Assembly (NCBI GenBank): GCA_017549285.1 | Contig: JAFYVE010000018.1 | Span: 1 to 48,226, forward strand | DNA length: 48,226 nucleotides | DNA from: Clostridia bacterium | GTDB taxonomy: Bacteria > Bacillota > Clostridia > Oscillospirales > Acutalibacteraceae | Direction: 5' to 3' | Shown: positions 1 through 48,226 of the stretch, piece after piece | Layout of the letters: each line of letters starts with the position of its first letter | Numbering within the stretch: position 1 is the stretch's first letter | Translations under genes and position numbers: made by a program | Notes under the pieces: generated by a model | Seen by the model: the letters and a program-made list of their open reading frames with translations, nothing else | The model's database searches: none | Told to the model about the DNA's origin: nothing

Positions 1-18
1 CTTTGGCAAAAATGTCGG

Positions 19-195
19 AAGCCGCTTTGCGGCTTGAATTATAAAATGGGTAAGGGCGAAGCCCTTCCGAAATGTTTGCCGTAGGCAAACGCATCATTTG
101 ACCGTAGGTCATACATCATTTTGCGTAGCATAACATCATATTTTTCTGCAGGAAAAATATATCATTCAGAATTTATCGCTCAGCGATAAATTCTG
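19..195. repeat. Array of seven small hairpins with differing stems
   Basis: Seven consecutive short palindromes lie at 19-35, 52-66, 74-90, 99-111, 122-130, 138-160 and 167-195. Stems are 3 to 13 bp and differ in sequence, while most loops are three bases (TTT, GAA, GTA, GTA, GTA, then TGCAG and TCA). The later units are separated by a recurring catcat/atcatt spacer. No open reading frame fits. The pattern of unlike stems with conserved loop and spacer suggests selection on structure; function is unknown. Confidence 0.75.
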
Positions 196-230
196 ATTTA
201 TAAAATTATTTTAATTAAATCATCGACCAA

Positions 231-256
231 AACGGAAGATTTTTCTTCCGTTTTTT
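231..256 (+). terminator. Intrinsic terminator downstream of the hairpin array
   Basis: A 9-bp stem (231-239 with 244-252) with a TTTT loop runs straight into a T tract. It would end transcripts that enter from the left, including any RNA covering the hairpin array, before the first dockerin gene. Confidence 0.75.
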
Positions 257-261
257 ATGTT

Positions 262-338
262 TTGCTTAAAAAACTGATTGATTTTTATGAAATTTTGCGC
301 TAAAGTTATAATTAGTAATAATAAAAAGGAGTGTTATT
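262..338 (+). promoter_or_regulatory. Promoter region of the first dockerin gene
   Basis: A TATAAT -10 box is at 307-312. No good -35 lies at the usual distance; the nearest TTGATT (278-283) is 23 bases away. The block from about 262 to the start codon, with its AAGGAG ribosome site, is repeated almost base for base at 2021-2097 ahead of the paralogous gene, so the two genes probably share regulation. Confidence 0.5.
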
Positions 339-1940
339 ATGAAAAAGAAAATCATTATTACTGTTCTGACAGTTCTCTTACTGTCAATTCTTTCCGTGAC
401 AGCTTTTGCGTTCACCACAGGTGATGTGACCGAAGACGGAAAGCTTACTGCGGCAGATGCAAGACTTGCTCTGAGATATTCAGCAAAGCTTGAAACTCTC
501 ACCGATGAGCAGATAAAAGCCGCTGATGTTGATGAATCGGGCAAAGTGACTGCATCTGATGCAAGAAAAATTCTGCGTGTTTCGGCAAAACTTGATCCTC
601 CGTTTGAAAAAATCAATATTGATGAATATCTTATTGAAGACGGTGTTCTGAGCGTTGCAGTTGAAGATAACAGATATCCGTTTTCTTATATTGAAAACGG
701 GGAGCTGAAAGGGTATAATATTGAACTTTTCAAAAGAATAGAAGAATTTTATGAAGTTGAAGTTAAATTTTATCCCGTAAAGTATTTTCATATGGTAGAT
801 GAAATTGACAACGGTAAGTATGATGTTGCGGTTTATTCCGAAACTGTTGTTTTTGGCGGTACACATGAGTTATCCGAAGTCTTTTATTCAAATAAACAGA
901 ATGCTGTTGTTTCGTCATTTATAAGCACAATTGATGAAATTAAAAATATGCCGGGCATTAAAATAGGTGTTATTAAGAATTCTCTTGCCGAAAAAATCCT
1001 TTTAAAAGATAAGGAACTCGGAGTTCTCAAAGCAGATGCTGTTAAAGGGTTTGATACCTGCCTTGAAGGTAAAAAAGCAGTTGAAAACGGAGAAATCAAA
1101 GCTTTTATAACGGATCTGCAATCAGCAAATTATATGGATGCCGATAATGACGGTGTGTATGTTTCTCAGCGATATAATTATGAAAATTATCTCTTTTTTA
1201 CAGCTTCAGGAAAAGGGGAACTTGTTGAACTCCTTGAACGTGTTGTCAATAATGAACAGGCAGAAAAAATTGTTGATAAATACTGTCATTATGAAGTTGA
1301 CAGTAAAATAGTTGCTTCTGCATATTCAGTTGATATAGCTCCCGGTGGCTCGGCAATAATCAAACTTAAAACTGAATCGTTTTATTCACCGGTTCGTCTT
1401 GATATCAGTGCTGATATGGAGTGTCCTTACGATGTTATGCTCAGAGAAGTAAAATATCAGATGTATGATGAATATTATCTTCAGATCAGTGTGCCTTTTG
1501 ATGCGAAAAGTGATTATGTGACAGTCGTCACAAGCTTATTCCCAAGCCCAAGCATAGAAAATCTGCAGGTGAAAATAAAAGTCAACGTCACTTCTTCTGC
1601 AGACAGTAATTATCATATAGCGGGAAAAACAGATATTCCCGATTTCGGTGCTATGACAAAAACGAACCCCGAAATTCTTATAAACGGCAGCGAAAATATC
1701 TTTTTTACATATAATGCTTACGAACTTGATAAAAACGGTGTTACAATAAGTCAGGCAAGAAAATATTATGATAAACTCAGGACAAACGGATTTGTTTTTA
1801 CTCGTGGATATTCCGACGGTTACAGAATCTATAAAAACAAAGCAACGGGTGAAGATGTGATTTATCGTGAATACTATACACCGACCGGAAAACTGGAAAA
1901 AATTGTGATTGAGTGCATGTTTATCAAATATCTTGATTGA
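339..1940 (+). CDS. Secreted dockerin protein with solute-binding-like (SBP family 3) domain, copy 1
   Basis: The protein has 533 residues. Residues 1-25 form a signal peptide (KKK, hydrophobic core, AFA cleavage-like site, no lipobox cysteine). Residues 29-86 are a type I dockerin with two calcium loops, D29 to D40 and D63 to D74, each with the DxxxDG/DxDxSG pattern. Residues about 95-310 resemble a family 3 periplasmic amino-acid-binding protein (PFSYxxNGxLKGYNIEL near the start, a KIGVIKNS-like inter-lobe segment). Residues 320-533 are not recognised. A dockerin normally docks an exported protein onto a cohesin; joining one to a ligand-binding domain is unusual. Ligand and cohesin partner are unknown. 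It is followed by its own terminator and a tandem paralogue, so it is probably monocistronic. Confidence 0.8.
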   Translation: MKKKIIITVLTVLLLSILSVTAFAFTTGDVTEDGKLTAADARLALRYSAKLETLTDEQIKAADVDESGKVTASDARKILRVSAKLDPPFEKINIDEYLIEDGVLSVAVEDNRYPFSYIENGELKGYNIELFKRIEEFYEVEVKFYPVKYFHMVDEIDNGKYDVAVYSETVVFGGTHELSEVFYSNKQNAVVSSFISTIDEIKNMPGIKIGVIKNSLAEKILLKDKELGVLKADAVKGFDTCLEGKKAVENGEIKAFITDLQSANYMDADNDGVYVSQRYNYENYLFFTASGKGELVELLERVVNNEQAEKIVDKYCHYEVDSKIVASAYSVDIAPGGSAIIKLKTESFYSPVRLDISADMECPYDVMLREVKYQMYDEYYLQISVPFDAKSDYVTVVTSLFPSPSIENLQVKIKVNVTSSADSNYHIAGKTDIPDFGAMTKTNPEILINGSENIFFTYNAYELDKNGVTISQARKYYDKLRTNGFVFTRGYSDGYRIYKNKATGEDVIYREYYTPTGKLEKIVIECMFIKYLD

Positions 1941-1976
1941 ATGCAGTTCTGATTAATGAACAGGGACAGAAAATTA

Positions 1977-2014
1977 AGCGGATTGCAGATTTTTGTCTGC
2001 AGTCCGCTTTTTTT
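1977..2014 (+). terminator. Terminator of dockerin gene 1
   Basis: A 13-bp stem (1977-1989 with 1996-2008, one G-U pair), a TTTTTG loop and a seven-T tract follow the stop codon by about 35 bases. The core of the hairpin is repeated after copy 2 (3694-3722), so the duplicated unit included its terminator. Confidence 0.9.
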
Positions 2015-2020
2015 GTTTTT

Positions 2021-2097
2021 TTGCTGAAAAAACTGATTGATTTTTATGAAATTTTATGCTAAAGTTATAATTAATAATAATAAAAAGGAGTGTTATT
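2021..2097 (+). promoter_or_regulatory. Duplicated promoter region of dockerin gene 2
   Basis: This is an almost exact copy of 262-338: the same ATTGATTTTTATGAAATTTT stretch, a -10-like TATAAT and the AAAAAGGAG ribosome site at the same distance from the ATG. Only a few bases differ. Confidence 0.6.
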
Positions 2098-3675
2098 ATG
2101 AAAAAGAAGATCATTATTACTGTTCTGACAGTTCTCTTGCTGTCAATTCTTTCCGTGACAGCTTTTGCGTTCACCACGGGTGATGTAACCGGAGACGGAA
2201 AGCTTACTGCGGCAGATGCAAGACTTGCTCTGAGATATTCAGCAAAGCTTGAAACTCTCACCGATGAGCAGATAAAAGCTGCCGATGTTGACAATTCGGG
2301 AAAGGTTACTGCATCCGATGCGAGAAAAATCCTTCGTGTATGTGCAAAACTTGATCCTCCGTTTGAAGGTATTGATATCAGCGGATACCTTATTGAAGAA
2401 GGCGTTCTTCACGTAGCAATTCCTGTTGATAACAAGCCGTTTGCCTATGAAGAAAACGGCAAGCTCAAGGGAATTGATATTTCAATTTTTGAAGGTGTTG
2501 CACAGTATTGTGAACTTGAACTCGTATATCATCCTATGGCGTATGAGGATATGGTCGATGCTGTCAATAACGGTGAATGCGACGTTGCCGCAACATTATC
2601 GAGTGCACCTGTAATCAAGTACACATCTGTTATCAGAAATTATTATGATGACAATCTTTATATGCTTATCAATACGGAATCAGCATATGATTCTTATGAT
2701 AAGATTGTAAATTCTTCTGCCAAAGTAGGTGTTCTTGCAGACACCATTGATAAGTATACGGTTGAAAAGAAGCTGCCTGCTGACTGTGTTGTGGCTTATA
2801 AGACCTGCCGTGAAGCATCAAAGGATCTGCGTGATAAAAAAATTGCAGCTTTTATCACTAATTCGGGATATGCTTTTAATATTGCTATGGAATTCGGTGA
2901 ACTTGAAGTTCTTTCTGACCCGTCTTTCAACAATGAACGTCATTGTATAATCACAGCGCAGGATAAAGGCGAATTTTCAAAAAAATTGGGAATGATTCTT
3001 ACAGAATCTCTATGTTCCGAAAGCGTGGATGAGTATAACTGCCTGAAGAAAAACAGCAGTCTTTCACTCAAAAAATCATCAATCACTCTGGCTCCCGGCG
3101 GCTCAGCCTGTCTTGAAATCACTCAGAATTCATTCTTCTTTGATTATCCGAGTGTGTTCTTTGATAACAACAGTTTCCAGCTCAATGTTATGTATACCAA
3201 GGGCAAGCAGTTCCTTGTTATCACAACAACTGAAAATTCATACAGCGAAAGCATAAAACTTTCAATTCCCAATGAAACAGCTTCATTTACTCTTGACATA
3301 AAGGTTGACCCGAAGGCTCCCAAAAACATAGTTCTTGATGACAATCTTAAAGTGCCCGATTTCGGTGCGTATATGAAAACCAAGGTGTATGAAGCATCAA
3401 TTGATGAGCAGACGGCAGTTTTTGCAATGGTTTACACAGCTGAAGACCTTTATAACAGCGGAGTTACCGACACTGCAATGTTTGAGCCGTTCTTCAATGA
3501 CCTTGAAAAAGCAGGATTCAAGTATGAAGGATATATGGAGCACGATAATACAATTATTGCGATGTATTATAATGAAGCTGCAGGTAAAGCATTCTCTTAT
3601 GTTGAAGTGTTTGACAGCTACGGTTATATTCAGGAAATCGGAGTAGGTTTCAATCTGATGGAAATGCCTGTTTAA
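2098..3675 (+). CDS. Secreted dockerin protein with solute-binding-like domain, copy 2
   Basis: The protein has 525 residues in the same order as copy 1: signal peptide (1-25), type I dockerin with two calcium loops (D29-D40 and D63-D74), a solute-binding family 3-like body (about 95-305, with a KPFAYEENGKLKGIDIS-type N-lobe motif) and an unrecognised C-terminal region. The first 90 residues differ from copy 1 at only three positions (E32G, E66N, S82C), but the rest is strongly diverged and alignable only in scattered motifs. That contrast implies either recent gene conversion of the 5' half or strong selection on the export/docking module. The two proteins may bind different ligands while docking to the same cohesin; this is inference. 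Confidence 0.8.
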   Translation: MKKKIIITVLTVLLLSILSVTAFAFTTGDVTGDGKLTAADARLALRYSAKLETLTDEQIKAADVDNSGKVTASDARKILRVCAKLDPPFEGIDISGYLIEEGVLHVAIPVDNKPFAYEENGKLKGIDISIFEGVAQYCELELVYHPMAYEDMVDAVNNGECDVAATLSSAPVIKYTSVIRNYYDDNLYMLINTESAYDSYDKIVNSSAKVGVLADTIDKYTVEKKLPADCVVAYKTCREASKDLRDKKIAAFITNSGYAFNIAMEFGELEVLSDPSFNNERHCIITAQDKGEFSKKLGMILTESLCSESVDEYNCLKKNSSLSLKKSSITLAPGGSACLEITQNSFFFDYPSVFFDNNSFQLNVMYTKGKQFLVITTTENSYSESIKLSIPNETASFTLDIKVDPKAPKNIVLDDNLKVPDFGAYMKTKVYEASIDEQTAVFAMVYTAEDLYNSGVTDTAMFEPFFNDLEKAGFKYEGYMEHDNTIIAMYYNEAAGKAFSYVEVFDSYGYIQEIGVGFNLMEMPV

Positions 3676-3693
3676 TCAGATAATGATAAAAAA

Positions 3694-3732
3694 CGGATTG
3701 CAGATTTTTTGTCTGCAGTCCGCTTTATTTTT
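3694..3732 (+). terminator. Terminator of dockerin gene 2
   Basis: An 11-bp stem (3694-3704 with 3712-3722) with a T-rich loop and T tract nearly repeats the copy 1 terminator. It lies directly against the stop codon of the convergent addA gene. Confidence 0.85.
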
Positions 3733-6700
3733 TTATGAAATTTCTATTGTTTTTTCAAGCTCGAGTGAATAAATCAGCGTTTCTTTAACGGGGATGTCGA
3801 GAATCTGCTCCATCGCACGTCGGTACATATCAAGCTGACCTGCATATGCCGCAATAAAGTCGTTTTCGGTTTTTCTTCTGTCGGTTTTATAATCGACAAC
3901 AACGGCTTCGTTGTTTTCAATGAAAACAAGGTCGGCTTTACCCAGAACAAGGAATTTTTCATCCTTTACGTTATCGGCAACGGTTGAATCAATATCACCG
4001 AGTTTTATCTGGACGGTGAATTCCTTTTCACGCATAACTTTTTCTGCATTTTTTATTCTTGCAAAAATGTCTGAGCGGATAAAGGCCTTCACTTTGTCTG
4101 TTCTTATTGCATCTGCCTGTTTTTCGGTGAGAAGTCCCTGATTTCTCATTCTCATAAGTTCCGCTTCAATGCTTTCAGCAGTAAAATCAAGATTCTGCAA
4201 AAACAGATGATTTGCCGTGCCCTGCTGAGCAGGTGTGAGCTTTTTATCGTGCATAAAATCAGGCTTTGTTTTTGCAAAATGCTCTGCATTGAAGCGTTTT
4301 TCTTCAAAATCCGAAGCAATTTTTTTTGGTCTTGCCGAGGACGGAATGTCATAAGGATAAACAAAGCTGACTTTTTCTCTTATAAGCTCAATTATGGCTT
4401 CATCGGGAAGTGTATTATGAATTTCTTCGTCCGTTTCCTCCGATTCTGTTTCTTCGGGCTCATCAATCACAACTTTAAGTCTGCTGTCTGCGTTTTTAAA
4501 ATCGGAAACAGAAAGGAATGACAATTGCTCGGTCAGTGGACGCATATCGGGATGTGTTATATAGCCCATAAGAAGCCATTTCAGGTATGAATCGGCATTG
4601 AGCACTGCGCAGGGGGAAATTGAACTGCCCGAATAGGCATTTACGGCTTTGCTTACGGCGTCCTCAGGTTTTGTTACGGAGCCCACGGCAATAAATTTTT
4701 CTCTCGCTCTTGTCATCGCAACATAAAGAATTCTCATTTCTTCACTTGATGTTGAGCGTTTTACGGCAAGTCTTGCCGCACGGTGACCAAGTGTTGTGTA
4801 GCTCTGGAATCTTTCACCGTTTGTGATTTTTATGCCCACACCGGCATCTGAACTTATAATCATTTCGGCTGATGTGTCATTTTTGTTGAATGACTTCGCA
4901 CAGTCGGCAAGAATTATAAACGGGAATTCAAGACCCTTTGATTTGTGGATGCTGAGGATTTTAACGGCAGAGGAGTTTGCTGAAGCATCCGATGCCGCAG
5001 AAATATCTTCACCGTTTGATGTTATTTTGTTTACATATCTTATGAATCTGCCGAGGTCTGTACCACCTTTTGATACAAAGTCGGATGCAATTGAACACAG
5101 CATAAGAAGATTGAGTTTCTTTGTTTCACCGTTTTCGAGGGCACTTACAACAGACATATAGCCCGTTGTGTCAAGAAGTGTTCTTATGAATGTGTCAACA
5201 GGCATAACGGCAGCCGTTTTTCTGTAATATGAAAGGTCATCGAGCAGAGTCTTTGCCTTTTTTATGTCGGCAGAGGCATCTTTGAGGCACGAATAAAGGT
5301 TTTTCTTCTTTCCGTAAAGCTTCACTTCAGCTGCATCATCGGCGGTGAAGCCGTAAAGAGGAGAAAACATAACGGTAAGAAGTGCAACATCGTCTGTGGG
5401 ATTGTTTATTGTTTTAAGAAGTGAAAGGAAAATGCCTGTTTCAACGCAGGAAAACAGCCCTGATTTCTTTTCACAGCTTACGGGAATATTCAACTCTTTG
5501 AGGGCTTCTTCATAAATTCCCGTTTTGCCCGATGTGCTTCTGAGAAGAATACAGAAATCGCTGTAAACTGCCTTTCTTCTCTGCTTGTTTTCGTAAACAG
5601 TTGCCCCCTCATCAATCATTTTTCTGATAAGGGATGCTATATAACGGGCTTCGGTTTCTCTGCTTTTTGTTCTGAGCAGGCGCAATTCAACTGCAGGCTC
5701 TGTGTCTTCGTCATAGCCTTCACCATAATACAGAGCGTCACGGTCGGTGTATTCCATTTCACCGACGTAATCGGACATAATGTTCCTGAAAAGGAAGTTT
5801 ATATTGTCAAGAACACCCTTACGGCTTCTGAAATTTCTGCCCAGGATGATTCTGGCAGGGTAGTTTTCATTGTCAAAGTCGTGATATTCACGGCTTTTTT
5901 TAACGAAAATTTCAGGCATTGCAAGTCTGAAACGGTAAATGCTCTGCTTCACGTCACCAACCATAAACATATTTGTGTTGTTTCTTGAAAGTGTTGCAAA
6001 AAGCATATCCTGAGCTTCGTTTGTGTCCTGATATTCATCTATGAGAATTTCTCTGTAGGTCTGCTGAAGGTCATATGCAAGAGCAGTTTTTCTGATTTCA
6101 CCGTTTTCGGCTTTAATGAGGAGTGAGAGAGTCTTGTGCATTATATCGGTGAAAGTGTAGCTGTTACGTGCTTTTTTAAGCTCATTGTAATTTGTTCTGA
6201 AATCTCTTACGGCATCAATAAGCCCTTTTATAACGGGGCGCAGAATTGCCATATCAGATGCATTCCCCTGAGAATCGGTGCAGATTGATTTGCTGCATTC
6301 ACCCATAAGCTTTTCTGCAAGTTTATAGTTGCTTTCGGCGGCAAGCTTTATCGGGTCCTTACCGTAGCCTCTGGGGGCTCTGGCTGGGCTCAGGAATGAG
6401 AAAGACTGTAAGCAGTTGTAAATTTCATCCCATCCGCCGTAGTTTATAATGTCAATAGCTTTCTCTAAAGACAGAAGTGTTGCTTCATAAGTATCACGGT
6501 AATGGTTTTCAAGAACTTCGTCAGCAGTTATTATTGAGAGTGCATCTTTAACGAGTGAGAGTGAATAATCTGCAGTTCTTTTTATTTCTTCAAGGATTAT
6601 TTTTCCCCATACACTCTGTGTGATGTCACCGTCATAGTCATACATAGCCTGTATGGAATCAAGCCACAGGTCGGGGAAGGGATGGCTTAATGAGTAATTG

Positions 6701-7239
6701 TAAAGTCTGAGGATTTTGCCCGAAAGTGATTCGTCATCACCGTAATATGATGTTGCAGAATTGAGGATATCATATACTTCGGGATTTTCGGTGCACATTT
6801 TTTCATACATCGCATTCATAGCTTCAGAAATGAGAATCTGTGCTTCGCTGTTGTCAAGCATTGTGAAATCGGGTTCGATCTCGGCAATATGAAAATGCTC
6901 TCTTACAAGCCCCATACAGAATGAGTCCATTGTTGTGATTTTTGCTTCGGGGAGCTTCATTCTTACATTACGGAGAAAACTGTCTGAGGGATTTTCACTT
7001 ATAAGCTTATCAACAGAGTTGTTTATTCTTGTTCTCATTTCGGCTGCTGCGGCATTAGTGAATGTTACAACAAGAAGGTTTTCGGGGGAAACGGGCTCGG
7101 AGCCTTCTGTCATAAGTTTTATGATTCTTTCAACAAGAACTGCAGTTTTGCCCGAACCTGCGGCAGCAGAGAGAAGAAGTGTGCCGCCTCGTGAAGTTAT
7201 GGCATCATTCTGTTCTTTTGTCCATATTCTTTCAGCCAT
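3733..7239 (-). CDS. addA: ATP-dependent helicase/nuclease subunit A (AddA)
   Basis: AddA is the UvrD-type helicase/nuclease half of the AddAB complex, the Gram-positive counterpart of RecBCD. It resects double-strand breaks and loads RecA at Chi-like sites. The start is placed at 7239: a GGAGG site lies 8 bases upstream and the reading begins MAERIWTKEQ. An upstream in-frame extension to 7395 would lie inside addB and is rejected. Visible are the Walker A motif AAAGSGKT (residues 25-32), the helicase motif DEYQDT near residue 400, a GLEF motif in the second helicase half, and the nuclease motif VVDYKTD near residue 1115. At 1168 residues the length is normal. The start overlaps the addB stop by 8 bases, indicating translational coupling. 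Confidence 0.97.
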   Translation of the reverse strand: MAERIWTKEQNDAITSRGGTLLLSAAAGSGKTAVLVERIIKLMTEGSEPVSPENLLVVTFTNAAAAEMRTRINNSVDKLISENPSDSFLRNVRMKLPEAKITTMDSFCMGLVREHFHIAEIEPDFTMLDNSEAQILISEAMNAMYEKMCTENPEVYDILNSATSYYGDDESLSGKILRLYNYSLSHPFPDLWLDSIQAMYDYDGDITQSVWGKIILEEIKRTADYSLSLVKDALSIITADEVLENHYRDTYEATLLSLEKAIDIINYGGWDEIYNCLQSFSFLSPARAPRGYGKDPIKLAAESNYKLAEKLMGECSKSICTDSQGNASDMAILRPVIKGLIDAVRDFRTNYNELKKARNSYTFTDIMHKTLSLLIKAENGEIRKTALAYDLQQTYREILIDEYQDTNEAQDMLFATLSRNNTNMFMVGDVKQSIYRFRLAMPEIFVKKSREYHDFDNENYPARIILGRNFRSRKGVLDNINFLFRNIMSDYVGEMEYTDRDALYYGEGYDEDTEPAVELRLLRTKSRETEARYIASLIRKMIDEGATVYENKQRRKAVYSDFCILLRSTSGKTGIYEEALKELNIPVSCEKKSGLFSCVETGIFLSLLKTINNPTDDVALLTVMFSPLYGFTADDAAEVKLYGKKKNLYSCLKDASADIKKAKTLLDDLSYYRKTAAVMPVDTFIRTLLDTTGYMSVVSALENGETKKLNLLMLCSIASDFVSKGGTDLGRFIRYVNKITSNGEDISAASDASANSSAVKILSIHKSKGLEFPFIILADCAKSFNKNDTSAEMIISSDAGVGIKITNGERFQSYTTLGHRAARLAVKRSTSSEEMRILYVAMTRAREKFIAVGSVTKPEDAVSKAVNAYSGSSISPCAVLNADSYLKWLLMGYITHPDMRPLTEQLSFLSVSDFKNADSRLKVVIDEPEETESEETDEEIHNTLPDEAIIELIREKVSFVYPYDIPSSARPKKIASDFEEKRFNAEHFAKTKPDFMHDKKLTPAQQGTANHLFLQNLDFTAESIEAELMRMRNQGLLTEKQADAIRTDKVKAFIRSDIFARIKNAEKVMREKEFTVQIKLGDIDSTVADNVKDEKFLVLGKADLVFIENNEAVVVDYKTDRRKTENDFIAAYAGQLDMYRRAMEQILDIPVKETLIYSLELEKTIEIS

Positions 7240-10200
7240 TGTCTTCACCTCCGAGTTCTTCCCATATGTCACCGCTGAATAACGGTTTGCTTTCATCTGT
7301 ATCTTCACGTCCGCATACTGATCTGTAATCACAGTATGTGCAGGTGTGTTTATAAGCACCTTCCGTAACAGGATAAGCTTCAACGTTACCGTCAAGAAGG
7401 GAAGTTGCCATTGAAGCTATGAGTTCATCAACTTTTTTGTGAAGAAGTGTGAACTGCTCCATACTGAAAACTTTGCCCGTTATTGTACCGTCAGATTTTA
7501 TTCCTGCTTCAATAAGGGCTCCGTTGCCGTCTTTGTCCATTCCTCTTATAACTTCTTCTTCGCACAGAACAATGCCCTTCATAACGCCGTGTTTTATCTG
7601 AAGAGCCTGAATGTCTTCGTCACAGGCGTTGCGTCCGAGCTCGTTCTTTGCATTTTTTGCAGGGACATAAAGAACGCCTGCAGGGATGAAATCACCATAA
7701 CGCTCTTTTCCGTTTTCAAAAAGACACATAAGATAAACGAGCATCTGTATGTTGAGCCCTGACATTATATCGTTCAGGTTGAAGTCTTTTCCGCCTGATT
7801 TATAGTCAATTACCCTGAGATAAGTTTTTCCGCTGTCAGAGCTTATCATTGTGTCGATTCTGTCAACAACGCCCATAAGGCTGATGCTTCCGCCTTCGGG
7901 AATATCGATTTTATATGACGGCACTTTACCGTCGTTGCCTATACGCAGTTCAACATCACGTGTTTCAAATTCACTCATACTGAATTCATTGACAAGTCTT
8001 TCAAGAATGTCAACAATTGTGTTTCTGCAACGGTATAATGAGTAAAGAACACGCTGACTGATATTGGTTTTTTCGCCGATATGGGTTTCTATATAATTTT
8101 CTGTTTCTTTTTCTACGGCAATTTTTCTTTCTCTGGGAGTCAGAGTCACAAGCCCTTTGCTGCCGTATGCCGCAAAGAGTTTTTCAAGAACAAAATGCAC
8201 CATAAGACCTGTCTGTCTGGGGTCAAAAGCCACATTGTTGAGTGCTGATGCTTTGAGTCCGTAACGGCAGAAATATTTGAAAGGACACTTGTAATATTCC
8301 TCAACTCTTGACGGGCTTATATACATTTCACGTCCGAAAAGTTTTTCGGCTGCAGATTTATTTGTGATAGTGATTTTATCTTTTGTTATTGCTCTTTTTA
8401 CGGCGGCAAGTCTGTCGCTGTATTCATCGTGGGAGCTTATGAATTCCTTTACAGACTGTGAAAAAACGTCTGTATCGGTGAAATGCCCGGCAGCGCTTTC
8501 AAATGCAGATTTTCCGCTTTCGATTGTGTCTGCTGCACCGAGAAGTGATATGTCTGTTTTTGTGCAACGGGGAATGATTTTAAGAAGCATCGAAATGATT
8601 TCGGAGGGTGCACCTGCATCACCTTTTATATTTCCTGTTGCATATGAAACGAAGAGCATCTCACGAGGGATACTCATTGTAGTGTAAACTATCAGGCGTT
8701 CTTTTCTTGCCTCATCCGTTGCATCCGTACCCAGTTCAACATTCTGATTTTTGAGAAGTCTTCTTTCGTTGTCTGTAAGTATATATGAAGGTGTTGCACC
8801 GGCAGGGAAAACGCCGTCATTTGCACCGACGATGAAAAGCACCTTTTTATCTGCAACACGTATTCTGTCTGCATCGCCTATTGTGATTTCATCAAGACCC
8901 GAGGGGAGATCACCGATATCGGATGATGCAATCATAATTCTGAAAAGCTCAAGGAAACGCAGGGGAGTTATACTTCTTTCGCCTACAGTTTCGGCAAAGA
9001 GTGAAAGCACATTCATAAGTTCATCCCACGAACGTTCACATGAATATGCGTTGTCGTTATCAAGTCCCGATGCAAATTCAAGCAGGTTTTTGTCAGCTTT
9101 TGTGTCCATGAGGAATTGATAAACTGCCTTTGTGCAGGAGAGTGCATCTGTGTCTGTCATATTTTTTCTCAGAGTGATAAGAGGCATAACTGCACGGCGT
9201 CTTATGTCGTTTATATAGCTGAGTCTTTCTTTTGCGTCATCATCAAACTCATTACCTATTCCGTCGGGATGGCCTGTCCAGTCATTGAGCCAGGCGCTGT
9301 AGTCTGTGTGCCACATAAGAACATAGTTTTCAAGAAGCATTATGTCGTCTTCGCTGATTCCTGAAAGATATGTTTTAAGGTAACGGAGCATTGTGTCCGT
9401 GCTGAAGCCTTCCGCCGCAATAGTCAGGGCAGAAAGTGTGAAAATAACGATAATCTCTGTTTCAAGAGCGTGTCTTGTGTCTTCAAAAACGGGGATATCA
9501 TATTTTTTGAGTGCAAAGGGAAGATGTTTTGCGTAATCGTTACCGCGGCTTACAATAACGATGTCACGGTATCTGTAACCTTTTTCTCTTACAAGCTTTT
9601 TTGCTGTCATGGCAGCAAAATCGCATTCATCATATATATTTTTTGCAGTTGCAAGAGTAATTTCGGGAGCATCGTTTTCGTATATTTCGGGGTTTGGCTC
9701 ATAAATACCTTTTTCAAGTGTTGCTATGGCAGGGGAAGAGTATCTTCCGTCATTTGAAAGTATAACGGGCTCTGCAACCGCTACCGAGTTCATTTTTGCA
9801 AGCTGAATGAGTTTTTGTATTTTGTCAACAGAATAGGAGAGTGGACCCGTACCCATTGAGAGGTCTTTTACGGAGTCGGCCCACATGGTTATATATACAT
9901 CTTCTGCCTGAGTGAAAAGCACATCAAGAAGAAGCATCTGCTGAGCCTTAAAACCCGAGAATTCATCGAAAATAACAGTTTTGCCTTCAAAGAGCTTTTT
10001 TTCTCTTATGATTTCTGTTGCAGCATTTATCATACATCTGTCATCAGAGAATTTTTCTGAGAGCATCTGAGAATATAGTGACGAAATAAGCTCGATCTCA
10101 TTTGCTTTCTGAATAAGGATACTGTTTCCGCTGAGCTCAGCGGCACGTATAAGCTCTGATGGAGAAACGTCATACTGTATAAGCTCGTCCGTTATTTGCA

Positions 10201-10558
10201 TGATTTGCGAAACAGTCACCATACTTTTTGCACACTTACCGAAAACTGAAAGCTTTTCGCTGAGTGCTTCAAGAGTCATACTCATAAGTACGTTTTTTGC
10301 AGCATCTGTAACGGGAGGTTTTCTGTCGGGCATATATTCATCGAGTATTCTTTTTGAAAGAGATGTGAAGCTTAAAATTGACACTTCGGCAGCTTTTTTT
10401 GCCCCGAGCATTTCAATTATGATACGTTCACTTTCAAAAGAAAACTGCTCAGGCACAACGAGGATGATTTTTTCACCCTTTTCTGCTTTTTCAGCTATGA
10501 TATTCCTGATGTAAGTCGATTTGCCCGAAAAGGCACGACCGAGAATAAGTTTCAGCAT
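7232..10558 (-). CDS. addB: ATP-dependent helicase/nuclease subunit B (AddB)
   Basis: AddB is the second AddAB subunit, with an inactivated helicase-like core and a C-terminal iron-sulphur nuclease domain. The protein has 1109 residues. The P-loop GRAFSGKS is at residues 7-14. Cysteines for the 4Fe-4S nuclease domain occur in CPFKYFC (about residue 755) and CTYCDYRSVC (about 1074), and the nuclease motif DYKSGG lies near 916. The ATG at 10558 has an AGGA site 10 bases upstream; the in-frame GTG at 10567 sits against that same site and is less likely. The gene is first in the addBA operon, just downstream of the RNase P RNA terminator on the same strand. Confidence 0.96.
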   Translation of the reverse strand: MLKLILGRAFSGKSTYIRNIIAEKAEKGEKIILVVPEQFSFESERIIIEMLGAKKAAEVSILSFTSLSKRILDEYMPDRKPPVTDAAKNVLMSMTLEALSEKLSVFGKCAKSMVTVSQIMQITDELIQYDVSPSELIRAAELSGNSILIQKANEIELISSLYSQMLSEKFSDDRCMINAATEIIREKKLFEGKTVIFDEFSGFKAQQMLLLDVLFTQAEDVYITMWADSVKDLSMGTGPLSYSVDKIQKLIQLAKMNSVAVAEPVILSNDGRYSSPAIATLEKGIYEPNPEIYENDAPEITLATAKNIYDECDFAAMTAKKLVREKGYRYRDIVIVSRGNDYAKHLPFALKKYDIPVFEDTRHALETEIIVIFTLSALTIAAEGFSTDTMLRYLKTYLSGISEDDIMLLENYVLMWHTDYSAWLNDWTGHPDGIGNEFDDDAKERLSYINDIRRRAVMPLITLRKNMTDTDALSCTKAVYQFLMDTKADKNLLEFASGLDNDNAYSCERSWDELMNVLSLFAETVGERSITPLRFLELFRIMIASSDIGDLPSGLDEITIGDADRIRVADKKVLFIVGANDGVFPAGATPSYILTDNERRLLKNQNVELGTDATDEARKERLIVYTTMSIPREMLFVSYATGNIKGDAGAPSEIISMLLKIIPRCTKTDISLLGAADTIESGKSAFESAAGHFTDTDVFSQSVKEFISSHDEYSDRLAAVKRAITKDKITITNKSAAEKLFGREMYISPSRVEEYYKCPFKYFCRYGLKASALNNVAFDPRQTGLMVHFVLEKLFAAYGSKGLVTLTPRERKIAVEKETENYIETHIGEKTNISQRVLYSLYRCRNTIVDILERLVNEFSMSEFETRDVELRIGNDGKVPSYKIDIPEGGSISLMGVVDRIDTMISSDSGKTYLRVIDYKSGGKDFNLNDIMSGLNIQMLVYLMCLFENGKERYGDFIPAGVLYVPAKNAKNELGRNACDEDIQALQIKHGVMKGIVLCEEEVIRGMDKDGNGALIEAGIKSDGTITGKVFSMEQFTLLHKKVDELIASMATSLLDGNVEAYPVTEGAYKHTCTYCDYRSVCGREDTDESKPLFSGDIWEELGGEDNG

Positions 10559-10571
10559 TTCAATCACATCC

Positions 10572-10604
10572 TAAAAATAAAAAATCACCACATAATTGTG
10601 GTGA
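10572..10604 (-). terminator. Terminator of the RNase P RNA gene
   Basis: Read on the minus strand, an 8-bp stem (10104-equivalent arms at 10597-10604 and 10585-10592) with an ATTA loop is followed by a T-rich tract. It lies 6 bases past the RNase P RNA 3' end and just before addB. Confidence 0.85.
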
Positions 10605-10610
10605 CATGAC

Positions 10611-10929
10611 AAGTGAGTCTGTAAGCCGGGTTTTGTCATTTAAGGCAATCATCTGTCTTGGCTGTGAGTTGCCTCACAGCTCACGCCACCTGTCGGAGTT
10701 ATGGCCGAGCAGACCACTCCATATCGGTGTTGCTTCGGATAGGGTTTGCAGGGCCGTACAGTCTCCTGTACGCCGGTGAGCTCTTACCTCGCCTTTCCAT
10801 CCTTACCCTTGCGGGCGGTATATTTCTGTTGCACTTTCCCTAAGGTCACCCTCGGCGGCCGTTAGCCGTTATCCTGCTCTGTGAAGCCCGGACTTTCCTC
10901 GTATAATTACGCAATTGCCCGACTCACTT
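10611..10929 (-). ncRNA. rnpB: RNase P RNA, bacterial class A
   Basis: This is the catalytic RNA that trims tRNA 5' leaders. Read on the minus strand, the ends pair with each other (AAGTGAGTC at the 5' end with GACTCACTT at the 3' end). The conserved core GAGGAAAGTCCGGGC follows about 30 bases in, and the 3' core ACCCGGCTTACAGAC is intact. Internal helices such as GGCGTACAG/CTGTACG and GCTGTGAGG/CTCACAGC are visible. The pattern fits the ancestral class A form; the class call is less certain than the gene call. Small reading frames across this stretch are accidental. Confidence 0.95.
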
Positions 10930-10953
10930 GCATTTTTTATTCTATCATATAAA

Positions 10954-11955
10954 TCACAGAATGTCAATTGTTACACCGCTGTAATAATGCTTTATTATTT
11001 CTTCTGCTGTCTTTCCTTCTTTTGCCATACAGTTTGCTCCGTTCTGGCTCATTCCGACACCGTGACCGTAGCCCGAAACGGTGAAAATGAACTCACCGTC
11101 TTTATATTCTGTTTCAAAAACGGGACTTCTGAGCGTAAAAAGTTCACGTGCTTTGATGCCTGTTAAATCAACACCGCATATCATAACTTCAAGAACGGTT
11201 CCGTTGTCTGTTTTTTTCTTTATTCCGATCCACTCTTCTTCGGGGGAGTCAAAGTCTGCATTTTTCTGCGTTTTCATTATATTTTTCACTTCGGCTGCTG
11301 TAAGTCTTACTTCGGAAGTGTATCTTGAAGAGTATGTATCCCATTCACTGTCGGCAGTCTGAAGATAAGGGATATCTTCACCCCATATATTCTTGGCAGA
11401 TTCTGTTTTTCCACTGCTTATTGCGTGATATGCCGCCATAACGGGCTCATTTTCGTAAAGAATCACTTTTCCTGCTACCGAATCAACGGCATCTTCGATT
11501 TTTGTAAGATATGATTCATACGCTTCGCCCCATTTTTCTTTCATTTCTGCTTTTGTCATATATCCCTGATGCTTTGAACTGTCATCGGAGATATCACCTG
11601 AAATTGTTCTGTCGGGATGCTTTTTTCTGTACTCGGCATAAGTCTGAGCTACGATAGCCTGTGCTTTTATGGCTTCCGTTGCATATGAAGCGGGGACTTC
11701 TGCCGCAACAACACCGATTATGTAATCCCTCATATCCATTTCGGTAACTTCGGAGCTATCTGTCATAAAAACACTTATCGTGTTTTTATCGTCATCGTCA
11801 TTACTGACGTTTTCGTTGTCTGCAACGGAAAAAGGTTCACTTGTCCCGTCTGAAGATATATGTTCCTTTCCGGGCTGAAATGAAATGAGAGCTATGAAGG
11901 GAGCAATAAAAAGAATAATCGCCACAACAAGGCTTAAAACGGCATATTGTTTCAT
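10954..11955 (-). CDS. spoIID: SpoIID/LytB-domain protein, stage II sporulation protein D
   Basis: SpoIID is a membrane-anchored lytic transglycosylase that, with SpoIIM and SpoIIP, thins septal peptidoglycan during engulfment. The protein has 333 residues: an N-terminal membrane segment (about 5-25), an acidic linker (30-58), and a SpoIID domain from about 60 to the end. Characteristic blocks are MRDYIIGVVAAEVPASY, AIKAQAIVAQTYA, MAAYHAISSGKTESA and the C-terminal SGYGHGVGMSQNGA. A spoIID gene suggests an endospore-forming lineage. The gene is divergent from the citrate synthase gene and is followed by rnpB 24 bases downstream. Confidence 0.92.
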   Translation of the reverse strand: MKQYAVLSLVVAIILFIAPFIALISFQPGKEHISSDGTSEPFSVADNENVSNDDDDKNTISVFMTDSSEVTEMDMRDYIIGVVAAEVPASYATEAIKAQAIVAQTYAEYRKKHPDRTISGDISDDSSKHQGYMTKAEMKEKWGEAYESYLTKIEDAVDSVAGKVILYENEPVMAAYHAISSGKTESAKNIWGEDIPYLQTADSEWDTYSSRYTSEVRLTAAEVKNIMKTQKNADFDSPEEEWIGIKKKTDNGTVLEVMICGVDLTGIKARELFTLRSPVFETEYKDGEFIFTVSGYGHGVGMSQNGANCMAKEGKTAEEIIKHYYSGVTIDIL

Positions 11956-11997
11956 AAAATTGTCGGTCCTTTTTTTAAATTTAATATAGCAGAGTTA

Positions 11998-12026
11998 TTG
12001 ACTTTATCTTAAAAACATTATACAAT
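11998..12026 (+). promoter_or_regulatory. Promoter of the citrate synthase gene
   Basis: TTGACT (11998-12003) and TACAAT (12021-12026) are spaced by 17 bases. Initiation near 12033 would give a leader of roughly 25 bases before the ribosome site. Confidence 0.65.
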
Positions 12027-12060
12027 AATGTGTAATGCTATATAATAGGGGATGATATTC

Positions 12061-13431
12061 TTGAACGCTGCAATAATAAAAAACGAAGCTATTTCATTAT
12101 TATGCGACGGACTTCAGGATAATAACTATATAAATGTTTCAGACTACACAAAGTACGCAGTAAAAAGAGGACTGAGAAACGCTGACGGTACAGGCGTTAT
12201 GGCAGGTCTTACAAAAATCTGCTCCGTTGAAGGTTATTATATCGATGACGGTGAAAAGGTGCCCAAGGAAGGTCATCTTTTCTATCGTGGCTATGATATA
12301 AATGATATCGTGAGTGGTTGTCAGGCTGAAAACCGTTTCGGTTTTGAGGAAGTAATATGGATTCTTCTTTTCGGTTCTTTGCCTACAGCAGACCAGCTTG
12401 AAAGATTTAATACTTATCTTGCCGAAATGCGTGAGCTTCCCGATAATTTTACTGAAGATATGATTATGAAGGCTCCCTCACCCAATATTATGAATAAGAT
12501 TGCCCGAGGAGTTCTTGCACTTTATTCTTATGACGATAATCCTGATGATACATCAATTGAGAATGTCCTCAATCAGTCATTAAGGCTCATAGCACAGCTT
12601 CCTTCAATTATGGCTTATGCTTATCAGGTAAAAAGACGTCATTATTATCATAAGAGTATGTATCTTCATCCTACAAAGGCAAGTCATCACACAGCAGAAG
12701 GTATTCTCAATTCAATCCGTTCAGATAAGACATTCACAGATGCCGAAGCCAAGCTTCTTGATATCTGTCTTATGCTCCACGCTGAGCACGGCGGCGGTAA
12801 TAACTCAACTTTCGCAACAAGAGTTCTTTCTTCATCAGGTACTGATACATATGCAGCAATCGCTGCAGGTATCGGCGCTCTCAAGGGCCCCAAGCACGGC
12901 GGTGCAAATCACAAGGTTGCTGAAATGCTTGACAGCTTCAGAGAAGGTTGTCCCGATATTACAGATGAAGGTTATGTTGCCGATCATCTGAGAAAAATTA
13001 TGAGAAAAGAAGCAGGCGACGGCTCAGGTCTTGTTTACGGTATGGGCCACGCTGTTTACACACTTTCTGATCCCAGAGCTGTTATCCTCAAGGAAAAGGC
13101 AAAAGAATTCGCAATGGGCACAGAATTTGAAAATGAATTCCGTCTTCTTGAACATATTGAAAATCTTACTCCTGCACTCTTTACGGGTGTAACGGGCAAA
13201 TCAAAAACAATGTGTGCAAACGTTGACCTTTATTCAGGTCTTGTTTATAAGATGCTCAGAATTCCCGAAGACCTTTATACACCTCTTTTTGCAACAGCCA
13301 GAATGGCAGGCTGGTGTGCTCACAGAATAGAAGAACTGTATACGTGCAACAGAATTATCCGTCCCGCATACAAGAGCCTTTCTTCACATTCCGAATATAT
13401 TTCTCTTGATAAGAGAGATAAAAATACTTAA
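12061..13431 (+). CDS. gltA: Citrate synthase
   Basis: Citrate synthase condenses oxaloacetate and acetyl-CoA, the entry step of the TCA branch that supplies 2-oxoglutarate and glutamate in anaerobes. A TTG start at 12061 is preferred because the AGGGGA site is 8-9 bases upstream, whereas it abuts the ATG at 12052. The protein has about 456 residues. Family motifs are clear: RGYDI near the N-terminus, LHAEHGGGNNSTFATRV with the active-site histidine, GPKHGGANHKV with the second histidine, GMGHAVYTLSDPRA, and a C-terminal NVDLYSGLVY with the catalytic aspartate. It is followed after 17 bases by another TTG-start gene with a similar ribosome site, so the two are probably cotranscribed. Confidence 0.95.
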   Translation: MNAAIIKNEAISLLCDGLQDNNYINVSDYTKYAVKRGLRNADGTGVMAGLTKICSVEGYYIDDGEKVPKEGHLFYRGYDINDIVSGCQAENRFGFEEVIWILLFGSLPTADQLERFNTYLAEMRELPDNFTEDMIMKAPSPNIMNKIARGVLALYSYDDNPDDTSIENVLNQSLRLIAQLPSIMAYAYQVKRRHYYHKSMYLHPTKASHHTAEGILNSIRSDKTFTDAEAKLLDICLMLHAEHGGGNNSTFATRVLSSSGTDTYAAIAAGIGALKGPKHGGANHKVAEMLDSFREGCPDITDEGYVADHLRKIMRKEAGDGSGLVYGMGHAVYTLSDPRAVILKEKAKEFAMGTEFENEFRLLEHIENLTPALFTGVTGKSKTMCANVDLYSGLVYKMLRIPEDLYTPLFATARMAGWCAHRIEELYTCNRIIRPAYKSLSSHSEYISLDKRDKNT

Positions 13432-13448
13432 TAAAGGATGTAATTCAA

Positions 13449-14492
13449 TTGAAAATCAAAAATTCAGTTAAATCAATAAATCCTGATATTTCAATTATTC
13501 TTATGTGTTTCGGTCTGCTTGTTGCATGTCCCGTAAGAATTTTCCAGATGCTCAGAAATATTGACCCCGTAACAGGATTTTATATCAATTACGAAAGCAT
13601 ACTGACACTTGTTCTTTATGTAGTGCTTGGTGCAGCCGCACTGTTTATTCTTCTTCTTTCATTCCTTAGCGCACGTATTCCCGCAGCAGTTGCCCCTAAA
13701 GGCAGACGTATCCCTCTTGCATTTTCTTCATTTGTTTTTGCCGCAACAATGCTTTATGATGCTCTTTCAGCTTATTTTTTGAAGTCGGAAGCTACAGCAA
13801 CAATTATCCAGAATGCAAAATCAGTTTCATCACTCCAGCATTTCCACGCACTTTTTGCATTTCTTTCAAGCTGTTATTTTGTTGTATTCTTCATTTCATA
13901 CATCACAGGTAATGAATATCACAAAAAACTCAAGATTCTCTCTCTTGCTCCTCTCGCATGGGCAGTTATAAGAGTTCTTGAAAGAATCACCGTTATTATA
14001 AGTATAGTAAGAGTTTCAGAGCTTCTTCTTGAACTGAGTGCTCTTGTGTTTATGATGATTTTCTTTATGTCATTTGCAAGAATTGCTTCAGATGTTAACT
14101 GCAAAGGTTCAATGTGGAGCCTTATTTCCTGTGGTATGATCACATCAATGATTGTTCTTACTTATTCAATTCCCAGACTTATGCTTGTTGTAACAGGCAA
14201 CAGCGACAGCCTTGTAAACGGATATCCTCTTAATTTTGCAGATATCGGCTGTGTGCTGTTCATTCTTATCTTTGTTATCACAACTCTCAGAAAGGGTTAT
14301 GCTGTTGAAGATATTGAAAGAATGAACAAAGAACTTGCTCTTGAAAAAGAACAGGTTGAGAAACTGAATGAAGCAGTAAACAATGTTCAGGTTATGGCTG
14401 AAACTCGTCTTGCTGCAGAAGATACAGATGTGAAGATTTCTGCAGTAAATAAAGAAACAGAAGAACAGGAAACTGCTCAGACAGAGGAATAA
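13449..14492 (+). CDS. Polytopic membrane protein with C-terminal coiled coil, function unknown
   Basis: I do not recognise this family. The 347-residue protein begins with TTG, preceded by AAAGGA at a normal distance. It has about seven hydrophobic segments between residues 15 and 280, including a FFISYITG and a MMIFFMSFA segment. A charged heptad-like stretch follows at about 285-320 (MNKELALEKEQVEKLNEAVNN), then a glutamate-rich tail. There is no recognisable catalytic motif. It lies in an apparent operon after citrate synthase (17-base gap) and before an AEC transporter (23-base gap). The coiled coil would be cytoplasmic and may mediate oligomerisation or partner binding; this is inference. 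Confidence 0.7.
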   Translation: MKIKNSVKSINPDISIILMCFGLLVACPVRIFQMLRNIDPVTGFYINYESILTLVLYVVLGAAALFILLLSFLSARIPAAVAPKGRRIPLAFSSFVFAATMLYDALSAYFLKSEATATIIQNAKSVSSLQHFHALFAFLSSCYFVVFFISYITGNEYHKKLKILSLAPLAWAVIRVLERITVIISIVRVSELLLELSALVFMMIFFMSFARIASDVNCKGSMWSLISCGMITSMIVLTYSIPRLMLVVTGNSDSLVNGYPLNFADIGCVLFILIFVITTLRKGYAVEDIERMNKELALEKEQVEKLNEAVNNVQVMAETRLAAEDTDVKISAVNKETEEQETAQTEE

Positions 14493-14515
14493 TATACCTT
14501 CGGGGAGATTGATTT

Positions 14516-15451
14516 ATGGATGTTTTTCTTCAGAATATGGGAACTGCAGGTCAGCAGGTTCTTATTCTCTATATAATGGTTCTTGTCGGTTTTGTTGCCG
14601 ATAAACTGAAGTTTTTTACGGAAAACACGGCAAGAAAATCAAATGACTTACTGTTTTATGTCATCACTCCCTGTGTTATTATAAATTCATTTCTTACAAC
14701 AACATTCTCAACCGAAACAATCGGCGGTTTTCTGTTTGCTGTTCTGTGTTCGGTTTTTGCTCACGCAGTCGGAATTATTCTTTCGTTGCCTCTTTTTAAT
14801 AAAAAAGGCAGTCCCGACAGCTCAATTTTTAAATATGCCTGTATTTACGGAAACGTAGGATATATGGCACTTCCCCTTGCAAATGCCGTTCTCGGCGAAA
14901 CAGGTGTTTTCTATTGTTCGGGTGCCGTGATTGTTTTTAACACTCTGTGTTTCACTCACGGAATCTGGCTTATGAACAAAGGTAATAAGGTTAAATTCAG
15001 TGTGAAGTCTGTATTCCTTAACCCCGGTGTTATTTCGGTTGCAATAGGTCTTCCTCTGTTCCTTTTTTCAGTGGAGCTTCCCGATGTGATAAAACAGCCG
15101 ATTGAACTTATCTCAAATATGAACACACCTCTTGCGATGTTGATTTTCGGCACATATCTTGCAAATACCGACCTTAAAACAATGTTTAAAATCAAGGAAC
15201 AGTATCTCATAATGCTTGTCCGCCTTATTGCCGTTCCTCTCGTTGTTTTCGGTTTCTGCAGACTTATGAATTTCCCCGCACTTCTTACAACGGCGTGCAT
15301 AATTTCGGCTTCTGCTCCGTCAGCTGCCAATACGGTTATGTTTGCCGCAAAATATGATAAAGACACGGCAGTTGCATCAAAGGTTGTTGCTCTTGTGAGC
15401 TTCGCTTCAATTGTGACTCTACCGATGATGATTGCGCTGACAAAACAATAA
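14516..15451 (+). CDS. AEC-family transporter (auxin efflux carrier superfamily)
   Basis: AEC permeases are ten-helix secondary transporters, which in bacteria often move malate, malonate or related organic anions. The 311-residue protein has alternating hydrophobic segments. It contains the N-terminal NDLLFYVITPCVI motif, the YGNVGYMALPLANAV motif around residue 115, and a C-terminal ASAPSAANTVMFA motif, all typical of the family. The position directly downstream of citrate synthase would suit carboxylate transport, but the substrate cannot be read from the sequence. The gene follows the coiled-coil membrane protein after 23 bases. Confidence 0.85.
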   Translation: MDVFLQNMGTAGQQVLILYIMVLVGFVADKLKFFTENTARKSNDLLFYVITPCVIINSFLTTTFSTETIGGFLFAVLCSVFAHAVGIILSLPLFNKKGSPDSSIFKYACIYGNVGYMALPLANAVLGETGVFYCSGAVIVFNTLCFTHGIWLMNKGNKVKFSVKSVFLNPGVISVAIGLPLFLFSVELPDVIKQPIELISNMNTPLAMLIFGTYLANTDLKTMFKIKEQYLIMLVRLIAVPLVVFGFCRLMNFPALLTTACIISASAPSAANTVMFAAKYDKDTAVASKVVALVSFASIVTLPMMIALTKQ

Positions 15452-15466
15452 TTTGTCGAGGTCTTT

Positions 15467-15500
15467 CAATGAACAATGTACAATTTACAATGTACAATGA
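15467..15500. repeat. Short direct repeat of an ACAATGTACAAT-type unit
   Basis: The unit (C)AATGTACAAT occurs twice in phase, flanked by degenerate copies (AATGAACAAT and ATTTACAAT), just downstream of the AEC transporter gene. It lies at the left shoulder of the inverted-repeat element. It has no coding potential. Confidence 0.6.
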
Positions 15501-15519
15501 TTTCAGGAAAAACAAATTA

Positions 15520-15690
15520 TGTAGGGACCGATGCCTACATCGGTCCGATTGCGGAGTTTACGGAGCAATAACGATTGGAAATCGTTCTATTGCAACAATC
15601 TCAATGAATCAATTTGTTCGTTATGCGGAAATCAGAGATTTCCGATTTGTCTTCGACAAATGCGGACCGATGTGGGCATCGGTCCCTACA
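15520..15690. repeat. Inverted-repeat-bounded structured element, about 171 bp
   Basis: The terminal 28 bases at 15520-15547 and 15663-15690 are inverted copies with one mismatch. Each end is itself a hairpin (GGACCGATG with CATCGGTCC). The interior holds further stem-loops, such as GGAAATC/GATTTCC and ATTTGTC/GACAAAT. No transposase is present and the small reading frames through it are accidental. It resembles a MITE or REP-like intergenic repeat. Confidence 0.8.
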
Positions 15691-15735
15691 CTCGGTTAAA
15701 AACATCCCGACAAATTCTGATTTGAAAGGTTTTTT

Positions 15736-16614
15736 ATGAATTTCGGAAAACTGACTTTGAATGACGAAATTGAAAAAAAGCTTTCCTCTGCAGTTGATTC
15801 AGGTACACTTTCACACGCCGTACTGCTTACGGGAGGCACAGAAAAAGAGCGTAAAGAATTAAGCATTCTTCTCGCTCAGGCTGTTTTCTGTTCAAATGAA
15901 CCTAAGCCCTGCCTTAAATGTGATGTCTGTAAAAAGGTCAAAGCAGGAAATCATCCCGATATATTTATAGTTTCGGGTGAAGCAGGGAAGCAACGCAGTA
16001 TCAAAATTGATACTATAAGAGATATCCGTCAGAGAGCGTTTATTATGCCCAATGAAGCACCGTTCCAGATTTTCATTATTCTTGAAGCATCGGGAATGGG
16101 TGAAGAAGCACAGAATGCTCTTCTGAAGATTCTTGAAGAACCTCCCGTAACGGCAAGATTCATTCTTGCATCCCGTTCAAGAGATGATTTCAGGCAGACA
16201 ATTCTTTCACGTGTAACTGCTTATGCGATAAGTGAAGATTCGGGCACGGCAGCCGGTGAAAAAGAAAACGCAAAGGCTGTAAAGGCTGCCGAAGATATCT
16301 TTACTGCTCTTGTTTCAAAAAATGAATGCAGAATAATGATGAGTACGGGAGCTCTTGAAAAAGACAAAAAGACTTTCAAGGCAGCACTCGAAAAACTTAT
16401 TCTGATGATGCGTAACAGCGCAGTATATATGTATAATTCTCAGTCTTCGGGCACAGATTCTGAAAAAAGATTTGCTTCGGTTTTTTCTGCAGGTGAAATA
16501 ATTGAAATGCAGAATGTTCTTAAAAATCTGATTGCAGATGCTGATAAAAATGCAAATGACAATCTTCTCGTAACAAGACTTACGATTGAGCTTTCTGAAT
16601 GTATAAGGAGATAA
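15736..16614 (+). CDS. holB: DNA polymerase III subunit delta prime
   Basis: Delta prime is the stator of the clamp loader that places the beta sliding clamp on primed DNA. The protein has 292 residues. The N-terminal AAA+-like fold begins SHAVLLTGG. A zinc-binding cysteine set C52, C59, C62 and C65 is followed by the conserved AGNHPDI segment. IKIDTIRDI and LLKILEEPP, both typical of the DnaX/HolB fold, lie at about 93-145. The C-terminal half is helical. The gene is followed immediately by ricT, a neighbourhood common in Firmicutes. It lies just downstream of the inverted-repeat element, so its promoter may sit inside or next to that element. Confidence 0.92.
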   Translation: MNFGKLTLNDEIEKKLSSAVDSGTLSHAVLLTGGTEKERKELSILLAQAVFCSNEPKPCLKCDVCKKVKAGNHPDIFIVSGEAGKQRSIKIDTIRDIRQRAFIMPNEAPFQIFIILEASGMGEEAQNALLKILEEPPVTARFILASRSRDDFRQTILSRVTAYAISEDSGTAAGEKENAKAVKAAEDIFTALVSKNECRIMMSTGALEKDKKTFKAALEKLILMMRNSAVYMYNSQSSGTDSEKRFASVFSAGEIIEMQNVLKNLIADADKNANDNLLVTRLTIELSECIRR

Positions 16615-16616
16615 AT

Positions 16617-17486
16617 ATGGTAGAAGTTATCGGTATAAAATTCAAAGAAACGGGCAAAGTTTATTATTTTGATCCCGGTGAATTCAAACTTAAAAAAGGT
16701 GAATATGCCATTGTTGAAACTTCAAGATGCATAGAATGCGGTGAAGTTGCGATGGAAAACCGTATGGTTGAAAAAGAATCCATTATTCAGCCTCTCAAGA
16801 AAGTTATCAGAATTGCAACTGATGAAGATGTTGAAATCCTGAAAAAGAATAAAGAAAAAGAAGTCCGTGCAGCGGCTATTTTTGAAGAGAAAGTCATATC
16901 AAGAAAACTTGATATGAAGCTTGTTGATGTTGAATATACATTTGACGGAAGCAAAATCCTTTTCTATTACACAGCTCCATCAAGAGTTGACTTCAGAGAG
17001 CTTGTAAAAGACCTTGCAAGTGTGTTCAGAGCAAGAATCGAACTCCGTCAGATAGGTGTGCGTGACGAATCAAAGATGATCGGTGGCCTCGGAATATGCG
17101 GAAGACCCTTCTGCTGTAAGGAATTCCTCAATGATTTCCAGCCTGTTTCAATCAAAATGGCAAAAGAACAGGGGCTTTCACTCAACACAGTAAAAATCAG
17201 CGGCTCCTGCGGCAGACTTATGTGCTGCCTTAAATATGAACAGGACGCTTATGAACACCTTCTCCGTGTCACTCCCAAAATCGGTGCGATTGTTGATACA
17301 AAACAGGGTAAAGGCGAAGTTGTTGATATGAACCTTCTCACAGGCAAACTCACCGTAAAACTTGAAAGAAATCCTGATGCTGCTCCTCAGATTTTTTACA
17401 GAAAAGATGTAAAACTCATCAAGGATGCAAAAATAACAGTTGCAAAAGAAGAAATTGACGCATTTAAAGGCATTGAAGGCGACTGA
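16617..17486 (+). CDS. ricT: PSP1-domain protein RicT (YaaT)
   Basis: RicT is the PSP1 subunit of the Fe-S cluster-bearing Y-complex with RicA and RicF. In Bacillus that complex supports RNase Y-dependent mRNA processing and affects sporulation. The start at 16617 has AAGGAG six bases upstream; the longer frame to 16599 overlaps holB and has no ribosome site. The protein has 289 residues. The cysteine-rich core GICGRPFCCKEF (about residue 160) and GSCGRLMCCLKYE (about 200) is diagnostic, and a C-terminal extension follows. An additional CIECG motif near residue 38 may bind metal. It is translationally linked to holB by a 2-base gap. Confidence 0.93.
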   Translation: MVEVIGIKFKETGKVYYFDPGEFKLKKGEYAIVETSRCIECGEVAMENRMVEKESIIQPLKKVIRIATDEDVEILKKNKEKEVRAAAIFEEKVISRKLDMKLVDVEYTFDGSKILFYYTAPSRVDFRELVKDLASVFRARIELRQIGVRDESKMIGGLGICGRPFCCKEFLNDFQPVSIKMAKEQGLSLNTVKISGSCGRLMCCLKYEQDAYEHLLRVTPKIGAIVDTKQGKGEVVDMNLLTGKLTVKLERNPDAAPQIFYRKDVKLIKDAKITVAKEEIDAFKGIEGD

Positions 17487-17527
17487 AACAGACGGTAAAA
17501 TTTTATTTATAAAATATAACTTTGCTA

Positions 17528-17555
17528 TTGCATTTTTTGTAAAGTGTGATACAAT
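17528..17555 (+). promoter_or_regulatory. Promoter of the ferredoxin gene
   Basis: TTGCAT (17528-17533) and TACAAT (17550-17555) are spaced by 16 bases. A strong GGGAGG ribosome site follows ahead of the ATG. Confidence 0.6.
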
Positions 17556-17586
17556 AAAGTAAAATTCACGAAAGGGAGGTTTAACG

Positions 17587-17757
17587 ATGGCTTACAAAAT
17601 TACAGATGCTTGTATTTCATGCGGTGCTTGTGCAGCAGATTGCCCCGTAGAAGCAATTTCTGAAGGCGACGGCATCTATGTTATTGATGCTGATGCATGT
17701 ATCGATTGCGGTGCTTGTGCAGCTAGTTGCCCCGTAGAGGCTCCTGTTGCTGACTGA
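17587..17757 (+). CDS. 2[4Fe-4S] clostridial-type ferredoxin
   Basis: This is a 56-residue low-potential electron carrier for anaerobic redox enzymes such as pyruvate:ferredoxin oxidoreductase and hydrogenase. Two classic motifs are present: CISCGACAADCPVEAI near residue 9 and CIDCGACAASCPVEA near 39. Each has the CxxCxxCxxxCP pattern, so both clusters should assemble. The length matches the family. It has its own promoter and terminator, so it is probably transcribed alone. Confidence 0.95.
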   Translation: MAYKITDACISCGACAADCPVEAISEGDGIYVIDADACIDCGACAASCPVEAPVAD

Positions 17758-17780
17758 TTTAATTCGGTAATTAGAAATTG

Positions 17781-17810
17781 AGAGGACTGTTTTCGGTCCT
17801 CTTTATTTTT
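17781..17810 (+). terminator. Terminator of the ferredoxin gene
   Basis: A 7-bp stem, AGAGGAC (17781-17787) with GTCCTCT (17796-17802), is followed by a T-rich tract 20-odd bases past the ferredoxin stop. Confidence 0.85.
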
Positions 17811-17910
17811 TATAAAATACATAATATGTAAATATTTAAAATCTATTGACAAAGGACAAACGTTGAAGTATAATAATGATGCATAATAATTTCCATTAGG
17901 AGGAATAATC

Positions 17911-19182
17911 ATGAAAAAGACTCTGGCTATTTTATTAGCATGTATCATGCTTTTCGCATGTGTTCCTTTCACTGCATCAGCTGCTGATGTAATGTGGAAC
18001 CAGACAGGTACAAAGACAGCTCCCGAAACTGTTAACGCCGGAACAACTGTTATCGTTACAGGTACATACACAATTGCTACAACACTTACCGTTATGGAAG
18101 GTGCTGAAATTGTTGTTCAGGATGGCGGTTCACTTATTTTCACAGGTGAAACAGGCAGACTTATCAACTCAGGTACAGTTACTGCAAAGAGAAACGGTAC
18201 AATTACTTTCAACGGTATCGGCACAGGCAATCAGGGTGCAACTTTTGTAAATAACGAAAAGGGTGTTCTCATTCTTGATAACGGCTCACTCGTTTCACTC
18301 AGCAAGAATTCACAGGGCTTTAACTATGGTAATATGAAGAATATTGACAGAATGGATATCAAGGGTACACTTACTCATCAGGTACAGATTCCTGCTTCAT
18401 TCTCAGTCAATTACAGCTATGTTGAAACATACAACAACCAGAACTTCACAACAGACTACACAGTATCATACTACATTCCCAAAGAAGGCGATGCTCCTCT
18501 TGACTATACAGAAACATCAAGCTATGCTCCTGTAGGTAATGCTGATATTACAGTACCTGTTATCCACGGTCAGAAGCTTTATGTTATGATTACACCTGAA
18601 GAAGGTCTTGAAGGTGACTGGTGTGATGTAGGAAGAATGCAGCTCACAGCAGGCGGTCAGAACGTTGCTGTTACAGAACACGAACAGATTCCCAACGACA
18701 GAGGCGTATTCTGCATCACTCCCGCAAATGCTCTTGAACTCGGTGTTTATTCAACATCTTACAAAGATCTTGTTAAGATCTTCAAGATTATGCTTCCCAA
18801 TACAGAAGCTTACTACGTAATCTCAAAAGACGGTGATGTTGACGAAGCAACAGTCGAATACGGTAAGTTCTTCTCATTCCGTGTTGTTCTTTCACCCGAT
18901 TATGACAAGTCAGAAACATATGTATATGTTAACGCATTCTATATGGAACCCGATGAATACGGTTACTATGATGTAACAGGTCCTATTGTTGATGAAGGTA
19001 TGGCAACTGCAGGCGGCGTTCAGGAAGATATCGAAATCCAGGTTATGGGTGTTTCTTCAAACGAAAGCCAGGCTATGATGGGCAGTCTTGTTGGTTTTAT
19101 CCAGCAGATTATCTCAGTTATTGAAGAAATGTTCTCATACTTCCTCGGCCTCTTTGATGGCCTCGGCAATCTCGGCGCATAA
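17911..19182 (+). CDS. Secreted beta-rich protein of unknown function
   Basis: I do not recognise a named family. The 423-residue protein starts after a GGAGG ribosome site and has a signal peptide (1-24, ending TASA before ADV). Residues about 40-130 are short repeated beta strands with G, T, N and V (VTGTYTIATTLTV, GSLIFTGETGRLINSGTVT), resembling a right-handed beta-helix. The middle region is aromatic and acidic and could be surface exposed. The last 45 residues are hydrophobic and amphipathic (FIQQIISVIEEMFSYFLGLF), a tail seen on many Ruminococcus-type extracellular proteins in my recollection. It could act in cell-surface attachment, but no enzyme motif is visible. Confidence 0.75.
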   Translation: MKKTLAILLACIMLFACVPFTASAADVMWNQTGTKTAPETVNAGTTVIVTGTYTIATTLTVMEGAEIVVQDGGSLIFTGETGRLINSGTVTAKRNGTITFNGIGTGNQGATFVNNEKGVLILDNGSLVSLSKNSQGFNYGNMKNIDRMDIKGTLTHQVQIPASFSVNYSYVETYNNQNFTTDYTVSYYIPKEGDAPLDYTETSSYAPVGNADITVPVIHGQKLYVMITPEEGLEGDWCDVGRMQLTAGGQNVAVTEHEQIPNDRGVFCITPANALELGVYSTSYKDLVKIFKIMLPNTEAYYVISKDGDVDEATVEYGKFFSFRVVLSPDYDKSETYVYVNAFYMEPDEYGYYDVTGPIVDEGMATAGGVQEDIEIQVMGVSSNESQAMMGSLVGFIQQIISVIEEMFSYFLGLFDGLGNLGA

Positions 19183-19196
19183 TCAATAAAAATATT

Positions 19197-19224
19197 AAGA
19201 CCGTCGTAAGACGGTCTTTTTTTT
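19197..19224 (+). terminator. Terminator of the secreted protein gene
   Basis: AAGACCGTC and GACGGTCTT form a hairpin with a GTAA-type loop, followed by eight Ts. It marks the end of core chromosome sequence about 25 bases before the left inverted repeat of the island. Confidence 0.9.
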
Positions 19225-19248
19225 GTGGACAAATTCTGATTGTTGCAA

Positions 19249-19285
19249 AAAAAAGAGTCGCATTAGAGTCGCACTCTAAAGGACA
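19249..19285 (+). repeat. Left terminal inverted repeat of the island
   Basis: This starts with AAAAAAGAGTCGCA, identical to the first 14 bases of the right end read inward, and ends CTCT-AAGGACA with scattered mismatches. Within it AGAGTCGCA occurs twice, 11 bases apart. Confidence 0.8.
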
Positions 19286-19310
19286 GTCTGGAAACAGGTT
19301 GCGGTGTAGC

Positions 19311-19340
19311 CCGTTAGGGCTACGCCGTTTTCCTTATTTC
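19311..19340 (-). terminator. Terminator-like hairpin past the relaxase fragment
   Basis: CGGTGTAGCCC and GGGCTACGCCG, with a GTTA loop, form an 11-bp stem with one G-U pair between the left inverted repeat and the relaxase fragment. There is no long T tract, so the role is uncertain. Confidence 0.45.
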
Positions 19341-19381
19341 AAGCGGTTTTTAGCGGATTTTCACGCATTTCCTGAATGGTT

Positions 19382-19600
19382 TCAAGAATCTCTTGTTCTG
19401 TCGCACCATTCAGGCGGAGCGTGTGACGGGAGAAAGATTTTCTCATAGACAAGACAGCCTTTACGGGTGTAATTGTGTTTTACACCGTCATACTCGTTTC
19501 TGATTTCACTGCAGCTCATATATGCACTTGCAGCAACGGCTGAGCGACCAATACCACGGGTTATGACTTTTGCTTCAAGGTGATAAATTGCGGGTATCAC
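19382..19600 (-). pseudogene. Truncated MobA/MobL relaxase, N-terminal fragment
   Basis: MobA/MobL relaxases nick oriT and pilot plasmid DNA in conjugation. Only about 65 residues of the N-terminus remain (AIYHLEAKVITRGIGRSAVA, then YTRKGCLVYEKIFLP and HAPPEW), after which the frame stops. The catalytic domain normally continues for 200 residues or more. Just past HAPPEW, a different frame encodes RLNGATEQEILETIQEMREN and a stop near 19339, which looks like the C-terminus of another gene. The fragment therefore appears to be fused by deletion to unrelated downstream sequence. The GTG at 19600 is preceded by AAAGGA only two bases away. It is certainly not a functional relaxase. Confidence 0.75.
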
Positions 19601-19610
19601 GTCCTTTCGG

Positions 19611-19638
19611 TTGATTTTTGTTGTCTTTTATGTATAAT
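19611..19638 (+). promoter_or_regulatory. Promoter of the CFI-box cassette
   Basis: TTGATT (19611-19616) and TATAAT (19633-19638) are spaced by 16 bases. It lies just upstream of the relaxase fragment start and points away from it. Confidence 0.6.
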
Positions 19639-19673
19639 TAAAAGTGTTTACAATAATCTTGGGAGGAATTTTT

Positions 19674-21701
19674 GTGGATTATATTGCTTACTCTAATTTT
19701 ATAAATACAATCTGTGATGACAATGATAGTGTCCAAGTGTATTTGGCTATTAATAAAATAGTATCAGAACACCTTGATTTGGCTATAAAAACCTTTGAAA
19801 TAAACACCAAAAGTTTTGAAGATCCTTTACATCAAATGGAAGTTGTTCGTGTATGTTTGAATGAATGTGCGGACAAATTATTTGAAGATTGGAAAGATAG
19901 ATATTTTGAAACTGAACCACCTTCATCTTTAATTAAAAACGAAATTGTATACGGACCCTCTTTTATACAATTAACACAAGTTACATCTGAATATTATAAA
20001 CATGAGCAAAATGCAACTATTGCATATGAAATACAAGCAGAATCAGAAAAAAGGACTGCTATTAAAATTGCAAGTTCTCAGGTAAATGGATTAGGATTTG
20101 GTATTATATCAAATAGTATTGCATCTCATTTGATTTATATGATGCAGAGCGAAGCGGCAATTAAGCGTCAAATTAAAAATGCTGAAGCATATATACAAAA
20201 AGAAAAATCCATTATTAATAGTAGAAGGGATAACAGAATTGCACTATCAAACAGAACATACTATTCAACAAAATATATACCACAAATGACAAAGACAATA
20301 GAAGACTGCTTTTCCGATGTTATTTTATGCTCTATTATGGCTTTAGCTAAAAGAAACTTAATAAATCTCGATATAGTTAAAAATATAAATTATGAATTGT
20401 CGCAAGACACCTTATTACAGATAAATTCGTCAGAAAACATTGAGAGTGTGATAATTAAAGCCCTAGAATATTGTCCTTATAATGTGCACGCTTATGCCGA
20501 AGCAAGAAAACACAACATATCTAATGATGCCTTGCAGTTGGCGATTATGAAATATGAACTGAATTCTGCTATTGATAAAGAAATTGCATTTTCAATGTTA
20601 GATGATAACAATTTTGAGGATGCTTTTGCCGAAATAATTAATAATAACCATATTGACCGCAACGAAAACGAGTGGCAACGCATAGCACAAAAACATCTTG
20701 ACCAAAGTCAGGAAATAATAACAAAGCATCCTGATAGTTTTGCAGGATATGGGGCTGTCGCAATTTATCTTGTAGCAAAAAACATAGAGAGTTATGATAC
20801 AACTTTTTGGAATGATGTACAAAAAAACATTTATGAATTTCTTAATAGATTCAAGCAAAACAACAAATCAGATAAATGTTTTTCAGTAATAGTAGATAAT
20901 TTTAAAAAATATGTTATTGAATATTTTGACTTTTCACGTGATTATACTTATGATGAATCTGGTTGGGATTATGCTCCCGAATATAAACGTTGGAAAAGAA
21001 TGACTCAAGACAAGCGAAGATTAATTCCGGCTATTCATTGCTTCTCTGATTTTATAAATGAGTTATCAAAAATAGGAGCGCCTGAAATCATCATATCTAC
21101 ACTGAATAATGATTTAATATGGTTATTGCACATTTTTTGTAGAGCTCATTTTGCGGCTGATAGTGCCCCCACACAAGGTATTATAAGAAAATATTATCAT
21201 TTACCTCTTTCGGAGAGACAGTTTGCAATAGATATGTATGACAACTTGCTACAATCCTCTTATGCAAATTCAGAAGGAAAATTTACTGATGTTAAGAAAA
21301 AGAACCCAAAGTACATTGTCGAAATTTATAACTCATATAAAAATGAAATTTCAGATTCCGGAAAAGAATTCTTTGGAATTATTAAACCCAATCAAAATGC
21401 ATCTAATACGCATAATGAAGCAAAAAGTAGACCTGCCGGCTGTTATATAGCAACGTATGTATATGGTTCTTATGATAGTCCTCAAGTTTGTGTATTACGC
21501 AGATACCGAGATGATGTTTTAGCAATGTCTTGCTTGGGTAAAATGTTTATATCTTTATACTACACAATAAGTCCGTTGTTGGTGAAGTACTTTGGACAAA
21601 CTTTTTGGTTCAAAAACTTGTTCAAAAAAAGTCTGGACAAAATTGTAGAAAAACTTATGGTAACAGGCTTCTCTAATGAAAATTATATAGACAAAACATA
21701 A
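19674..21701 (+). CDS. CFI-box-CTERM domain protein, function unknown
   Basis: The 675-residue protein probably starts at GTG 19674, because a GGGAGGA site lies six bases upstream; a GTG at 19644 lacks one. The C-terminal 86 residues (from about 590) begin CYIATYVYGSYDSP and include VLRRYRD, SLYYTISP and a hydrophobic tail, matching the CFI-box-CTERM domain family in my recollection. A glycine-rich hydrophobic stretch followed by basic helices lies at about 140-200. The rest is AT-rich and helical without a recognised motif. It is the first gene of a two-gene cassette with the 226-residue partner, 37 bases apart. The base composition is clearly lower in GC than the flanking core genes, indicating transfer. 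Defence or stress roles are possible but unproven. Confidence 0.75.
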   Translation: MDYIAYSNFINTICDDNDSVQVYLAINKIVSEHLDLAIKTFEINTKSFEDPLHQMEVVRVCLNECADKLFEDWKDRYFETEPPSSLIKNEIVYGPSFIQLTQVTSEYYKHEQNATIAYEIQAESEKRTAIKIASSQVNGLGFGIISNSIASHLIYMMQSEAAIKRQIKNAEAYIQKEKSIINSRRDNRIALSNRTYYSTKYIPQMTKTIEDCFSDVILCSIMALAKRNLINLDIVKNINYELSQDTLLQINSSENIESVIIKALEYCPYNVHAYAEARKHNISNDALQLAIMKYELNSAIDKEIAFSMLDDNNFEDAFAEIINNNHIDRNENEWQRIAQKHLDQSQEIITKHPDSFAGYGAVAIYLVAKNIESYDTTFWNDVQKNIYEFLNRFKQNNKSDKCFSVIVDNFKKYVIEYFDFSRDYTYDESGWDYAPEYKRWKRMTQDKRRLIPAIHCFSDFINELSKIGAPEIIISTLNNDLIWLLHIFCRAHFAADSAPTQGIIRKYYHLPLSERQFAIDMYDNLLQSSYANSEGKFTDVKKKNPKYIVEIYNSYKNEISDSGKEFFGIIKPNQNASNTHNEAKSRPAGCYIATYVYGSYDSPQVCVLRRYRDDVLAMSCLGKMFISLYYTISPLLVKYFGQTFWFKNLFKKSLDKIVEKLMVTGFSNENYIDKT

Positions 21702-21738
21702 AACAGTTGATTGTATAAATTGGAAAGGAACAATTATT

Positions 21739-22419
21739 ATGAGTAATGAACTTGAAGTTTTAACGAATGAACCTTCTGAATTTGATTTGTCTACTATTGG
21801 AGATGCGTTATCTACATTTATAGAACAAGGCACAGATGCGGTTTTGAGTGTTTTAAATTCTGATGAGTTTTCAGTTGTTTTTGAATCGATAACAGAAATT
21901 AGTGCTGATTTAATTAAAGCATCAAAAGTGCTAAAAGTTATTCAAAAAACTGCTAGCATTCCAGATAAGATTTTTATGAATAAAATGGAGCAATACTGCA
22001 GAGGCTTGATAAGCATACCCGAAGCCAAAAGACAGGACTATATATCAAAAATCGGTAAAGATAAATTAAATAAAGATTCTGTGTTTATTCTTGGGCTTCT
22101 TAACAAAATAGAAGAACTTTCAAAAATTGATATTCTTCTTGCTTTATTTGAAGCTAAAATGGATGAGGTTATTGAAGATGATACATATCGTCGTCTGTCA
22201 TTAATGGTTGACAGAACTTTGTTTGCTGATCTTACATATTTACAATCAAATATAACAGATGAGGATATTGTTATCGACAACGATCACGAACAAGGGCTGT
22301 TGGCAAATGGCTGGTTATATTATGTTGGTATGTCATGGGGAACGGCAACAGAAGAAAGTCAACAATTATATAAATACGCAAATTTTGCAAAACAGTTTTG
22401 CAAAATATTAAACAAATAA
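21739..22419 (+). CDS. Unknown helical partner protein of the CFI-box cassette
   Basis: I do not recognise this 226-residue protein. It starts after an AAAGGAA site. The N-terminus is acidic (SNELEVLTNEPSEFDLS), the middle is predicted helical with repeated EE, KI and DI pairs (KIEELSKIDILLALFEAKMDEVIEDD), and the C-terminus has a YVGMSWG segment and ends QFCKILNK. There is no signal peptide or transmembrane segment. It follows the CFI-box gene by 37 bases on the same strand and shares its low GC content, so a joint function is likely. It ends just before the oriT-like hairpin. Confidence 0.65.
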   Translation: MSNELEVLTNEPSEFDLSTIGDALSTFIEQGTDAVLSVLNSDEFSVVFESITEISADLIKASKVLKVIQKTASIPDKIFMNKMEQYCRGLISIPEAKRQDYISKIGKDKLNKDSVFILGLLNKIEELSKIDILLALFEAKMDEVIEDDTYRRLSLMVDRTLFADLTYLQSNITDEDIVIDNDHEQGLLANGWLYYVGMSWGTATEESQQLYKYANFAKQFCKILNK

Positions 22420-22430
22420 ATAACCCCTCG

Positions 22431-22475
22431 GAGAGCGCGCTGCACCGCCTTTACGGTGGTGAGTAAGTGCGCCCT
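22431..22475. other. Candidate relic of oriT: nested hairpin
   Basis: An outer arm pair GCGCGCT/AGTGCGC and an inner pair CACCGCC (22443-22449) with GGTGGTG (22455-22461) form one nested hairpin. It lies downstream of the DUF3847-like gene, where mobilizable elements commonly carry oriT before the relaxase gene. Here the relaxase fragment is 2.8 kb away, behind the cargo cassette. Activity is doubtful and the assignment rests on context. Confidence 0.45.
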
Positions 22476-22495
22476 TAAGGGACATATATGAGCCT

Positions 22496-22692
22496 TTAAT
22501 TCAGCTTTCCCTGTAAATACCCCTCAATATCAGTAAAATCCATTGTCTTGATTTCAGGAAAAGCTTCTCTAAAATCGCACCCTCTACAATAAGTCTGTGG
22601 TTTCGCTCTGTGCGTTCCTTCTTGCGGTTGCGGTTTTCAGTCTGCTCAAGTCTGTGCTTGGCTTGCATGAGCTTTTTCTCGTCCTCGGTCAT
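22496..22692 (-). pseudogene. DUF3847-like small mobile-element protein, probably frameshifted
   Basis: The start at 22692 (MTEDEKKLMQ) has a GGAGGTGA site. The charged helical body (EQTENRNRKKERTERNHR) and GAILE segment resemble DUF3847 proteins, which sit beside relaxase genes in Firmicutes elements. After GAILE the read frame turns to KLFLKSRQWILLIL and stops at 22501. In the frame reached by adding one base, the same DNA reads EAFPEIKTMDFTDIEGYLQG and stops at 22496, a far more protein-like acidic tail. A one-base deletion near 22572 in the GAGAA stretch is the simplest explanation. Sequencing error cannot be excluded. Confidence 0.6.
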
Positions 22693-22784
22693 AAATATCA
22701 CCTCCAATCTGTTGGCACCGTAAGCGGTGCCGTTTTTTATTGTGGTTTCCTCTGTGGCTCCGAAATCCGACTGTTTTGGCACCG

Positions 22785-23114
22785 TTAAAACATATCAAGA
22801 AACGCCAATGCTTCTGCATCATTTTTCAGCTTCTGCTCTTCTGTCAACTTCATATCAATACCAGCCGAAGAAGGAACTGTTACGGCAACTGAAATGCCGC
22901 ACAACTCCTCTTTCAGAATCTCCCTGAACTTGTCAAGCAGTTCATCATCTGCCGTCTGTTTCTCTTCATAAGCAATAGCCGATTTAATCGCATCAATGAT
23001 AAACTGATTTCTTGATTTGTACTTTTCTTTATCAAGGCTGTTCAGATAATCAATGATTGACGTGTGCTCTGTGTCGCTTAAATTAAAGCGTACGTTTATG
23101 CGGTACTCACTCAT
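22785..23114 (-). CDS. ParR/StbB-like plasmid segregation adaptor
   Basis: ParR-type proteins bind a centromere and couple it to ParM filaments. The 109-residue protein has an N-terminal ribbon-helix-helix-like block (RINVRFNLSDTEHTSIIDYL, then YKSRNQFIIDAIK) and a charged, weakly conserved C-terminus, as expected of the adaptor. It overlaps the end of the ParM-like gene by four bases (ATGA), implying coupled translation. The role is inferred from size, fold pattern and partner gene; sequence similarity to known ParR proteins could not be tested. Confidence 0.65.
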   Translation of the reverse strand: MSEYRINVRFNLSDTEHTSIIDYLNSLDKEKYKSRNQFIIDAIKSAIAYEEKQTADDELLDKFREILKEELCGISVAVTVPSSAGIDMKLTEEQKLKNDAEALAFLDMF

Positions 23115-24031
23115 ATCCTGCCACTTTTCATCATAGTTTCGGCAAGGTACTCATAACCCTTTGCCGCCGCACAGATGTCATCAACGAACTGAATACGGTC
23201 TGCATTGAACTTGTAGAAATTCTTTACAAGGCAACCGCCACCTCCGGTAATATACAGCATCATAGTGTTTTCATCGTATCCGTGGTCACGGAGTCTGTGG
23301 AAGATTTCAGATACATATTTCTGTACCTCAGCTTTGATAATCTTCATATCAGACTGAACAATGTTTGCCGTACCCTTGCAGAGCACCTCATCAATGATAT
23401 GCTCATTGATTTCTCTTTGCGTTTTTCTGAGGAATGCTTCACGGATATCAACAGTACAGAAATGAGTGCCGAACTTTTCCGTGTACATTCTCTCGGACTG
23501 CGGTCTGCCGTTAATGACATAGAGAACATTCATTGTGCCGTTGCCAATATCAGCTACAAGGTTTACACCGTCCATTTTGGTTGCAAACTGTGAAACCGCC
23601 GCATAACCCTGTGGGTAGATACTCGCACCTGCTATTTTGATTCTGTACTCGGTATGCTGCCAAGTGAAAGTTACCTTTTCGTTCTTTGTCAGATATGCTT
23701 TGAAGCTCTCTTTCTGACCTGCAGTCCAAGTAAGGGGCAGACCTGCCGCAATATGAACTGTAGCCTCGGTTAAGTTTTCGGCACTTAGCTCCTTTGCAAT
23801 AGCCACAAGTGTGAGGGCGTAGTAATCCTCGTCTTTGATTTTGTCGGGAAGGAACTCCTTGTGTCCTTCACCGATAAGATAGAACTTGCCACCGTAAACA
23901 AGCATATCATTTGTGAAAAGTGGCTCTGAATCGTAAGCAGTAATGCCTGTTCTGAAACAGTGGTTTGCAGTTTTGATGTTGCCGTAACCGTGGTCAACAC
24001 CGATGATGATTACATCATTAAATTTTTTCAT
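23111..24031 (-). CDS. ParM/StbA-like actin ATPase for DNA segregation
   Basis: ParM forms dynamic filaments that push plasmid copies apart. The ATG at 24031 has an AAAGGAG site eight bases upstream, so the in-frame extension to 24157 is treated as leader. The protein has 306 residues. Actin-fold motifs are in order: GVDHGYGNIKT (phosphate 1), LVADIGNGTMNV (phosphate 2, mid-protein) and LYITGGGGCLVKN (adenosine motif near the C-terminus). The gene is first of a parM-parR pair, with a terminator-like hairpin between its likely promoter and start. It suggests the island once replicated as, or stabilised, an extrachromosomal form. Confidence 0.8.
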   Translation of the reverse strand: MKKFNDVIIIGVDHGYGNIKTANHCFRTGITAYDSEPLFTNDMLVYGGKFYLIGEGHKEFLPDKIKDEDYYALTLVAIAKELSAENLTEATVHIAAGLPLTWTAGQKESFKAYLTKNEKVTFTWQHTEYRIKIAGASIYPQGYAAVSQFATKMDGVNLVADIGNGTMNVLYVINGRPQSERMYTEKFGTHFCTVDIREAFLRKTQREINEHIIDEVLCKGTANIVQSDMKIIKAEVQKYVSEIFHRLRDHGYDENTMMLYITGGGGCLVKNFYKFNADRIQFVDDICAAAKGYEYLAETMMKSGRI

Positions 24032-24082
24032 TTCGAATGACTCCTTTGAATTAAAATTTTGTTTGATAATAGATTTAGGCAT

Positions 24083-24106
24083 AAAAAAAGCACCCTCTAC
24101 GGGTGC
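24083..24106 (-). terminator. Attenuator-like hairpin in the parM leader
   Basis: On the minus strand GCACCC and GGGTGC form a 6-bp stem followed at once by seven Ts, ending about 50 bases before the parM start. The position between promoter and gene implies premature termination that must be relieved. A small in-frame leader reading from 24157 runs through it. Confidence 0.6.
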
Positions 24107-24177
24107 GGTGGGAAAATGGGTCTGTCGCGAATGTTGAAGATAAACACTTCCTTTCATAAAATTATTTTTATATGTAA

Positions 24178-24389
24178 AGTTAGTTAGTGGCTATTTTAGC
24201 CATCTACCAGAATTACCGGATGTAGAAATTCTCCAAGTTCCCCAAATGGGGACTTGGAGAATGTGGGCATAAATGCTCCAAGTGATACGATGTATCACTT
24301 GGGTGAAAAATCTAAAGCAGTATTCATATACTGGAATTTAGGGTTTTGGGTATAAAAAACACCTGCTACTTTTGAAGTAACAAGTGCGT
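24178..24389 (-). promoter_or_regulatory. Hairpin-dense noncoding region upstream of parM
   Basis: Read on the minus strand the stretch folds into successive hairpins: a 12-bp stem followed by six Ts (about 24355-24389), a smaller CAGTAT/ATACTG stem, a perfect 11-bp inverted repeat CCAAGTGATAC/GTATCACTTGG (24278-24302), a bulged 13-bp stem with TCTCCAAG/CTTGGAGA ends (24230-24260), and GGCTA/TAGCC. The two central hairpins share the CCAAGT core. It could be a parC-type centromere, a leader RNA or a replication site; sequence alone does not decide. Confidence 0.55.
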
Positions 24390-24396
24390 GTTAATG

Positions 24397-24426
24397 TTGA
24401 TTTATTTTGTTATGTAGGCGTATAAT
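24397..24426 (+). promoter_or_regulatory. Promoter of the ECF sigma gene
   Basis: TTGATT (24397-24402) and TATAAT (24421-24426) are spaced by 18 bases, about 90 bases before the sigma gene start. Confidence 0.5.
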
Positions 24427-24516
24427 TATTGTTATAAGTATTTCTATTTATATTTTTTATGACAATGAAAAAAATATTGCTTTTCATTCGTTTTGTAGAT
24501 GAAAGGAGGTTTTAAC

Positions 24517-25011
24517 ATGTATTCTTTTACCGGTAATGAATACATAGAAAAGGCAGTAGAAAATTACAGCGATGCAATGCTTAATGCTGCATACTCTATC
24601 TTAAAGTCAACTGCAGATGCTGAAGATGTCGTGCAGGAAGCTTTTTTGAAGTATATACGCAAAAGACCTGTTTTCAACAGTGACGAGCATGAAAAAGCAT
24701 GGCTTATCAGAGTTACAATAAACACAGCTAAAGATATGCTAAAATCTTCTGAAAGAAAGAACCTGCCTATTTGTGAGGATATCCTATATAACCAAATTGA
24801 TGAATCGCAGAAAACAGCCAACAGTGTTTTGGAATGTGTTTTCAATCTTGAAGAAAAATATCGAATAATAATACACTTATATTATTACGAAGAATATTCT
24901 CTGAAAGAAATAGCTTCAATATTACAACTACCGCTTGCAACTGTGGGAACACGTCTTTCCAGAGGTAGAAAAATTTTAAAAACTATGTTAAAAGGAGAGT
25001 TTGATTTATGA
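24517..25011 (+). CDS. ECF-type RNA polymerase sigma factor
   Basis: The 164-residue protein starts after AAAGGAGG with a 7-base spacer; the ATG at 24499 overlaps that site and is rejected. Region 2 contains ADAEDVVQEAFLKYI (about 34-48), with HEKAWLIRVTINTAKDML following. Region 4 contains EKYRIIIHLYYYEEYSLKEI and the helix-turn-helix IASILQLPLATVGTRLSRGR. Region 3 is absent, as in group 4 sigma factors. Its stop overlaps the start of the membrane partner gene (ATGA), the usual sigma/anti-sigma arrangement. It may control the island or an envelope response; target promoters are unknown. Confidence 0.88.
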   Translation: MYSFTGNEYIEKAVENYSDAMLNAAYSILKSTADAEDVVQEAFLKYIRKRPVFNSDEHEKAWLIRVTINTAKDMLKSSERKNLPICEDILYNQIDESQKTANSVLECVFNLEEKYRIIIHLYYYEEYSLKEIASILQLPLATVGTRLSRGRKILKTMLKGEFDL

Positions 25012-25724
25012 CATTCAAAGAGAAATACAAAGAAGAACTTTCTGATACCCGTTTTAGTGAAAATTTTAAGGGAAACACTGTGTCTCTGCTAACACAGGCG
25101 GCTGAAAGAAAGGATAATGTTTTTATGACAAGTAAAAGAAAGTTTATCAAAACTGTAGCATTAGTAGCTGCAATAATTATGACCTTATCATTAAGTGCCT
25201 TTGCAATGATTTCGTTCCTGTCCTCTGCAGATGTAGCAACCCATTTTGGCAATAAAGAACTTGCTGTTCTTTTTGAAAAATCAGATTTCGAGCCTGAAAC
25301 AATAAAAGGCGAAGATTATAGTGTTACATTTATGGGAACAGCACAAGGTGAAAATATTTGTGAAATTAACGGTATAACAACAAACGAAGGAAGAACCTAT
25401 GCAGTATATGCAGTTTATAGAAATGATGGTACGGCACTTGATATTCTTGATGGTAATCCCATTCATATAATCCCCGTATCAGACGGACAGAGAATAAACA
25501 CTCTTACAAGTTATGGTATGTCTGCGAGTTGCTTTGTAAAAGACGGTATACTTTATGCCATGTATGATTATACTGACCTTAAAGCTTTTACAGATATAGA
25601 TATCTCACTTATGGCATTTGAATCTTCAGTGTCACCATCTAAGGCATTGACAACAAATGAAAAAGGTGAAATTGTTTTCGCAGACGACTACAACGGATTC
25701 AAAGGAGAGTTTTCTCTCAAATAA
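25008..25724 (+). CDS. Membrane protein, probable anti-sigma partner
   Basis: The 238-residue protein is translationally coupled to the sigma gene by a four-base overlap. Residues 1-42 are cytoplasmic and charged, residues about 45-67 form one transmembrane helix (TVALVAAIIMTLSLSAFAMISFL), and the remainder is an extracellular beta-rich domain with NxGRTYAVYAVYRNDGT and MYDYTDLKAF blocks. No zinc-binding HxxxCxxC anti-sigma motif is present, so sequestration would follow a different type. The anti-sigma role is inferred from gene order and single-pass topology and resembles DUF4179-like partners. A terminator follows. Confidence 0.65.
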   Translation: MTFKEKYKEELSDTRFSENFKGNTVSLLTQAAERKDNVFMTSKRKFIKTVALVAAIIMTLSLSAFAMISFLSSADVATHFGNKELAVLFEKSDFEPETIKGEDYSVTFMGTAQGENICEINGITTNEGRTYAVYAVYRNDGTALDILDGNPIHIIPVSDGQRINTLTSYGMSASCFVKDGILYAMYDYTDLKAFTDIDISLMAFESSVSPSKALTTNEKGEIVFADDYNGFKGEFSLK

Positions 25725-25748
25725 TCACACTCATATCATACACGATGA

Positions 25749-25780
25749 CTGCTCTCCCCGTGAGGGCAGTTTCCCTTTCC
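25749..25780 (+). terminator. Terminator of the sigma operon, repeat copy 1
   Basis: CTGCTCTC (25749-25756) and GAGGGCAG (25762-25769) pair around CCCGT, followed by a pyrimidine-rich tail. Nearly the same hairpin recurs at 26696-26716, on the other side of the transglutaminase-like gene. Confidence 0.65.
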
Positions 25781-25816
25781 AAACTGAGTTAACATTACAT
25801 TTCTTTGCTTTAGTGA

Positions 25817-25846
25817 TTGTTTTTGTTGGTTTGATTGTGGTATAAT
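25817..25846 (+). promoter_or_regulatory. Promoter of the transglutaminase-like gene
   Basis: TTGTTT (25817-25822) and TATAAT (25841-25846) are spaced by 18 bases, about 30 bases before the start codon. Confidence 0.55.
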
Positions 25847-25876
25847 ACTTTAAACTTATTTGGCAGGTGAAAGAGA

Positions 25877-26677
25877 ATGAATATAAAAGCTTTGTTTAAA
25901 AGTCTTCCATTGCAGACTAATCCGAAAAAGTACGAACAGTTTGTTAAAGAGCTTGACTATAAAAAATTACTAGCAGAAGACCCAGTGGAAATTAGAGATA
26001 AATATTATGTTGATAATGAGGATTTAGTTGAAACTGATTTAGCACATATTTCTGCAACCCGAGAACTTCACAAAAAACTTGAAGAAAAATACAAGCTTTC
26101 TGAAGTTGCTACTGCCGATACCGATTTCGAAAAGGTTATTCAGGTTTTAAATTGGCTTACACAAAACACTTTTTACAATGGTGCACAGATTCATTTGCTG
26201 ACAGATAACACTCTTGACATTTTAAAATATGCTTATGGTAAATCTTTTAAAAAAGCTCTTTGTTGTAGGTTGAAAGCAATTTCTTTTGCAGATTGCCTCG
26301 TAGCAGCTGGAATAAAAGCATATCCGGTTTGTATGTGTTCGTCCGTATTAAAAAACAGTCATTTTACTTGCCAAGCATATATAAGTGAACTTGACAAATG
26401 GTGCGTTTTTGACCCCTCATTTGGTTGTTGGTTTACTGATAAAGCCGGAAATCCTATTGATATTTTTGAAATGAGAGAAATGTTTTTACAAGGTGATGAA
26501 CCTGTTGTTAACGGATACAATTTTAATGGTACAGCAGAATGCTTTGATGTTTATATCAATTGTTTTCTGAAAATGTGTATTTCTAATCTTTCAACTTGGC
26601 ATGATAATTCTATGGATAGAAGAGATAAAACCAAAATGTCTGATAAAAAAAGATTTAATTGCAGAATTCCAAATTAA
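25877..26677 (+). CDS. Transglutaminase-like superfamily protein
   Basis: The fold is papain-like, with enzymes that cleave or crosslink amide bonds; here the substrate is unknown. The protein has 266 residues and no signal peptide, so it is cytoplasmic. The catalytic triad pattern is visible: cysteine in ALCCRLKAISFADCLVAAGI (C129 or C130), histidine in KNSHFTCQAYI (H162) and aspartate in KWCVFDPSFG (D179). The N-terminal 120 residues are helical and unrecognised. It has its own promoter and lies between two near-identical terminator hairpins, as if inserted as a unit after the sigma operon. It could be a peptidase, a toxin-like modifier or an immunity-linked protein; none is shown. Confidence 0.75.
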   Translation: MNIKALFKSLPLQTNPKKYEQFVKELDYKKLLAEDPVEIRDKYYVDNEDLVETDLAHISATRELHKKLEEKYKLSEVATADTDFEKVIQVLNWLTQNTFYNGAQIHLLTDNTLDILKYAYGKSFKKALCCRLKAISFADCLVAAGIKAYPVCMCSSVLKNSHFTCQAYISELDKWCVFDPSFGCWFTDKAGNPIDIFEMREMFLQGDEPVVNGYNFNGTAECFDVYINCFLKMCISNLSTWHDNSMDRRDKTKMSDKKRFNCRIPN

Positions 26678-26695
26678 TATTGCCTATATTTTCAA

Positions 26696-26722
26696 TTGCT
26701 CTCCCTGTGAGGGCAGTTTTTA
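26696..26722 (+). terminator. Terminator of the transglutaminase-like gene, repeat copy 2
   Basis: TTGCTCTC (26696-26703) pairs with GAGGGCAG (26709-26716) around CCTGT, followed by a five-T run. This nearly repeats the hairpin at 25749. Confidence 0.75.
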
Positions 26723-26984
26723 TTTGCCGTTTTGACTCCCTCTACTATACTTAATACGGAAAAAGTGCGATTTCTAACGGAATACCGCAACAACCGTAAA
26801 ATGATAAACGCAACAACGCCGTAACGCCTTATATATAAACCTATTTAAACATTTCAATAATTTGATAATCTTATTTTGCAACAAAAATTTATCGCAATTT
26901 TTTGTAAAATCAATATTTATTCGTCAAAAAGTCCGTTTTTTCGTACTTATCCTGCTATATAATAGCAAACGGGCAATATGCGTA
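26723..26984. other. AT-rich noncoding region with iteron-like repeats
   Basis: No gene is visible. Two related units, CGCAACAACCGTAA (26786-26799) and CGCAACAACGCCGTAA (26809-26824), lie 23 bases apart in direct orientation. A perfect palindrome TGCTAT/ATAGCA with an ATA loop is at 26953-26967. They might be protein-binding sites upstream of the DUF6076 promoter or a remnant of a replication origin. Confidence 0.5.
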
Positions 26985-27014
26985 TTGACAAACGAACATT
27001 TGTTCTTATATAAT
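26985..27014 (+). promoter_or_regulatory. Promoter of the DUF6076 operon with LexA-type box
   Basis: Consensus TTGACA (26985-26990) and TATAAT (27009-27014) are spaced by 18 bases. In the spacer, 26993-27006 reads CGAAC-ATTT-GTTC-T, matching the Gram-positive SOS box CGAAC-N4-GTTCG at all but the last base. LexA bound there would block both promoter elements. Confidence 0.7.
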
Positions 27015-27051
27015 ATATGTATAGTTTAGTTTTTAATTAGGTGGTGAAACA

Positions 27052-28158
27052 ATGCTTTTCAGTGCAGATTATAGAGACGGTATTGTTACGATTGATAAGA
27101 AGCATTATGCAGGATTTTATGCTATGAGCTTGCTCAATCAGTATTATAAAAATGACAATGACGCCCGCATTGCAGTTTTTCGTGAATATCTGTGGCATAT
27201 CAGAGAAACTCTTGCTCTCGGTTATCTGAATGATACCGACTTTACTAAAGCCGGGGTAGAAATACAGATGATGTTGAAAACACTGCCTAACATTAAGCCT
27301 TTCAATACCTGTGATATTGGTGCAGAAAAAGAAAGAATATCTTATCTTTTCACAAAGGTAAATGCGGATTTAATTACCCAATATTTCCGCCGAAAAGCAA
27401 AGGTACAGAACATTGATACGGCTCAAGCTGTGTTGGATATTTTACCACCCGAATATGACAAATCATTTTTCAAAACGGCAGAGGATTTACTGAAAACAGT
27501 CAATGAAACCATAAACTTTTATGACAAGCTCCCTGATGATATGGAAAAGGCATTTAAAAGTCTGTTGAGATTTGTTTTCCGTCTTGATGAAGCAGAACGC
27601 TTTGATGAAGCACATCTGTTACCTATTGCTATGGACATATTCAGTAAAACAGATTGTAATGTCAGAACAGAGTATGTTGCTGTTACAAAGAAAAAGGATG
27701 TGGCAGTTGCAAAACGGCTGACCTTTGAAGATTATTACTCCTTTATCGTTACAGATTTTTTTGAAGGTTTACACCACGGACACTACCCGAAACAGTGCGG
27801 TATATGTAACAGATATTTCCTTATGACGTCAGCTCGAAAACAGAAATACTGTAATGGCTTTGCTCCGTATATGCTACGAGGCAAGAGAACAACCTGCCGA
27901 AAGTATGCGGCATCAATCAAACGCAAGGAACGAGAGCAGGATAATCCCGTTGTGGCTATATATGAAAAAAGAGCATCTGCAATCCGAACAGAAAAAAGCA
28001 GAGGCACTATAACAGCAGAGTTTGCAAAGATGGCAACTTTTATTGCGAAAAACAATATGCTAAGGGCACAGGAAAATCACGAATATTTTACTACACAGTA
28101 CACAAAGGATATGACCCGTAAAAAGCTGTATTATGACACTAAAAATATGTTGAGATAA
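27052..28158 (+). CDS. DUF6076-like protein with C-terminal zinc-binding motif
   Basis: The 368-residue protein follows a GGTGG-type site. Residues about 1-240 are helical and unrecognised. Near residue 246 a CGICNRYFLMTS block begins, followed by QKYCNG and TTCRKY; together these give a CxxC-x(n)-C-x(n)-C set that probably binds zinc. A basic C-terminal helix follows. This pattern matches DUF6076 proteins, common on Firmicutes mobile elements, as far as I recall. It is the first gene of an operon with a sigma-like protein 18 bases downstream, under a promoter with a LexA-type box, so it may be induced by DNA damage. Molecular function is unknown. Confidence 0.7.
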   Translation: MLFSADYRDGIVTIDKKHYAGFYAMSLLNQYYKNDNDARIAVFREYLWHIRETLALGYLNDTDFTKAGVEIQMMLKTLPNIKPFNTCDIGAEKERISYLFTKVNADLITQYFRRKAKVQNIDTAQAVLDILPPEYDKSFFKTAEDLLKTVNETINFYDKLPDDMEKAFKSLLRFVFRLDEAERFDEAHLLPIAMDIFSKTDCNVRTEYVAVTKKKDVAVAKRLTFEDYYSFIVTDFFEGLHHGHYPKQCGICNRYFLMTSARKQKYCNGFAPYMLRGKRTTCRKYAASIKRKEREQDNPVVAIYEKRASAIRTEKSRGTITAEFAKMATFIAKNNMLRAQENHEYFTTQYTKDMTRKKLYYDTKNMLR

Positions 28159-28176
28159 AAAAGGACAGTGAGTGCC

Positions 28177-29091
28177 GTGAAGGATTGGGAAAAAGAATTA
28201 TATATTTACAAGCTGAAGCCGGCACCGCCGAAGATGCATTTACAGGAATATATTGAGCTTTACTTAAAAGAAAAGGATGATAAATATATATCTTGGTTCT
28301 TGCATTATTACGAACCTATACTCAATAAAAGTGTAATGGGCTTTGTTCAGGAATATGCAATGCCCGGTCACTTTGCAGATTTGAAATCCGCTTGCATATT
28401 TGCACTGCTCAAAGCCTTGAAAAAGTATGATGCTTCAAAACATAAGTCCTTTGAAAATTACTATACAGAGTTTTATGTCAAAAGAGAAGTTCACGAATAT
28501 GTGCGTACTATGAGAACAGGCTACACCATACCCACAGAGGATGAGGATGCACGGCTTCGCAAGATTATGGCACTGTACCGAGAAAACAATTACAGAAATG
28601 ATGATGAAACTATCAGCAGAATTGCCGCTGAACTTAACCTGAAGCCGAAAAAGGTGGTTGAGATAATCTCCGCCAGTCTTCGCAATATGAACTACACAGA
28701 GTTTTACAAAAACCTTGCCGATGATGAAAGCGAAGTCAGAGAGGACGAATATATTGCAGACTCATCATCCGAGCCTTTGACAATGCTGCTTAATGCTATG
28801 CGTAAAGAGGCGGTACACGAGGTTTTCAGTAAGCTTTATTATGATGAACAGTATATGGTTGCAGGCAGATTAGGTTTCTGTATGGACTGCTTTTCGGATT
28901 ACTACATGGATAAATCTGTCACCGACAAAGACGGAAATACGAAGAAAGTAAAATTCAAGAAAATGACTTACCTCGATCTTGCAAATACATTTGGAAAATC
29001 ATCACCTGATACTGCATATCAGACAGTCCACCGAGCCTATGCAAAAATGCGGGAGTGGCTGAAAGATACGGAGTATTTTAAGGGGGAGTAA
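28177..29091 (+). CDS. Sigma-70-like regulator of a mobile element
   Basis: Sigma-like features: region 2 in SVMGFVQEYAMPGHFADLKSACIFALLKALKKYD with FENYYTEFYVKREVHEYVR after it, a region 3-like DETISRIAAELNLKPKKVVEI, and a C-terminal helix-turn-helix MTYLDLANTFGKSSPDTAYQTVHRAYAKM. The GTG at 28177 is chosen because the AAGGA site is 11 bases upstream; a GTG at 28168 is only 2 bases from it. The protein has 304 residues and begins MKDWEK. An acidic linker (DDESEVREDEYIADSSSE) separates the domains. It is second in the DUF6076 operon. It may direct element genes under SOS control; this is inference. Confidence 0.7.
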   Translation: MKDWEKELYIYKLKPAPPKMHLQEYIELYLKEKDDKYISWFLHYYEPILNKSVMGFVQEYAMPGHFADLKSACIFALLKALKKYDASKHKSFENYYTEFYVKREVHEYVRTMRTGYTIPTEDEDARLRKIMALYRENNYRNDDETISRIAAELNLKPKKVVEIISASLRNMNYTEFYKNLADDESEVREDEYIADSSSEPLTMLLNAMRKEAVHEVFSKLYYDEQYMVAGRLGFCMDCFSDYYMDKSVTDKDGNTKKVKFKKMTYLDLANTFGKSSPDTAYQTVHRAYAKMREWLKDTEYFKGE

Positions 29092-29171
29092 AAATTTTCA
29101 AAAGAATTGATAAACATAATTTTAATTAAAATACATTAAAGTTAATTTTTAAATACTTTGTTATTGTTAAA

Positions 29172-29193
29172 GAAATTGAACTGAAATTGAACT
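29172..29193 (+). promoter_or_regulatory. Tandem 11-bp operator-like repeat
   Basis: GAAATTGAACT occurs twice with no gap (29172-29182 and 29183-29193), six bases upstream of the -35 of the nitrilase operon. An 11-bp period places both copies on the same DNA face, as for a dimeric or cooperative regulator. Confidence 0.6.
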
Positions 29194-29199
29194 ATATGC

Positions 29200-29229
29200 T
29201 TGACAACTGCTATTTTTTTATGTTAATAT
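29200..29229 (+). promoter_or_regulatory. Promoter of the nitrilase operon
   Basis: TTGACA (29200-29205) with a TAATAT -10 (29224-29229) is spaced by 18 bases. The AAGGTGG ribosome site of the first gene follows. Confidence 0.65.
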
Positions 29230-29255
29230 TACCATAGAAAGAAGGTGGAAAGCAT

Positions 29256-30740
29256 ATGCCGAACGCGCAGCAAGTTCAAAAATACTTTAATATCTTTGCT
29301 CGTGCCTTGCGCGTAGTAGAAGATTTCCCTGAAAACAAGGCACAGATTTTTGCTTTAGAAAACTCAAAAGAAATTTCAATAGAAACCCGTACCTTCCTAT
29401 TGGCAAAATTTAAACTAGACAAAGAAGAATTCTTAAAAGAAATTGAAATGTTAATAGTGTCAATTGAAGAAGCCGATGAATCTTGCAAATTTGTTAAAGC
29501 ATTAACAATGTGTCAGTTTCTAGATGAAATAATAAGTTATTTGGATTCCTGCGATGGCACGTTCTCTGTATTCTCTTTGGTTTCAGTTTATAGCAATAAT
29601 GTTGTTGTATTAGACGAACCACTGAATGGTAATTATAAAGAAACAGGGATTTGGATCAATCCCAAATTTATAGCTAGCCTTTTGTACAAAGAAGACCCGC
29701 AGCAAGATTATCCTCAACGATTGTTCAATCGAGATGGGTATATGGGCATAAATGGAGACTTAAATAATATTAGCTATATTAAATGGGATTCATCTCTATC
29801 TATCACTAATGTTATTGTTCCAAACGAATTTTCTGTTGAAAATTCTTCCTGTTTTAAAATAGCTTTCAGCCCCCTTTTAAATAGAAAAGATTTGTTAGAT
29901 ACCGATATAATCAGGCTTGACCGTGGTGGAAAAACTTTTACAGGAGAATGCCTAAAGAAATTGAATCATTCCACTGAATTAGAAAAATCTTTTTGTTCCG
30001 CTTGGTCGATGGCCTGTAAAGCTAATGCAAATATACTTTTTGCGCCAGAAATGTTGTGCACTGAGATTATGGCAAAAATAGATAATGGGTTTAATTCTTT
30101 AATTTACAAAATGTCACAAGAAAAGTTGTTACAAGGAGAGTCGGTTGCCGACATAACAATTATGCCTAGTTATTGGCGAGATTGTAACAACAGTTGTCAA
30201 ATAACATATCAAAATGGAGAAATTTTAGGAGAACAATTCAAGTTTCATCCCTATACCGATAAGAAAAATGGACGTATGGAATCTTTGAAAGAAATAAACA
30301 AAAAAGAAATTATACTTATCCATATACCAAATGTTCATCGTATTGTTGTAATGATTTGTTCTGATTTTCTAACAGATCAAGAAAAATGGTTAGAAAATAT
30401 TGTTTGCAAGCAGTTGTTACCTACTTTGATTTTAGTTCCCTCTTTTTCTCCTGGAGAACAAGATTTCATAAATTCATTATCAATTGCTAAACGCTACGGT
30501 ACTTCTGTAATTTGGGGAAATTGTTGTGGCGCAAAAGCTGAAGGTGAAAATCAAATAGGTGGATGTGGTATTGTCGGCATGGACAATATTATGCGATTTA
30601 GAGACGTAAACAAATGTGGTTTAACGTGTAACGATGGACAAGGTTGTATTTTTACCATAGAGATCCCGCTAAAACTGACCGGAAACAAAGATAACGACAC
30701 AATTTCCGTAAAACATCTTCTAAATAGCGACAAAATATAA
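29256..30740 (+). CDS. Nitrilase-superfamily (carbon-nitrogen hydrolase) protein with unknown N-terminal domain
   Basis: Nitrilase-superfamily enzymes cleave or condense C-N bonds through a Glu-Lys-Cys triad. All three are visible: E265 in LFAPEMLC, K329 in GEQFKFHPY, C368 in VVMICSDFL, followed by VPSFSPGEQDF and the IAKRYGTSVIWGNCCG block. The domain occupies about 200-475 of 494 residues. Residues 1-190 are helical then beta-rich and unrecognised. There is no signal peptide. The base composition is AT-rich, unlike neighbouring core genes. It is first of a three-gene operon with a winged-helix protein and an unknown protein. Similar enzymes act as stand-alone effectors or fused to reverse transcriptases in phage defence; that parallel is suggestive only. 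Confidence 0.75.
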   Translation: MPNAQQVQKYFNIFARALRVVEDFPENKAQIFALENSKEISIETRTFLLAKFKLDKEEFLKEIEMLIVSIEEADESCKFVKALTMCQFLDEIISYLDSCDGTFSVFSLVSVYSNNVVVLDEPLNGNYKETGIWINPKFIASLLYKEDPQQDYPQRLFNRDGYMGINGDLNNISYIKWDSSLSITNVIVPNEFSVENSSCFKIAFSPLLNRKDLLDTDIIRLDRGGKTFTGECLKKLNHSTELEKSFCSAWSMACKANANILFAPEMLCTEIMAKIDNGFNSLIYKMSQEKLLQGESVADITIMPSYWRDCNNSCQITYQNGEILGEQFKFHPYTDKKNGRMESLKEINKKEIILIHIPNVHRIVVMICSDFLTDQEKWLENIVCKQLLPTLILVPSFSPGEQDFINSLSIAKRYGTSVIWGNCCGAKAEGENQIGGCGIVGMDNIMRFRDVNKCGLTCNDGQGCIFTIEIPLKLTGNKDNDTISVKHLLNSDKI

Positions 30741-30785
30741 CCATATCAAATGATATAATGTCACGTATAGAAAGAAGGATGAAAA

Positions 30786-31709
30786 ATGAAAAATGAACTA
30801 TGGATATCACCAGATTTAGATTTATGCACAACTTTAAAAGAAGAGCTTTATGATTCTGTAATCGAATATGCAGAAGAGAATCAAAGACAATTGCTTGTAA
30901 AAGCAAAACGAAATGAAACGGAAATTTTGAAAAAATCCCTAAAACTCGGAACAGCTATTCTTCGATATCAAGAAAGGGTATTTAAACAAGAAAAAAGCAA
31001 ATTATCAATATACAAACTAGGTGTATTATCTGGAAGTATCGATGCATTAAATCAATTAATTTATGACAGAGATCAAAAGCAACAAACTATTGATAATTTC
31101 AAAGAGAGCATAAAATGTGTAAAACATTTAAAAAAAATAATTTCTCTATTAGATCTGTATGGTAGCTTAACACATGCAGAAGTGAGTGAAAAGCTCAATG
31201 TTAATCCACCTACATTAACAGAAATAATGAAAAAAATCATCCCAACAACATTGGTTAATGTAACTTTATCTGGTAAATATAAGCTATATTCATTAACAGA
31301 TCAAGGACGTCAACTAGCTTTATATGTTCGAGAAATACAATCAGAAAACGATCAGTTGGAAAATCTTTTTGAGCAACTAAAAAAATACAGTCAGGAAACC
31401 AATGATACGGAAAGAATCAGAAAATACATAAATAACCTATTGAAAGAACTAAATGGTGCGACTATTATACCGGGAGAAAAAATATCTCTTGATTTCCGCG
31501 ACATTCAGAAAAATCAAACACATTTAGAACTACTAATTGAAAAAGTTAATAGCAATTCTGATTTAACTACAAATATAAAAGGATCACTTACCGAACAAAC
31601 TGTTTTGCCAATCAAATACGAAAAACTCATAGAAAAAGAAAATAAAAGGAGAGCCGAAAATGAAAACAATAGAAAAGTTGCAGCGTATGTTAGAAACAGC
31701 ATCTGGTAA
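30786..31709 (+). CDS. Winged-helix protein, second gene of the nitrilase operon
   Basis: The 307-residue protein starts after GAAGGATG. Residues 1-110 form a charged, probably helical domain. Residues 112-180 have a MarR-like winged helix: LLDLYGSLTHAEVSEKLNVN, PPTLTEIMKKI as recognition helix, then a wing with GKYKLYSLTDQGRQLA. Helical segments follow to the end. A DNA-binding sensor or regulator is plausible and it could bind the tandem operator upstream of the operon. Its large size for a MarR-type protein suggests additional roles. A small TATAAT-like motif in the 45-base gap upstream may add a weak internal promoter. Its 3' end overlaps the next gene by 50 bases. Confidence 0.7.
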   Translation: MKNELWISPDLDLCTTLKEELYDSVIEYAEENQRQLLVKAKRNETEILKKSLKLGTAILRYQERVFKQEKSKLSIYKLGVLSGSIDALNQLIYDRDQKQQTIDNFKESIKCVKHLKKIISLLDLYGSLTHAEVSEKLNVNPPTLTEIMKKIIPTTLVNVTLSGKYKLYSLTDQGRQLALYVREIQSENDQLENLFEQLKKYSQETNDTERIRKYINNLLKELNGATIIPGEKISLDFRDIQKNQTHLELLIEKVNSNSDLTTNIKGSLTEQTVLPIKYEKLIEKENKRRAENENNRKVAAYVRNSIW

Positions 31710-32310
31710 TCCGCTTGACATCCATTTAGTATTATATAGAGATTTTATTTCTCAAAGCGAAACGCCAGAACAAGTGTTAAGGGTAATTTTAGAGTATTCT
31801 AGCGAAATTGGGAATTCTGAAGACGATTCTCCAACTTTAATTACTGAAGATGAAGCATTTGAGTATTACTTTGAATATTTTGAATTGGTAAATGCTACGC
31901 TTAAAACCATTATAGATAAAAATCTTTCTGTTGAAGATTTTTACAAAAAACTATACACCAATGTATTTAAATTAGATCTTTTACCTCAAGATGAAAAAGG
32001 ACAAGCTGTTTTACTTTACTTGCTATCGTCCAAAAAAATCCAAGGATTGCCTTATTATCAAGCGACTGATTTACTTGAAATGGACGAAGAACTCTATAAA
32101 GAAATTATAAATAGAATCGAAGATAAAATATCCCTTGGTGTATATATGCTAGATAGAAAATTTAAAAGCAAAACAGAAGAAATTTCCCAGTTGTGGAAAT
32201 TGGCTTCTAAGTTGGAGTCTAGAGAAGAACAAATTGTCTTTTGGTCTGTAATAATTGGTATTATAAGAAAATTTGAACGTGGAGAAAACGAAGTATCTGA
32301 TTTGGAATAA
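31660..32310 (+). CDS. Unknown acidic helical protein, third gene of the nitrilase operon
   Basis: I do not recognise this 216-residue protein. It starts inside the end of the winged-helix gene in another frame, with an AAAGGAG site, overlapping by 50 bases. It is acidic in the first third (GNSEDDSPTLITEDEAFEYYFEYF) and otherwise helical with many KI/EI pairs. There is no cysteine motif, signal peptide or membrane segment. Neither gene in the overlap has a stop before its natural end, so the pair is a genuine overlap rather than a frameshift, as far as the sequence shows. A strong hairpin follows 17 bases after the stop, closing the operon. Confidence 0.65.
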   Translation: MKTIEKLQRMLETASGNPLDIHLVLYRDFISQSETPEQVLRVILEYSSEIGNSEDDSPTLITEDEAFEYYFEYFELVNATLKTIIDKNLSVEDFYKKLYTNVFKLDLLPQDEKGQAVLLYLLSSKKIQGLPYYQATDLLEMDEELYKEIINRIEDKISLGVYMLDRKFKSKTEEISQLWKLASKLESREEQIVFWSVIIGIIRKFERGENEVSDLE

Positions 32311-32326
32311 AACAAAGTAAAACAGA

Positions 32327-32358
32327 GAGGTGACTTGCTATAAAAAGCAAGTCACCTC
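32327..32358 (+). terminator. Terminator-like hairpin of the nitrilase operon
   Basis: A perfect 13-bp stem, GAGGTGACTTGCT (32327-32339) with AGCAAGTCACCTC (32346-32358) around ATAAAA, follows the third gene. The downstream T tract is short, so efficiency is uncertain. Confidence 0.75.
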
Positions 32359-32687
32359 CTTGTCTTGTATCCAGTAGGAATCAAAAAGATAGTTTTTACA
32401 GCTTCCTTTTCATATATAACACATTCTGATTTATAGCCTATACTATGCTATGTAAACATTGCGTTTGATCTTTTAAAGCTTTTTGGATAGCCAGCAAGTA
32501 AAATATTATAAACTTAGCTCCATTCAACTAATGTTTTTTAATTCGTTGAAGCCACTATTCTTCGGCAAGCGGACATTCAGACATTCGTATCAAATTTTTG
32601 ATACGATACGCAGTCATAATAACACCTCGAAAACAAGTTCCCCTAAAAATAATACAAAATAATTCTATTATCAAGAATTTTATGATT
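32359..32687. other. Noncoding gap with palindrome and a 20-codon reading frame
   Basis: A perfect 9-bp palindrome CGTATCAAA/TTTGATACG with TT between lies at 32586-32605. On the minus strand a small frame (32555-32617, beginning MTAYRIKNLIRMSECPLAEE) follows a GAGGTG site and stops after 20 codons; it may be a truncated remnant. I see no further gene in this gap. Confidence 0.45.
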
Positions 32688-33056
32688 TCAGCGGTTATCA
32701 ATCAATTCGTTTGCAACGATTTCTCTAGCTCTTGCTTCAATATTCCCCATTCTCTGCACCCATTCCATTTGATTTTCCTCTTTCAGTTGCTCGGTTACAC
32801 CTTCTAACGATTTCATTTGCTCAACAAGAGTATAAAACATATTTCGCGCTTGGTTTTCAACCTCGGCACAGTGCTGATACAGTTTGCCTTTGATAAGCAG
32901 CGAGTTAAAGAGAAATTTATTGTGTTTTTCAAGATGAGATTTGTAGAGCATACCCCATTTGCCGAGTGTGATATTTGCCTCTTCGGGCGGGATAATGAGG
33001 TTCGGGATGAGATAGTCGCCAACACAGCGATAACTGATAGAATTATTGTTTGACAT
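32688..33056 (-). CDS. tnpV: TnpV-like transposon protein
   Basis: TnpV is a small protein carried by Tn4451-type and other Firmicutes mobile elements; its role is not established. The start at 33056 has AAGGAGG eight bases upstream, so the longer frame to 33089 is rejected. The 122-residue protein begins MSNNNSISYRCVGDYLIPNL. It then has the PxEEANITLGKWGMLYKSHLEKH block and LLIKGKLYQHCAEVENQARN, matching my memory of TnpV in order and spacing. The AAGGAGG site overlaps the stop codon of a 51-residue upstream gene, so translation is coupled. It marks the region as mobile-element DNA, although no recombinase accompanies it. Confidence 0.75.
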   Translation of the reverse strand: MSNNNSISYRCVGDYLIPNLIIPPEEANITLGKWGMLYKSHLEKHNKFLFNSLLIKGKLYQHCAEVENQARNMFYTLVEQMKSLEGVTEQLKEENQMEWVQRMGNIEARAREIVANELIDNR

Positions 33057-33069
33057 AATGACAACCTCC

Positions 33070-33225
33070 TTATTTTTCACTTTTATCAATGATTTTCAAT
33101 AACAGCTCATCAACATCCTCAGTGGGTAAATCCTCTGCCAAAAGCATATTTCGGAACTCATTCATACCATTGATTAAAAGGTTGCACTCAAAATCCGTAA
33201 ACTTAATTTTTGTTTTCCTGCTCAT
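33070..33225 (-). CDS. Small 51-residue protein upstream of tnpV
   Basis: This short gene was read directly from the minus strand: ATG at 33225 behind CAGGAGG, stop at 33070, product MSRKTKIKFTDFECNLLINGMN and on to SEK, 51 residues. It is charged and helical with an acidic DLPTEDVDELLL end. No family is recognised; a TnpW-like identity is possible but cannot be tested here. Its stop overlaps the tnpV ribosome site. Its own ribosome site lies in one arm of the inverted repeat at 33234-33276. Confidence 0.7.
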   Translation of the reverse strand: MSRKTKIKFTDFECNLLINGMNEFRNMLLAEDLPTEDVDELLLKIIDKSEK

Positions 33226-33233
33226 AAAAATGA

Positions 33234-33276
33234 CCTCCTGTTATTTGGTAATTTCATTTTACCTTATAACAGGAGG
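33234..33276 (-). promoter_or_regulatory. Hairpin that can mask the ribosome site of the small gene
   Basis: A perfect 11-bp inverted repeat CCTCCTGTTAT (33234-33244) and ATAACAGGAGG (33266-33276), with an inner GGTAA/TTACC pair. On the minus strand the proximal arm is the ribosome site of the 51-residue gene, so folding of the RNA would occlude it. Confidence 0.6.
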
Positions 33277-33379
33277 TTAGTCGAATGTGTGGATTTTAAT
33301 ATAAAAAGAAAAGATAGAAAAGCGTTAAACTCTTCTCTCTACTCTTTAACTCATCGCAATGCTCGTACTATTAAGTTAG

Positions 33380-33416
33380 TGTCCTTAAGAGTACGACGCA
33401 TTTGCGACTCTTTTTT
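33380..33416 (-). repeat. Right terminal inverted repeat of the island
   Basis: Read inward on the minus strand it starts AAAAAAGAGTCGCA like the left end, then differs at six of the remaining positions and ends TTAAGGACA. It finishes at 33416, one base before the lysA stop codon complement. Confidence 0.8.
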
Positions 33417-33417
33417 C

Positions 33418-34716
33418 TTATACATCATTCTTAACAATATCTTCGTATGTTTCTCTTCTGATAACCGTTCTTACCTTGCCGTCCTTTACCATAAGAACTT
33501 CGGGGCGTGGCACACGGTTATAGTTTGAAGCCATTGAGTAATTGTAAGCGCCTGTTGTAAGCACTGCGAGAATATCACCCTTTTCAACAGCCTGAATCAT
33601 TGTGTTTTCCTGAATCAGGTCACCGCTCTCACAGCATTTACCTGCAATCGTGACTTCCAGATCACGGGGCTTGTCTGCCTTGTTTGCACAAAGAGCTGTA
33701 TACTCTGCCTGATAAAGAATATATCTCGGGTTATCAGTCATACCGCCGTCAATTGCAACGTAAGTGCGTATGTCGGGGATTTTCTTCACGTTACCTACAG
33801 TATAAAGTGTCACAGCCTCTGCACCTGCGATGCTTCTGCCGGGTTCAATGAGAATAAAGGGTACGGGAATGCCGTTTTGGGTGGCAATTTCCTTTACTTT
33901 TTCAGAAACAGGCTTCATATACTTTTCAAAAGCAACAGGCTTGTCATTTTCTGTGTACATAATTCCGAAACCGCCGCCAAGGTCAAGCTCTGAAATCACA
34001 ACACCTGTTTCATTTTTTATATCGATGATGAAATTCATCATAACTTCTGCTGCAAGAACAAAGGGGTCAACGTCAAAAATCTGTGAACCGATGTGACAAT
34101 GAAGACCTTTAAGGTTTACATTTTCCGTACTGATTGCAAGTTTCACATTTTCCATAGCTTCGCCTGTTTCAAGTGCAAAACCGAACTTACAGTCAATCTG
34201 ACCTGTTTTTATGAAGTCATGTGTGTGAGCATCAATACCGGGTTTGATTCTCATATAGATATTTGCCGTAACACCGAGTTTTTTTGCAATTTCACTTATA
34301 TTGCCGAGTTCCTCGGGGTTATCAACAACAATTCTGCCCACACCGTTGCGGAGTGCATATTCAAGCTCTGTGTAAGATTTGTTGTTGCCGTGGAAATAAA
34401 GCTTTTCAGCAGGAAAACCTGCTTTGAGAGCTGTGTATATTTCACCACCCGAAACAACATCAAGACCCATTTTTTCATCGTTGCAGATACGGCACATTTC
34501 AAGGCAGGAAAATGCCTTGTTTGCATAAAGTACTCTGCCGTTTCCGTTGTAATACTTATCAATTGAGCCTACAAAAGCTCTGCAGTTATTTCTTATAGAA
34601 TTTTCGTCATAAACAATTACGGGAGTGCCGTACTCTTTTGCAATTTCTGTTGTGTCGATACCGCCTATAGTAAGATGTCCGTCATTGTTTATGTCAAGAC
34701 AATCTGAAACAAACAT
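33418..34716 (-). CDS. lysA: Diaminopimelate decarboxylase
   Basis: LysA decarboxylates meso-diaminopimelate to L-lysine, the last step of lysine synthesis, with pyridoxal phosphate. The 432-residue protein has the Schiff-base lysine K67 in YANKAFSC, the HxGSQI motif (HCHIGSQI), GGGFGIMY, the EPGRSI phosphate motif, and CESGD near residue 365. The start at 34716 follows an AGGGTG site that overlaps the engB stop, so the gene is coupled to engB. Its stop lies one base from the island end, and the natural terminator has been displaced by the insertion. Confidence 0.95.
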   Translation of the reverse strand: MFVSDCLDINNDGHLTIGGIDTTEIAKEYGTPVIVYDENSIRNNCRAFVGSIDKYYNGNGRVLYANKAFSCLEMCRICNDEKMGLDVVSGGEIYTALKAGFPAEKLYFHGNNKSYTELEYALRNGVGRIVVDNPEELGNISEIAKKLGVTANIYMRIKPGIDAHTHDFIKTGQIDCKFGFALETGEAMENVKLAISTENVNLKGLHCHIGSQIFDVDPFVLAAEVMMNFIIDIKNETGVVISELDLGGGFGIMYTENDKPVAFEKYMKPVSEKVKEIATQNGIPVPFILIEPGRSIAGAEAVTLYTVGNVKKIPDIRTYVAIDGGMTDNPRYILYQAEYTALCANKADKPRDLEVTIAGKCCESGDLIQENTMIQAVEKGDILAVLTTGAYNYSMASNYNRVPRPEVLMVKDGKVRTVIRRETYEDIVKNDV

Positions 34717-34723
34717 TTTTTAT

Positions 34724-35305
34724 TCACCCTAAACTGTTTTCAATTGCCGATTTTACGGCATCGCATCCCTCACCCGTCTGGGCTGAAAATTCGATAATCG
34801 TGCAGTCACCTGCACATTCAAGTTCTGTTTTTAGTTCTTCTCTGCGTTTTGCTCTTTCTGTTTTGTTGAGCTTGTCACACTTTGTGAGAACAATTATAAA
34901 AGGATAACCTGCTTCACGGATAAAGTTAATCATCATAATGTCGTCAGCCGAGGGTGCGTGACGCATATCCACAAGCTGAACAACAAGGTTCAGGCTTCTG
35001 CCCATCTGAAAATAACCTTCCATAAGGTCTGCCCAACGGCGTTTTTCGCTTTCGGAACGTTTTGCATAGCCGTAACCGGGGAGGTCTGCAAAACGGACGT
35101 CCTCAACACGGAAAAAATTGACCGTAGTTGTCTTTCCGGGCATTGAGCTGACTCTTGCAAGGCTTTTTCTGCCGAAAATTTTATTTATAAGTGATGATTT
35201 ACCGACATTTGACCTGCCTGAAAAGGCAATTTCGGGAATATCAGAAGCGGGCAACTGTTTTGATGTACCGTAAGCAGCTTCAAACTGAACTTTATTATAA
35301 TTCAA
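34724..35305 (-). CDS. engB: Ribosome biogenesis GTP-binding protein YsxC/EngB
   Basis: EngB is an essential GTPase for large-subunit assembly. The start is a TTG at 35305 with GAGGTGA five bases upstream; in that case the protein has 193 residues, the normal family length. The longer frame to 35407 lies inside lon. GTPase motifs are in order: G1 GRSNVGKSS (about 30-38), G2 with PGKTTTVN, G3 DLPGYGYA and G4 TKCDK. The ribosome site overlaps the lon stop, and the gene is followed by lysA. lon-engB order is common in Firmicutes. Confidence 0.93.
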   Translation of the reverse strand: MNYNKVQFEAAYGTSKQLPASDIPEIAFSGRSNVGKSSLINKIFGRKSLARVSSMPGKTTTVNFFRVEDVRFADLPGYGYAKRSESEKRRWADLMEGYFQMGRSLNLVVQLVDMRHAPSADDIMMINFIREAGYPFIIVLTKCDKLNKTERAKRREELKTELECAGDCTIIEFSAQTGEGCDAVKSAIENSLG

Positions 35306-35315
35306 TTTCTTCACC

Positions 35316-37721
35316 TCAATTGTAAACGCCTGTGCGTGTTTTCTGCTGTTTCTCGGGGATAACAACGTGTTTTTCAGCTTTTGTTTCATTTTTAAGAGCA
35401 ACAGCAAACACTTCGTCTATAGTTTTTACGGGAATAAATGTGATTTTTTCTTTTACAACATCGTCAATTTCTTCAATATCAGATGCATTGTCCCACGGAA
35501 TGATAACCTTTGTCATGCCCTGACGGTAAGCTGCCATTGACTTCTCTTTAAGACCGCCTATGGGAAGCACTCTGCCACGGAGTGTGATTTCCCCCGTCAT
35601 AGCAACATTTCCCTTAACTGTAATATTGCTCAGAGCAGAAGTTATGGCGGTTGTCATTGTGATACCTGCCGAAGGACCGTCCTTAGGTACTGCACCTTCG
35701 GGCACGTGGATATGTATATCCTTGGTTTTGTAGAAATCCTTATCGATTCCGTACTGCTCTGCACGGCTTCTTACAAGGCTTACTGCAGTTTTTGCAGATT
35801 CTTTCATAACGTCACCGAGTGAGCCTGTGAGTTCTAGTTTGCCCGTACCCTCAAGTACTGAAACCTCGATTGTGAGCATTTCACCGCCAACGGCTGTCCA
35901 GGCAAGACCGTTTACAAGACCGACTTCGTCCTTGTGAGAAACTTCATCAGGTCTGAATTTAACGGGGCCTAAAAATTCATCGAGATTTTTTTCTGTTACC
36001 GTTATTGTCTGAGTTTCACTTTCAAGGAATCTTACTGCAGACTTTCTCATAACTTTTGCAACAAGTCTTTCAAGCTGACGCACACCTGCTTCTTTTGTGT
36101 AGCCGTCAATCATAAGTCTTATTGCCTTATCATTCATTTTAAGTTGTTTCTTATCGAAATTGTGTTCACCCAGCTGTTTGGGGATAAGATGCTTCTTTGC
36201 GATGTTGAACTTTTCTTCGTGAGTATAACTTGCAAGGTCGATAATTTCCATTCTGTCACGAAGGGGCTCGGGAATTGAATATTTATCGTTTGCTGTTGTT
36301 ATGAAAAGCACTTTGCTCAGGTCGAAGGGGAGTTCAATGAAGTGGTCGCAGAAAGTGTTGTTCTGTTCACCGTCAAGCACTTCAAGAAGAGCTGATGCGG
36401 GGTCACCCTTGAAATCACCGCTTAGCTTGTCGATTTCATCAAGAAGAATAAGGGGATTCTGACTCTTTGCATCTATAACGGCATTGATGATTCTGCCGGG
36501 GATTGCACCAATGTAAGTTCTTCTGTGACCTCTGATTTCAGCTTCGTCACGCACGCCACCCAATGAAATTCTCACATAGTTTCTGCCTACCGCTTTTGCA
36601 ACAGAACGTGCAATTGATGTTTTTCCCACACCGGGAGGGCCTGCAAGACAGATAATCTGCCCCTTTATATCGGGTGAAAAGCATCTTGCGGCAAGCATTT
36701 CAATTATTCTTTCCTTGACGTCTTTCAATCCGTAATGGTCTTTATCAAGAATTTTTCTGGCATTGGGAATTTTTATTGATTCATTGGTATAAATGCCCCA
36801 GGGAAGAGCAAGACATTTGTCGAGATAAGTTCTCACCACGTTTGCATCAGGTGAGCCTGATGACATTTTTGCAAGGCGTCTGCATTCATTATAAAGCTTT
36901 TCCTTTGATTCTTCGGGCATTCTGCTTTCTTTTATCTGAGCCATATATCTGTCGGCTTCTTCGGGTGCATCTTCACCTTCGCCAAGCTCTTCATAAATTG
37001 CTTTGAGCTGTTCTCTGAGATAATAGTCGTGCTGACTCTTGTCCATCTGCTCCTGAACACGTGCGTGAATTTCGTCTTCAAGCATAAGAAGCTCAATTTC
37101 CTGCGCAAGTGTAACACTCAGATATTCGAGTCTGTGAAGAGGATTCATTTCTGTGAGAAGATGCTGTTTTTCTTCAACGGGCATAAACACATTTGCCGCA
37201 ATTTTATCGGCAAATTTTGAAGAATCGGTTTCACCTATAACATCTGCAACAATATCCTGTGACATTTTTGAAGAAATATCGCAATAGTTAAGGAAGAGTT
37301 CACGAACATTTCTTATAAGTGCTGTTTCGTAATCTGCAGATTCTGCAGGAACAACCGTATCTTCTCGCTCTGTTACAATACCTCTGTAAAAAGGTCTTCT
37401 TGAAAGAAGGTCGGTAAGCACTGCCCTGTGAAGACCTTCAACAACAACTCTGAGAGTTTTTCCGCCTTCGGTGACACGGAGCACCTGCTTGACTTCGGCA
37501 ATAACACCAACAGTGTAAAGACCCGTAAACATAGGCTCTTCTTCAGCGATGTCACGCTGTGTGACTATAAAAATCTTTTCATTGTTTGAAAGGGCAAATT
37601 TGATTGCCGCAATTGAAGCGGCTCTTCCCACATCAAAATGAAGAGTCATATCAGGGAACAAAACAAGACCTCGTAATGCCAGAACAGGCATCGTGACAAG
37701 TTTTTCATTTGTTTCCGCCAT
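35316..37721 (-). CDS. lon: ATP-dependent protease Lon
   Basis: Lon is a homo-hexameric AAA+ serine protease that degrades misfolded and regulatory proteins. The protein has 801 residues: an N-terminal LAN domain (1-210, starting [17 protein letters not shown]), the AAA+ module with Walker [10 protein letters not shown] near residue 360, Walker B LLDEIDKL, and a protease domain with catalytic serine in [10 protein letters not shown] (about 680) and lysine in [21 protein letters not shown] site precedes the ATG. It is first of the lon-engB-lysA operon. No CIRCE or other heat-shock operator was noticed upstream. Confidence 0.97.
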
Positions 37722-37873
37722 TTTTTCAACTCCTGTTAAGTATATAAAATATATAGTAAATAAAATTATAGACTCTTATTATATAATATTTTTTTAGCTG
37801 TTTCAAGTGGTAAACAATATTTTATCGGAGGCACACTCGATAAATTCTGCTTTGTTCAGGAAAATAATTTCTC

Positions 37874-37902
37874 TTGACAAGCTCTGAATATGGTGCTATA
37901 AT
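37874..37902 (+). promoter_or_regulatory. Promoter of the Trp T-box/trpB unit
   Basis: Perfect consensus TTGACA (37874-37879) and TATAAT (37897-37902) are spaced by exactly 17 bases, so control probably lies in the leader rather than in promoter strength. Confidence 0.85.
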
Positions 37903-37914
37903 GATGAAAAATCA

Positions 37915-38172
37915 ATATTTCAAACCGTTGACGCGGAGATAAAGGCAGATAAGCCTTCACAGAGAGCCCTGTTGCTGAGAATGGGTAAGAAACATTTGTC
38001 AAATGGACCGCTGAGGGTGCAGTCAAATGCTGCAACGTATGGTATGCGTTATTTACCGGAGATATGATGGTATCTCTTAAAAGTGTACGGCTTATGCCGT
38101 AAATCAGGGTGGCACCGCGGATTATGTTTATTCGTCCTTGACAGAAAATTTTTCTGTCAGGGATTTTTTATT
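37915..38172 (+). promoter_or_regulatory. T-box leader, tryptophan specifier (UGG)
   Basis: The conserved T-box element AGGGTGGCACCGCGG is at 38106-38120. Stem I includes CAGAGAGCC and a GTTGCTGAGAATGGG-type distal region. In the specifier loop, AAA-TGG-A lies just before the stem strand CCGC, which pairs with GCGG at the stem base; the codon TGG reads tryptophan. A terminator hairpin with TTGACAG/CTGTCAG arms and a T tract (38136-38172) completes the switch. Uncharged tRNA-Trp would stabilise the antiterminator and turn on trpB. Confidence 0.9.
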
Positions 38173-38198
38173 TTAATATTACTCAGGAGGTTTTTTAT

Positions 38199-39419
38199 AT
38201 GAATTTAAACGGCGTTGATTTTGAAACTTATTTTAACAATTATCCTGATAAAAACGGATACTTCGGCAAATATGGCGGAGTTTACATCGATGATAAACTC
38301 AAAGCAGCTATGGCTGAAATTACAGAGGCTTACTACTCAATCTGTCAGTCAAGAAAGTTTATTGCAGAGCTCAGAAGAATCAGAAAAGAATTTCAGGGCA
38401 GACCTACTCCCGTAACACATCTTGAAAGACTTTCAGATTCACTCGGCGGTAAGGTTCAGCTTTATGCAAAGCGTGAAGACCTTAACCATTCAGGTGCTCA
38501 CAAGCTCAATCATTGTATGGGTGAAGCACTTCTTGCAAAATATATGGGTAAGAAGAAGGTTATTGCCGAAACAGGTGCAGGTCAGCACGGTGTTGCTCTT
38601 GCAACTGCTGCTGCATATTTCGGACTTGAATGTGATATCTATATGGGCTCTGTTGACATCAAAAAACAGGCTCCCAACGTTGCAAGAATGAAGATTCTCG
38701 GTGCAAACGTTGTAGAAGTAACACACGGTCTTCAGACGCTCAAAGAAGCTGTTGATGCAGCATTTGATGCATACAGCAAGGAATATAATGACTCTATCTA
38801 CTGCATAGGCTCTGTTCTCGGCCCTCATCCCTTCCCGATGATGGTACGTGACTTCCAGAGTGTTGTAGGTATAGAAGCCCGTGATCAATTCATTGAAATG
38901 ACAGGTCATCTTCCCAATGCAATCGTTGCCTGTGTAGGCGGTGGCTCAAATGCGGCAGGTCTTTTTGCAGGTTTCCTCAATGACCCCGTTGATATTTACG
39001 GTATCGAGCCTCTCGGCAGAGGTCCCAAGCTCGGTGACCACGCAGCAAGTCTTAAGTATGGTACAGAAGGCATTATGCACGGTTTCAATTCAATTATGCT
39101 AAAGGACGAAAACGGCGAGCCCGCTCCCGTTTACTCAGTTGCATCAGGTCTTGATTATCCTTCATCAGGTCCCGAACACGCATTCCTTCAGGAAATCGGC
39201 AGAGTAAAATACGATGTTATCGATGACGAAGAAACAATTGATGCTTTCTATAAGCTCAGCCGTCTTGAGGGTATTATCCCCGCTATCGAAAGCTCACACG
39301 CAGTAGCTTACGGTATAAAACTTGCCAAGACAATGGATAACGGCTCAGTTCTTATCAACCTCTCAGGCAGAGGCGACAAGGATATGGACTATGTTATTGA
39401 AAACTTTGGTATGAGATAA
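38199..39419 (+). CDS. trpB: Tryptophan synthase beta subunit, stand-alone
   Basis: TrpB joins indole (or channelled indole from TrpA) with serine to make tryptophan. The 406-residue protein has the PLP lysine K102 in HSGAHKLNH, the catalytic E124 in [11 protein letters not shown], the GGGSNAAG phosphate loop and a C-terminal LSGRGDKD. K-region residues around it (NHCMGEALL) differ from the usual NNTLGQALL, so it belongs to a divergent group. No trpA or other trp gene is adjacent. With the Trp T-box upstream, a role in salvage of indole, or partner with a distant TrpA, is likely. Confidence 0.93.
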
Positions 39420-39433
39420 ATCAGATATAAAAA

Positions 39434-39461
39434 TTGACCTCACACAAAGTGAGGTCATAAT
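39434..39461. terminator. Convergent terminator of trpB and the antiporter gene
   Basis: GACCTCAC and GTGAGGTC form an 8-bp stem with an ACAAA loop, flanked by an A run on one side and a T run on the other, so it can work in both directions. Confidence 0.88.
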
Positions 39462-39469
39462 TTTTTTAA

Positions 39470-40774
39470 TCAGTTCTGAGCAACAGCGTTTTCTCTGTTT
39501 GCAATATGCTCATCACGGGCACTCTTTCTGCCTTCAGCCTTGATATCTCCGGCTTTGGTAAGTGCAACCTTTGTAAGGTAGGGACCGACAATTTCATAAA
39601 TAAGAACAGCGAAAAGGGTGATGTTTCTGACAATTGCACCATCAGGACCAAGTTCAATTGCCTTTATAGCCATACCCAGAGCAACACCTGCCTGAGGCAG
39701 AAGTGTGATGCCGAGGTATTTGACAATATTCTTATCACATTTTGTCATTTTTGCACTGATAAATGCACCTGAACATTTACCGATTGAACGTGAGATGATG
39801 TAAATGACACCTGCTATAACAACTGCGATATCTGCAAAAACAGAAAGTTCAAGTTCAGCACCGCTGATAACGAAGAAGAGAATGAGAATGGGGGCTGTCC
39901 ATCTGTCTGCTCTGTCCATAAGTTCTTCTGAAACATCACAGAAGTTGCAGAAAACAGTTCCGAGCATCATACATGCAAGAAGTGAAGAAAAACCGACATG
40001 GAAATGACCGACATTGAACTTAAGGCTTGAAATTGCAACGGTCATCATAACAAATGTAACCGAAACAGCCATACGCTTTGAACGTGAATGGAAGAACTTT
40101 TCACAGAATGTGAAAATACCGCCCATAACAGCACCGAGAACAATTGAAAGCACAACCTCAAGAACAGGCTCTACGATTACTGAGAGAATATCGATTGCTC
40201 CTGTGCTGATTGATTTCGCAACACCGAATGAAACGGCAAAAACCATAAGACCTACTGCGTCGTCAAGAGCAACAACGGGAAGAAGGATATCAGTAACGGG
40301 ACCTTTTGCCTTATACTGCTTTACAACCATAAGTGTTGCTGCGGGAGCTGTTGCCGTTGCAACCGCACCGAGAACGATTGCCGCAGGAAGAGTGAGTTTA
40401 TCAGGCATAGCAAGGTGAAGAGCAATAAGTGCCGCATCAACAATTAACGTTGTGAATACAGCCTGAAAAATACCGATTATTGTTGCCTGCTTGCCGATTT
40501 TTTTCAGCTGTGCAAGACGGAATTCATTACCCATTGAGAATGCGATAAAACCGAGTGCAACATCAGAAATAATTCCGAAGCCTTCAAGCTGTTCTGTTGT
40601 AATACCGATACCGGGCATGCCGAAAGCACCGAGAACAAAGGGGCCGATAAGAACACCTGCAATAAGGTATGCCGTAACAGCAGGAAGTTTCACAAGCTTA
40701 ACAAGTCTTGATAAAAGAAGTCCTGCCAATAATGCTATTGAAAGACTCAGCAATATGCTTGCCGTATGGTTCAT
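39470..40774 (-). CDS. Cation:proton antiporter, CPA2/Kef type
   Basis: These antiporters exchange monovalent cations (Na+ or K+) for protons across the membrane. The 434-residue protein has about 12-13 hydrophobic segments. Family features are KLPAVTAYLIAGVLIGP near the N-terminus, ATAPAATLMVV and DDAVGLMVFAVSF in the middle (the aspartate pair of the CPA fold), and a C-terminal SRSIGKCSGAF segment. There is no RCK/TrkA-N nucleotide-binding domain, so gating is not NAD-linked as in full-length Kef. It is monocistronic and convergent with trpB. Confidence 0.88.
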   Translation of the reverse strand: MNHTASILLSLSIALLAGLLLSRLVKLVKLPAVTAYLIAGVLIGPFVLGAFGMPGIGITTEQLEGFGIISDVALGFIAFSMGNEFRLAQLKKIGKQATIIGIFQAVFTTLIVDAALIALHLAMPDKLTLPAAIVLGAVATATAPAATLMVVKQYKAKGPVTDILLPVVALDDAVGLMVFAVSFGVAKSISTGAIDILSVIVEPVLEVVLSIVLGAVMGGIFTFCEKFFHSRSKRMAVSVTFVMMTVAISSLKFNVGHFHVGFSSLLACMMLGTVFCNFCDVSEELMDRADRWTAPILILFFVISGAELELSVFADIAVVIAGVIYIISRSIGKCSGAFISAKMTKCDKNIVKYLGITLLPQAGVALGMAIKAIELGPDGAIVRNITLFAVLIYEIVGPYLTKVALTKAGDIKAEGRKSARDEHIANRENAVAQN

Positions 40775-41103
40775 AAATCCACTACCTCTTTTACTATTTA
40801 TTTCATTTCAAAACCAATTTATTATAGTACCCAAAAACGGATATTGTGTTGTGTAATTATGAATTAATTGTAAAAAAGTGACGAAAAACTGAGTCCTCCG
40901 TCACTTTATGTAATATTGCTTATTTATTACTGGTAGCATCTTATGTAAACAAAAATCTGCTTTGTTGTAAAAAATTCTGTTAAGAAAATTCTTCCGTTTC
41001 TCATTATTATATGTTTTTATTCAGGTATTTGCAATGATACTCATAAAATATCTGATTGTATTTGTTTTTACGTGGTGGTATAATCAGAATATAGATTTTT
41101 CTG
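40775..41103. other. Intergenic region with a minus-strand terminator-like hairpin
   Basis: AAGTGACG (40876-40883) pairs with CGTCACTT (40899-40906). On the minus strand this 8-bp stem is followed by Ts and lies about 100 bases before the antiporter start, so it could be a leader attenuator or a terminator for divergent RNA. I see no gene here. Confidence 0.5.
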
Positions 41104-41134
41104 TTGACTCTGACGTTGCGTAATGGTGTACACT
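41104..41134 (+). promoter_or_regulatory. MerR-type promoter with 19-bp spacer
   Basis: TTGACT (41104-41109) and TACACT (41129-41134) are spaced by 19 bases, longer than normal, with an ACG-TTG-CGT dyad in the spacer. This is the classic arrangement in which MerR-family activators untwist the promoter, so the regulator probably controls its own gene. Confidence 0.8.
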
Positions 41135-41154
41135 TTCTTCGTGAGGTGATGAAA

Positions 41155-41883
41155 ATGAAAATGCAGATTAAAGAATTTGCAGAAATTACGGGAGTGAGTG
41201 TGCGCACACTTCATTATTATGATGAAATCGGATTGTTGAAACCTGCCTGTGTAGATGAATGGACAGGATATCGTTATTATGATGAACAATCGATTCTTCG
41301 TATGCAGGAGATTCTCTTTTACCGTGAACTTGATTTTTCTTTGAAAAGCATTGATGAAATTTTATCATCTCCCGATTATGACAAAGAAAAAGCACTCAGG
41401 GAGCAGAAACAACTTCTTATCCTCAAAAAAGAGCGGCTGGAAGGATTGATATCTGCCATTGACAGAGCTGAAAAAGGAGAAAACATTATGACTGCATTTG
41501 ATAACAGTATTTTTGAAAATTACAAACAGGAAGTCAAAGAAAAATGGGGTAATACTGACGCCTTTAAGGAACACTCTGAAAAAACGAAGAATTATTCAAG
41601 GGAAAAATGGAACAGTCTTTCCGATGAAATGAATAACATATTCGGAGAATTTTCGGTGTGTATGAAAAACGGTATGAAGCCTGATTCAGAAGATGTGCAG
41701 AGCCTTGTAAAAAGATTGCAGAATCATATCACCGAAAATTATTATCAGTGTACAAACGATATTCTTGCAGGTCTCGGACAGATGTATGTATATGATGAAC
41801 GATTCAGAAATAACATTGATAAAAACGGTGACGGTACTGCAATGTTTGTCAATGAAGCGATAATAATCTGTTGCTGTAAATAA
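41155..41883 (+). CDS. MerR-family regulator with TipAS drug-binding domain
   Basis: The start at 41155 is 8 bases after the GAGG site. The 242-residue protein has an N-terminal MerR winged helix (QIKEFAEITGVSVRTLHYYDEIGLL), a GYRYYDEQSILRMQEI hinge and a dimerisation coiled coil (about 80-110). The C-terminal TipAS-like domain runs from about 115 to the end (EVKEKWGNTDAFKEHSEKTKNYS, ENYYQCTNDILAGLGQMY, DGTAMFVNEAI). Such proteins bind thiopeptide or other hydrophobic drugs and induce resistance genes. No resistance gene is next to it, so its target may be distant. Confidence 0.9.
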   Translation: MKMQIKEFAEITGVSVRTLHYYDEIGLLKPACVDEWTGYRYYDEQSILRMQEILFYRELDFSLKSIDEILSSPDYDKEKALREQKQLLILKKERLEGLISAIDRAEKGENIMTAFDNSIFENYKQEVKEKWGNTDAFKEHSEKTKNYSREKWNSLSDEMNNIFGEFSVCMKNGMKPDSEDVQSLVKRLQNHITENYYQCTNDILAGLGQMYVYDERFRNNIDKNGDGTAMFVNEAIIICCCK

Positions 41884-41893
41884 GGAGACAATA

Positions 41894-42181
41894 TTGTCGG
41901 GTTCTTTTGTTGAAGAAAACGAAATTCCTGCACAGAATAATCTTGAGAATATATATTCACTCTGTGGTGTTGATAAAAACGTAAAAGCAACGGTTATTCT
42001 CACTTATTACAACGACAATGATGATTTATCTGTCAAAAATATCACTATTGACCTTGGCAAAGAGGGAAGTTATGAGATTTACAGAGTCGATAATCACCAT
42101 AACGGAGAGTTGACTGAAATTACCGATAACCTTTCTTTTGAAATTGGACTTTTCGGTATGGTACTGATAAGGGAAAAATAA
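41894..42181 (+). pseudogene. C-terminal remnant of a glycoside hydrolase
   Basis: A 95-residue reading beginning TTG, seven bases after AAGGAG, follows the MerR gene by ten bases. It reads as the C-terminal beta-sandwich of a family 39-type beta-xylosidase: SFVEENEIPAQNN, a TVILTYYNDNDD strand and a YEIYRVDNHHNGELTEITDN end with FGMVLIREK. The 300 or more residues of catalytic barrel expected before it are missing, so it is best read as a remnant. The family assignment is from memory and may be wrong. Confidence 0.5.
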
Positions 42182-42206
42182 TTTTTTAAAAAATTAAAAA
42201 AAGTGG

Positions 42207-42235
42207 TTGACAACTTAAAAACAGGGGAGTATAAT
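42207..42235 (+). promoter_or_regulatory. Promoter of the Phe T-box/paaK unit
   Basis: Perfect consensus TTGACA (42207-42212) and TATAAT (42230-42235) are spaced by 17 bases, as for the Trp T-box promoter. Confidence 0.85.
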
Positions 42236-42239
42236 GCAG

Positions 42240-42547
42240 ACAACAACTGAATAACGTTGTACACTTAAATGCGTAGAGCAGAAACCAGTAGGTCGGAAAG
42301 AACCTGGAGAGAGTTGCCGGTTGGTGCGAGGCAAAGGGGGCGTCCCTCACGAATTCATTCTGTTAGCAGTGCACTGAATAAGAGAAATCTTTAGTAGGAT
42401 GCAACGGGAGTTCCCGTTACAGAACTAAGGTATGATTGTACCTGACAAGGCTGTCACCGTGAGATGACGGCGAACTGAGGTGGTACCACGGGATTATCGA
42501 TTTTCTCGTCCTCTGTATTCATTTTCGGAATGCAGAGGGCTTTTTTG
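42240..42547 (+). promoter_or_regulatory. T-box leader, phenylalanine specifier (UUC)
   Basis: The T-box element AACTGAGGTGGTACCACGG is at 42473-42491. Stem I has GAGAGAG and a GGTTGGTG distal part. In the specifier loop GAA-TTC-A lies just before TTCTGTT, which pairs with AGCAGAA at the stem base; the specifier TTC reads phenylalanine. A terminator hairpin with CCTCTGTATTC/GAATGCAGAGG arms (42511-42540) and T tract follows. Uncharged tRNA-Phe would switch paaK on. Confidence 0.88.
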
Positions 42548-42613
42548 TTGCCATTTTACATTCCGGAGATCTTGTTCAAACCAGAAAACAAAAAACAGAA
42601 AGGATGTAAAAAA

Positions 42614-43921
42614 ATGGCACAGAACTATTATCAGAAAGAAATCGAAACAATGCCGATTGAAGAAATGAAAAAGCTTCAGTCAGAAAAACTCGTTAAACAG
42701 GTAAAGCACGTTTATGAAAACGTACCTTACTACAGAAACCTTATGAATGAAAAAGGCATAAAGCCCGAAGATGTTCACGGAATTGATGATTTACACAAGC
42801 TTCCGTTTCTTACAAAAACTGACCTTCGTGACGCTTATCCTTACGGACTTCTTGCAAAACCTCTTGATGATTGTGTACGTATTCAGTCCACATCAGGTAC
42901 AACAGGTCGCCGTGTGGTAGCTTTCTACACTCAGCACGATATCGATTTGTGGGAAGATTGCTGTGCAAGAGCAATAACGGCAACGGGTGCTACAAAAAAG
43001 GATGTCTGTCAGGTTGCATACGGTTACGGACTTTTCACAGGCGGTCCCGGACTCAACGGTGGTTCACATAAAGTCGGTTGTCTTACACTTCCGATGTCTT
43101 CAGGCAACACAGAACGTCAGATTCAGTTTATGATGGATCTTAATGCAAGTCTTATCTGTTGCACTCCCTCATATGCTGCCTATATCGGTGAAACACTCAG
43201 AGAACAGGGATATAAACCTGAGGACATTCCTCTCAAGGCAGGTATTTTCGGTGCAGAACCCTGGACAGAAGAAATGAGAAAAGGTATTGAAGCAACTCTT
43301 GGCATAAAGGCTTATGATATTTACGGTCTTACCGAAACAACAGGCCCCGGTGTTGCATTCGAATGCAGTGAACAGACAGGTATGCATATAAATGAAGACC
43401 ATTTCTATGCAGAAATCATTGATCCCGATACAGGTGAAGTTCTTCCCGAAGGAAGCAAAGGCGAACTCGTTTTCACTTCTCTTGATAAGGAGGCATTCCC
43501 TCTTCTTCGTTACCGCACACGTGATATATGTGTTCTTTCACGCAAAAAGTGTTCTTGCGGTCGTACACTTATAAAAATGGCCAAGCCTATGGGCAGAACA
43601 GACGATATGCTTATCATCCGTGGCGTGAATGTATTCCCCAGCCAGATTGAAACCGTTCTTCTCAATGAAGGTTATCAGCCCAATTATCAGATTATTGTTG
43701 ACCGTGTGAAGAATACCGATACATTCGAAGTGAACGTTGAAATGTCACCCGAACAGTTCACGGATAAGGTCGGCGAAATCCTTGCTATGGAAAAAACTCT
43801 TGCTGAAGCTATGAAAGCAATGCTCGGCATCAACCCTGCCGTTCACCTTGTGGCTCCCAAGTCAATTGCACGAAGTGAAGGCAAGGCTGTAAGAGTTATT
43901 GATAAAAGAAAACTTGTATAA
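42614..43921 (+). CDS. paaK: Phenylacetate-CoA ligase
   Basis: PaaK adenylates phenylacetate (or a related aryl acid) and transfers it to CoA. The start at 42614 has AAAGGA upstream; an in-frame extension to 42530 covers the T-box terminator and is rejected. The 435-residue protein has the P-loop STSGTTGRRV near residue 95, the YGLTETTGPG AMP-binding motif (about 240), and RGVNVFPSQIE with the C-terminal PaaK domain. Anaerobes use it for aromatic acids or reverse formation of phenylacetate. Control by a Phe T-box links it to phenylalanine supply. It is followed by an ACT-domain gene after 23 bases. Confidence 0.93.
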   Translation: MAQNYYQKEIETMPIEEMKKLQSEKLVKQVKHVYENVPYYRNLMNEKGIKPEDVHGIDDLHKLPFLTKTDLRDAYPYGLLAKPLDDCVRIQSTSGTTGRRVVAFYTQHDIDLWEDCCARAITATGATKKDVCQVAYGYGLFTGGPGLNGGSHKVGCLTLPMSSGNTERQIQFMMDLNASLICCTPSYAAYIGETLREQGYKPEDIPLKAGIFGAEPWTEEMRKGIEATLGIKAYDIYGLTETTGPGVAFECSEQTGMHINEDHFYAEIIDPDTGEVLPEGSKGELVFTSLDKEAFPLLRYRTRDICVLSRKKCSCGRTLIKMAKPMGRTDDMLIIRGVNVFPSQIETVLLNEGYQPNYQIIVDRVKNTDTFEVNVEMSPEQFTDKVGEILAMEKTLAEAMKAMLGINPAVHLVAPKSIARSEGKAVRVIDKRKLV

Positions 43922-43943
43922 ACGCAGAAAGGAAATATGAATT

Positions 43944-44375
43944 ATGGCTATCAGACAGTTAACGGTATTTGTTGAAAACAAACAGGGATCACTTGTTGCA
44001 ATAACGGAGATGCTTTCAGAGAACAACATCAATATCAGGGCTCTTTCAATTGCAGAAACTGAAGATTTCGGTATTCTCCGTCTTATCGTAAATGATGAAG
44101 TATCAGCCGAAAAAATTCTTGCTGATGCAGGATATCTTATCAGAATGACAGATGTTGTGGGGGTTAAAATCGGTGATGCCCCCGGTAAACTTTCTGCAAC
44201 GCTTAAAGTTCTTGATGAAAACAACATCAATATGGAATATCTGTATGCATTTATGGCACGAACAGAAAAACACGCTTATGTTGTTCTTCGTGTTGAAGAT
44301 AATGATATGACTGAAAAGGTGCTTGAAGATGCAGGTTTTCACCTTATAACTCAGGCAGATATATGTAAACTGTAA
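43944..44375 (+). CDS. Tandem ACT-domain protein
   Basis: ACT domains bind amino acids allosterically. The 143-residue protein has two: IRQLTVFVENKQGSLVAI with EMLSENNINIRALSIAE (5-70), then GVKIGDAPGKLSATLKV and LDENNINMEYLYAFM (75-140), each with the G-x-L ligand-loop pattern. There is no catalytic domain. It follows paaK in a pairing repeatedly seen in anaerobes. It probably senses an aromatic amino acid and modulates PaaK or its pathway; this is inference. Confidence 0.9.
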   Translation: MAIRQLTVFVENKQGSLVAITEMLSENNINIRALSIAETEDFGILRLIVNDEVSAEKILADAGYLIRMTDVVGVKIGDAPGKLSATLKVLDENNINMEYLYAFMARTEKHAYVVLRVEDNDMTEKVLEDAGFHLITQADICKL

Positions 44376-44382
44376 AAAAAAG

Positions 44383-44412
44383 AAGTGGAGTCATCTGACT
44401 CCACTTTATTTT
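44383..44412. terminator. Convergent terminator of the ACT and phosphatase genes
   Basis: AAGTGGAGTCA and TGACTCCACTT form an 11-bp perfect stem around TC (44383-44406), with As before it and Ts after it, so it serves both strands. Confidence 0.9.
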
Positions 44413-44422
44413 ATTTATCGGT

Positions 44423-45406
44423 TTACCATTCTCTGTTCATTACAACAAATGTCATTCTTTCCTGAATACTTGCACCGCCGTGGCCTGTGCCGACACCGCC
44501 GTGGTCTGATGTAACGATAATCAGCCAGTCTTCAGTTTCGTAAGTTTCTCTTGCTTCAATAGCCTTGATTACTTCATAGCCGTAACCGTCTTCTGTGTTG
44601 AAGCCTTTCTTGTATACAGGGTTGTTGTATGAGAAACCGAAGTCGTGACCTGCAGAGTCGGTATCTTCATAAATGATGAATACGAAATCTGAGCAGTCTG
44701 CACTTGTGATTTCAGCCATAGCACCGGTATGAATGTCTTTTTTGTTTTTACGCAGTTCAAATTCAACATTTATGTTGTTTTCTTCGCAGTAAGCTTTTTC
44801 ATCAATATATGTTGAATTGTCATTTGTAAAATGACCTTTCCACTTTGTGATGAAAGATACACTGTCTATTAATTCTCCTTCAACAAAGAGAGTCATAAGT
44901 GTTTTCGGCTCAATTTCTTTTGTGATTCCGTTACCGGTAATACCGTGTTCATCTGCCCATACACCTGTAAGGATTGAGCACCATCCGGGAGCAGTTGAAG
45001 TATCCTGTGTGTTTTCAGCAGGATAATTCACACCGCCGCAGTATAAAAGATTGTTTGATGCACCTTTGCTCAGAAGGTAACTGACTGCACCCTCTTCCTG
45101 TTTTTCTGCAAGAATATCTGCACGACATCCGTCATAACCGATAACAACAGCTTTTTTATCTGTTTTTCCTTCGGGAAGGTCTGAGTCAAAATGATGCTCA
45201 ATGACCTCCCAGAGGTCTGTCTGAGGGTATGCAGTTTCAATGGTGTTTTCGTAATTCACCGAAGCAACATTCTGTCTGAAATATTCTTCTGTATCAGCAT
45301 CGTCAGTGTTGTATCTTGTGAAATAGAGTGCGAGTGCACCGGCGATAATTCCGAGTGTAAGAATTACAGCAACAACGATAATTATAATTTTCTTTTTGTT
45401 ATTCAT
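44423..45406 (-). CDS. Membrane-anchored alkaline-phosphatase-superfamily enzyme
   Basis: The fold is shared by nucleotide pyrophosphatases and phosphodiesterases with two zinc ions. The start at 45406 (MNNKKKIII) is four bases after the transporter stop; the longer frame to 45439 overlaps that gene. The 327-residue protein has an N-terminal membrane anchor (about 5-28), so the domain is extracytoplasmic. Metal and catalytic motifs are VIGYDGCRADIL (first aspartate), TAPGWCSILTG with T as likely nucleophile, EHGITGNG, YEDTDSAGHDFGF and TSDHGGVGTGHGG. The substrate is unknown. It is coupled to a GPH-type transporter upstream. Confidence 0.82.
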   Translation of the reverse strand: MNNKKKIIIIVVAVILTLGIIAGALALYFTRYNTDDADTEEYFRQNVASVNYENTIETAYPQTDLWEVIEHHFDSDLPEGKTDKKAVVIGYDGCRADILAEKQEEGAVSYLLSKGASNNLLYCGGVNYPAENTQDTSTAPGWCSILTGVWADEHGITGNGITKEIEPKTLMTLFVEGELIDSVSFITKWKGHFTNDNSTYIDEKAYCEENNINVEFELRKNKKDIHTGAMAEITSADCSDFVFIIYEDTDSAGHDFGFSYNNPVYKKGFNTEDGYGYEVIKAIEARETYETEDWLIIVTSDHGGVGTGHGGASIQERMTFVVMNREW

Positions 45407-45410
45407 TGGT

Positions 45411-46940
45411 TCAGCCTTCTTTTTTCTTCGCAGCAGCAATCGCTTCGTTTTCTTTATGACGTTCTGCTCTCATAACCTCAAGATCACGGTACATCTGCTC
45501 TTTCTTCTCGCCTTCAACATCATACATTGTTTTAAGTATGATTGCTTTGAGAACATTTGCAAGAGTGTAGCCGAAGAGAAGGAATGCAAGAAGCCAAAGG
45601 CAGGTGTTGAGATATGTGGGCTGAGCCTGCATTGTCTTTACAAGGTCGCCTTCAGCAGATGACATATAACCTACTGCAGCAATCATAAAGGGAATTGCAA
45701 CTTCTTTTGCATAGTTAAGACCTGTTGAAACCCAACCGGGGATAACGCCCTGAACAGCTTCCATTCTTTCGCCTGTCTGCCATTCAAGATAGTCCATATA
45801 CTCAACGTTGAAGTGTGAGTTTGAAAGCTCCTGAATACCGATGCCGACACCGAAGAGGAAATAGAAAGCATAGAAGAAAATACTGTTCCAGCCTTCAAAG
45901 AAGAAGATGCCCATTTTTGCTTCAACAAAGCAGATTCCGAAAAGAATGCCTGCTGAAATGAGAGAATAGGGGCCGCAGAATTTAAGAAGCTGTGTGGGCT
46001 CGTATTTTTTTGAAAGCTTTGTTGTGATAATGTTTCCTACAACAGTACCTACTGCTGTGGGCAGAGTAAGAAGAAGATTCTTTGATGAGCCTACTGTGAT
46101 AGCAGCAAGCAGGGTTGACATCTTGCCGAGCATAGCAAAGCAGTTTGCCCATGAAATAAACTGATATGCACGGTAGTTCTTGTATTTGAAAAGAGAGATA
46201 AGTGATTTTGAGAGCTTTGCCTTTTCTTTTATCGGAAGCTCGATTCTTTCCTTACAGAAAAGACCGCACATAAGGTTACCCATCATTGTAACAGATGCTG
46301 CAACTATTGCAAGTGTCATATACATTGCATTCTTGTCGTCGCTGAAAAGTCCGTAAACATATGTTGCAATATATGCTCCGCCGTAACCTATGTAATAGGA
46401 AAGCTGCCAGATTGTTGCAACAAGTTTCTTTTCCTTGTGGTTGGGAGAAATAACCTGAGTAATGTTCTGACCGAAGTTGTTGAAGATATTGAAAACTGTC
46501 TGACAGCATACAACACCGTAACGGAAAAGAGTCATCTGTTCAACTGTCCAGCCTTCGGGGACATAGAAGAAGAGGACTGTGAGTGTAAATATAGGAATAA
46601 GACAGATGAGGTACCACTGACGGTATCTGCCCATCTTTGTTTTCCATTTCTGTACAACTATGGCTGCAATAATACCGAATGAAATACTGAGAATTGTTGT
46701 AAGAGTTGTCTGAACTGCAAGAATTGATGCAATCTGATTCGCATTTACACCGACAGGTCCGAAATACAACTCGTGAAGGAATGCTGTTGCAAGTGTACCC
46801 GTAAGGGTAGTACCGAACATACCGCCGATACGGGCGAGCATAATACATACATATTCAAACTTTGTTATGTACTTGCCTTCACCGTGGGATAATGCACCCT
46901 GAGGTATTTCGGTTGGTGAAAGTTTTTTCTTCTTGATCAT
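45411..46940 (-). CDS. MFS/GPH-type sugar:cation symporter
   Basis: Transporters of this type import sugars, glycosides or hexuronides with Na+ or H+. The 509-residue protein has about 12 hydrophobic segments. GPH-like features include the GGMFGTTLTGTLATAF region, the MGRYRQWYLI loop between helices 2 and 3, and a cytoplasmic ERIELPIKEKAKLSKS loop in mid-protein. The C-terminal 45 residues are charged and cytoplasmic. The phosphatase gene begins four bases downstream, so the pair is coupled and may process and import a phosphorylated or nucleotide-linked compound. Substrate specificity cannot be read from the sequence. Confidence 0.85.
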   Translation of the reverse strand: MIKKKKLSPTEIPQGALSHGEGKYITKFEYVCIMLARIGGMFGTTLTGTLATAFLHELYFGPVGVNANQIASILAVQTTLTTILSISFGIIAAIVVQKWKTKMGRYRQWYLICLIPIFTLTVLFFYVPEGWTVEQMTLFRYGVVCCQTVFNIFNNFGQNITQVISPNHKEKKLVATIWQLSYYIGYGGAYIATYVYGLFSDDKNAMYMTLAIVAASVTMMGNLMCGLFCKERIELPIKEKAKLSKSLISLFKYKNYRAYQFISWANCFAMLGKMSTLLAAITVGSSKNLLLTLPTAVGTVVGNIITTKLSKKYEPTQLLKFCGPYSLISAGILFGICFVEAKMGIFFFEGWNSIFFYAFYFLFGVGIGIQELSNSHFNVEYMDYLEWQTGERMEAVQGVIPGWVSTGLNYAKEVAIPFMIAAVGYMSSAEGDLVKTMQAQPTYLNTCLWLLAFLLFGYTLANVLKAIILKTMYDVEGEKKEQMYRDLEVMRAERHKENEAIAAAKKKEG

Positions 46941-47133
46941 TTTATCATCTCCAATGATTTGCTTTGTTTGATTTTAACATTTTGTTGACAATATTTCAAG
47001 TAATTTTGTTAAATAAGTAATAATAAATTAAATATATTCTTAAAATATATTATTTTTAATGACTGCAAGTTTTTTTCTATATTTTTCATGGTAAAGAATC
47101 CCCTTTTTTTTGTATAGAGAAATCTTATATTGT

Positions 47134-47162
47134 TGTTTTTATATTTTGTATGTGATATAATT
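47134..47162 (+). promoter_or_regulatory. Promoter of the small membrane protein gene
   Basis: TTGTTT (47134-47139) and TATAAT (47157-47162) are spaced by 17 bases. The region upstream to 46941 is very AT-rich with no gene. Confidence 0.5.
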
Positions 47163-47188
47163 AAAAAAAAGAAAAAGAGGTTTTTTTT

Positions 47189-47515
47189 ATGGAACATATT
47201 ATAACCGTTATAATCGGCATTGTATGTATTGTTATCGGCTTTTTTAACAGAAAAGGGAATATTGAAATGCTTCATTCTTACCACAGAAATCGGGTGACGG
47301 AAGAAAACAGACTGCCTTTCGGTAAACTGGTGGGTATCGGTATGATAATTATAGGCATTTCCGTAATTGCACTCGGTATTCTGATGTATTTTGCGGAAAG
47401 CCTTCAGCAGGATGTGTATATGACTGTCGGTTATATTGTTTTCGGTGTCGGAATGGCAATAGGGTTCGGAATCACTTTTTATGCTATGAAAAAGTATAAT
47501 AACGGAATATTCTGA
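47189..47515 (+). CDS. Small conserved membrane protein, function unknown
   Basis: The 108-residue protein follows an AAAGAGG-type ribosome site. It has three hydrophobic helices (about 3-19, 46-68 and 76-98). Between the first two lies a conserved-looking polar loop KGNIEMLHSYHRNRVTEENR with FGKLVGIG after it, and the C-terminus is KYNNGIF. Similar small proteins with the HSYHRxRVxEE pattern occur in clostridia, from memory, without known function. It has its own promoter and a strong terminator, so it is probably monocistronic. Confidence 0.7.
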   Translation: MEHIITVIIGIVCIVIGFFNRKGNIEMLHSYHRNRVTEENRLPFGKLVGIGMIIIGISVIALGILMYFAESLQQDVYMTVGYIVFGVGMAIGFGITFYAMKKYNNGIF

Positions 47516-47521
47516 AAAAAA

Positions 47522-47550
47522 TTCCCCGTCTCGTAAGAGGCGGGGAAAAT
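47522..47550. terminator. Convergent terminator before the GGGtGRT gene
   Basis: TTCCCCGTCTC (47522-47532) and GAGGCGGGGAA (47537-47547) pair around GTAA with one G-U pair. There are As upstream and a short A/T tail downstream, fitting both strands. Confidence 0.85.
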
Positions 47551-47566
47551 GTTATAAACTTATAAA

Positions 47567-48226
47567 TTACTTACAAGCTTCTTCAATAGCAACTGCGCAT
47601 GCAACAGTCATACCAACCATGGGGTTGTTACCTGCACCGATAAGACCCATCATTTCAACGTGAGCGGGAACTGATGAAGAACCTGCAAACTGAGCGTCTG
47701 AGTGCATACGGCCCATTGTATCTGTCATACCGTATGAAGCGGGGCCTGCAGCCATGTTATCGGGATGAAGTGTACGGCCTGTACCGCCACCTGAAGCAAC
47801 TGAGAAGTAGCTTACGCCGTTTTCAACACACCATTTCTTGTATGTGCCTGCAACGGGATGCTGGAAACGAGTGGGGTTTGTTGAGTTACCTGTGATTGAA
47901 ACACCAACGTTTTCAAGTCTCATGATAGCAACGCCTTCGGGAACATTGTCTGAACCGTAGCAACGAACCTTAGCTCTGTCACCTGTTGAGTAAGCTGTTT
48001 CGTTAACGATCTTAACTGTTTCTGAATAGGGATCAAATTCAGTCTGAACGTATGTGAAACCGTTGATTCTTGAAATGATCATAGCAGCGTCCTTGCCGAG
48101 ACCGTTAAGGATAACACGGAGGGGCTGAACCCTGACCTTGTTTGCGTTAAGAGCAATTTTGATAGCGCCTTCAGCAGCAGCGAATGATTCGTGACCTGCA
48201 AGGAATGCAAAGCACTTTGTTTCTTC
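47567..48226 (-). CDS. GGGtGRT-family protein, partial at the window edge
   Basis: The gene runs off the right end of the window, so its N-terminus is missing; 219 residues are present. The signature SGGGTGRTLHPDNMAAGP and TDTMGRMHSDAQFAGSSS match the GGGtGRT family as I remember it; its function is unknown. Additional blocks are AFLAGHESFAAAEGAIKIAL near the visible start and NVGVSITGNSTNPTRFQHPVAG. It is not secreted as far as can be seen. The reading frame is open across the whole visible part, so it is an intact gene cut by the window rather than a pseudogene. Confidence 0.88.
   Translation of the reverse strand, partial: EETKCFAFLAGHESFAAAEGAIKIALNANKVRVQPLRVILNGLGKDAAMIISRINGFTYVQTEFDPYSETVKIVNETAYSTGDRAKVRCYGSDNVPEGVAIMRLENVGVSITGNSTNPTRFQHPVAGTYKKWCVENGVSYFSVASGGGTGRTLHPDNMAAGPASYGMTDTMGRMHSDAQFAGSSSVPAHVEMMGLIGAGNNPMVGMTVACAVAIEEACK

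Follow-up and report, generated by a model that had tools for sequence, protein, structure and literature searches.

The closest described relatives of the locus reported here are the CARF-nitrilases, which are tied to type III CRISPR, and fusions of a nitrilase to a reverse transcriptase (RT). For DRT1, a class 3 RT-nitrilase, the nitrilase passages of PMC13275509 describe a filament that keeps the nitrilase closed, DNA synthesis that activates it, abortive infection as the outcome, and a nitrilase substrate that is reported as unknown. The UG5 RT-nitrilase + 1TM system (PMC9122126) combines an RT fused to a nitrilase with a transmembrane partner; the nitrilase passages of both reports, and of PMC8934634, deal with RT fusions. 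We analyzed a 48,226-nt stretch of DNA, hereafter the window, from a Clostridia bacterium of the Acutalibacteraceae (GCA_017549285.1, contig JAFYVE010000018.1, positions 1 to 48,226 of the forward strand), which carries a cassette of three genes (the trio). Gene 1 is predicted to belong to the same superfamily as the DRT1 effector domain, and in DRT1, as the trio would, a potentially harmful nitrilase is controlled by other parts (PMC13275509, nitrilase passages). With the UG5 system, as treated in the corresponding passages of PMC9122126, the trio shares a nitrilase domain, a multi-gene make-up (that of a defence cassette in UG5) and a mobile element. However, no RT domain was matched in any of the trio proteins of the window. 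The enzyme, 494 aa long, stands as a protein of its own with a different N-terminus and an appended Cys cluster, and its partners are a winged-helix protein and a third protein, not a transmembrane protein. The initial annotation had recognized no described system with this trio, and we likewise found none in the libraries or in the literature searched, outside which lie most subscription papers and all preprints.

The three co-directional open reading frames were confirmed on the plus strand at 29256..30740 (gene 1), 30786..31709 (gene 2, 307 aa) and 31660..32310 (gene 3, 216 aa), with the 50-base overlap between genes 2 and 3 exactly as described (31660-31709). The genes had been called AT-rich, and the GC content of the trio was 31.7% as opposed to 40-41% in the flanks. 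Upstream of gene 1, the operator-like tandem direct repeat, GAAATTGAACT x2 (29172..29193, plus strand), consists of TGAAC half-sites with an 11 bp period; an equal run occurred in 6 of 500 shuffles, and the arrangement recurs upstream of other trios, making the repeat a candidate operator. The promoter assigned to the cassette (TTGACA-18-TAATAT, 29200..29229, plus strand), whose geometry relative to the repeat is conserved, scored 10/12. Four more sites nearby reach the same score, and promoter-like sites were not in excess in the region (17 vs 18.0 in shuffles); only the 29200-29229 site among the five has a perfect TTGACA plus a TG before the -10 box. The closing hairpin also held up: it is terminator-like (32327..32358, plus strand), with a 13 bp stem and a stability of -26.3 kcal/mol (z -7.4), equalled in none of 200 shuffles. 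Chance open reading frames were rejected as an explanation because the trio recurs in other genomes.

Gene 1 comprises an N-terminal region (residues ~1-190) and a nitrilase domain (199-472). The Glu-Lys-Cys triad was correctly numbered in the initial annotation (E265, K329 and C368), and none of the three varies among the relatives compared, 10 from trios and 17 stand-alone, nor does a fourth residue, E342 (27/27). The triad with a second Glu and the predicted nitrilase fold are the features expected of the nitrilase superfamily, and from this intact active site and fold gene 1 is predicted to be a catalytically complete amidohydrolase of that superfamily. Four cysteines (C424, C454, C458 and C464) make up the appended cluster. 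The additional N-terminal domain was present as claimed and still had no family name after the library scans. These scans of Pfam, NCBIfam and PADLOC returned no usable match for gene 1, and NCBIfam gave no helpful name for the enzyme. Pfam CN_hydrolase matched 14 of 21 enzyme members at E up to 1, weakly (best 0.0032), and was absent among the matches listed for the window enzyme itself. A first 2-row profile of gene 1 matched no solved structure; with a 21-row profile, glutamine-dependent NAD+ synthetase (E 9.3e-4; PDB 5kha) was the sole solved structure at E up to 0.1. The glutaminase domain of this protein is a known relative, whereas its synthetase domain has no counterpart matched in the trio.

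A link to DRT1-type fusions had also been suggested. It stood for the relatives of the enzyme, which match DRT1 and CARF-nitrilase models, but not for the window copy, which matches neither and had no PADLOC match. The PADLOC RT-associated nitrilase model matched 19 of 21 enzyme members at E up to 0.1, and CARF_m7--CARF_nitrilase matched 14 of 21 (best E 2e-11). In the members viewed singly, the latter matches are confined to the nitrilase half (model positions 213-415 of 457), which is the part of CARF-nitrilase that aligns with the trio enzymes. A diverged CARF domain ahead of the nitrilase could escape this model. Matches of the relatives to the RT-nitrilase models are weak, and in L018 alone did one extend ahead of the nitrilase core (RT_UG5-nitrilase, E 0.0078).

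Gene 2 consists of an N-terminal region, a winged helix at residues ~110-180 and a C-terminal tail. The assignment of a MarR-like winged helix was upheld in part: the match to HTH_24 (20.8 bits) fell below the cut-off of 21.9, whereas a 7-row profile matched a MarR structure at E 2.6e-5. The PADLOC CARF3 model also matched gene 2 weakly (E 1.5e-4), over the winged helix alone. The winged helix is common to gene 2 and the MarR, MntR and ArsR regulators; however, both termini of gene 2 are longer, and direct repeats precede the operon here, as opposed to the palindromes that are the usual binding sites of MarR proteins. We infer that gene 2, a candidate autoregulator, binds the operator, and that gene 3 contacts gene 1 and, in the type found in the window, is helical. 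Pfam, NCBIfam and PADLOC offered nothing usable for gene 3. Two types of third protein occur in the trios, type A (the window, L077 and L014) and type B (the other seven loci). Similarity between the two types was undetectable (hhalign probability 0.2%, from few sequences), as opposed to gene 2, which aligns at E 6e-17 between A-type and B-type sets. A search of 110 genomes located the A-type third protein in one, the same genome that carries the trio. The B-type protein matched nothing of weight among solved structures (best E 0.16), and viral-protein folds gave no match to the third protein at E <= 0.001. An HN helical fold like that of COMMD proteins is possible for the B-type protein; a literature search for bacterial COMMD returned nothing relevant.

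One-row searches hit only the window's own genome among 98 relatives, and only this genome and G238 among 398 genomes of the phylum; a two-row profile against 391 genomes of the class found the same two. In G238's family, the profile hit 6 of 250 genomes, of which three have the trio and three a lone enzyme. The enzyme profile hit 2 of 250 genomes in the family of the window, the window's genome and G1240, the latter with a stand-alone enzyme. A scan of genome contigs gave 40 loci, which hmmsearch of their open reading frames divided into six of trio type (L017, L018, L023, L033, L034 and L035), 14 where the enzyme lacks its partners and 20 that for the most part encode nitrilase proteins of greater distance. 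When 348 genomes of G238's family were searched with a gene 2 profile, five true trios emerged (G238, G914, G1072, G1116 and G1190). Gene 2 at low score was rejected as a trio marker, with 145 of the 348 genomes matching at E <= 0.001; none of the 11 weaker gene 2 loci that were read by eye beside the five trios carried a trio, and diverged trios may be missed because the remaining weaker matches lie outside those read. No trio was found in phage collections or viral contigs, both searched with gene 1 only, and plasmid collections gave no trio and six distant nitrilase matches in Azospirillum. The hosts of the cassette include some gut bacteria.

Altogether, the trio is conserved in the same order at 10 loci (the window, L003, L014, L017, L018, L023, L034, L035, L077 and L078), L017 and L010 being counted once because they are one contig; L033, cut by the contig end after the start of gene 2, was counted apart. 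Gene order and strand are identical in 10/10, and in nine of them the gaps are -28 to +51 bp between genes 1 and 2 and -62 to +22 bp between genes 2 and 3; the trio in L014 is looser (gaps of 257 and 155). In L017 a frameshift divides gene 1. Closest to the window is L077, with 40, 29 and 38% identity in proteins 1, 2 and 3, respectively. On the question of whether the genes are rarely co-located, genes 2 and 3 were met in trios only, whereas gene 1 relatives were more often alone (17) than in a trio (10 and the one cut). These data support the trio as a conserved unit.

We favor, with about even confidence, the reading that the three genes form an effector module that moves horizontally and regulates itself, most likely for phage defence by cell shutdown. 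Gene 2 would bind the tandem half-sites ahead of the operon and set its expression, and gene 3, as a small helical partner, would assist in holding the enzyme back or letting it go, so that gene 1 would be under two layers of control, at the operon level and at the protein level, respectively. Kept quiet by genes 2 and 3, the nitrilase would be freed by infection or by loss of the regulator, and might then hydrolyze an essential amide-bearing small molecule, as supposed by the discoverers of DRT1 for its nitrilase. What triggers the enzyme, what it hydrolyzes and its part in defence we likewise infer; on this reading, the trio would solve the nitrilase control problem of DRT1 without an RT. 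A more specific form is possible, though we advance it tentatively: an anti-phage system in which a free-standing nitrilase, with neither RT nor CARF, kills, probably by acting on an NAD-type or similar amide metabolite, and is held by a winged-helix autoregulator, seated on a dedicated operator of direct repeats, and by a small helical COMMD/HN-like partner, which comes in two or more sequence types. Being compact, free of an RT and supplied with a defined candidate operator and two small partners, such a nitrilase module would allow direct testing. Should its role lie outside defence, an operon that is conserved and mobile, has a switch of its own and lacks any library annotation would still deserve a name as a new unit.

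The 17 stand-alone enzymes form one clade (99/99) with short branches. The trio enzymes lie on deep, mostly long branches and are not clearly one clade; monophyly of all of them was rejected, the tree having 2 changes and a single change being seen in 2% of the 200 bootstrap trees. The long branches of the trio enzymes meet on the tree. A Nudix-box gene lies nearby at 14 of the 17 stand-alone loci (within 160 bp at 13), as opposed to none of the 10 trio loci, and the one Nudix protein searched, from L012, matches ADP-sugar/ADP-ribose pyrophosphatases (up to 1.1e-9). On the concern that the enzyme belongs to a housekeeping clade, the clade that looks metabolic is that of the stand-alone relatives, separate from the trio enzymes. 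The Nudix pairing suggests that the sister enzymes act in nucleotide or NAD metabolism, and it suggests a candidate substrate class for the trio enzyme. It is also the main support for viewing the trio as a metabolic operon, in which a salvage or detoxifying amidase, perhaps for NAD-type compounds, is set by a dedicated winged-helix regulator and has no link to phages; the NAD+ synthetase match is consistent with this. We nevertheless consider such an operon unlikely, since the trio has no Nudix gene nearby, is patchy, diverged and set in varied neighborhoods, is inserted in the window, and retains in every copy a third protein without an enzyme-like match.

The placement of the trio inside a mobile element was confirmed with blastn: window positions 17863-19143 and 33417/33440 onward adjoin in three genus relatives (L108, L109 and L110), where less than 200 bp separate the ~19.1 kb-side from the 33.4 kb-side sequence, and ~14 kb has therefore been inserted in the window. 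The limits of this element (19144..33396, no strand assigned) are set only by the points at which the window ceases, and then begins again, to resemble the empty-site relatives. Similarity resumes at 33397 in L115, a locus that begins near a contig end, and two lysA regions (L111 and L114) match on the right side only. The decarboxylase gene starting at 33.4 kb is present in 11/11 genus genomes, including the window's own. The insert encodes an actin-like protein, DUF3847, a backbone DUF6076 protein (27052..28158, plus strand; Pfam DUF6076 5.6e-45), a backbone sigma-factor-like protein (28168..29091, plus strand; sigma models to 2.6e-10), the trio in the cargo slot that follows, and the transposon-encoded protein TnpV (32688..33089, minus strand; Pfam TnpV 1.9e-40). 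The DUF6076-sigma pair recurs with different cargo behind it in L112 (genome G005) and L113 (G007). The backbone pieces and TnpV end of L112 are 78-90% identical to the window, and a 148-bp match to the TnpV end also closes the related stretch there. The L112 slot holds radical-SAM/ATP-grasp-like genes, named by reading the sequences, and PADLOC matched neither of the two proteins tested from it; the L113 slot holds ZacA, ZacB and ZacC (2.6e-91 to 3.6e-187), the last cut by the contig end. These data support the window trio as mobile cargo.

Enrichment of defence genes around the trio, by which a defence role was to be checked, was not found over the control. Trio neighbors, chosen by eye, included an FRG protein, a type II-A retron and AbiH in L003, Olokun A and B in L023, and a type II methyltransferase cut by the contig end in L014, whereas six loci (L017, L018, L034, L035, L077 and L078) lay amid ordinary genes by eye. 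The control, 142 complete open reading frames of >= 150 aa lying no more than 5 kb from one of the 17 stand-alone enzymes (E <= 1e-10), also carried AbiEi/AbiEii, type II methyltransferases and candidate defence families (25 of 27 families listed). The claim of defence-island enrichment was rejected, because the control was positive and the trio neighbors were hand-picked. A toxin-antitoxin-like addiction module that stabilizes the element, with gene 1 as toxin and gene 2 (as autorepressor) and/or gene 3 as antitoxin, would account for the operator-like site, the tight gene coupling and the insertion in the window. It is improbable given the three sizeable proteins, the enzyme gene in first position and the several copies amid ordinary chromosomal genes.

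For the effector module that we favor, the strongest new result is a candidate operator-promoter sequence that appears specific to the trio. The pattern upstream of gene 1 (half-site [TC]GAA[CTG], 5-6 nt, half-site, 5-7 nt, TTGnnn, 16-18 nt, TAnnnT), derived from the same loci on which it was counted, was found at 10 of 11 trio loci, including L033, the exception being L014, where the promoter is accompanied by a single half-site; among stand-alone loci it was found at 0 of 17. Because L017/L018, L023/L078, L033/L034/L035 and the window/L077 are close kin, this corresponds to about five of six independent lineages. All 20 matches in the DNA then fetched (2,547,706 nt on both strands, ~1.27 Mb, partly redundant) were trio promoters, re-fetched copies counted. 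When a stricter search asked for the two half-sites but not the promoter, 9 of 11 trio loci matched, as did 1 of 17 stand-alone loci. In viral contigs, a looser pattern matched 47 stretches, all of which lacked the complete promoter arrangement as well as trio genes. The half-site letters differ by trio lineage, which we read as possible co-variation with gene 2. OmpR-type response regulators also bind head-to-tail repeats of ~11 bp, and the repeats could be such a host regulator's site, with gene 2 acting on the enzyme and not on this DNA; a repeat beside the -35 box suits an activator or a repressor alike, but this is quite improbable, as the half-site letters track the trio lineage, the arrangement is missing upstream of the 17 stand-alone relatives, and the 17-mer at 29176-29192 has a single mismatch-free occurrence in its own genome. 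At two mismatches, the 17-mer had three more sites in that genome, and the reversed control had none.

The same DUF6076-sigma gene pair precedes the trio in the window and the Zac genes in a relative from genome G007 (L113), where the pair is followed immediately by ZacA, ZacB and the beginning of ZacC (11989-17091). Defence genes may thus travel as cargo in a slot that this pair marks. In a related element from genome G005 (L112), the slot equivalent to that of the trio was occupied by genes resembling those for radical-SAM, ATP-grasp and decarboxylase enzymes, together with one for a membrane protein (368-7861; names read by eye). A PADLOC scan of two of these slot proteins gave no match for either.

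A separate clade of the same nitrilase family as gene 1 comprises stand-alone enzymes, lacking genes 2 and 3, from Oribacterium, Treponema and other Lachnospiraceae. A Nudix-box gene was located near the enzyme in 14 of the 17 stand-alone loci, namely L012 (7681-8301), L082 (3923-4510), L020 (10696-11265) and 11 further ones, with both its side and its strand being variable. The Nudix-box protein of L012, the one used for searching, matched ADP-ribose-type pyrophosphatases. At L011, the stand-alone enzyme had no Nudix partner and was convergent with a helicase-like gene (5-2680; PADLOC PbeA match, 2.7e-11) lying 9 bp away.

Four cysteines of gene 1 (residues 424-464; window 30525-30647) were unchanged in all 27 family members compared and perhaps form a metal site. 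A C-terminal cysteine cluster resembling this one was also seen in L040 from Sandarakinorhabdus. The nitrilase profile also matched proteins of ~870-1370 aa in Asgard archaea and deltaproteobacteria (L037-L039, L042, L043, L045, L048-L050 and L052-L056), three of them in tandem at L055. The nitrilase part was C-terminal in each of the five long proteins aligned.

In the trio copy at L017 (the same contig as L010), gene 1 was split by a frameshift into two pieces (9391-9795 and 9764-10735), whereas it was in one frame in the near-identical L018 copy; the frameshift may reflect an assembly error or decay. L014 was the sole trio with long gaps between its genes (4586-4842 and 5947-6101) and a single operator half-site.

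Winged-helix proteins somewhat resembling gene 2 were found beside genes other than the trio at L079 (5845-8018), L088 (3544-5110) and L092 (4832-7119), the neighbours being, by eye, a membrane protein, a restriction-endonuclease-like protein and an integrase-like protein.
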